DNA from: Betaproteobacteria bacterium
Lineage (GTDB): Bacteria > Pseudomonadota > Gammaproteobacteria > Burkholderiales > Burkholderiaceae_E
DNA length: 34,562 nucleotides
Reading direction: 5' to 3'
Assembly (NCBI GenBank): GCA_016868175.1
Contig: VGHO01000005.1
Location: forward strand, 1-34,562
In this document: positions 1-34,562 of the stretch, piece after piece
How positions within the stretch are numbered: position 1 is the stretch's first letter
Layout: each line of letters starts with the position of its first letter
Program-made: the position numbers and the translations under genes
Notes under the pieces: model-generated
Seen by the model: only the letters and a program-made list of their open reading frames with translations
Told to the model about the DNA's origin: nothing
Databases searched by the model: none

Positions 1-449
1 CGATCAGCAACACCGACCTCGCCGACTATCTCATCCGTTGTCTGCATGACCCGGCTTTGCACCAGCAGGTGCTTCCGATCGGGGGGCCCGGGCCCGCGAT
101 CTCTCCCCGGGAACAGGCCGGGATCCTCTCGGACCTGCTCGGGCGCGCGGTGCCGCTTCGAAAGCTGCCCGTGGCGCTGCTCGATACGCTGGTGGCGACC
201 CTCTCGACGGGCGCCCGGATCCTTCCACAGCTCGCCGAAAAGGCCGAGCTCGCGCGGATCGGGCGCTACTACGCCACCGAGTCGATGCTGGTTTTCAACG
301 CTGCATCAGGCCGCTACGACGAAAACCTGACCCCTTCGCACGGATCGCAAACGCTGCGCGACTTCTATGCTGCGCTGCTGAGCGGTCGGGAAGCCGCCCC
401 GGCGCGCGGCGAGCATGCAGTCTTTTCCTCGCCCGACAACGGCGCGTAG
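1..449 (+). CDS. bciA: 3,8-divinyl chlorophyllide a 8-vinyl reductase, C-terminal part (BciA type)
   Basis: The reading frame is open from the window edge (first full codon at 3) to a TAG at 447-449, so only the C-terminal ~148 residues are present. The visible protein has the BciA/NmrA-type SDR tail: the stretch ISNTDLADYL, then VLPIGGPGPA with a following REQAG, and near the end YYATESMLVF followed by GRYDENLTPSHGSQTL. In this family the enzyme reduces the 8-vinyl group of divinyl (proto)chlorophyllide with NADPH during (bacterio)chlorophyll synthesis in the cytoplasm. The N-terminal Rossmann fold lies outside the window, so the call rests on the C-terminal motif alone. It is the main clue to a phototrophic host. 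The stop codon lies inside a 42-bp tandem duplication shared with the convergent peptidase gene. A generic NAD(P)-binding NmrA protein is the alternative. Confidence 0.75.
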   Translation, partial: ISNTDLADYLIRCLHDPALHQQVLPIGGPGPAISPREQAGILSDLLGRAVPLRKLPVALLDTLVATLSTGARILPQLAEKAELARIGRYYATESMLVFNAASGRYDENLTPSHGSQTLRDFYAALLSGREAAPARGEHAVFSSPDNGA

Positions 450-529
450 CCGGGCAGTCCCGTCTGCCACAGCAGAAAGGCAAGCTAGTAGCCGGATAGT
501 CCCATCTGCCACAGCAGGAAGGCAAACAT
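446..529. repeat. 42-bp tandem duplication at the convergent gene ends
   Basis: Bases 446-487 and 488-529 are two adjacent copies of a 42-bp unit beginning GTAGCCGG, identical at about 35 of 42 positions. On the minus strand each copy encodes 14 codons of the prolyl oligopeptidase tail (FLLWQxGLxGY). The inner copy is the translated C-terminus. The outer copy follows the stop codon and also provides the TAG stop of bciA on the plus strand. The unit length is a multiple of three and the outer copy still encodes a similar peptide, so it looks like a coding duplication truncated by a stop. Confidence 0.85.
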
Positions 530-2665
530 GTCGGCACGCTCCTCGAGTTGCTGACGCTTGGTACTTCCAACGCCATGGCCTGCCTGGTAATCGAGGCGCA
601 GCAGCACAGGCTTGCCGCTTGCCGATGCCGCCATCAGGCGCGCTGCAGTCTTGGTGCTGTGCCAGACTTCAACCCTCGGATCGTTCACGCCGTGCGTGAG
701 CAGCACCGCCGGATACTTCACACCGTCGCGGATCTGGTGATAGGTGCTCATGGCGAGCAGTGCCTTGAAGCCCGACTCCGAGACGTGGGAACCAAACTCG
801 GGAATGTTGGGAATACCGTTGGGGGTTTCTTCGGCTCGAAGCATGTCGAGCGCGCCCACCGCCGGAATCACTGCGGCGAAGAGTTCCGGGCGCTCGGTCA
901 TAGCACGTCCAACGAGAATGCCTCCCGCGCTGCCCCCAACGATCCCGAGCCGCTGCGGCGAAGTCCATTGCCGCGCGATCAGCCATTCCGCGCAGGCGAT
1001 GAAATCCTTCCAGGAGTTTGGCTTGCTCGCCTGAAAGCCTGCCTTGTACCAGTCCTGCCCATACACGCCGCTTCCGCGCGGGTTGGCAACTGCGAAGACG
1101 CCCCCGGCATCGAGCCACGCGAGGCGGCTGAGGCTGAAGTAAGGCTCCTCGGTGGAACCGTAGCTTGCGTAGCCGTAGAGCAAGGTGGGATTGCTACCGT
1201 CGAGTTGCACATCCTTGCGGTGGATGATCGACATCGGGACGAGCACACCGTCGTGGCTCGGCACCTGCACCTCGGTCACCTCGACTTGCGCCGGCGCATC
1301 GTGCGGCCCTGCGGGCTGCAGACCTGTGTCGAGCGCAGCACCCTCGGCATCGATCGCATAGATCCGCGGTGCGCGGTTCCAGCTCTGCAGATCGAGGACC
1401 AGTCCGGGAAAGCGCGGGTCGGCAGCACCCATGCTGCCCTCCCCGCCGCTCAGCGAAAACGACCCTTCTGTGGGGAGTTTCACTTCCTCGACGCCACTGG
1501 AGCGCCAACGGTGGCGGTAGAGCCGCTTGATGTTGCCATCCCGCGCTTCGATGTAGAGCGCATCGGCGGCCGCTGCAACAGCGGTCACCACGCGCTCGGA
1601 CGGCGCCACGAGTTCGCGGGCACGCGCCAGGTGGAAACCGGCCAGGGACACCTCGAGCACCTTCGATCGGGGCGCGTCGCGGTGCGATACCAGGTAGAGC
1701 GTGTCATGCATGTAGGCCACGCTCGTGACCTTGTCGTCCGGACTCAGCAGTTGGCGCCACCGGGGGCGGCCCTGGAGGAGGCTGCGCGCGGGCGCGAGGT
1801 AGAGCGAAATCTCCGACTGGGTGCCGTTGAACACGAAGCCGAGCGCCCAGCGACCATCAAGGGTAAACCCCGCAAAGGGAATCCCGGTGTCGGCGATCCG
1901 GGTGCCGGGCGCCCCAGCCCCGAAAACCGGCCGCGCGCGCGAAAGCGGCGCGCCGCGCTCCAGGAGGAGGGTCTGACTGCGCTGATACTTTGCAGTGGGA
2001 GGCATCCCTGGCTTGAGCGCCTGCAGCCGCGTGAAGAGCATGTAGCGGCCATCGGGCGACCAGCTCACATTGCCGAAGTCTGCGCGGTCGATCGGCGCTC
2101 CGATCCGCTTGCCGCTCCGGGTGTTGAGCAGGTGCAGGACAGCAGCCTCCGAGCCCTGTGCCGAAATGCCATAAGCCACGAAACGCCCGCCTGGCGAGGG
2201 TGTGTAGTAGTTGATCGCGTGCGGCTTTCCGGTTTCCCGTTCGAATTGCTCCGGATCGACGAGCACCCGGTCTGCGCCCCCCAGACCTTGCCGCAGCATC
2301 AGCTTGAACTGATCCTCACCCGCACCGCGGCGCTCGAAAAACCATTGATCGCCCGCTTCGCGCGCGAGCCTCGCGACGCGCGCTGAGACTGCGCTGTCGT
2401 AGTTGAGCATTGCAGCGAAGAGCCGTTCGCGCCCGGGTATTGCAGCAAGCGTTTGCGTGGCATGCGCGCCTGCATCCTTCATCCACTGTGCAACCTCGCG
2501 GTTCGAGGTGTCTTCGAGCCAGCGGTAGGGGTCGTGCACTTCCACGCCGTGATAGCGGGTGGTTGCCGGCTTGGCGGGCGGCGGCCCAAATGCAAGCACA
2601 CCTGTTGAGAGAAGGGAGAAAACGACAACGGCGAGTACCCAGAGACTGATCAGGTCATTGCGCAA
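485..2665 (-). CDS. Prolyl oligopeptidase family serine peptidase (S9A), exported
   Basis: A 726-residue protein if started at the TTG at 2665, close to the usual 680-720 for prolyl oligopeptidases. That start gives a signal peptide (basic n-region, then ISLWVLAVVVFSLLSTGVLA), implying a periplasmic enzyme. After it comes the family N-terminus (HGVEVHDPYRWLED), then a beta-propeller region and a C-terminal alpha/beta hydrolase. The catalytic serine lies in GGSAGG, the aspartate in HGVNDPRV and the histidine in QAGHG. The family cleaves short peptides after proline. Oddly, the frame is open upstream without a stop for another 249 codons, which encode an unrelated nuclease-like domain, so the gene may be expressed as a fusion or from the internal TTG. 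The last 14 codons are tandemly duplicated beyond the stop. Confidence 0.85.
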   Translation of the reverse strand: MRNDLISLWVLAVVVFSLLSTGVLAFGPPPAKPATTRYHGVEVHDPYRWLEDTSNREVAQWMKDAGAHATQTLAAIPGRERLFAAMLNYDSAVSARVARLAREAGDQWFFERRGAGEDQFKLMLRQGLGGADRVLVDPEQFERETGKPHAINYYTPSPGGRFVAYGISAQGSEAAVLHLLNTRSGKRIGAPIDRADFGNVSWSPDGRYMLFTRLQALKPGMPPTAKYQRSQTLLLERGAPLSRARPVFGAGAPGTRIADTGIPFAGFTLDGRWALGFVFNGTQSEISLYLAPARSLLQGRPRWRQLLSPDDKVTSVAYMHDTLYLVSHRDAPRSKVLEVSLAGFHLARARELVAPSERVVTAVAAAADALYIEARDGNIKRLYRHRWRSSGVEEVKLPTEGSFSLSGGEGSMGAADPRFPGLVLDLQSWNRAPRIYAIDAEGAALDTGLQPAGPHDAPAQVEVTEVQVPSHDGVLVPMSIIHRKDVQLDGSNPTLLYGYASYGSTEEPYFSLSRLAWLDAGGVFAVANPRGSGVYGQDWYKAGFQASKPNSWKDFIACAEWLIARQWTSPQRLGIVGGSAGGILVGRAMTERPELFAAVIPAVGALDMLRAEETPNGIPNIPEFGSHVSESGFKALLAMSTYHQIRDGVKYPAVLLTHGVNDPRVEVWHSTKTAARLMAASASGKPVLLRLDYQAGHGVGSTKRQQLEERADMFAFLLWQMGLSGY

Positions 2666-3412
2666 AGGAACATTGCGCACCGGGTCGTGGCACCCCGGAT
2701 CGCCTGCGCCAAGCACACCCTGCGCGGCGCAGGCGAGGCCGCCGTGCGCGAGCGGCGTGGCCCTGGCAAGCGCCATCCACACCGGAAAACCAAGCCCGAT
2801 TGCGCGGTGCGGCGGGGGCTGGCGCGCAACCTCCAGCCCGCCGGGTGAATCGAGAAGCACACCGAATCGCTCCGGAACCTCGGAAGGATCGGCGATCGGG
2901 CGCTTGTTCAAACAGTTCCCGAGCACATACCAGCACTGCCCGGCCATCTGCGTGTAGCTCATACCCTTGTCCGGCCTTGCCAGATCCGCGAGCAGGTCGG
3001 AGCGACTGACCTTGATTTCATGGATCTGCGGGCAGAGCATGGACTCACGGGTGGTGTGGCGGATCGAGAAGAGGTCGGGCCGGCTCCTGCGCCAGCGCTC
3101 CCCACCCAGGCCAAGACAGGAAAACTCGCGGAAGACGAGGCGGTCCTGCTCCAGCAACCACTGCGCGGTCCTGTCCACCAGCGCATCGTGGCGCGAGCGC
3201 GCCCTTCGGTGGTGCTCGAGCGCCTGGTGAAGCTGTTCGACCCCGGCGCGACTCACCCGGATCTGGCAGAGGCGCGCAGGATCAGAGGGCCAAACCTCCT
3301 CCACCAGGCCCATCGCCAGCAGCTCGAGTTCGATCGTGTCGCGGCAGGGCCAGCCGCCCGAGCGCCAAAGCTCGCGCAAACGGCGCAGCTGTTTCGCGCT
3401 CAACGCCTTCAC
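2666..3412 (-). CDS. PD-(D/E)XK nuclease-like (MmcB-like) protein, in frame with the downstream peptidase
   Basis: About 249 codons starting at 3412, overlapping the nitrile hydratase beta-subunit stop by 4 bases. The first ~80 residues look like a winged-helix (KQLRRLRELW, then ELLAMGLVEE). Residues ~95-185 carry a nuclease-like core: RPDLFSIRHT, then HEIKVSRSDLLADL, matching the D...ExK arrangement of the PD-(D/E)XK superfamily, and QCWYVLGN. It resembles MmcB-type DNA-repair-associated proteins; its function is not established by sequence. There is no stop codon before the peptidase signal peptide at 2665: the frame runs straight through a low-complexity linker. It could be a separate gene that lost its stop, or the N-terminal part of a 975-residue fusion. 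A fusion placing a nuclease domain before a signal peptide would be topologically odd. Confidence 0.5.
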
Positions 3413-4080
3413 GCCGAATCCGCAAGCGCTACACCCGCCGACGCCACCGGTGGCTGCGCACGGCCCGGCTCGAGGTAGCTTTCGAAGACCCCCACATGCA
3501 CCATGGCCGCGTCGCAGGCATCAGGCCAGAGGTCGATCGAACGGAACCGCACGTCGTAGGTGGGCTCGTGCTCTGCATCGAGGCCGTGGGCGTGCGCGTC
3601 GGGGAAGGGGTAGGCAGGCGACACTGCGACAACCACGCCGGACTTGCCCCGGATGTAGGCGGGCATGCGCACATGCCCGCTGAAGTGCTCGTTACGGACG
3701 TTCACTGCGTCACCGGCCTGATAGCGGTGCCGGCCAGGCGCATTGACACGGCCCGCTGCAGCCGGCAGGGCGAGAGGGAATCGCCCCCCGGCGAGCACGT
3801 TCAGTTCCTGCGCAGTGGCGAGACCCTTTTCAACCAGGAGCGTGGCAAGCCCGGTGAGCGAGCGCTCGAAATAACCCGCGCCGAGATAGTGCCGCGGCTC
3901 CATGCGTTCGATTGCGTGGCGGTACTCGTCCATGTTGATGATGCCGCGGCGTGCGCAAAGTGCGTAAAGCGCGTTGGCCCGCATCTCCCACGCCGCGTGG
4001 AACACCTGCGCCCCGGGGGCATAGCGCACCCCACCGAATCCCTGTGTACCTCCGAGGTCGTGCACGCCATCCACAGTCAC
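3409..4080 (-). CDS. nthB: Nitrile hydratase, beta subunit
   Basis: A 223-residue protein started at the GTG at 4080, which overlaps the alpha-subunit stop by 4 bases (GTGA). The N-terminus VTVDGVHDLGG followed by GFGGV is the hallmark of nitrile hydratase beta subunits. The C-terminal half has the SH3-like domain (YQAGDAVNVRNEH, then GHVRMPAYIRGKSGVV, and a closing VHVGVFESYLEP). With the alpha subunit it forms the cytoplasmic enzyme hydrating nitriles to amides; the beta subunit shapes the active-site entrance. The frame is open upstream of 4080, but that stretch does not resemble the family. The subunit is full length and undivided, unlike thiocyanate hydrolase. No small activator gene follows; the next gene is the nuclease-like one. 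Confidence 0.88.
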   Translation of the reverse strand: MTVDGVHDLGGTQGFGGVRYAPGAQVFHAAWEMRANALYALCARRGIINMDEYRHAIERMEPRHYLGAGYFERSLTGLATLLVEKGLATAQELNVLAGGRFPLALPAAAGRVNAPGRHRYQAGDAVNVRNEHFSGHVRMPAYIRGKSGVVVAVSPAYPFPDAHAHGLDAEHEPTYDVRFRSIDLWPDACDAAMVHVGVFESYLEPGRAQPPVASAGVALADSA

Positions 4081-4676
4081 ACCTCCAGACGCTGCACGCC
4101 GATCATCGATTCCCTGGTCACGATTGCAGCGAGACGATCCTCGCTCCAGCCCTCGGTACCCCTTGGTCGCTGGGGAAGCACCATGTAGCGGGTGTCGGCG
4201 GTGGTGTCCCACACCCGGATCTCGACGGCAGGGTCGAGTTGCAGCCCCATCTCGGCGAGCACGGTGCGCGCCTGCCGCACGATGCGCGAGCGGTACTCGA
4301 AATCCTTGTACCAGTCGGGGGGTAGTCCGATGATCGTGAACGCGGTGCAGGAGCACAGCGTGCAGCAGATCACATTGTGGATCGTTGCGGAGTTCTCGAG
4401 TACAACGAGGCAGCGGTGATGCGCAGGCATGCCGAGTCCGAACTCGGCCGCAGCAGCCATGCCGTTTTGCAGGAGTCGCTCCCGAAAACCCGGATCAACC
4501 CAGGATCGCGCCACAAGTCGGGCCCCGTTTTGCGCAATCCACTGCTCCTGCGCAAGTTGGGTGAGCTGGGCAACTTCCTCCTTCACCGCAACCCCGGCCC
4601 GCTCGAGAATGTGCTCAACCGCCGAGACTCTACTTTCGATCGAGGCGGCGGGAACCGTGGCGGGGTTAAGGTACAT
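4077..4676 (-). CDS. nthA: Nitrile hydratase, alpha subunit
   Basis: A 199-residue protein. The ATG at 4676 is chosen because a GGAGAG lies about 8 bases upstream and the protein then begins at the usual place; an in-frame ATG at 4727 is less likely. The metal-binding claw is CTLCSC at residues 105-110. Cobalt enzymes have CTLCSCY and iron enzymes CSLCSCT, whereas here the motif is CTLCSCT, preceded by an extra Cys104 and followed by AF where proline and tryptophan are usual. The tail IRVWDTTADTRYMVLPQRP, then GTEGW and TRESMIGV, is typical of the family. The core CTL favours cobalt, but the context is mixed. It is divergent from the CBS-domain gene across 71 bp. The natural substrate is unknown; an aromatic nitrile is conceivable given the nicotinate genes nearby, but no amidase is present. 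Confidence 0.85.
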   Translation of the reverse strand: MYLNPATVPAASIESRVSAVEHILERAGVAVKEEVAQLTQLAQEQWIAQNGARLVARSWVDPGFRERLLQNGMAAAAEFGLGMPAHHRCLVVLENSATIHNVICCTLCSCTAFTIIGLPPDWYKDFEYRSRIVRQARTVLAEMGLQLDPAVEIRVWDTTADTRYMVLPQRPRGTEGWSEDRLAAIVTRESMIGVQRLEV

Positions 4677-4747
4677 TGCCTCTACTCTCCAGGGTAAGTG
4701 GGCCAGAACTAGAGAAAACCACTTCATTTCTTCGAGGAAACACCGTC

Positions 4748-5137
4748 ATGCATAGCGTTCGCGCGTTACTTCAGGCCAAGCCTTTGCGCCTCATCACAGC
4801 CAGCCCCCTGACGAGCGTTGCCGAGGCAATGCGTACCATGCGGCAGGAAACGGTGCGATCAGTCCTAATCACCCACGAAGGGAATCTCCTAGGCATCGTG
4901 ACCGACAAGGACTACCTGCGCAAAGTGGCTGCTCTCGGAAAGAATGCCGAGGCAGTGCGGGTTGACGCCATCATGAGCACTTCCCTCATCACGGTGCAGA
5001 TCGACGACACGCTGCAAACCTGCATGAACCTTATGGCCGACCATACCCTGCACCATCTTCCGGTTTTTGAACATGGCAAGCTGGCCGGCATGGTGTCGTG
5101 GACCGACATCATGGCCACCATGCTCGGGGAAGAATGA
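4748..5137 (+). CDS. CBS-domain pair protein
   Basis: A 129-residue protein with little beyond two CBS domains, at about residues 8-64 (SPLTSVAEAMRTM, then GIVTDKDYLRKV) and 74-127 (STSLITVQIDDTL, then HHLPVFEHGKLAGMVSW). The ATG at 4748 is preceded by GAGGAAA at a suitable distance. CBS pairs bind adenosine nucleotides and act as energy or ligand sensors; stand-alone forms usually regulate a partner that sequence does not reveal. It is divergent from nthA and ends 7 bp before the stop of the convergent S9 peptidase, so it is probably monocistronic. Confidence 0.85.
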   Translation: MHSVRALLQAKPLRLITASPLTSVAEAMRTMRQETVRSVLITHEGNLLGIVTDKDYLRKVAALGKNAEAVRVDAIMSTSLITVQIDDTLQTCMNLMADHTLHHLPVFEHGKLAGMVSWTDIMATMLGEE

Positions 5138-5144
5138 CGCGGGA

Positions 5145-7232
5145 TCACCGCTGCGCTCCGGGGTCGCGGCTGCCCATGAGATGCTGCTCGAGAAACATCA
5201 GCATCGCGTAGAACTGGAAGTCGGCGTTTTCCTTGCGGGCAAATCCGTGCCCCTCGTTGTCGGCGCGCAGATACCACACCGGCACCCCGGAGGTTTTCAG
5301 CCGATCAACGATCTGCTCGGCTTCCGACACCGGCACCCGTGGATCATTGCGTCCGTGAATCACAAAGAGCGGGCGCTGGATGCGTGAAGCCTGGGTGAGC
5401 GGGGAGATCGCATCGAGGAAGCGGCGCATCGCAGGATCGCGCTCGTCGCCGTATTCCGCACGCCGCAGATCCCTGCGGTAGCTCTCGGTGCGCTCGAGAA
5501 AGGTCACGAAATGCGAGATGCCCACGATGCTGATCGCACAGCGGATGCGCTCCCCGAAGTGGATACTTGTGGCGAGCGCCATGTAGCCGCCATAGCTGCC
5601 GCCCATCACTGCAACCCGCTCAGGATCGAGGTCGGGCTGGTCGCGGATCCACTCGAGCAGTGCGCCCACGTCCCGAACCGCATCCTCACGGAGAAAGCCG
5701 TTGTCGAGTGCGAGGAAGCGCTTTCCATAACCGGAGGATCCCCGCACGTTGGGAAAGATCATCGCCACCCCGAGTTCCTCGATCAGGTAGTTCCAACGGC
5801 CGAGAAAGCCTGCCGTGGACTGCGCCTCGGGCCCGCCATGGATACTGATCAGAACCGGTCGCCGACCGGCATGCCTGCGTGATGGCCGGGCGATCAGACC
5901 GCTGATGGTGAGTCCGTCGAAGCTGCGCCAGAAGATCGGCTGCTGTTCGGCAAAACGCGATGCATCAAGCCCACGGGGCACCACCGCGCGGGTCCAGTTC
6001 TCGATCTCCCCGTTGGCCCTCACCCCGAGCACCTCTCCCGGCCCCTGGGGTCGGTCCATCGCCACCATCAGTTCCTCGCCCTGCGGGTGGAAGACCACGT
6101 TGAGAACGCTCCCCATGGGAAGCTTTGCGAAGGGAACCTCGCGCAGTGTTGCGGTACTCACCATGCGCAGGACGCGCAGGCCGTCCACGTTGTAGACCAG
6201 AGCGAGCAAGCCGCCATCGCGCGAAAGCGACGCGTCGCCCACATCCCAGTTCAACTCGGTCTCGATCCGCTCCACCTGGTCCGTGCCCAGATGCAGTCGC
6301 GCCATCTGGCGGAACTCGCCGAAGGCATCGGTCAGGAAGTAAAGCCAGCGCGCGTCGGTGCTCAAGCCCGCAGCAAGGTAGGCGCCCGGGGTGTCGGTGC
6401 CAGCCCGGGGCAGTACCCGGCGTGAGGCGCCGGTATGGAGGTCGAGCAACCAGACCTCCGAGCGGCTCACCGACGCGTAGCGGGTGAACACCGCAAAGCG
6501 TTCGTCTTCGGACACCTCGGTGGCCCACCAGCCGGCACCCTCGAGTTCGGCAATCAGCCGCCGCGCCTCGGGCACGCGCGGGTCGACAGACCACACGGTG
6601 GTACTCACCGAGTCGCGTCGCCCGAACTCGGCTGTGCGGTCGAGCGGTACTGCGGTGAGCAGCGCCCTGCCCGAGCGCCGCAACCAGCCGCCGAAGGCGT
6701 GACGCTGCGCGGGATCGGTGAGCAAGGTCTGCCTGCCGTCGGCAAGGTCATGACGGTAGAACTGAAAAGCCTCATCACCACCTGCTCCGCGCGCAATCAG
6801 CAGGTAGTCGCCGCGTACCGGTTCGAAGCGGGCAAGGCTGATTGCCTCCGATCCGCTCGTGATCCGCTCCAGGGCCCCACCGGGGTTGCGCACGAGGTGC
6901 AGTTGCGCTGTCGCGTCGCCGTCGCTCCGGTGACTGATCAGCATCTCGCGTCGGGTGGGGTGCCAGTCCATGAACCGATGCCCCCGCAACTCCGCGTAGC
7001 CTCCGATCGCCTTGGCCAGGGCCTGCGGTATCGGTGCAATTCCATCGAGCCTCAACTGCGCCGGGGGCTTGAGCACCACCTCGGCCCTTGCGCCTGGGGC
7101 TGCTCCGGCAAGACCAGGGACGCCCAGCAGCAGAAGCACCAGAAGCGGCAGAAGCCGCAGGAGCGGCAGGAGCCGCATGGGCGGCAGCTGCCGGAGTTGC
7201 AAGATCGACCGCACCGGTCTATTGCGCGTCAT
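5145..7232 (-). CDS. S9C-type peptidase (acylaminoacyl peptidase/DPP-like), exported
   Basis: About 695 residues. The N-terminal half is a WD40-like beta-propeller (repeated patterns such as WHPTRREML and STDARWLYFLTD). The C-terminal half is the alpha/beta hydrolase, with the nucleophile in GGSYGGYMAL, aspartate in HGRNDPRVPV and histidine in NEGHGF. A leucine/proline-rich signal sequence (RLLPLLRLLPLLVLLLLG) encoded by near-repeats of about 18 bp indicates export. The start is uncertain: the ATG at 7232 overlaps the upstream aminotransferase stop by 14 bases, while the ATG at 7178 would begin exactly at the signal peptide. It probably follows the aminotransferase in one transcript. Family members remove residues from peptide N-termini; the substrate here is unknown. 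Confidence 0.85.
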   Translation of the reverse strand: MTRNRPVRSILQLRQLPPMRLLPLLRLLPLLVLLLLGVPGLAGAAPGARAEVVLKPPAQLRLDGIAPIPQALAKAIGGYAELRGHRFMDWHPTRREMLISHRSDGDATAQLHLVRNPGGALERITSGSEAISLARFEPVRGDYLLIARGAGGDEAFQFYRHDLADGRQTLLTDPAQRHAFGGWLRRSGRALLTAVPLDRTAEFGRRDSVSTTVWSVDPRVPEARRLIAELEGAGWWATEVSEDERFAVFTRYASVSRSEVWLLDLHTGASRRVLPRAGTDTPGAYLAAGLSTDARWLYFLTDAFGEFRQMARLHLGTDQVERIETELNWDVGDASLSRDGGLLALVYNVDGLRVLRMVSTATLREVPFAKLPMGSVLNVVFHPQGEELMVAMDRPQGPGEVLGVRANGEIENWTRAVVPRGLDASRFAEQQPIFWRSFDGLTISGLIARPSRRHAGRRPVLISIHGGPEAQSTAGFLGRWNYLIEELGVAMIFPNVRGSSGYGKRFLALDNGFLREDAVRDVGALLEWIRDQPDLDPERVAVMGGSYGGYMALATSIHFGERIRCAISIVGISHFVTFLERTESYRRDLRRAEYGDERDPAMRRFLDAISPLTQASRIQRPLFVIHGRNDPRVPVSEAEQIVDRLKTSGVPVWYLRADNEGHGFARKENADFQFYAMLMFLEQHLMGSRDPGAQR

Positions 7233-8580
7233 CGGGGTGTGGGATGGCTTGGGCCGCCCCACGGACCGCGTGGAGCGTTGCCTCGATCACGGCGTCGTCG
7301 TGCGCAGACGAAAGGAACCAGGCGCCTCGCTCGAGCGCACGCACCCGACGTCTGAGCAATTCAGTGCAAAAGCGCACATAGCCTTGTCGATCGCTCCTGC
7401 CAAGGTCCCGCACCTGGCGTGCCGGCTCGGCGAGTCCGAAGGCCACATGGAAAATCTGCGGAAACCCCGCCACTTGCGCAACGATTCCGTGCTCCCGCAG
7501 GATGTTGCCGATTCCCTGCATTAAGCGCTTGCCGGTCACTTCCATCGCAGCGATTGCGGTGCCGTCCGACAGTGCACGGAGGGTTGCCAGGGCTGCAGCC
7601 AGGCATACCGGATGGGCGTTGTAGGTGCCCCCGTGCACCACACCGCCGTGGGCAAAGAGGTCCATGATTTCGGCGCGTCCTGCAAGGGCCGCGGCCGGGA
7701 ATCCGCTGGCCAGACACTTGCCGAAGGTGGCAAGGTCGGGCGTGACACCGAATCGCTCCTGCGCACCTCCTGGCGCGAGTCGAAATCCGGTGATCACCTC
7801 GTCGAAGATCAGGATCGTGCCGGTGGCGGTGCATGCAGCACGCGCGCCTTCAAGGTAGCCGGGAAGAGGCGCAATCGCACCAGCGTTGCACATCGCAGGC
7901 TCCATCAGAACCGCGGCAATGTCACCCACCGCCAGCCGCGCCTCGAGCAGCGGCAGATCGTTCCACGGCAACACCGCCAGATGCTCCCATGAGCCTGCGT
8001 CCTGCCCGGCACTGCCTGGCACTGCCAGAGCAGTCCGGGTTGCCGCGCTTTGCGCATCCGCATGAACGCCCGCACGCGGCGCACCTGCCGCAACCGCCTG
8101 TCCCACCGAGACCAGAACACTGTCCAACCAGCCGTGGTAGTGGCCCTCGAACTTGATCACGCGCTGCCGGCCCGTGGCTGCGCGCGCAAGCCTCAGCGCA
8201 GCCTGCACAACCTCGGACCCCGAGCCGGCAAAGCGGACTTTTTCCGCGCACGGCACGAGTTCGCAAAAGAGTGTGGCCACCTCGGCCTCGAGCAGGCTCT
8301 GTCCGCCGTAGAGAATGCCCTTTTCGAGTTGCCCCATAACCGCGCTGCGCACACACTCTGGCGAGTGGCCGAGGATCATCGGACCCATACCCAGGTAGTA
8401 GTCGATGAGCCTGTTGCCGTCGAGATCATGAAGCCACGGACCCTCGGCCCGTTGAAAAACGAGTGGTGTGGGGGAGATCCCGAGTCGGAAGTTGCTCGAA
8501 ACGCCTCCCGGGATACGGGCACTTGCCGCCTCGATCTGCGCGCGCGAGGCATCGAACTGCGCAAGGCTGTCCGGTTGCAT
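7219..8580 (-). CDS. Class III aminotransferase, glutamate-1-semialdehyde aminomutase-like
   Basis: A 453-residue PLP enzyme. The ATG at 8580 has GAGGAG nine bases upstream and is preferred over a TTG at 8649. Class III fold features are PGGVSSNFR near the N-terminus, DYYLGMGPMILGH, RFAGSGSEVVQAALRLARA, FEGHYHGW, the PLP aspartate in IFDEVITGFR and the Schiff-base lysine in FGKCLASGFPAAALAG. These match the HemL-like branch (aspartate aminotransferase family, aminomutase-like). The PLP-lysine segment differs from the GKxxGGGLPVGA of true HemL, so it may be a paralogue with another substrate. Bacteriochlorophyll makers need much 5-aminolevulinate, but alphaproteobacteria use HemA-type synthase and betaproteobacteria the HemL route. 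Without the rest of the genome I cannot say whether this is the tetrapyrrole enzyme. Confidence 0.75.
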   Translation of the reverse strand: MQPDSLAQFDASRAQIEAASARIPGGVSSNFRLGISPTPLVFQRAEGPWLHDLDGNRLIDYYLGMGPMILGHSPECVRSAVMGQLEKGILYGGQSLLEAEVATLFCELVPCAEKVRFAGSGSEVVQAALRLARAATGRQRVIKFEGHYHGWLDSVLVSVGQAVAAGAPRAGVHADAQSAATRTALAVPGSAGQDAGSWEHLAVLPWNDLPLLEARLAVGDIAAVLMEPAMCNAGAIAPLPGYLEGARAACTATGTILIFDEVITGFRLAPGGAQERFGVTPDLATFGKCLASGFPAAALAGRAEIMDLFAHGGVVHGGTYNAHPVCLAAALATLRALSDGTAIAAMEVTGKRLMQGIGNILREHGIVAQVAGFPQIFHVAFGLAEPARQVRDLGRSDRQGYVRFCTELLRRRVRALERGAWFLSSAHDDAVIEATLHAVRGAAQAIPHPDDAQ

Positions 8581-8705
8581 ACCGGCCGACTCCTCGATGC
8601 TTGAACCCGATGTCCCCACAACTGCAGAGCCTTTGTCAAAGAACCTCAATGCAAACAGTCTAACCTCAGGAGATGGTATTCCTCAAACCCCCTCGGAGTT
8701 TAACG

Positions 8706-9158
8706 ATGAAAAAGCTGATCATTGCAGCGGCGCTTGCCGCAGCCAGCCTGACGGTGCAGGCAAAAGACATTGTCGACGTCGCTTCGGGCGCCGGCAGTTT
8801 CAACACGCTCGTGAGTCTGGTGCAGAAGGCCGGCCTGGTGAGCACGCTCAAGGGTCCTGGGCCCTTCACGGTATTTGCACCCACCGATGAGGCCTTCGCC
8901 AAAGTCCCCAAGGCCACTCTTGACGGGCTGCTCGCCGACAAGGCCAAGCTCACCGCAGTGCTCACCTACCATGTGGTGCCGGGCGCAGTGATGGCCAAGG
9001 ACGTAAAAGCCGGCAAGGTCAAGACCGTTCAGGGCTCCGAACTCACGATCTCCACCATGGGCGGTGTGAAGGTCGACAACGCCAACGTCACCCGTACCGA
9101 CATCACTGCGTCGAACGGCGTGATCCACGTTATCGACAGCGTGGTGATCCCCAAGTAA
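8706..9158 (+). CDS. Fasciclin (FAS1) domain protein, exported
   Basis: A 150-residue protein starting at the ATG at 8706. A 19-residue signal peptide ([18 protein letters not shown]) is followed by one complete FAS1 domain: [40 protein letters not shown] and the closing [16 protein letters not shown]1 proteins are secreted or periplasmic adhesion/polysaccharide-binding proteins. In proteobacteria, single-domain forms often sit in stress- or light-responsive gene groups. The gene is divergent from the aminotransferase and convergent with the MerR-type regulator. The function here is unknown beyond domain identity. Confidence 0.88.
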
Positions 9159-9213
9159 GCTCCCGCCTCCCGGTCGCCAGCGCCATCTGCGGGCAGGCCG
9201 GGTTGTAACCAAG

Positions 9214-9226
9214 GGCGGAAACCGCC
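9214..9226. terminator. Weak hairpin between convergent genes
   Basis: GGCGG, an AAA loop and CCGCC form a short perfect hairpin just before the end of the convergent regulator gene (stop at 9229). No T-run follows on either strand, so it is at best a weak bidirectional terminator. Confidence 0.3.
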
Positions 9227-9228
9227 GC

Positions 9229-10419
9229 TCATCCAGTGCGAGGCGAAGCAAGCCTCGACGTGCCCTGGCGGTCGAGCAATGCCATGTCGATCCCTTCGTG
9301 TACTGCAACCCAGTCCAGGGCGTCTTCCATCCTTTCGCGGCACGCTGCCGCCACCCTCCAGAGCCTGTGATGCAGGAGACTGGCGTCGGGCGACATGGTG
9401 CCTGGCCCGGCATCGAGGGCACCACCGGGGTGGGTGTGTGGAGTGCCGCCCAGACACTCCCTGCTGTAGCGTTCGAAGGCCATCAATTGCGCGAGCAACT
9501 CGGCAACATGGCGGGGACATTCACAGGGAAGCTTCGAAGGGATCGCTTGAACCGCCTGCAGGACGCCCAGGGAGAACCGCGGCTCAGATACGGCTACCCC
9601 GGTTGCTGGCGCGGCATTCGGATGGGGTGCGCGAGACTCGAAATCGTGCGCGGCTCTCGCATCCGCATCCGATTCCGGAAGCAATGCGGCGACCGCAAGG
9701 CGCAGACCCGGGTGGTCCACCGGCTCACGGCAAACGCTCACGCCAAGCGCCTGCAACTCCCGTACCGTGGTCTGTGGCCCGAAGCGGTAGAGCACAAGGA
9801 AGCGAGCCTGCGGCAGTTCGGCCACCAGACGCGCCACTGCAGCGCTCTGCGCCCGGTGCAGCGACACCAACTCGATCGCCACGAGGTCGACAGTGTGGCC
9901 GAAACCCAGCACCTGCGCCTCGTCGAAGCCCGCAATCACCCGCGTGACTTCAAGTCCGCTTTGCGCGAGCCCCGGAGCCTGCGAGACCTCGATCAGGCGC
10001 ACGGCGAGTGCCTCACCGCAGACCAGAAGCGAAACCGCACGCCGCGCCTGCGCCAGCGGTGCAGACCTCTGATATTCCCTGTCGTGCCTTGCCTTGAGCG
10101 CGAGAAGTGTGTCGAGCGATGCGCCCGCAACAGCGGGCAGGCTGTGTCCGAGGCGCGAGAGCACGCGGATCAAGGTGGCCCTTGTTGCGTCTTCGGGCAG
10201 GTAGAGGCGCTGGCCGCCAGCGCTCTTCAGTGGCTTGAAGGCCTCGTAGCGCGTTTCCCAGGCACGAAGCGTGGCCTGGGGGATGCCGGTGAGTCGCGCG
10301 ATCGCGCCGATCCTGAGATAGCTTCGGTCCCCGGGCGTGAGGACAACCCGCTCGGCGACTCGCTCGGGATGGGCGGTGAGTATCGTTGGAAGCCCGGTCT
10401 TCGGCATGATCACCCCCAT
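9229..10419 (-). CDS. MerR-family transcriptional regulator with a long C-terminal sensory region (LitR/CarH-like architecture)
   Basis: About 396 residues. Residues ~35-105 are a MerR winged helix: YLRIGAIARLTGIPQATLRAWETRYEAFKP, then GGQRLYLPEDA. The middle (~130-260) has the layout of a B12-binding fold but lacks the DxHxxG cobalamin motif. The C-terminus contains CECPRHVAELLAQLMAFERYS, a conserved-looking Cys-x-Cys-Pro-x-His segment I associate with betaproteobacterial MerR proteins of this type. Start codons at 10434 (TTG), 10419 and 10407 (ATG) are all possible. The gene is divergent from HiPIP-DUF2256-photolyase. Since LitR/CarH proteins control light-induced photolyase and carotenoid genes, I infer it regulates that divergent set, probably by a signal other than B12. 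Confidence 0.8.
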   Translation of the reverse strand: MGVIMPKTGLPTILTAHPERVAERVVLTPGDRSYLRIGAIARLTGIPQATLRAWETRYEAFKPLKSAGGQRLYLPEDATRATLIRVLSRLGHSLPAVAGASLDTLLALKARHDREYQRSAPLAQARRAVSLLVCGEALAVRLIEVSQAPGLAQSGLEVTRVIAGFDEAQVLGFGHTVDLVAIELVSLHRAQSAAVARLVAELPQARFLVLYRFGPQTTVRELQALGVSVCREPVDHPGLRLAVAALLPESDADARAAHDFESRAPHPNAAPATGVAVSEPRFSLGVLQAVQAIPSKLPCECPRHVAELLAQLMAFERYSRECLGGTPHTHPGGALDAGPGTMSPDASLLHHRLWRVAAACRERMEDALDWVAVHEGIDMALLDRQGTSRLASPRTG

Positions 10420-10434
10420 GGATAGATTCTGCAA

Positions 10435-10673
10435 AGGTATTTCTCGAAGATCTTACTCGGTTTTTTCTGCAATTCCTGCGCGCGCAGGTGTATCTTCCAC
10501 ATTTCGGAGACTGCCCGTTCTCGCAGGGTTTCCGCGGGTGGAGCCGAAGGACTTTGGCCCTGATCCGGTTTCCGTCAACGCATTGGATACGCTGGCGTTA
10601 GTCACAGCGGTGCACCGGAGTCTGCGGAGTCTCCTCAACGCCCTCCCCCCCCCTCTCCGCCCCCTCGATTGTC
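10435..10673. promoter_or_regulatory. Divergent intergenic region between the MerR regulator and HiPIP
   Basis: A 240-bp non-coding stretch, longer than most gaps here, separating divergent genes. It contains an AT-richer patch near 10436-10475 beside the regulator start and C-runs just before the HiPIP start (about 10640-10660). It must hold the promoters for both directions. I could not identify a convincing MerR spacer promoter or a LitR-type operator by eye. Confidence 0.4.
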
Positions 10674-10976
10674 ATGACATTTTCCCGACGCGTTTTCATG
10701 CTCACGATCGCCGGAGCAGGTGCTGCCCATATCACTGCCGCCCATGCGCAGGCCAAACTCGACGAGAAAGATCCGCAAGCACAGGCACTTGGCTACGTGG
10801 CCGACGCCACAAAAGTGGATACCAAGAAGTACCCCAAGTACGCAGCAGGGCAAGTGTGTACCAACTGCGCCATCTTCCAGGGCAAGGCCACCGACGCCTG
10901 GGGTGGTTGCCCTCTCTTCGCGGGAAAGCAGGTGGCAGGAAAGGGCTGGTGTACAGCCTGGGCCAAGAAGCCCTGA
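10674..10976 (+). CDS. High-potential iron-sulfur protein (HiPIP)
   Basis: A 100-residue precursor. The N-terminus SRRVFML plus a short hydrophobic stretch ending AAHAQA is a Tat-type signal, expected for a cofactor-loaded periplasmic protein. The mature part has the HiPIP cysteine set Cys62, Cys65, Cys79 and Cys93 (C-x2-C-x13-C-x13-C) with the typical GGCPLF and GWCTAW contexts, binding one [4Fe-4S] cluster. HiPIPs carry electrons from the bc1 complex to photosynthetic reaction centres or oxidases in purple bacteria. It is first in an apparent operon with the DUF2256 and photolyase genes. Confidence 0.93.
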   Translation: MTFSRRVFMLTIAGAGAAHITAAHAQAKLDEKDPQAQALGYVADATKVDTKKYPKYAAGQVCTNCAIFQGKATDAWGGCPLFAGKQVAGKGWCTAWAKKP

Positions 10977-10986
10977 GCGCACGCCG

Positions 10987-11154
10987 GTGCCTCACGCGTC
11001 TGCGGGCACCTTCAAAGGCAACAAAAGGTCGTTGCCGAGCAAGATCTGCGTGGCGTGCCAGCGTGTGATGACGTGGCGCAAGCGCTGGGAGCGGCACTGG
11101 GACGAGGTGAAGTATTGCTCGGAGGCCTGTCGGAAGACAGGACCCCGGCACTGA
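10987..11154 (+). CDS. DUF2256 zinc-ribbon-like small protein
   Basis: A 55-residue protein from a GTG at 10987, ten bases after the HiPIP stop. It shows the DUF2256 signature: KICVACQRVMTWRKRW followed by VKYCSEACR, four cysteines in two C-x2-C / C-x3-C pairs probably binding zinc. Genes of this family are commonly adjacent to cryptochrome/photolyase genes, as here. No biochemical function is established. The start is the only plausible one in frame close to the domain. Confidence 0.8.
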   Translation: MPHASAGTFKGNKRSLPSKICVACQRVMTWRKRWERHWDEVKYCSEACRKTGPRH

Positions 11155-11183
11155 GCCCTGAGCGCTCCAGTCTGGCAGTCGGC

Positions 11184-12710
11184 GTGCGCAACCTGACCGT
11201 TGTACTGGGCGACCAGCTCAACCTCGACGCCTCGGCCTTCGACGGGTTTGATCCGGCCTGCGATGCAGTGTGGATGGCTGAAGTCGACGAAGAGGCCACC
11301 CATGTCCGCTCGGGCAAGCAAAGGATCGCGCTCTTTCTTTCGGCAATGCGGCACTTTGCCGATGCGCTCCGGGCTGCTGGCGTTCTCGTTCACTACCAAC
11401 GGATCGACCACCCCGGCAACCAGGGCAGTCTCGCTGCCCAACTCCGCGCTGCCATCCTTGCGCTCCGGCCGGCAAGCGTGGTGCTCACGTTTCCCGGTGA
11501 CTGGCGGGTTCTGCAGGCGATCCGCACCACGGTCGAACAGGCAGGGCTGGCCCTCGAACTTCGTGAGGATCGCTCCTTTTTTTCCACACCTGGCGAGTTC
11601 TCCGCGCACGCGAAGGGTCGCAAGTCCTTGCGCCTCGAATACTACTATCGGGAACTGAGGCAAAAGCACCGCATTCTGATGCGCGAGGGCGAACCGGAGG
11701 GCGGACAGTGGAACTTCGACCACGACAACCGCGAGTCCTTCGGACCGAAGGGCCCCGGTGCGCTTCCCGCCCGCGTCGCCTTCGCCCCCGATGCCCTCAC
11801 GCGCGAGGTGATCGCGCTGGTTGGGCAACGCTTCGCCAGCCACCCGGGAAGCCTCGCTGATTTTGACTGGCCGGTAACCCGCAGGGAGGCGCTTCTTTCG
11901 CTCGACCGCTTCGTTGCCGAGCGGCTTGCCCTGTTTGGCCGCTACGAAGACGCAATGTGGCCCGGTGAGCCGTGGCTCTACCACTCACAACTCTCGGCGG
12001 CGCTCAACCTCAAGCTGCTCTCCGCGCAGGAGGTGGTGCGGGCCGCGGAGCGCGCATTCCACGAAGGCCTCGCACCGATCGAAAGCGTGGAAGGCTTCAT
12101 TCGTCAGATTCTTGGCTGGCGCGAGTATGTACGCGGTATCTACTGGATGCGGATGCCCGGATACCTCGCACTCAACGCGCTGGGCGCCGACCAGGAGCTG
12201 CCTGCCTGGTACTGGACCGGCAACACCGACATGGCCTGCCTGCGCGATGCGATCACGCAAACCCTCCGGCACGGCTACGCGCACCATATCCAGCGACTGA
12301 TGGTAACCGGACTCTACGCACTTCTCCTCGGGGTGCATCCGCAGCAGGTCCACGCATGGTACCTGGCAGTGTATGTGGACGCTGTGGAGTGGGTGGAACT
12401 TCCCAACACGCTGGGGATGAGCCAATTCGCCGACGGCGGCCTGATGGCAAGCAAGCCCTATGTGGCCACCGGCAAGTACATCCAGCGCATGGGCGGGAAT
12501 TGCACCGGATGTCGCTACAACCCGGCGCTGCGCACTGGCGCGTCAGCGTGTCCGTTCACCACCCTCTACTGGGATTTTCTGCTGCGCCACGAGAAAGCCC
12601 TGAGCCAGAACGCGCGGATGGCCCTGCAGCTAAGGAACCTGGGGCGCCTGAGCCCCGCAGAGCGCGAGGCGGTGATCCAGCGTGCCGCAGCGTTACGGCG
12701 CGCCCCATGA
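11184..12710 (+). CDS. phrB: FeS-BCP cryptochrome/photolyase (PhrB-like (6-4) photolyase)
   Basis: A 508-residue protein from the GTG at 11184, which places the family N-terminus (NLTVVLGDQLN) at the start and matches the ~507-residue length of PhrB; an upstream GTG at 11055 would overlap the DUF2256 gene. The N-terminal half is the alpha/beta antenna domain and the C-terminal half the FAD domain. Four cysteines, one in DMACLRDA, then GNCTGC and SACPF, have spacings of 88, 3 and 13 residues, the arrangement that holds the [4Fe-4S] cluster in PhrB. Such enzymes repair (6-4) photoproducts using light with FAD and a lumazine antenna. The position after DUF2256 and opposite a MerR regulator suggests light-induced expression. 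Confidence 0.9.
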   Translation: MRNLTVVLGDQLNLDASAFDGFDPACDAVWMAEVDEEATHVRSGKQRIALFLSAMRHFADALRAAGVLVHYQRIDHPGNQGSLAAQLRAAILALRPASVVLTFPGDWRVLQAIRTTVEQAGLALELREDRSFFSTPGEFSAHAKGRKSLRLEYYYRELRQKHRILMREGEPEGGQWNFDHDNRESFGPKGPGALPARVAFAPDALTREVIALVGQRFASHPGSLADFDWPVTRREALLSLDRFVAERLALFGRYEDAMWPGEPWLYHSQLSAALNLKLLSAQEVVRAAERAFHEGLAPIESVEGFIRQILGWREYVRGIYWMRMPGYLALNALGADQELPAWYWTGNTDMACLRDAITQTLRHGYAHHIQRLMVTGLYALLLGVHPQQVHAWYLAVYVDAVEWVELPNTLGMSQFADGGLMASKPYVATGKYIQRMGGNCTGCRYNPALRTGASACPFTTLYWDFLLRHEKALSQNARMALQLRNLGRLSPAEREAVIQRAAALRRAP

Positions 12711-12885
12711 GAAGGCTGCAGCCCCGCTCATGTGGCACGGTGTCCGCCGCCACCCTTGGTCAGGCGGAAAGAGAAAAACGGTCGCCAAACCATGAGGCAG
12801 CGACTTCAGGCGCTGGCGCGCGGAGCGCAGCAGGGCTAACCTGATCACGCACGGTGTTTGTGTTGCGCTAGTATCCGCGCAGGTC

Positions 12886-13767
12886 ATGAGTGCCCTTCCA
12901 GCATCCACCGAGCTTCACTCCCCCGCCAGCCTTGAAGAGGCCCTTGGGCTCATGGCGCACGGCGGCCGTCGTCCGCTCGCTGGCGGAACCGACTTCTTCG
13001 CTTCGCTTTCACAGCGCCCCTTCAGGAACCCGCTCGTGGATCTGCAAGGGATTGCCGCGCTGAGGGGGATCCACTTCGCGCGGAGCCCGGAGGGTGCCGA
13101 GACCTTGCGCATCGGCGCTCTCACCACCTGGAGCGATCTGCGCGCAACTCCGCTTCCAGCTGGCCTCGAGGCACTTGCACTGGCTGCAGCCGAGGTCGGG
13201 GGGCGGCAGGTCCAGAATCGGGGCACGCTGGGCGGCAACCTGTGCAACGCATCGCCAGCCGCCGACGGAGTGCCGGTTCTGCTGGCCCTGGACGCCTCGG
13301 TTGCGCTGCAAAGCTCAGGTGGCACGCGCCAGCTCCCTCTTGCTTCCTTCATCCTTGGCAACCGGCGTACTGCCCTTGCGCCCGACGAGTTGCTGGTTGG
13401 CATCGACATCCCCTTGCCCACTTCGCGCGCACGATCGACCTTTCTGAAACTCGGCCATCGGCGCTTCCTCGTGATCTCGGTAACGATGATCAGCGTGCGG
13501 ATCGATGTGGATAACTCGGGACGGATCCAGCGCTGCGCGATCGCAGTGGGGGCGTGCTCGGAGGTGGCACAGCGCTTGCAAGCGCTCGAAGCGCGCCTTG
13601 TGGGCTGCACCGTGGCAAGCGCTGCGGCGTGCGCAGCACAACTTCTGATCGAGGAGAAAGACCGCATGCTCGAGGTGCTGGCACCGATCGACGATGTTCG
13701 CGGCACAGCGCGCTACCGGCGCGACGCACTGTGCACGCTGATTCCACGTGCACTCGCCGCGCAATGA
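12886..13767 (+). CDS. Molybdenum hydroxylase, FAD subunit (CoxM/XdhB/NdhF type)
   Basis: A 293-residue flavoprotein opening the nicotinate operon. FAD-binding motifs are AGGTD at residues 32-36 and NRGTLGGNLCNASPAAD around 111-127; the C-terminal CO_deh_flav_C-like domain covers roughly 180-290. In xanthine-dehydrogenase-family enzymes this subunit receives electrons from the FeS clusters and passes them to the acceptor. The stop overlaps the start of the fused FeS/Mo subunit by 4 bases (ATGA), so the two are translationally coupled. From its neighbours I infer it belongs to a nicotinate (or related N-heteroaromatic) dehydrogenase. The 175 bp upstream show a TAGTAT at 12869 but no convincing -35. 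Confidence 0.88.
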   Translation: MSALPASTELHSPASLEEALGLMAHGGRRPLAGGTDFFASLSQRPFRNPLVDLQGIAALRGIHFARSPEGAETLRIGALTTWSDLRATPLPAGLEALALAAAEVGGRQVQNRGTLGGNLCNASPAADGVPVLLALDASVALQSSGGTRQLPLASFILGNRRTALAPDELLVGIDIPLPTSRARSTFLKLGHRRFLVISVTMISVRIDVDNSGRIQRCAIAVGACSEVAQRLQALEARLVGCTVASAAACAAQLLIEEKDRMLEVLAPIDDVRGTARYRRDALCTLIPRALAAQ

Positions 13768-16715
13768 ACAAGCCCTCCGACACAGGCCTGCGGCAGCTCT
13801 TCCAGGTGCTGCCTCTCGAGATCAACGGCCGCATCGTGGAGGTGCCTGCCGCCTGCGCAACACAGCGGCTCTCGGACGTGATCCGCACTGCGGCCGGGCT
13901 CAGCGGCACCAAGGTGGGCTGCAATGCAGGCGATTGCGGTGCGTGCACCGTTCTGATCGATGGCCGGCAGGCCTGCGCATGCCTGGTTGCGACCGGACAG
14001 TGTCGCGGAATGCGGATCGAAACCGTGGAGTCACTCGCCCACCACGACGGCACGCTCTCGCGACTGCAGCAGGCCTTCGTAGACCACGGTGCGGCGCAAT
14101 GCGGGATCTGTACGCCTGGCATGTTGATGGCGGCCACCGACACGCTGCGTCGCCATCCGCATCCCACCGAGGCGCAGGTCCTCGACGGGCTGGCCGGTGT
14201 GCTTTGCCGCTGCACCGGCTACCGCAAGATCGTGGAGGCGGTTCTGGCCGCAGCCGATTCAGAAGCGGATCCTCGCTTCACTGCGGCGCGGGCAGAGCGC
14301 CCCCTTGTGGCCGCAGCCGGAGCAGCAATCGCAGGTGAATCGGCGGGCCCCGGCGCTGCGCCCGGCAGCCTTTCCATCGCGCAAGTGCATGCGGGCTCAG
14401 CGGTTGGAGCGCGGGTTGAGCGTTTCGACGCCCGCTCCAAGGTTAGCGGACTCGAGCGTTTTGGTGCCGACGAAGCCCCTGCGGACGCCCTGTGGGTCCG
14501 CGTCGTGCGTACCCCCTACCCTCGGGCGCGCTTCAGCTTCGGCGATCTCGAGGCATGGGCACTGGAGCACCCTGGCCTTGCGGGAGTGCTCACGGCCTCA
14601 GACATACCGCACAACCGCTTCGCAATCTTTGCGGCGCTGCGCGACCAGCCGGCACTTGCCGAAGGCGAGGTGCGCTTCGCGGGTGAGGCGATCGCCGCAG
14701 TGGTGGGCGCGCAGGATGCCCTTGCAGCGCTCGACCTGTCCACGCTGCCGATTCATTGGGAGGAACTCGCGCCGCTCAGGGGTATCGATGCTGCACTCGC
14801 GCCGGAGGCCCCTGCAGTGCATGCGCGCTGGCCCGACAACATCCTGTGCCGCGGCCGGGTGGTTTCGGGCGATCTCGAGGCGGTGGAGCGGGGCGCAGCG
14901 CATCGGCTCGGGCTGTGCATGCGCACGCAGCATGTGGAACACGCCTACATCGAGCCCGAGGCCGGATGGGCCACCTGGGATACCGACGCTGGCGATCCAC
15001 GCGTCACGCTCTTCGTCTGCACACAAACCCCCTACATGGACCGCGACGAGATCGCATTCATGTTCGGGCTGGATGCGGAGCAGGTGCGCATCAGACCCTC
15101 TGCGGTGGGCGGCGGTTTTGGCGGCAAGCTCGACCTCTCGGTGCAACCCCTGCTTGTTGCTGCCGCAAGGCGATTCGGCCGTCCTGCACGCATCGTCTAC
15201 GAGCGGCCCGAGTCGATGCTGTCCACCACCAAGCGCCACCCGGCGGTGATGTCGGCAACACTCAGCGGAGACGCCGCAGGAGGTTTGCTGGCCTACGACT
15301 TTGCCGGAGACTTCAATACCGGAGCCTACGCCTCCTGGGGACCCACCGTGGCCAACCGGGTACCGATTCACGCGGCAGGCCCCTACCGATGGCGCGCAGT
15401 GCGGGCCTTGACCCGTGCAGTCATCACCAACGACCCGATCGCCGGAGCGTTCCGCGGCTTCGGTGTTCCCCAGTCCACCCTCCTCGGCGAAGCACTGATC
15501 GACGCCTTTGCTTCCCGGATCGGCGCCGATCCGCTCGAGTTGAGGCATGCCAACGCCTTGCGCGCAGGAGATCACACTGCCACTGGCCAGTTGCTGCCTG
15601 CGAGCGTGGGTCTGCGCGCCTGCCTCGACGCGCTCCGTCCCGCATGGAATCGGGCGCGCGCTGCGCTCAACGCATGGCGCCGCGACCTGTCAAGCCTCTC
15701 CGCGTCGCTTCGGCCTTGCACATGGTCGGCCTCGGATCCGCATGGCAGGGATGCTTCGGTCTTGCGCCGCGGCCTGGGAATCGCCTGCATGTGGTACGGC
15801 ATCGGCAATACCGCCATGGCGAATCCCTCCACCATGGAGATCGGCCTCAAGCCCGACGGTCGTTTTGTGCTCTTCAACGGGGCAGTCGAAATCGGCCAGG
15901 GCACCGCAACCATCCTGCCCCAGATCGCTGCCGATGCACTCGGTGTTCCGCTCGCCCTGATCGACCAGACCGGCGCCGACACCTCGCTCACCCTCGATGC
16001 GGGCAAGAGTTCGGCCTCGCGCCAGACCTTCGTGTCGGGCAATGCAGCCCGACTTGCTGCGCTGGACCTGCGTGCGCGCCTGCTCGAACTCCTCGGCGTG
16101 TTTGAACCCGCCCAACTCCACCTCGCGGACGGCAGGATCCGCGCCGGGCCGGTCGAGCGCGCGCTACGAAGCATGCCCTGCGATGCGCGGGGACTGATCG
16201 CGGTGGGTCATGCAAGCTTCAACCCGCCCACGGTTGCACTCGATGGCGACGGGCAGGGGGTTCCCTACGCCACCTACGGCTTTGCAGCGCAGTTCGCCGA
16301 GGTTGAAGTGGATCTTGCGCTCGGCACGGTGCGGGTGCTCGCAATCCATGCCGCGCACGACGTGGGGCGTGCGATCAATCCAACGCAGGTCGAGGGCCAG
16401 ATCCACGGAGGTATCGCGCAAGGTCTCGGCCTTGCGCTGATGGAAGACTACGTGGCGCAGCGCACCGACAACCTGCACGACTACCTCATCCCTACCGTGG
16501 GCGACGTACCGCCGATCACGGTGCATCTGGTGGAAGACCCCGAGCCGCTCGGACCCTTCGGTGCGAAGGGAGTGGGCGAGCCCGCACTGATCGCCACAGC
16601 GCCTGCGATCCTCAACGCAATCTGTGACGCCACGGGGGTGCGGATCACCGAGGTGCCGGTCACCCCCGACCGGCTTCGCGCAGCACTGCTGGCCTCGGCT
16701 GGGGCACTGCAGTGA
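13764..16715 (+). CDS. Molybdenum hydroxylase, fused [2Fe-2S] and molybdopterin subunits (probable nicotinate dehydrogenase)
   Basis: A 983-residue protein. Residues 1-165 form the small subunit: plant-type [2Fe-2S] cysteines at 53, 58, 61 and 73, and the second cluster at 113, 116, 148 and 150 (CGICTPG, CRCTGY). A linker of about 60 residues leads to the molybdopterin subunit (RFDARSKVSGLERFGAD, the Mo-co motif GGGFGGK, AFRGFG, and the expected catalytic glutamate, about residue 939, in KGVGEPAL). These enzymes hydroxylate N-heterocycles with water. In Eubacterium barkeri nicotinate dehydrogenase the molybdenum subunit is split in two; here the FeS and Mo parts are instead fused. Nicotinate as substrate is inferred from the reductase and enamidase genes in the same operon; a related pyridine carboxylate is possible. 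Confidence 0.85.
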   Translation: MNKPSDTGLRQLFQVLPLEINGRIVEVPAACATQRLSDVIRTAAGLSGTKVGCNAGDCGACTVLIDGRQACACLVATGQCRGMRIETVESLAHHDGTLSRLQQAFVDHGAAQCGICTPGMLMAATDTLRRHPHPTEAQVLDGLAGVLCRCTGYRKIVEAVLAAADSEADPRFTAARAERPLVAAAGAAIAGESAGPGAAPGSLSIAQVHAGSAVGARVERFDARSKVSGLERFGADEAPADALWVRVVRTPYPRARFSFGDLEAWALEHPGLAGVLTASDIPHNRFAIFAALRDQPALAEGEVRFAGEAIAAVVGAQDALAALDLSTLPIHWEELAPLRGIDAALAPEAPAVHARWPDNILCRGRVVSGDLEAVERGAAHRLGLCMRTQHVEHAYIEPEAGWATWDTDAGDPRVTLFVCTQTPYMDRDEIAFMFGLDAEQVRIRPSAVGGGFGGKLDLSVQPLLVAAARRFGRPARIVYERPESMLSTTKRHPAVMSATLSGDAAGGLLAYDFAGDFNTGAYASWGPTVANRVPIHAAGPYRWRAVRALTRAVITNDPIAGAFRGFGVPQSTLLGEALIDAFASRIGADPLELRHANALRAGDHTATGQLLPASVGLRACLDALRPAWNRARAALNAWRRDLSSLSASLRPCTWSASDPHGRDASVLRRGLGIACMWYGIGNTAMANPSTMEIGLKPDGRFVLFNGAVEIGQGTATILPQIAADALGVPLALIDQTGADTSLTLDAGKSSASRQTFVSGNAARLAALDLRARLLELLGVFEPAQLHLADGRIRAGPVERALRSMPCDARGLIAVGHASFNPPTVALDGDGQGVPYATYGFAAQFAEVEVDLALGTVRVLAIHAAHDVGRAINPTQVEGQIHGGIAQGLGLALMEDYVAQRTDNLHDYLIPTVGDVPPITVHLVEDPEPLGPFGAKGVGEPALIATAPAILNAICDATGVRITEVPVTPDRLRAALLASAGALQ

Positions 16716-16731
16716 TGTCTGGGCCGCTTGC

Positions 16732-18267
16732 GTGAGCGAGTCTGCGCCGCCGTTGCGCAATCTCCGCGCGGGTCCGGCAACCCCGGATCCGGCGCCCGCG
16801 CAAGTGGTGAAGGCGAAGGCCCCCGAAAACATGGCGGTCAACAAGGTGCTGTGCGACGCCTGTCCGGTGCTTTGCCAGATCAGCGAGGGCCGGCTTGGTG
16901 CCTGCGACCGCTGGGGCAATGTGCACGGGAAACTCCAGCGCATGGATCCGGTGGTGCTCATGACCCGGCCCGGCACGGTACTGGTTCCGGCAAGCCCTCA
17001 GGAGTGGGACGGCCAACTGCTGCACCAGAACGCGCCGGTTTTTGTGTCGGGCGTGGCCAGCGGCACCACCTACCCCGACTACAAACCCGCCCCGTTCATC
17101 GTGGCGAGTCGCCAGCAGGGTGTTGACATGGTCACCGTGGTTACCGAAAGCATCTTCAGCTATTGCAGCTTCAAGATCAAGATCGACACCGACCGCTACC
17201 TCGGCCCGGAACAGGCCACCGTGCGCTTCGCGGGCGAGGCGGTAGGTCATGTCACAACGATCGAGTACGGCTCACAATTTCTCTCGCTCGGTGGCGTGCA
17301 TCACCTCACTGGGGGCTCGCGGCGCGAGGGACGCATGACCTGCGAACTGATGGAGCGGCTTGGCAATCAGCAGCCCGTTGACCTTGTGATCGAGGACGGT
17401 GCGAGTCTGCGGGTGCAGGCGGGCAAGGCGCCGGTGGTCAACGGCGTTGAAGAGCAACGCATGCGGGTCGGATGCGGCTCGGCAGCGATCGGCATCTTTG
17501 CCCGGCAATGGTTCGGTCATGCCGACGAGGTTGTGGTGGTGGACGATCACATCACCGGCGTGCTGAGCGAACACCAGGCGGGCAAGTGTCTCGACATGCC
17601 TCCCACGGGGATCCGCATCCGGGGAAGGAAATCCACGCCGGGGCGCTACTTCCAGGTTGCCAATCCGGGAACCGGCTGGGGCGGCACCGACATCGACGAT
17701 CCGCTGGTGATCATCGAGGGCTGGGACCCCAAAGTGGCAAGACCCGGACTGCGTCTGCTGATGGTCTCCACCACGGGCGAGCACGCGCAGTACTACGTCC
17801 TCGACGAGGCGCTTCTTGCGCGAGCGGTGCCCATGCCGGCCCCGCTCCAGGCCGTGGTGGATCGCATCGGCGAGAACTGCGAACCCTCCCTCGTCACTGT
17901 GCTCTTTGTGGGGGGCGCAGGTGGAAGCCTGCGCGCCGGGGTCACCGAGAACCCGATTCTTCTCACCCGGTCGATCAAGGACCTGCTCACGCGCGTCACT
18001 TGCGCCGGCGCTCCCGCCTATATCTGGCCGGGCGGCGGAATCACCGTGATGGTGGATGTGACCCGGATGCCCGCAGGCTCCTTCGGCTCGGTACCCACCC
18101 CGGCGATCGTTGCTCCGATCGAGTTCACCATGCGTCGCCTCGACTACGAGCGCCTCGGAGGCCATACCGACCGGATCCGCCGCCTCGAGGATGTGTGGGC
18201 CACCGATCCGCATCGCGTGATCCCGTGGATCCCGCACAACCCCTGGCCGCTCGAGTCGCTCCGGTGA
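16732..18267 (+). CDS. hnr: 6-hydroxynicotinate reductase
   Basis: A 511-residue protein from the GTG at 16732 (an ATG at 16831 would also retain the domain). It opens with a ferredoxin-like cluster motif, Cys41, Cys44, Cys48 and Cys58 (C-x2-C-x3-C-x9-C, in CDACPVLC). Strongly typical blocks follow: GTTYPDYKPAPFIV, VTVVTESIFSYC, DRYLGPE, EYGSQFLSLGGVHHLTGG, VVVDDHITGVLSEHQAGK, GRYFQVANPGTGWGGTDI and GGAGGSLRAGVTENP. The E. barkeri enzyme reduces 6-hydroxynicotinate to 1,4,5,6-tetrahydro-6-oxonicotinate with reduced ferredoxin and holds FeS clusters and a covalently bound flavin. No canonical ApbE acceptor motif is apparent. Its stop overlaps the UPF0280 start by 4 bases, suggesting matched expression. 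Identification comes from recognition of the family, not a search. Confidence 0.88.
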   Translation: MSESAPPLRNLRAGPATPDPAPAQVVKAKAPENMAVNKVLCDACPVLCQISEGRLGACDRWGNVHGKLQRMDPVVLMTRPGTVLVPASPQEWDGQLLHQNAPVFVSGVASGTTYPDYKPAPFIVASRQQGVDMVTVVTESIFSYCSFKIKIDTDRYLGPEQATVRFAGEAVGHVTTIEYGSQFLSLGGVHHLTGGSRREGRMTCELMERLGNQQPVDLVIEDGASLRVQAGKAPVVNGVEEQRMRVGCGSAAIGIFARQWFGHADEVVVVDDHITGVLSEHQAGKCLDMPPTGIRIRGRKSTPGRYFQVANPGTGWGGTDIDDPLVIIEGWDPKVARPGLRLLMVSTTGEHAQYYVLDEALLARAVPMPAPLQAVVDRIGENCEPSLVTVLFVGGAGGSLRAGVTENPILLTRSIKDLLTRVTCAGAPAYIWPGGGITVMVDVTRMPAGSFGSVPTPAIVAPIEFTMRRLDYERLGGHTDRIRRLEDVWATDPHRVIPWIPHNPWPLESLR

Positions 18268-19241
18268 GTGCACAGAACACACCCGGGGGACTGGACGGGA
18301 CTTCGGAGAAACCGCGCGGCAGTCCCGAGGAACCACGAGGCGGCCCGGCAAGAGCGATGCTCGCCGACGGCCGCTGGCACTTCCAGCACGGTCCGATCGA
18401 TCTCTTGATCGAAGCGCAGGGCCAACCGGAGGTCTGCCGGGAGGCGCATGAGGAATGCTGGCAGGCCTTCCAGCCGGTGCTTGCAACCCTTGTGCGCGAG
18501 CTCGCCACGCTGCGCCTTCCGCTTCCCACCACCCACGCCTTGCCGCCGGGTCTGCGCGGTCCGGTTGCGCAGCGCATGGTCCGGGCCTGCCTGCCTCATG
18601 CGCGGGCTGGGCTCTACATCACCCCGATGGCGGCTGTGGCGGGAAGCGTTGCCGATCATCTGATCGGTTGCTACCGCAGGGCTGGGATTGCGCGCGCCTA
18701 CATCAACAACGGCGGCGACATCGCCTTGCATCTTGCGCCCGGCGAGCGCTGGCGGGTTGGCGTGGTGCCCAGGGTGCACGCACCGCAGGTGGATGCCGAC
18801 CTCACTGTGGAGGGCCCGTCGCCCTGGCGTGGCGTTGCCACCTCCGGCTGGCGTGGGCGCAGCCTCTCTCTCGGGATCGCCGACAGTGTCACTGTGCTCG
18901 CGGCCGACGCAGCCACCGCCGACGCTGCTGCAACCGTGATCGCCAACCATGTGAATCTGGATCATCCCGCGGTCCTCCGCCGCCCGGCCCGCGAAGTACG
19001 CGATGACTCCGATCTCGGTGACCTCCCGGTGACCGTTGCGGTCGATACCCTGCCGCGGGAAGCCGTTGGCAGCGCGCTTGCGCATGGCCTTGCCTGCGCT
19101 AATGCCTTGCGCGCCAAAGGTCGGATTGCCCACGCCCTGCTGGCGCTCGCCGACTGCTGGGTCCAAACCGCCGCACCGCGCCGCGCCAACATCGCCCGCG
19201 CGCGATGTGCGCCGGTCCCCGCAGCGATCGTCGCGTCCTGA
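18264..19241 (+). CDS. UPF0280 family protein (ApbE-like fold), candidate flavin transferase
   Basis: A 325-residue protein from a GTG at 18264 overlapping the reductase stop (GTGA). The first ~30 residues are a Pro/Gly-rich tail; the UPF0280 domain follows. Motifs shared in spirit with ApbE flavin transferases are visible: YINNGGDIALHL (ApbE: N-x-GGD) around residue 150, DSVTVLAADAATADAAATVIAN (ApbE: xVTV...AD..AT) around 215, and a small-residue AVAGSVADHL segment. ApbE attaches FMN covalently to target proteins. UPF0280 itself has no established activity to my knowledge. Because the neighbouring reductase is of a type known to carry covalent flavin, I infer a dedicated flavinylation role. 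Another job in cofactor handling or ring processing is possible. Confidence 0.78.
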   Translation: MSAQNTPGGLDGTSEKPRGSPEEPRGGPARAMLADGRWHFQHGPIDLLIEAQGQPEVCREAHEECWQAFQPVLATLVRELATLRLPLPTTHALPPGLRGPVAQRMVRACLPHARAGLYITPMAAVAGSVADHLIGCYRRAGIARAYINNGGDIALHLAPGERWRVGVVPRVHAPQVDADLTVEGPSPWRGVATSGWRGRSLSLGIADSVTVLAADAATADAAATVIANHVNLDHPAVLRRPAREVRDDSDLGDLPVTVAVDTLPREAVGSALAHGLACANALRAKGRIAHALLALADCWVQTAAPRRANIARARCAPVPAAIVAS

Positions 19242-19307
19242 AATCCCTCGTCCCTGTCATCCCTTTCTCGTACCTTTCGTCCCTGATCAACCTGGAGGTG
19301 GTTCGCC

Positions 19308-20525
19308 ATGAAAAAACGCATATTCCTTGCAAGCGGCATCGCACCGGCTGCCGCTGTGCTCACCGGTGCCCTGCCCTTTGCAGTGCGAGCGCAAGCAGGC
19401 CCGATCCGCATCGGCGAGATCAACAGCTACAAGGCCCAGCCCGCCTTTCTCGACCCCTACCGCAAGGGCTGGGAAATGGCGGTCGACGAGATCAATGCTG
19501 CCGGCGGTGCGGCCGGTCGCAAGATCGAGGTGATCTCGCGCGATGACGGCGCAAACCCCGGCGATGCGGTCAGGGTGGCCGAGGAACTGGTGAGCCGGGA
19601 ACGGGTGGATCTGCTGGTGGGCGCCTTCCTCTCGCACATCGGCCTCGCGCTCACCGACTTCGCTAAGCAGAAGAAGATATTTTTCCTTGCATCGGAACCA
19701 CTTACCGACAAGATCGTATGGCAGAACGGCAACCGCTACACCTTCCGGCTGCGGGCGTCTACCTACATGCAGACGGCGATGCTGGTGCCCGAGGCGGCAT
19801 CCTGGAAGAAGAAGCGCTGGGCAATCGTGTATCCCAACTACGAGTATGGCCAGTCTGCAACCGCCAGCTTCAAGGCGCTGTTGCGCGCCCGTCAGCCAGA
19901 CGTCGAATTTGTGGTCGAGCAGGCGCCCGCCCTTGGGAAGGTGGACGCAGGTGCGGTGGTCCAGGCGCTGGCCGACGCCAAACCCGATGCCATCTTCAAC
20001 GTGCTCTTTGGCGCCGATCTCGCCAAGTTTGTCCGGGAGGGTAATACCCGGGGACTCTTCAAGGGACGTGAGGTGGTGAGCCTGCTCACCGGGGAACCGG
20101 AGTACATCGACCCGCTCAAGGAGGAAAGCCCGGAAGGCTGGCTTGTGACCGGCTACCCCTGGGACCTGATCAACACGCCCGAACACAAGGCCTTCGTGGA
20201 TGCCTATCAGAAGCGCACCAAGGACTACCCGCGGCTCGGGTCGGTGGTCGGCTACGCCTCGCTCAAGGCTGTGGGCGCCGGCATCAGCAGGGCGGGAAGC
20301 GCCGACACCGAAAAGCTTATCGGCGCGTTTCGCGGGCTGCAGTTCGATTCGCCCTTCGGGAAGGTTTTGTTCCGGCCTCAGGATCATCAGTCGACGATGG
20401 GGGCCTACGTTGGCCGCACCACGGTGCGCGGAGGCCGCGGCACGATGCGCGACTTCCGCTATGCCGACGGGGCGCAGTTCCAGCCCTCGGACGCCGAGGT
20501 GGCAAGCCTGCGCCCGAAGGATTGA
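19308..20525 (+). CDS. ABC transporter substrate-binding protein, branched-chain amino acid type (LivK-like)
   Basis: A 405-residue precursor with a GGAGG ribosome binding site before the ATG at 19308. A signal peptide (KKRIFLASGIAPAAAVLTGA, cleaved after VRAQA) precedes a type I periplasmic binding fold: IRIGEINSYKAQPAF, GWEMAVDEINAAGG, then DDGANPGDAVRVAEELV and NYEYGQSATASFKALL. It delivers substrate to the importer encoded just downstream. Members of this family bind amino acids, amides and aromatic acids. Its place between the ring-reduction and ring-opening genes suggests nicotinate, 6-hydroxynicotinate or a similar ligand, but the binding pocket cannot be read from sequence by eye. Confidence 0.88.
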   Translation: MKKRIFLASGIAPAAAVLTGALPFAVRAQAGPIRIGEINSYKAQPAFLDPYRKGWEMAVDEINAAGGAAGRKIEVISRDDGANPGDAVRVAEELVSRERVDLLVGAFLSHIGLALTDFAKQKKIFFLASEPLTDKIVWQNGNRYTFRLRASTYMQTAMLVPEAASWKKKRWAIVYPNYEYGQSATASFKALLRARQPDVEFVVEQAPALGKVDAGAVVQALADAKPDAIFNVLFGADLAKFVREGNTRGLFKGREVVSLLTGEPEYIDPLKEESPEGWLVTGYPWDLINTPEHKAFVDAYQKRTKDYPRLGSVVGYASLKAVGAGISRAGSADTEKLIGAFRGLQFDSPFGKVLFRPQDHQSTMGAYVGRTTVRGGRGTMRDFRYADGAQFQPSDAEVASLRPKD

Positions 20526-20564
20526 TGGCCGGAGGCCTTGCCCTCAGGCAGGGGAAACGCCCCG

Positions 20565-22463
20565 ATGACAGTCTCCGGTCTGCTCTTTCAACTGCTCAAC
20601 GGTCTGGCAAGCGCCTCGAGTCTGTTTCTGATCGCAGCGGGTCTGTCGCTGATCTTTGGCGTGTCGCGGATCGTCAATTTCGCGCACGGCTCCTTCTACA
20701 TGCTCGGAATCTATCTGGCCTACACCATAGTGGGCCGGATCGGATCGGGCATTGTTGGGTTCTGGGTTTCGCTGATCGTGGCCGCAGCGGTCGTGGCCGC
20801 AATCGGCCTCCTCGTGGAGTTGATCCTCCTGCGGCGCATCTACCGCGCGCCCGAGTTGCTGCAGTTGCTGGCCACTTTCGCGCTGGTGCTGGTGATCCGT
20901 GACGCCGTCCTCGCGGTCTGGGGGCCTGAGGACCTGCTTGGCCCCAGAGCCCCGGGCCTCAAGGGCTCGGTGGAGATCATGGGCCGGCAGTTCCCCGAAT
21001 ACGACCTTGTGATGATCGCGGTGGGGCCGCTGGTGCTCGGGCTTTTGTGGTGGATCCTGATGCGCACCCGCTGGGGGATCCTGATCCGCGCAGCCACCCA
21101 GGACCGGGAAATGGTGGGTGCACTCGGCGTGAACCAGGCTTGGCTCTTCAGCGGTGTTTTCATGCTGGGGGCATTTCTGGCCGGACTGGGCGGTGCCCTG
21201 CAGCTGCCCCGTGAGCCCGCCAACCAGTTCCTCGACCTCGCTGCAATCGGCGATGCCTTTGTGGTGGTGGTGGTGGGCGGGATGGGCAGCGTCCCGGGCG
21301 CCTTTCTGGCTGCGCTGCTCATTGCCGAGATCAAGGCGCTCTGCATTGCGATCGGGCAGATCTCGGTCCTGGGCTACAGCTTCTCGCTCTCGCGCCTCAC
21401 GCTGGTGGTGGAGTTTCTGGTCATGGCCGCTGTGCTGATCTGGCGTCCCTGGGGCTTGCTGGGAAAACCGGCCGCACTGTCGCGCAACGCCTCGGAGATC
21501 GAAGCACCCCTTCGCCCCGCACCCCCGCTGCTGCGTCGCTTTGGCTGGCTGGTGCTGCTTGCGCTCCTGCTGGTGCCGGTGGTTGCCGCGAGGATGCCCT
21601 TTCTCAACGTCCTGATGATCGACATCCTGGTCGCAGTGCTCTTTGCGGCGAGCCTGCACTTCATCATGGGGCCCGGTGGCATGCACTCCTTCGGCCATGC
21701 CGCGTATTTCGGACTCGGTGCCTACGGAGCTGCGCTGCTTTTCAAGCTGGCTGCGCTACCGATGGAGGCCGCATTTGCGCTGGCGCCACTCGTGGCCGGG
21801 CTTGGGGCGCTGATCTTCGGCTGGTTCTGTGTGCGCCTCTCGGGTGTGTATCTTGCAATGCTCACGCTTGCTTTTGCGCAGATCGTCTGGTCGGTGGTCT
21901 TTCAGTGGGACGAGGTGACCGGCGGATCCAACGGCGTGGTGGGTGTGTGGCCCTCGCCCTGGCTCGCGCCGAAGTGGGCCTACTACTATTTCACCCTGGC
22001 GATCACGGTTGCCGGGGTTCTGGTCCTGCGGCGTGTGCTGCTGTCGCCCTTGGGCTATGCGATGCGCGCGGTACGCGACTCGCGCCTGCGCGCCGATGCG
22101 ATCGGTATCGACGCCCTGGCGGTGCACTGGGCCGGATTCGTGCTGGCAGGTCTGATGTGCGGCCTTGCGGGCGCGCTCTTTGCGTTCTCCAAGGGGAGCA
22201 TCTCCCCGGAAGTGATCGGGGTTGGCCGTTCGATCGACGGCTTGGTGATGGTGCTGCTGGGCGGCATCCAGACGCTCGCGGGACCTCTCGTTGGCGCTGC
22301 CGCCTTCACCTGGCTGCAAGACACCGTGGCACGGCAGACCGAGTACTGGCGTGCGATGCTCGGCCTGAGCATCCTCGTGCTGGTGCTCGCCTTTCCCCAG
22401 GGCATTGCCGGGTTCGTGCGCGAACGCTTCATGCCGGTGCGCCACGGCAGCCCGGCACAATGA
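20565..22463 (+). CDS. Fused LivH-LivM type ABC transporter permease
   Basis: A 632-residue membrane protein joining two permease subunits normally encoded separately. Residues 1 to ~300 are LivH-like (SLIFGVSRIVNFAHGSFYMLG at the N-terminus; VVVVVGGMGSVPGAFLAALL later). After a Pro/Arg-rich linker, residues ~320-632 are LivM-like (FGHAAYFGLGAYGAAL, LRADAIGIDALAVHWAGF, and LLGGIQTLAGPLVGAAAFTW). Each half has multiple hydrophobic helices. The ATG at 20565 follows AGGGGAAA; the TTG at 20538 is less likely. The stop overlaps the livG start by 4 bases. It forms the inner-membrane channel for the binding protein just upstream. Confidence 0.9.
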   Translation: MTVSGLLFQLLNGLASASSLFLIAAGLSLIFGVSRIVNFAHGSFYMLGIYLAYTIVGRIGSGIVGFWVSLIVAAAVVAAIGLLVELILLRRIYRAPELLQLLATFALVLVIRDAVLAVWGPEDLLGPRAPGLKGSVEIMGRQFPEYDLVMIAVGPLVLGLLWWILMRTRWGILIRAATQDREMVGALGVNQAWLFSGVFMLGAFLAGLGGALQLPREPANQFLDLAAIGDAFVVVVVGGMGSVPGAFLAALLIAEIKALCIAIGQISVLGYSFSLSRLTLVVEFLVMAAVLIWRPWGLLGKPAALSRNASEIEAPLRPAPPLLRRFGWLVLLALLLVPVVAARMPFLNVLMIDILVAVLFAASLHFIMGPGGMHSFGHAAYFGLGAYGAALLFKLAALPMEAAFALAPLVAGLGALIFGWFCVRLSGVYLAMLTLAFAQIVWSVVFQWDEVTGGSNGVVGVWPSPWLAPKWAYYYFTLAITVAGVLVLRRVLLSPLGYAMRAVRDSRLRADAIGIDALAVHWAGFVLAGLMCGLAGALFAFSKGSISPEVIGVGRSIDGLVMVLLGGIQTLAGPLVGAAAFTWLQDTVARQTEYWRAMLGLSILVLVLAFPQGIAGFVRERFMPVRHGSPAQ

Positions 22464-23212
22464 CGCCGCTGCTCGAAGTCCTCAAGCTCTCGAAGGCCTT
22501 CGGCGGTGTGAAGGCGGTCACGCAGGTGTCCTTCTCTGTAGCAGCGGGCGAACTTCTGGCCATGATCGGTCCGAACGGCGCCGGAAAATCCACCTGCTTC
22601 AACATGCTCAACGGCCAACTCCGCCCCGATGAGGGATCGATCAGACTCGCGGGGCGAGAGCTTGTTGGACTTGCCCCGCGCGAAGTCTGGCGCATGGGGG
22701 TGGGGCGCACTTTCCAGATCACCGCCACCTTCGGATCGATGACGGTTCGCGAAAACGTGCAGATGGCTCTGCTCTCGCATCATCGCGCGCTTGTCAGCGC
22801 CTGGATGCCCGCAGCAGAGGCTTTCGTTGCCGAGGCCGATGCACTGCTTGAACGGGTGGGCATGCGCGAACAGGCCCCGCGACCCTGCTCGATTCTCGCT
22901 TACGGCGATCTCAAGCGCCTCGAACTTGCGATTGCGCTCGCCAACGCCCCAAAGCTGCTTCTCATGGATGAGCCCACCGCAGGAATGGGGCCGCTCGAGC
23001 GAACCGAACTGATGATGCTCACTGCGCGACTGGTGCGCGAGCAAGGTGTGGCGGTACTCTTTACCGAGCACGACATGGACGTGGTCTTTCGGCATGCCGA
23101 TCGCCTGATGGTGCTTAACCGCGGAATGCTCATTGCGCAGGGCGAGCCCGAGATGGTGCGCGCCAATGCGGAGGTGCAGCGGGTGTATCTCGGATCGCGT
23201 TCCGGATCATGA
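22460..23212 (+). CDS. ABC transporter ATP-binding protein, LivG type
   Basis: A 250-residue ATPase starting at an ATG that overlaps the permease stop (ATGA). Walker A is GPNGAGKST, the signature region reads LAYGDLKRLELA (LivG proteins usually have YGxQRxLE, so the Q is replaced here) and Walker B is LLLMDEPTAGM, with the switch histidine in FTEHDMDVV. One of two nucleotide-binding subunits powering the importer. It overlaps the livF start by 4 bases. Confidence 0.9.
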   Translation: MTPLLEVLKLSKAFGGVKAVTQVSFSVAAGELLAMIGPNGAGKSTCFNMLNGQLRPDEGSIRLAGRELVGLAPREVWRMGVGRTFQITATFGSMTVRENVQMALLSHHRALVSAWMPAAEAFVAEADALLERVGMREQAPRPCSILAYGDLKRLELAIALANAPKLLLMDEPTAGMGPLERTELMMLTARLVREQGVAVLFTEHDMDVVFRHADRLMVLNRGMLIAQGEPEMVRANAEVQRVYLGSRSGS

Positions 23213-23919
23213 CCGTGATGCTCGAGGTGCGCGCACTCCACGCCTACTACGGTCAGGCCCACATTCTCTTTGAGGTCGGGCTCGAAGTACACGCCGGCGA
23301 GGTGGTGGTCCTGCTCGGGCGTAACGGCGCGGGCAAGAGCACCACGCTCAAGTCGATCGCGGGATTGCTGCGACCACGCCAGGGGCTTGTGCGCTTTCAA
23401 GGTGAGCGCATCGACGGACTCGAGCCCTTCGTCATCGCTCGCAAGGGATTGGGCTATGTGCCGGAAGACCGGAGGATCTTCACTGAACTTACCGTGCTCG
23501 AGAACCTCGAGGTGGGCAGACAGGCACCCCGCGCCGGGGTCCCGGTGTGGAACTTCGCGAGGATCGGCAAACTCTTTCCCAACCTCGCCGAGATGCCGCA
23601 TCGACCCGGGGGTCGGATGTCGGGAGGCGAGCAACAGATGCTCACCATTGCACGAACGCTGATGGGCAACCCCTCGTGCATCCTGCTCGACGAGCCCTCC
23701 GAGGGCGTTGCGCCGGTCATCGTCGACCAGATGGCCGCGGCGATCGCCGAGCTCAAGCGCCAGGGCGTTGCGGTATTGCTTTCGGAACAGAACCTGCACT
23801 TTGCCCAGGAGGTGGGCGATCGCGCCTTTATCATCGAAAAGGGTCGGATCGCGTTTCAGGGCAGCATGGAGGCCTTGAGCGCCAACGATGCGGTGCGTAG
23901 CCAGTATCTCGCCGTTTGA
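23209..23919 (+). CDS. ABC transporter ATP-binding protein, LivF type
   Basis: A 236-residue ATPase, coupled to livG by an ATGA overlap. It has the LivF N-terminus (LEVRALHAYYGQAHILFEV), Walker A GRNGAGKST, GYVPEDRRIF, signature MSGGEQQML and Walker B ILLDEPSEG, then LSEQNLHFAQEVGDRAFI. Second ATPase of the importer; completes a full four-domain transporter with its binding protein. Confidence 0.92.
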   Translation: MTVMLEVRALHAYYGQAHILFEVGLEVHAGEVVVLLGRNGAGKSTTLKSIAGLLRPRQGLVRFQGERIDGLEPFVIARKGLGYVPEDRRIFTELTVLENLEVGRQAPRAGVPVWNFARIGKLFPNLAEMPHRPGGRMSGGEQQMLTIARTLMGNPSCILLDEPSEGVAPVIVDQMAAAIAELKRQGVAVLLSEQNLHFAQEVGDRAFIIEKGRIAFQGSMEALSANDAVRSQYLAV

Positions 23920-23964
23920 GCAATGCCTCTGTTCGGTGCACGCATTTCTTGAGGAGAACGATGC

Positions 23965-24549
23965 ATGTCAGCCCAGATCCGCAAACTTGTTGTATCGGTC
24001 GAGGAAACGCATCGGGAGATGGGGCAGACCATCCTGCCGGCCACCCGGCGCGCCCTGGCGATCGCAGTGATCGCCAACCCCTACGCGGGCAGGTTCAGCG
24101 ACACACTCGACGAACTCGTTGCGATTGGCGAAGAGCTCGGGGGCCTCCTGGGCGAACGTTGTGTGCGCGCCCTGGGTATCGATCCGGCTGCCGCCGAAAG
24201 TTACGGCAAGGCTGCAATCGTGGGTGAGGCAGGCGAGCTTGAGCATGCTGCCGCAATCCTGCATCCGAAGCTCGGTGCACCCCTTCGCAAGGCGGTCGAC
24301 AAGGGTGCAGCACTTGTTCCCTCGGCAAAGAAGATGGGTGGCCAGGGTGCCGCAATCGACGTGCCGCTCGGACACAAGGACGCTGCCTTCGTACGCAGCC
24401 ACTTCGATGCAATCGAAGCACGCGTGACCGATGCGCCGCGTGCGGGCGAGATTGTGGTGGCGGTGGCCGTCACCGACAGCGGACGACCGCTCGCTCGCGT
24501 GGGCGGACTTCAGAAGCACGAAATCAAGGGCGGCGACGGACTGCGTTGA
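23965..24549 (+). CDS. AA_synth (amino acid synthesis) family protein, PF06684-type
   Basis: A 194-residue protein with GAGGAGAA eight bases before its ATG. It spans the whole AA_synth (formerly DUF1185) domain: IRKLVVSVEETHREMG at the start, VIANPYAGRF, YGKAAIVGEAGELEHAAAILHP, GQGAAIDVPLGHKDAAFVRSHFD and VAVTDSGRPLARVGG near the end. No signal peptide; probably cytoplasmic. The family name is not backed by a known reaction. Its place between the transporter and enamidase suggests a role in N-heterocycle breakdown, perhaps processing a ring-opening product or an intermediate isomer, but this is only context. Confidence 0.85.
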   Translation: MSAQIRKLVVSVEETHREMGQTILPATRRALAIAVIANPYAGRFSDTLDELVAIGEELGGLLGERCVRALGIDPAAAESYGKAAIVGEAGELEHAAAILHPKLGAPLRKAVDKGAALVPSAKKMGGQGAAIDVPLGHKDAAFVRSHFDAIEARVTDAPRAGEIVVAVAVTDSGRPLARVGGLQKHEIKGGDGLR

Positions 24550-24660
24550 TCGTGAGACCGTGGATTTCGCGGCGTCTCGCGCGTCGTCGTGACAAGCATC
24601 GCATGTCGCTGCGGGCACCGGGCGCATCAACGGAGCCGTTGGCTCAAAGGGGGAGCAGGC

Positions 24661-25881
24661 ATGGCCTTGGCAGCAAGCATTGAAAGCTCGGGGAAGGTGG
24701 TCATTCGGCGGGTTGGTCTGATGCTCTCGGGCGACATCGATCAGCCGATCCTCGATGCCGACACCGTGGTGGTGGAGGACGGCCTGATCCGCGCCGTTGG
24801 CGCTGAAAAGGACTGCGATACCGCTGGCGCACATCGGGTGATCGACTGCAGGGGTACCGCGATCGCGCCCGGGCTCATCGACTCGCACACGCATCCGGTG
24901 TTCGGTGACTGGACCCCACGCCAGAGTCAGCTCGGCTGGATCGACGCGTGCATGCATGGTGGAGTCACCACCATGATCTCGGCCGGCGAGGTGCACCTGC
25001 CCGGCCGACCGAAGGACATCCTGGGTGTGAAGGCGCTTGCCATCACAGCGCAACGTGCCTTCGATGGCATGCGCGCAGCGGGTGTTGGCGGTGGCGTGAA
25101 GGTGCTCGCAGGCGCCCCGGTGGTCGAAAAGGGCATGGTGGAACAGGACTTTGCCGAGATGGCCTCGGCCGGGGTTCGCCTCCTGGGCGAGATCGGGTTG
25201 GGTTCGGTGAAGGCTGGCAACGAAGCCGCCGTCATGGTGGCATGGGCGCGAAAGCACGGGATTCAGAGCACGATCCATACGGGTGGGCCTTCGATTCCGG
25301 GCTCCGGTCTGATCGACGAGCATGTGGTGCTCGAGGCCGATGCCGATGTGATCGGTCATGTGAACGGCGGACACACCTCGCTGTCCTACCGCTCGGTTTG
25401 CATGCTCTGCGAGAGGAGCACCCGAGCGCTCGAGATCGTGCACAACGGCAACGAACGCATCGCCATCCTCACCGCGCGCCACGCGGTGGAACTCAAGTGC
25501 CCCCATCGGGTGATCCTCGGCACCGATGCGCCGGCAGGGTCAGGGGTGCAACCGCTGGGAATCCTGAGGCTGATCGCCCTGATCGCCAGCATGGCCGAGA
25601 TTCCTGCCGAAATCGTGTTTGGGTTTGCCACCGGCAATACGGCCCGGATGCGCTCGCTTTCTCAGGGCCTGATCGAAGTGGGTCGGCCCGCAGATCTAGT
25701 CTTTCTTGATAAGGCTCAACATTCGGCCGGCAGGGATTTGCTGAACAGCGTTCAGCTTGGCGACATCCCCGGCGTGGGGATGGTGATGATCGACGGTATC
25801 GTACGCTGCCAGCGAAGCCGAAACACCCCGCCAGCCAGCGAAGTACCCATCATCATCGAAGGATCCACCCTCCGCGGGTAG
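24661..25881 (+). CDS. ena: Enamidase (1,4,5,6-tetrahydro-6-oxonicotinate amidohydrolase)
   Basis: A 406-residue metal-dependent amidohydrolase from the ATG at 24661, preceded by GGGGGAG. Family motifs are VVEDGLIRAVG, GLIDSHTHPVFGDW with the metal ligands His76 and His78, GEIGLGSVK (Glu177), STIHTGG (His206), GHVNGG (His233) and LGTDAPAGSGVQPLG (Asp289). The last motif and SRNTPPA near the end are, as I recall, hallmarks of E. barkeri enamidase, a bifunctional Fe-Zn enzyme of about 385 residues. It hydrolyses 1,4,5,6-tetrahydro-6-oxonicotinate to ammonia and 2-formylglutarate. It is the last gene of the operon, 111 bp after the AA_synth gene. No gene for 2-formylglutarate reduction follows. 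Confidence 0.87.
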   Translation: MALAASIESSGKVVIRRVGLMLSGDIDQPILDADTVVVEDGLIRAVGAEKDCDTAGAHRVIDCRGTAIAPGLIDSHTHPVFGDWTPRQSQLGWIDACMHGGVTTMISAGEVHLPGRPKDILGVKALAITAQRAFDGMRAAGVGGGVKVLAGAPVVEKGMVEQDFAEMASAGVRLLGEIGLGSVKAGNEAAVMVAWARKHGIQSTIHTGGPSIPGSGLIDEHVVLEADADVIGHVNGGHTSLSYRSVCMLCERSTRALEIVHNGNERIAILTARHAVELKCPHRVILGTDAPAGSGVQPLGILRLIALIASMAEIPAEIVFGFATGNTARMRSLSQGLIEVGRPADLVFLDKAQHSAGRDLLNSVQLGDIPGVGMVMIDGIVRCQRSRNTPPASEVPIIIEGSTLRG

Positions 25882-25940
25882 CGCGCGTCAGTCCGGGCGC
25901 ACCCTTCAGGCAGTCGAGAACGTTGAAGTCGGGGCGGGGC

Positions 25941-25954
25941 GCGCGCTAGCGCGC
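25941..25954. repeat. 14-bp perfect palindrome between convergent genes
   Basis: GCGCGCTAGCGCGC is its own reverse complement and covers the TAG stop of the minus-strand exported-protein gene, 60 bp after the enamidase stop. It may act in ending transcription from both sides, or be chance in GC-rich DNA. No T-tract follows. Confidence 0.4.
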
Positions 25955-26287
25955 AGGCGTGGGTGCTGGATTGAACGGGAAGTCGCCCGGTTCGATCGCG
26001 TGGGGGCGAGCGAGCTGTCCGTAGGCCCACTGACCGGCACGACCCACGGCTCCGTTTGGGCGGTACTCGATACCCTGACCGTGCCGCAGGCTTTCGCCCA
26101 TCACATACAGGAATTCACCAACGTAGAGGCCCTCGTCGGGAAACAACCGCGTGCCCCAGCACTTGTGCCAAGGCGCATTCCCTTGCTCCGGGCAGGGAGG
26201 AAGTGCAGACTGGGCCACCGCGTACCCCCCCGTCGCAGCGAGCAGCAGGGCGCCAAAGAGGCTGAGGGAGCGAAACGCAGGCAGCAT
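25946..26287 (-). CDS. Small exported protein with a degenerate MORN-like motif
   Basis: A 113-residue protein. The ATG at 26287 gives a clean signal peptide (LPAFRSLSLFGALLLAATGG, cleaved near AVAQSA). The mature part has two cysteines (CPEQ, KCWG) that could form a disulfide, then GLYVGEFLYVMGESLRHGQG, which resembles a MORN repeat (G-x-Y-x-G-E-F...G-x-G), and a Pro-rich tail. Proteins of this layout are usually annotated as hypothetical exported proteins. It is convergent with the enamidase. Its upstream region is the 22-bp tandem repeat array. Confidence 0.6.
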   Translation of the reverse strand: MLPAFRSLSLFGALLLAATGGYAVAQSALPPCPEQGNAPWHKCWGTRLFPDEGLYVGEFLYVMGESLRHGQGIEYRPNGAVGRAGQWAYGQLARPHAIEPGDFPFNPAPTPAR

Positions 26288-26308
26288 GCGCGTAGAGTAG
26301 CCGAAGGT

Positions 26309-26462
26309 TGAAGGTTGCAAAACCGGCGTATGCAGGTTGCTTCATCAGCGAGTGCAGGTTGCTTCACCAGCGAGTGCACGTTGCATCACCAGCGAGTGCA
26401 CGTTGCATCACCAGCGAGTGCACGTTGCATCACCAGCAAGTACACGCTGCATCACCAGCAAG
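26309..26462. repeat. 22-bp tandem repeat array
   Basis: Six contiguous 22-bp units begin at 26331, 26353, 26375, 26397, 26419 and 26441, with consensus TGCACGTTGCATCACCAGCG plus AG. The third and fourth are identical, the outer ones drift by a few bases, a degenerate unit precedes them (26309-26330) and a partial one follows at 26463. The array lies between a divergent pair: the exported-protein gene (start 26287) and the PQQ dehydrogenase gene (start 26697). There are no spacers, so it is not CRISPR. The unit is about two DNA helical turns. Confidence 0.9.
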
Positions 26463-26582
26463 TGCACTCCGCGGCGCCGGGTCCAGCCCACCAGGACCGC
26501 TGCGGGTTCTGACAACGGAAGTTGGAATGGCTTGCTTACAACTGCTCATCGCCAGGGGGGAAAGGCGGTTATTCTCGATCCG

Positions 26583-26598
26583 GTAAGTTTATGCTTAC
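26583..26598. promoter_or_regulatory. Inverted repeat upstream of the sugar dehydrogenase gene
   Basis: GTAAG and CTTAC flank TTTATG, an imperfectly spaced inverted repeat about 100 bp before the PQQ dehydrogenase start, in an AT-richer patch. A further CTTAC occurs near 26533. It could be an operator; no regulator can be assigned. Confidence 0.3.
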
Positions 26599-26696
26599 AC
26601 CTATACGGACGATCAACCGGCAACGAAGACCCGAGTCCTCTCGGGCGAGGCGGTCCGGTGGATCCCGTTTGATCATCAACCCAAGGAGACAACAAC

Positions 26697-27956
26697 ATGG
26701 CTAAGGCCTTCAAGGCGGCGCTGCTGGGCGCCGCACTCGCCGTATCCGGTGGCGCAATTGCGTCCACCCCAGTGCTGTCCACCGAAGAGGTGGTCACCAA
26801 ACTCGAGTTGCCGTGGGACATGGCATTTCTTCAGGACGGAACCTTGTTCTTCACCGAGAAGTGCCGCGGGCTGTCGGTACGTCTCCCCTCGGGCACGATC
26901 AACAAGGTCCACGGGATTGGCGGGTCCACCGGCTATGCAACCTCGAGCGCAGATCTGTTCTGTGATGGTCAGGCAGGGATGATGGGGGTTGCAATCGACC
27001 CGAATTTCAGTGCGAACCGCTTTGTCTATGTCTACTCCAGTTCGAATCTGAACAACAATCTTTCCAACCGGGTGATGCGCTTCACGATTGACGCATCGTT
27101 CAGGACGGTATCGAACCGAACCGACATCGTTCCCGATATCGGCTACAAGCCCAAGGCGAGCAAGCACCCCTTTGGTGGACCAGGCGCGCACAACGGCGGA
27201 AGGATCCGCTTCAGCCCCGGCGACGGATTTCTCTACGTCACCACCGGTGACAATCACCGCGGCTCTGGTCCCATGGACCCGAAATACATCGGTGGGAAAG
27301 TGCTGCGGGTGGATCGCGATGGGAAGGCCGCGCCCGGCAATACGCCGCCCGCAGGCTTCGATCCCAGGGTCTTCACCTACGGCCACCGGAATCCGCAAGG
27401 GATCGCCTTCCGCCCGGGGGACAACCGTCCTTTCACTGCCGAGAATGGGCCCTGGCATAGCGACGAGGTAACCGCACTGGTCAACGGGGGCAATGCAGGG
27501 TGGGATCCGCGCCCCAACATGGCGGGCAGGGGACCGTGCCCGGATGACTACTGTGGCTATTCGCCCAACCAGATGGGTGCGATGGATCCCAAACTGCGCG
27601 CCGCCTTCATGCCGATGACCGACCTGAAGACCTATCCCAACGCCATGCCTCCGGCCTGGAACAACAACGGTTTGTCGCAGGGGATGTTCAGCAATACCTT
27701 CCTCAGTGGAGCCAAGTGGAAGAGTTGGGACGGCAGCATGATCGTGGGATATTCCGGGATCGGGATCCACGGCACACCCGTTGGCAACCGCCTGGATGTG
27801 CTCAAGATCAGCGCCGACGGCCTGAGTTCCACCGTGGAGTCAGTGTCGTGGCCCACCGTTACCGGGCGATTCCGCGCGGCGGTCCAGGGGCCAGACGGCA
27901 ACCTCTATGTTGCGCTTGAAGACCAGGGCGTGATCATCCGCGTCACACCCGAGTAG
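26697..27956 (+). CDS. PQQ-dependent sugar (aldose/sorbosone-type) dehydrogenase, periplasmic
   Basis: A 419-residue protein from an ATG preceded by AAGGAGA. A signal peptide (KAFKAALLGAALAVSGGAIA) precedes a GSDH-type six-bladed propeller: LELPWDMAFLQDGTLFFTEK at the start, MMGVAIDPNF, HNGGRIRFSPGDGFLYVTTGDN (His of the active site), YGHRNPQGIAF and FRAAVQGPDGNLYVALED at the end. Such enzymes oxidise sugars or aldoses in the periplasm with PQQ and pass electrons to cytochromes. An insertion with four cysteines (CRG, LFCDG, GPCPDDYCG) is visible. A small cytochrome c gene lies downstream on the same strand. Confidence 0.88.
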   Translation: MAKAFKAALLGAALAVSGGAIASTPVLSTEEVVTKLELPWDMAFLQDGTLFFTEKCRGLSVRLPSGTINKVHGIGGSTGYATSSADLFCDGQAGMMGVAIDPNFSANRFVYVYSSSNLNNNLSNRVMRFTIDASFRTVSNRTDIVPDIGYKPKASKHPFGGPGAHNGGRIRFSPGDGFLYVTTGDNHRGSGPMDPKYIGGKVLRVDRDGKAAPGNTPPAGFDPRVFTYGHRNPQGIAFRPGDNRPFTAENGPWHSDEVTALVNGGNAGWDPRPNMAGRGPCPDDYCGYSPNQMGAMDPKLRAAFMPMTDLKTYPNAMPPAWNNNGLSQGMFSNTFLSGAKWKSWDGSMIVGYSGIGIHGTPVGNRLDVLKISADGLSSTVESVSWPTVTGRFRAAVQGPDGNLYVALEDQGVIIRVTPE

Positions 27957-28022
27957 GCACCGCAGCAAGGCGTGAGTCCCTCACTGCTTTGTTCGTCGCC
28001 GAAAGCCTGTGTGCCAGAGGTG

Positions 28023-28157
28023 TGCCTGGGCACTGCCTGAGTCATGCCTGGGCACTACCTGAGCATTGCTCGGGCGGCTCCCTTGAGCATTGCTCGAGCG
28101 GTGCCTGAGCAGTGCTTGAGCAGCACTCGGGCGGTATCTGGGGCATTGGTCGGGCGG
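28023..28157. repeat. Degenerate 11-bp tandem repeat array
   Basis: About twelve consecutive units of mostly 11 bp (two units have 12-13 bp) between the PQQ dehydrogenase and cytochrome c genes. They alternate forms such as TGCCTGGGCAC, TGCCTGAGCAG and TGCTCGGGCGG, so a 22-bp higher-order period is visible too. The period is close to one DNA helical turn. Parts are self-complementary (GAGCATTGCTC, TGAGCAGTGCTTGAGCAG), allowing small hairpins. Confidence 0.75.
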
Positions 28158-28345
28158 CGTGGTGGCGGTGCGGCTTCACGCTCCCGACAGGCGCCGGGTC
28201 TACACAAAGTAGCGGCCCCCACCCGGCTCGAGTCGCATCGGGCAGGGTGTTTTGTGTTAACGGTCATTCGATTGGGTTTCCACCCCGCGTGCGATCCATT
28301 GTGGACGGTGGATTCGGGGCCCACGTTCGGGCGAAAGGTTTCTTT

Positions 28346-28657
28346 ATGCGATTCCTCGGGAAGATTTTGGCGCTTGGCTATCTCATGGGCCATGCGGCCA
28401 GTGTTCAGGCCGACTACAACCTGCTCGTCAAGAGCAACTGTCTCGCATGCCACCAGATTGACAAGCGAAAGTACGGCCCGAAACTCAACGAAATCGCGGC
28501 GAAGTACGCCAACGACAGCAACGCGGTGGAAGTCCTCGCAGGCAAGATCAGATCAGGAGGTAGCGGGGTATGGGGTGAGGACATCATGCCGCCCCAACCG
28601 CAAGTGAACGACGCGGATGCCCGGGCGCTTGCAAGGTATGTCCTTTCGCTCAAGTAG
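28346..28657 (+). CDS. Small periplasmic cytochrome c (c-551/c-552 type)
   Basis: A 103-residue precursor from the ATG at 28346, preceded by GAAAGG. A signal peptide (RFLGKILALGYLMGHAASVQA) precedes a single class I cytochrome c domain: the heme site CLACH at residues 32-36, YGPKLNEIAAKY, a GSGVWG loop and the likely heme-ligand Met81 in MPPQP. Such proteins shuttle electrons in the periplasm. The PQQ dehydrogenase upstream is a plausible electron donor. The 3' end, including the TAG stop, is the apparent source of the tandem repeats that follow. Confidence 0.92.
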   Translation: MRFLGKILALGYLMGHAASVQADYNLLVKSNCLACHQIDKRKYGPKLNEIAAKYANDSNAVEVLAGKIRSGGSGVWGEDIMPPQPQVNDADARALARYVLSLK

Positions 28658-28751
28658 CAGCAGGGTCCTCCCGCTGAAGTAGCAGCAGGGTCCTCCCGCT
28701 CAAGTAGCAGCAGGGTCCTTTTTCTGAAGTGGCAGCATGGCCCTCCCGCTC
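28652..28751. repeat. 25-bp tandem repeats overlapping the 3' end of the cytochrome c gene
   Basis: Four contiguous 25-bp units at 28652, 28677, 28702 and 28727, starting AAGTAGCAGCAGGGTCCT. The first unit begins with the last Lys codon and stop of the cytochrome gene, and the preceding coding bases (GTCCTTTCGCTC) match the end of the unit, so the array seems to have grown from the gene terminus. The first three units each contain AAGTAG; the fourth is more diverged. Confidence 0.88.
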
Positions 28752-29227
28752 AAGCGCATGGGTTCCGCGATGCCGGCGAGGATCACCCCAAACTCGGGTC
28801 GACTTGCCTGGATGATGTCGAGATTCCGGAGGATGGCGTCGGCTGTACCGCGGCACCAGTGTTCTCCTCGCTCACGCGCTGCTGCGCCGGAAGCAGGTCC
28901 ACCATCATCGGGGCGACTTCGGCACGCAGATCGCGCCTGCCACGCTGCATGTGCCGAAGCCGTGAATGCGCCTTGGATCGGTTAACCACGCCGACCCGCG
29001 CAACCCGCTACCGCCTGCGAGCACCAGGGCCTGGATACCGCTCATAAACCGAAGCCTTGCCGGAGGGTGTACTTGTCGTCGAGGTTAACCGTGGCAAAAG
29101 ACACGCATGCCGGCGATGGTTGTGGGTTCATGGGGTTCACCTCGCGATGGCACGTGGCGATTGCAGGCGACGATGAAGGAAGGGCGGCTTTGACCCCTGG
29201 TTCTCCGCCTTGGGCGCATCTGGGAGC
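28752..29227. other. Stretch without a recognised gene
   Basis: About 475 bp between the cytochrome repeats and the carotenoid oxygenase stop. Short open frames occur on both strands (up to ~80 codons) but show no domain, signal peptide or ribosome binding site. It may be decayed coding sequence; no RNA gene or mobile element was recognised. Confidence 0.5.
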
Positions 29228-30691
29228 CTACCCGAGCCGCGAGTCCGCCATCCAGCAACCGTGAAAGCCCAGGGGGACATGCCGCGGTAGCGCCAGTTGC
29301 GCAATCGGGCCGCTCGAGAGGTCGTGCGCATCGAAGATGTCGAGCGTCTGCCGCTGGCTTGCCGCATTCCACTGGAATGCGATGAGATAGCCGTCGTCTT
29401 CGTACCTTGCCCCGTTGGCTGCGGCAAAGCAAGGTTCCGAGTACCAACTCGCGGCGGGATGCTCGCGCCACGACGACAGGGTGGTACCGCTTGCGAGATC
29501 GCATTTGCGCAGACCGGGAAACTGCAGCACCTCCTGCTCGCATTGATCAGCCAGGTAGCCGTAGCGGGTAGGGCGACCCACGCGTGCGTGGTTCACCGTG
29601 GGGAACTCGAGGTTGTGCTCCGGGTCGAGGCAGCACTCCTCGGCCTGCCCGGTGCTGAGATTCATCCGCCAGCGCCAAAGGCGCGCACGCATCCGCAGGG
29701 CTGCGATATCCCGCGCGGTTTCGAGCGTATCGATCGATCCATCGGCACGCTTTGCCGGCATGTAGCGACATCCCACCATCGTGACCCAGTGACCGCGCAA
29801 ATCGTGTTCTTCCCAGGCGTTCACCACGTGATAGACGAAGCAGGGCGAGAACTCGAACCAGCGCAAGGCTGCAGGGCTTCCGTAGCGCGGAATCACGCCA
29901 AAGCGCGCGGGGAGATCCGCGCGAAAGAGCAGTTTGTGCCGCCCGAGCGCAAAGGCCCCGGGGTCGTGCAGCAGGGGCAGATCGTGAAGCACGGTGAAGT
30001 GCTCGGTGATGGCCATGTCGTGCGGCAGGCGGGGGCCCGGAAGTGCGATCGGTACCCGGTGGCTGAGGCTTCCGTCGCGCCCGACGACACCGTAGTGCAG
30101 GTAGGGGGCCTCGATGCCGTAATCGAAGAAAAGCAGTTCCTCACACTGCTCGTCGACTTTCGCGTGCGCCGAGATCTTGCCGCCCTGGGCTGCAACCGCC
30201 GGATGCCGCCCGAGCGTTTCGAGGCTGACGGGATCGAGTTCCCAGGCATCGCCCGCGAGGTACCAGAGAGCGAGGGCTCTGCCGCGATGCCCGATCAGGT
30301 CGGTGTTGGCACTGTCTTTCAGGGGCCGCTCGGAAAGCCCCTGCCGGGTCTCCCGGATACCCCGATAACACGCCGCACCATTTGCCTGCTCATGCTGCCA
30401 TGCGTCGGTGCGTACCCATCGATTGCGCAGCCGCACCGCGCCCGCCTGCACCTGAGCGGCGTGCACCATGCCATCACCGTCGAAAGGGTGGTAGCGGCCA
30501 AGCGGTGCAAAGCGGGGATTCGGGCCGTTGCGCAAGTAAACGCCGTTGAGGTCCTCGGGCACCCTGCCTTGGACCAGCGGGAGATCCACGAAGTCCGACT
30601 CATCGTGCCTGGGCGCAAAGGGCCCCTGGAGCAGTGCCTCCATCGGGTCGAGCGGCGCATCGGCAGGCGCGCTTCTTGGCAATCCATGCAT
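29228..30691 (-). CDS. Carotenoid cleavage oxygenase family protein
   Basis: A 487-residue enzyme of the RPE65/CCD family. The ATG at 30691 has GGGAG eight bases upstream. The four iron-binding histidines are all present: His176 (SAHAKVD), His224 (LPHDMAIT), His288 (VYHVVNAWEE) and His477 (GFHGCW). Other hallmarks are VPEDLNGVYLRNGPNPRF, HPFDGDGMVH and YGYLADQ. The iron(II) enzyme cleaves a double bond in carotenoids or related phenylpropenoids (for example lignostilbene). In a phototroph an apocarotenoid role is natural, but substrate cannot be read from sequence. It lies 55 bp after the cobC stop on the same strand and may be co-transcribed. Confidence 0.9.
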   Translation of the reverse strand: MHGLPRSAPADAPLDPMEALLQGPFAPRHDESDFVDLPLVQGRVPEDLNGVYLRNGPNPRFAPLGRYHPFDGDGMVHAAQVQAGAVRLRNRWVRTDAWQHEQANGAACYRGIRETRQGLSERPLKDSANTDLIGHRGRALALWYLAGDAWELDPVSLETLGRHPAVAAQGGKISAHAKVDEQCEELLFFDYGIEAPYLHYGVVGRDGSLSHRVPIALPGPRLPHDMAITEHFTVLHDLPLLHDPGAFALGRHKLLFRADLPARFGVIPRYGSPAALRWFEFSPCFVYHVVNAWEEHDLRGHWVTMVGCRYMPAKRADGSIDTLETARDIAALRMRARLWRWRMNLSTGQAEECCLDPEHNLEFPTVNHARVGRPTRYGYLADQCEQEVLQFPGLRKCDLASGTTLSSWREHPAASWYSEPCFAAANGARYEDDGYLIAFQWNAASQRQTLDIFDAHDLSSGPIAQLALPRHVPLGFHGCWMADSRLG

Positions 30692-30746
30692 CGTCGATAC
30701 TCCCGTGGGGAAGCCCCCCAACGCCAGGCGCATCTTGCCACGCACG

Positions 30747-31355
30747 TCACGGCCGCCCGTACCCAGCGTGGCCTCCGGGCGCCAACGGCACCACCAGTTT
30801 GCAAGACGAGGCGTAGGCGGGTGCCGCAGGCCACTCGCCCGGGTCGATCGCGCGGCCGATGGCCGCTGCCCCGTTTTCGGCGAGCCAGGTTGCTGCCGAC
30901 AACCAGCCTCCATGCCCCACCAGCAGCCGCGCGCACCCCGGTTGCCATGCAGCAACCCTTCTCAGGAGATCGACAACACTCTCGCCGCCACCCGGGCACC
31001 GGTGGGCAAGGTCATTGCACCACGCGTCGATCGCATCACGCCCAATTGCGCTCCAGTGTCTCCCGTCCCAGTTCCCGAAGTCCACCTCGAGCAACGCAGG
31101 GTCGATCCGGTGTTGCCAGCCCCAGCGGCGCAGGATCCGACCCACGTCGGCGCATCGTCTCAGCGGCGAAGTGAGCACCTCGCGCGGCAGTTGGTTTTTG
31201 CGTGCAAGTTCACAGAGGCGATACGCAAGCCGCCGCGCCTTGCGGGGATCCACCGGCAGATCCACCCTGCCCACACACCGACCCGCTGCACCTACGGGTT
31301 TGGGATGGCGCCAGGCAAACACGATTACTGCTTCGGGGTTCGCAGGCAGATTCAT
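30747..31355 (-). CDS. cobC: Alpha-ribazole phosphatase (histidine phosphatase family)
   Basis: A 202-residue protein starting at an ATG at 31355 that overlaps the cobS stop by 4 bases. It has a histidine-phosphatase core: the catalytic histidine in AWRHPKP (proline replaces the glycine of RHG), GRVDLPV, LTSPLRRCADVG, the acid in LLEVDFGNWDG, and the second histidine in LLVGHGGW. Family and position, next to cobS and cobT, indicate removal of phosphate from alpha-ribazole 5'-phosphate (or adenosylcobalamin 5'-phosphate) in assembly of the cobalamin lower ligand. The reading frame continues further upstream, but that is the cobS region in another frame. Confidence 0.8.
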   Translation of the reverse strand: MNLPANPEAVIVFAWRHPKPVGAAGRCVGRVDLPVDPRKARRLAYRLCELARKNQLPREVLTSPLRRCADVGRILRRWGWQHRIDPALLEVDFGNWDGRHWSAIGRDAIDAWCNDLAHRCPGGGESVVDLLRRVAAWQPGCARLLVGHGGWLSAATWLAENGAAAIGRAIDPGEWPAAPAYASSCKLVVPLAPGGHAGYGRP

Positions 31356-32176
31356 CGCGGCGCCGCGAGCACGGCAACCAGGCCGAGCCCTATCGCAGCC
31401 TCCGCAAGTTGTTCTGCGGCTCCAAGGGTGTCCCCGGTGTAGCCACCGAGACGGCAAACGACCCATCGGCGCATCCCGAGGGCAAGCACTCCGGCAGCCG
31501 CGAAGGAAACGGCGAGTCCCAGACCTCCCTGCTCGAAGAGCGCGAGCGGGACGCCCGCGGGAATCAGCCAGAGGGCAGCAAGCCACGCCTGTCCCGCCGG
31601 CACCCCCAGTGCGAGTGGCTTTGCCTTGGCCTGCTCGGCATCGCCCCCGTAGGCCAGGGCAACCATCATCGCCACGCTCACCCAGCGCGCGAGCGCGTGA
31701 GTCCAGACGCACGCCGCAAGCGCGAGCACCGGACTCAGTGCCACGAGCGCAGCGAGGCTTGTCACGCGTATCAGCGAGACGAGGATGAGGGCGGTCGCAC
31801 CGTAAGTGCCGATCCGGGAGTCCTTCATGATCGCGAGTGCACGTTCGCGGTCGACACTGCCACCGAGCGCATCGAGGGTGTCGGCAAGACCGTCCTCGTG
31901 AAAGGCTCCGGTCCACCAGACACCGGCAGCCACGGCGAGCAGGCTCGCAAGGGTGGGCGGCCACAAGAGCGCCGCTCCCCACGCCACCGCACCCACCGCA
32001 AAGCCGATCATTGCGCCCACTGCGGGGAAATGGCGCACACAGACGGCAAGCCAGCGATCGTCCCAGGCGGGGCCATCAGACGATCCACGCTGAATCGGCA
32101 AGCGGATCGGCCAGCGGGTAAGGAACTGCAGCGCCACTGCGGCGAGCAGAACTTCCCGACGCAACTGCTCACGCAT
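31352..32176 (-). CDS. cobS: Adenosylcobinamide-GDP ribazoletransferase (cobalamin synthase)
   Basis: A 274-residue integral membrane protein. Typical blocks are ALQFLTRWPIRLP, FPAVGAMIGFAVG, GAFHEDGLADTLDALGG (acidic Mg-binding motif), ALAIMKDSRIGTYG and GGYTGDTLGAAEQLAE. It joins adenosylcobinamide-GDP and alpha-ribazole (phosphate) at the inner membrane. The stop overlaps cobC by 4 bases and the start is 12 bp after the cobT stop, so the three are one transcription unit. Confidence 0.93.
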   Translation of the reverse strand: MREQLRREVLLAAVALQFLTRWPIRLPIQRGSSDGPAWDDRWLAVCVRHFPAVGAMIGFAVGAVAWGAALLWPPTLASLLAVAAGVWWTGAFHEDGLADTLDALGGSVDRERALAIMKDSRIGTYGATALILVSLIRVTSLAALVALSPVLALAACVWTHALARWVSVAMMVALAYGGDAEQAKAKPLALGVPAGQAWLAALWLIPAGVPLALFEQGGLGLAVSFAAAGVLALGMRRWVVCRLGGYTGDTLGAAEQLAEAAIGLGLVAVLAAPR

Positions 32177-32188
32177 GGGTGGCGAGGT

Positions 32189-33286
32189 TCAGTCCGTCGG
32201 AGCGGGCTGCCCGACAACACCGTCCGGGGAAAACACGGCCATCTCGGCCAGCAATCTGCACGCAGACACGAGCAGTGGCCACGCGAGCGCAGCGCCCGAG
32301 CCCTCACCCAGCCGCAGACCCAGATCGAGGAGTGGCTCCGCGCCAAGCTGCCGCAACCACGCCGCGTGACCGCTTTCAGCCGACACGTGGGCAAAGACAC
32401 AGCGCTCCAGCACGCCCGGAGCCAGCGCGCAGGCAAGCGCAACCGCCGCGGTCGTGACGAACCCGTCGACCAGCACGATCCGCCGCTGGGCCGCCGCCTG
32501 CAGCACTGCGCCCACCATGGTGGCGATCTCGAGGCCTCCCAGCGCAGCGAGCACTTCGAGGGGCAGCAGGGCCCGGGCGTTGACTGCAAGCGCAGCGCTC
32601 AGCACCGCGATCTTGCGCGCAAGCCCCGCATCGTCGAGCCCGGTACCGCGCCCCACGCACTGCGCAATCGGAAAGCCTGTGAGGCGTGCCATCAACAGGC
32701 TGGCTGCCGACGTGTTGGCAATGCCCATCTCGCCCAGAATCAGCACATTGCCGGGGCGACCTGAAACCAGTTGCGCACCGTTGTGAATCGCCTGCACTGC
32801 CTGCTCCAGGCGCATCGCCGGGCCCTGGCTCGCGTCGGCAGTGCCAAAACCGCAACCCTCCACCTTGGCATGGTAGAGGCCCTCCTGGGGCTCGAAGCTG
32901 GCTGCAACACCGCAGTCAACCACTCCAAGCGCCAGACCATGCTGCCGCGCGAGCACCGATGCCGCAGCGCCCCCGGCAAGAAAATTGCGCACCATCTGCC
33001 GGGTGACCGCGGTCGGATACGCCGATACGCCTTGCGCGGAAAGACCGTGGTCCGCCGCAAAGATCAACAGCTGCGGCGCGAGCAACTGGGGCCGCTGACT
33101 GCCCAGGATCAAGCCCAACCGTATCGCAAGCGCCTCGAGCCTGCCAAGCGAGCCCCGTGGCTTGGTCTTGGCATCCAGATCACGACGCAGCCCGGCTTCG
33201 AGGTGGAGCTCCCCAAGCGGCTCGATCGCCGGGACCGTGAACGGAGCGTACGCGGCAACTCTCCGTGACGGTATTGCCCGCCTCAG
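32189..33286 (-). CDS. cobT: Nicotinate-nucleotide--dimethylbenzimidazole phosphoribosyltransferase, unusual CTG start
   Basis: The protein transfers phosphoribose from nicotinate mononucleotide to the lower-ligand base. Family blocks include the N-terminal DAKTKPRGSLGRLEALA, IFAADHGLSAQGVSAYP, VDCGVAA, LGEMGIANTSAASLL, GRGTGLDD and LVDGFVTTAAVALA with the catalytic glutamate expected in HVSAESGH. The first ATG/GTG/TTG in frame is the TTG at 33118, which would cut off the conserved KTKPRGSLGRLE. Upstream, the frame is open to a TGA at 33293-33295 and contains no ATG, GTG or TTG. The CTG at 33286 would give 365 residues, the normal length, and overlaps the stop of a small ORF (CTGA). I therefore place the start there, provisionally; a sequence error is the alternative. 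Confidence 0.8.
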   Translation of the reverse strand: MRRAIPSRRVAAYAPFTVPAIEPLGELHLEAGLRRDLDAKTKPRGSLGRLEALAIRLGLILGSQRPQLLAPQLLIFAADHGLSAQGVSAYPTAVTRQMVRNFLAGGAAASVLARQHGLALGVVDCGVAASFEPQEGLYHAKVEGCGFGTADASQGPAMRLEQAVQAIHNGAQLVSGRPGNVLILGEMGIANTSAASLLMARLTGFPIAQCVGRGTGLDDAGLARKIAVLSAALAVNARALLPLEVLAALGGLEIATMVGAVLQAAAQRRIVLVDGFVTTAAVALACALAPGVLERCVFAHVSAESGHAAWLRQLGAEPLLDLGLRLGEGSGAALAWPLLVSACRLLAEMAVFSPDGVVGQPAPTD

Positions 33287-33429
33287 GGGCCCTCAGCCCT
33301 GCCGCCCGAGCCGGGGCCGACGTCAACAACGCTCCCCGCCACCGATCCTGGCGTGTACGGATCCACGATGGCCACGCAGCGCCAGGCAAACACACAGTCA
33401 GGGATCGTCATCGGATACTGTTCGAGCAT
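33283..33429 (-). CDS. Small leader-like ORF coupled to cobT
   Basis: A 48-codon frame starting at the ATG at 33429, with a strong GGGAGGAG two bases upstream, and ending in a TGA at 33283-33285 that overlaps the proposed CTG start of cobT. The peptide has two cysteines (DCVFAWRC) and a Gly/Pro-rich tail; I do not recognise it. It could be a translated leader feeding ribosomes into cobT, or a real small protein. Confidence 0.4.
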   Translation of the reverse strand: MLEQYPMTIPDCVFAWRCVAIVDPYTPGSVAGSVVDVGPGSGGRAEGP

Positions 33430-33431
33430 TA

Positions 33432-33439
33432 CTCCTCCC
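33432..33439 (-). promoter_or_regulatory. Strong ribosome binding site of the cobT leader ORF
   Basis: GGGAGGAG on the minus strand, two bases before the ATG at 33429. It is one of the best Shine-Dalgarno matches in the window, yet stands before a 48-codon frame rather than a recognised gene, and supports translation across the cobT leader. Confidence 0.45.
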
Positions 33440-33556
33440 ATCAGGACCAACCAGCCACGCGGCGGGCCGAGACGCGTGCGCCCGCATCGTGCGTGGAGCG
33501 TGGATGGTAGCAGCGTGCGAAGGGCTCGCCAGTGGCAGCGCGCATGCACGCTGCGC

Positions 33557-34072
33557 TCAATTTCGCCCCGCATTGCCCGCCAACCGAAAGAGTCGCGCCG
33601 GGTCGATGCTCATCACCGCCCGGAACCTCCCGGCGGCCTGCTCCTCACGGTTGATGTCCTGCATGAGTCCGAGTACCTCGTACGGGATCTCGTAGCTGAG
33701 ACTGCCCCCATGGCTTCGGTGCGTGAAAACCACTCTTGCAAGCAAGCCCTCTTCAGTGCGTGCATGCGCAAGCCTCAGCGTTCGCTGGCCGAGGCTTGCC
33801 GAGACCGCAATCGCAATTCCGTCGACCACGCAGGCACACGGTGTGTTGGGGCCGTCGGTGTAGTCCACGATCAGTTCACGACGTTGCGCACCGAGCCGTT
33901 GTGAAGCATCGAGTCCGATCCGGATGCCAAGTGCAACCAGGCTGCCGAAACCGCCGTGGATCCGGTCGCCCCACTCCACCCATTGCTCCGGCGCTTGCGC
34001 CCTTGCGCTTCCCGCACCAAGCGCCAGCACCATCACGAGCCTCGTGAGTGCCTTAAGGACTGCCGTGAGCAT
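33557..34072 (-). CDS. Exported FmdE-like protein
   Basis: A 171-residue protein. The ATG at 34072 has GGAGG eight bases upstream and gives a signal peptide (LTAVLKALTRLVMVLALGAG, cleaved near SARAQA). The mature part resembles the N-terminal domain of formylmethanofuran dehydrogenase subunit E: RIHGGFGSLVALGIRIGLDA, ELIVDYTDGPNTPCACVVDGIAIAVSASLGQRTLRL. The classical FHGHxCPG motif is degenerate (IHGGFGS), while the CACVVDGI cysteines remain. FmdE-fold proteins bind metals or cofactors; exported stand-alone members lack an assigned function. It is first in the minus-strand unit leading to cobT-cobS-cobC and divergent from the cobalamin riboswitch, which hints at a link to cobalt or corrinoid handling. 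Confidence 0.65.
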   Translation of the reverse strand: MLTAVLKALTRLVMVLALGAGSARAQAPEQWVEWGDRIHGGFGSLVALGIRIGLDASQRLGAQRRELIVDYTDGPNTPCACVVDGIAIAVSASLGQRTLRLAHARTEEGLLARVVFTHRSHGGSLSYEIPYEVLGLMQDINREEQAAGRFRAVMSIDPARLFRLAGNAGRN

Positions 34073-34319
34073 GCCTGAAACCTCCGATTCCCGGTGAAGC
34101 ATAACGGCTCCTTGCGCAGGTTTTCTGAGGCACAACCCGCATTCCCGGGACTGGCATCGAACCACGAGATCTTCGCACTCTCCGGCTGGAAGATGCTCGC
34201 ATTCCTGAAGAAAAAATCGTTGCATGCTTCGAGCAACCCGGCCCCTCACTGCGGGCGGCGCCCAGGCGCAAGCATCTTTTCCGCCGACTTGCTGCGTCCA
34301 TTTGCCTGTACACTTGGCC

Positions 34320-34505
34320 TGTCAAGGTGCGATGACGTTTTTACAGCGTGCATCGTTAAACGGGAAATCGGTGAGCCGCTGCAGAAGGCAAAGCCGATGC
34401 TGCCCCCGCAACGGTAAGTGAGTGCGGATACGCCATACGGCCACTGGGTTCGCCTGGGAAGGCGGTGTATCAAGACTTGCGAGCCCGGATACCGGCCTGT
34501 GACAC
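34320..34505 (+). promoter_or_regulatory. Cobalamin (adenosylcobalamin) riboswitch
   Basis: The plus strand shows the ordered conserved elements of the B12 element: CGGGAAATCGGTGAG, GCTGCCCCCGCAACGGTAA (the B12-box-like core), a GCC/CACTGG segment, the CGCCTGGGAAGGCG hairpin, then GAGCCCGGATACCGGCCTGTGAC closing the core. Boundaries are approximate. It should repress a gene beginning beyond the right edge, typically a TonB-dependent B12 receptor or a cobalamin-synthesis gene. It points away from the cob genes of this window. Confidence 0.92.
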
Positions 34506-34562
34506 ATGCCGAGCGCTGCGGGGATCCGGTGGCCGACCCTTTCGATCGCTTCTCCAGGCGCT

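Follow-up and report, generated by a model that had tools for sequence, protein, structure and literature searches.

The UPF0280 protein encoded in the window (the whole stretch of 34,562 nucleotides analyzed here) is a partner of the 6-hydroxynicotinate reductase (HNR) whose gene precedes it, a relationship that we regard as near certain. The chances are slightly better than even, in our judgement, that this protein is a dedicated cytosolic maturation factor for HNR, most likely a divergent flavin transferase of the ApbE type. Taken by itself, flavin transfer to HNR appears to be the likeliest chemistry, with about one chance in two. The features on which the argument draws are as follows.

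12886..13767, + strand: FAD subunit of a molybdenum hydroxylase of the nicotinate dehydrogenase type (PF00941, 2.9e-38; PF03450)
13764..16715, + strand: fused 2Fe-2S and molybdopterin subunit, nicotinate dehydrogenase type (PF01799, PF02738, PF20256)
16732..18267, + strand: HNR, the presumed client (GTG start, 511 aa; plasmid homologues and conservation)
17068..17070, + strand: codon of HNR Thr113, a conjectural flavin acceptor
18264..18267, + strand: GTGA stop/start overlap of HNR and UPF0280 (open frames)
18264..19241, + strand: UPF0280 / COG2122, ApbE superfamily, presumed HNR maturase (GTG start, 325 aa; HMM and fold)
19308..20525, + strand: periplasmic binding protein of a branched-chain-type ABC transporter, putatively for nicotinate uptake (PF13458, 6.3e-71)
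20538..23919, + strand: permease fusion and two ATPases of the same branched-chain-type transporter (PF02653, PF00005)
23965..24549, + strand: AA_synth protein (PF06684, 7.4e-69)
24589..25881, + strand: amidohydrolase, probable enamidase, for the next pathway step (PF01979, 2.4e-11)

The start of the fused subunit at 13764 is a presumptive one, within a frame open from 13554, and the amidohydrolase is presumably the enamidase, a label that comes from the general outline of the pathway. The operon fits catabolism of nicotinate (vitamin B3), with reduction of 6-hydroxynicotinate to THON. The GTGA coupling on which the preliminary description had built was borne out: both frames are open and they overlap at 18264-18267.

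HNR owes its name to its annotated plasmid homologues (61-68% identical; 17 of 26 annotated as 6-hydroxynicotinate reductase, the others hypothetical or without annotation) and to a relative, a proteobacterial homologue in a similar gene cluster, for which excerpts of PMC3511419 give 42% identity with the E. barkeri enzyme. For the HNR of the window, NCBIfam gave nothing at E≤0.1, and the best Pfam model, GCV_T_C, fell short of significance at 0.089. This domain (PF08669) was weakly matched by 39 of 40 HNR members (best 1.6e-4), and the HNR model (pLDDT 76), for which Foldseek returned no match at E≤0.001, had its best Z score, 3.7, with a glycine-cleavage T-protein domain. Neither structural comparison gave a convincing match. 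The E. barkeri enzyme is said to contain [4Fe-4S] and [2Fe-2S] clusters; Alhapel 2006 reportedly found that it carries a covalently bound flavin, a report said to concern the E. barkeri enzyme only. An alignment of 97 HNR rows had 153 invariant positions, gaps set aside. These include the set C41-x2-C44-x3-C48-x9-C58, whose four N-terminal cysteines are probable Fe-S ligands, and three further cysteines, C145, C248 and C383.

The arrangement of the two genes recurred in other genomes and on plasmids. Scanning one genome per species with exact peptide patterns, a procedure that captures close relatives only, yielded 63 HNR loci (L029 and L030 being from one strain). At 60 of these, HNR is followed by UPF0280 in the same orientation, L009 having only a partial start of it at the contig end; at the remaining three (L047, L057 and L059), the contig stops no more than 289 bases past the HNR frame. 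The start codon stands in the register of the 4-base overlap at 16 of the 60 loci. All 26 plasmid records with HNR also carry UPF0280. In a 27th plasmid record with UPF0280, from Hydrogenophaga, an IS1071 transposase gene lies upstream and a frame of 48 residues directly precedes UPF0280. The first 20 residues of this frame match HNR 463-482 with 10 identities (E=9e-6 with HNR as the sole target, a comparison in which an unrelated stretch reaches 4e-4), suggesting that the frame is probably an HNR tail left by IS1071 insertion. Neither gene was confirmed in viral contigs.

Genome-wide co-occurrence, which had been put forward as a check on the proposal, was near-perfect (29 of 30 HNR genomes in one sample and 21 of 21 in the other). 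The samples comprised 399 genomes from the order to which the window belongs (Burkholderiales, as judged from relatives) and 299 from its phylum (Pseudomonadota, likewise a presumed assignment). With thresholds of E≤1e-10 for HNR and E≤1e-3 for UPF0280, the order sample had HNR in 30 genomes, a UPF0280 match in 31 and both in 29. The only HNR genome without UPF0280 (G413) has its HNR frame cut by the contig start. The two genomes with UPF0280 and no HNR are G373, where the gene is intact, and G449, where a fragment (E 3.7e-9 over 62 positions, missed by tblastn) lies beside fragments of enamidase and AA_synth in an operon that has apparently decayed. HNR was found in 21 genomes of the phylum sample and strong UPF0280 matches in the identical 21; a 22nd genome (G293) gave a weak UPF0280 match only (E 1.6e-4). 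The two weak fragment matches, in G449 and G293, were counted as lacking intact UPF0280 and entered as absent in Fisher tests, which returned p = 8e-42 for the order and 1e-32 for the phylum, uncorrected for relatedness and from samples that share at least G000 and G207 among their positives. HNR-positive genomes fall in 9 families in the order sample, to which the phylum sample adds 7. In a Mantel test covering 95 genomes or loci, distances between HNR sequences correlated with those between UPF0280 sequences at r=0.86, a value reached by 0 of 999 permutations; genes inherited together would be expected to behave in this way. The single intact UPF0280 without HNR, in G373, adjoins AA_synth and the transporter, with no HNR match genome-wide or within the 12 kb that were read; this case runs against an HNR-dedicated reading.

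Among the 48 genomes with both genes, the two are adjacent in 42, separated by a 497-base gap in one and split in five, at distances of 4.8, 13.6 or 24.4 kb or on different contigs. All five splits occur in a single genus (g184), in which the other four of nine HNR genomes have the genes adjacent. That both were kept though separated argues against mere operon drag. At the split loci (L109-L115), HNR is grouped with the dehydrogenase, and AA_synth and the binding protein accompany UPF0280. This distribution is what one might see if UPF0280 acted elsewhere in nicotinate breakdown, on a different protein or step (dehydrogenase, enamidase or transporter), and tracked HNR through the shared pathway, an explanation that we judge improbable. 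It would also accommodate locus L107, where UPF0280 occurs without HNR and still beside AA_synth and the transporter. However, the window-type FAD subunit of the dehydrogenase was found at only 13 of the 51 HNR loci with 6 kb upstream, indicating that UPF0280 follows HNR and not the dehydrogenase, and AA_synth is missing from 5 of 54 loci, whereas UPF0280 is present at every HNR locus whose contig continues. Thus, the constant companion of UPF0280 is HNR.

HMM search, comparison of profiles and the predicted fold all place UPF0280 in the ApbE superfamily. Of four related NCBIfam models, the window protein exceeded the cut-off of NF003322 only (E=2.5e-110, 368.2 bits, cut-off 290), and it surpassed the gathering score of Pfam's ApbE model PF02424 over residues 64-199 (E=1.1e-8, 35.4 bits versus 25.6). 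Its sequence also matched that of the solved structure 2o34, DVU1097 (E=9.2e-9). In fold, 2o34 was the closest match: the AF2 model (pLDDT 88) superimposed on 2o34 with Z 20.4 (216 residues, 3.4 A), and on solved FAD:protein FMN transferases of the ApbE/Ftp/FmnB type with Z 14.3-16.9 over 204-225 residues, the next structural matches being uricases at Z 8.1 and below. A structural comparison with ApbE, also suggested beforehand, thus gave agreement in fold. Aligned by hhalign with a reference of 20 canonical ApbE proteins from 17 HNR-bearing genomes, UPF0280 matched over residues 123-228 with a probability of 95.9% (E=6.6e-9).

The motifs that had been called reminiscent of ApbE were found in place, NNGGD at residues 148-152 and VTV...AD...AT within SVTVLAADAATADAAATV (208-225), and the likeness extends to the catalytic positions. 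UPF0280 shares the GG[DN], ATSG and AD...T elements of ApbE; in the hhalign alignment, S194 pairs with the serine of ATSG and D220 with the aspartate of AD...T. In the excerpts of PMC12052999, Ser241 and Asp285 are the catalytic residues of Vibrio ApbE, and His257 is the proposed general base; S194 and D220 probably occupy the positions of this serine and aspartate, an equation made by their spacing of 44. Both residues are invariant in 95 of 95 sequences (2 mis-extracted rows left out), together with D46, D152, R199 and T224, and the pocket is therefore under strong constraint. Unlike ApbE, UPF0280 lacks the HxIDPxTG hairpin that bears the general-base histidine, this segment being deleted in the alignment. 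The N-terminal half, which would correspond to the flavin-binding one, gave no profile match to ApbE, homology covering residues 123-228 only; this restricted reach weighs against flavin transfer, and a similar reservation on COG2122 is cited in the excerpts of PMC5764234. A further difference from ApbE is a putative client, HNR, in which the acceptor motif D-x-x-[ST]-G-A-[ST] was found in 0 of 40 and 0 of 97 sequences, in agreement with the earlier remark that no classical motif was evident in the reductase. Since the protein departs from ApbE in the histidine hairpin and in the client motif, we do not call it a canonical ApbE transferase; that it works like ApbE is possible.

On the maturase reading, UPF0280 would bind FAD and Mg2+ through its ApbE-like half (NNGGD, ATSG, AD...T) and would move FMN onto a hydroxyl residue of HNR, releasing AMP. 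The base replacing the missing histidine could be Arg199, which is invariant, or His39, which is nearly so. As the acceptor, Thr113 in the HNR loop TTYPDYKPAP is plausible. The stretch T113-YPDYKPAPFIV-124 is invariant in the 97-row alignment, and residues 109-119 are the sole internal stretch of the HNR model with pLDDT below 50. An invariant threonine in an invariant and poorly predicted loop makes this a candidate cofactor or attachment site, offered as a guess. Many other serines and threonines of HNR are also invariant in the same alignment.

The deleted hairpin would suit a maturase dedicated to HNR that uses some other chemistry: delivery of persulfide or sulfur to an Fe-S cluster or an active-site cysteine, or hydrolysis of FAD to supply FMN. 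This is a possible, if rather unlikely, alternative. It gains from the presence in HNR of invariant C145, C248 and C383 in addition to the N-terminal set, and from the persulfide role suggested for COG2122, which is required together with DUF39 and an NIL/ferredoxin protein (excerpts of PMC5764234). However, in its predicted fold and in its conserved serine and aspartate, UPF0280 matches flavin transferases. The UPF0280 residues conserved in at least 95% of 46 sequences include no cysteine, which a sulfur carrier might require.

Another source for the HNR flavin was also considered, namely that it is attached autocatalytically, bound non-covalently or supplied by canonical ApbE, with UPF0280 having an unrelated role. 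Several covalent flavoenzymes are described as self-flavinylating in the excerpts of PMC12052999, and a canonical ApbE is encoded in 17 of the 30 order-sample genomes that carry HNR. None was found in the other 13, making canonical ApbE unlikely as the general flavin transferase of HNR, and the window's own genome (93% complete) had no ApbE-family match besides UPF0280. ApbE is typically membrane-anchored and periplasmic, according to the same excerpts (PMC12052999), whereas neither window protein has a strongly hydrophobic N-terminus: by a crude measure, hydropathy averaged over 17 residues peaks within the first 60 positions at 0.02 for UPF0280 and 1.28 for HNR. An unrelated role would, moreover, leave the near-perfect co-occurrence with HNR unexplained. 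We consider this alternative quite improbable. The maturase proposal of the preliminary description, then, is favored by the fold, the co-occurrence, the conserved serine and aspartate and the 13 genomes without ApbE, and disfavored by the deletion of the histidine hairpin. No paper linking UPF0280 or COG2122 with HNR was found among the open-access papers searched, and such a statement may exist elsewhere.

We take 2o34/DVU1097, COG2122 and UPF0280 to be one family, in part on the match of the window protein to DVU1097. The family is not confined to HNR. Homologues MA1715, DvMF_0044 and DVU1097 differ from the window protein in serving sulfide assimilation and DUF39-dependent homocysteine synthesis, as reported in excerpts of PMC5764234. 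In D. vulgaris, COG2122 is needed for homocysteine synthesis along with DUF39 and an NIL/ferredoxin protein, its fitness profile correlating with that of DUF39 at r=0.98, and Methanosarcina MA1715 aids growth at low sulfide (same excerpts, PMC5764234). There, a persulfide role was put forward in place of flavin transfer, since the homology appeared to stop short of the part that binds flavin (PMC5764234). The family had been described as uncharacterized; this was too strong as regards genetics, by which a function is already known, and stands as regards biochemistry, the activity being putative there too. The finding that had been named as adverse to the maturase proposal, UPF0280 widely present without any hnr and with a different proven activity, exists in part: the role in homocysteine synthesis and sulfide assimilation is on record, and its biochemical basis is unproven in the excerpts of PMC5764234.

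Homology between HNR and DUF39 would have explained why both use COG2122. The idea was dropped as unsupported: PF01837 was not among the Pfam matches of 40 HNR sequences, and hhalign gave a probability of 0.2% for HNR against a provisional DUF39 consensus, a comparison of a low-diversity profile with one such sequence. None of the 299 phylum genomes gave a match to DUF39 (PF01837).

A wider reading, which we hold to be doubtful, is that COG2122/UPF0280 proteins are cytosolic, hairpin-less flavin transferases that serve soluble reductases linked to ferredoxin. In aerobic proteobacteria the client would be HNR, and in anaerobes and methanogens it would be the DUF39-NIL/ferredoxin homocysteine synthase. 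If so, the homocysteine synthase would hold an unsuspected covalent flavin, or one supplied by COG2122, that reduces a thioaldehyde intermediate, and this flavin would account for the resemblance of COG2122 mutants to DUF39 mutants. The maturase reading, if right, would give a biochemical function to a family known by genetics only. A soluble Fe-S reductase of the cytosol would join the targets of protein flavinylation, with an acceptor site of a new type and another catalytic base at work. The same reading would suggest a testable account of the part that COG2122 plays in homocysteine synthesis, for which there has been no explanation.

Besides UPF0280, the operon contains a second conserved protein of unknown role, AA_synth, which is present at 49 of the 54 HNR loci that have at least 4 kb of sequence after UPF0280.

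The reductase (HNR) and UPF0280 genes are separated in 5 of the 9 HNR genomes of genus g184 (loci L109-L115), both genes being nonetheless retained. In genome G016, the HNR match consists of two overlapping pieces (G016:C1:2969805-2971261), which reflect either a frameshift or a split gene, and UPF0280 lies behind HNR. On the Hydrogenophaga plasmid pBPS33-1 (L066 11640-11980), UPF0280 occurs at four places. The plasmid carries repeated units bordered by IS1071, two of which were observed; judging from one unit, the UPF0280 gene is intact and preceded by what is probably an HNR tail.

Residues ~145-180 of HNR (window 17164-17271) weakly resemble the glycine-cleavage T-protein in its C-terminal barrel domain. 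This similarity, though weak, is widespread (39 of 40 HNR members; best E 1.6e-4), and the fold comparison gave Z 3.7.

A further companion gene lies within the nicotinate operon:

23965-24549, AA_synth (PF06684) gene

AA_synth was present in 49 of the 54 HNR loci with at least 4 kb after UPF0280, often as two divergent copies per locus.

About 8 kb away from the operon lies a nitrile hydratase pair (3409-4727, minus strand), possibly a 3-cyanopyridine-type entry to nicotinate:

4077-4727, minus strand, nitrile hydratase alpha gene (PF02979, 2.3e-71)
within 3409-4356, minus strand, nitrile hydratase beta gene

Elsewhere in the window, a cobalamin lower-ligand set adjoins a carotenoid oxygenase gene:

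within 29228-33118, minus strand, RPE65-type carotenoid oxygenase gene
within 29228-33118, minus strand, histidine phosphatase, CobS and CobT-like phosphoribosyltransferase genes
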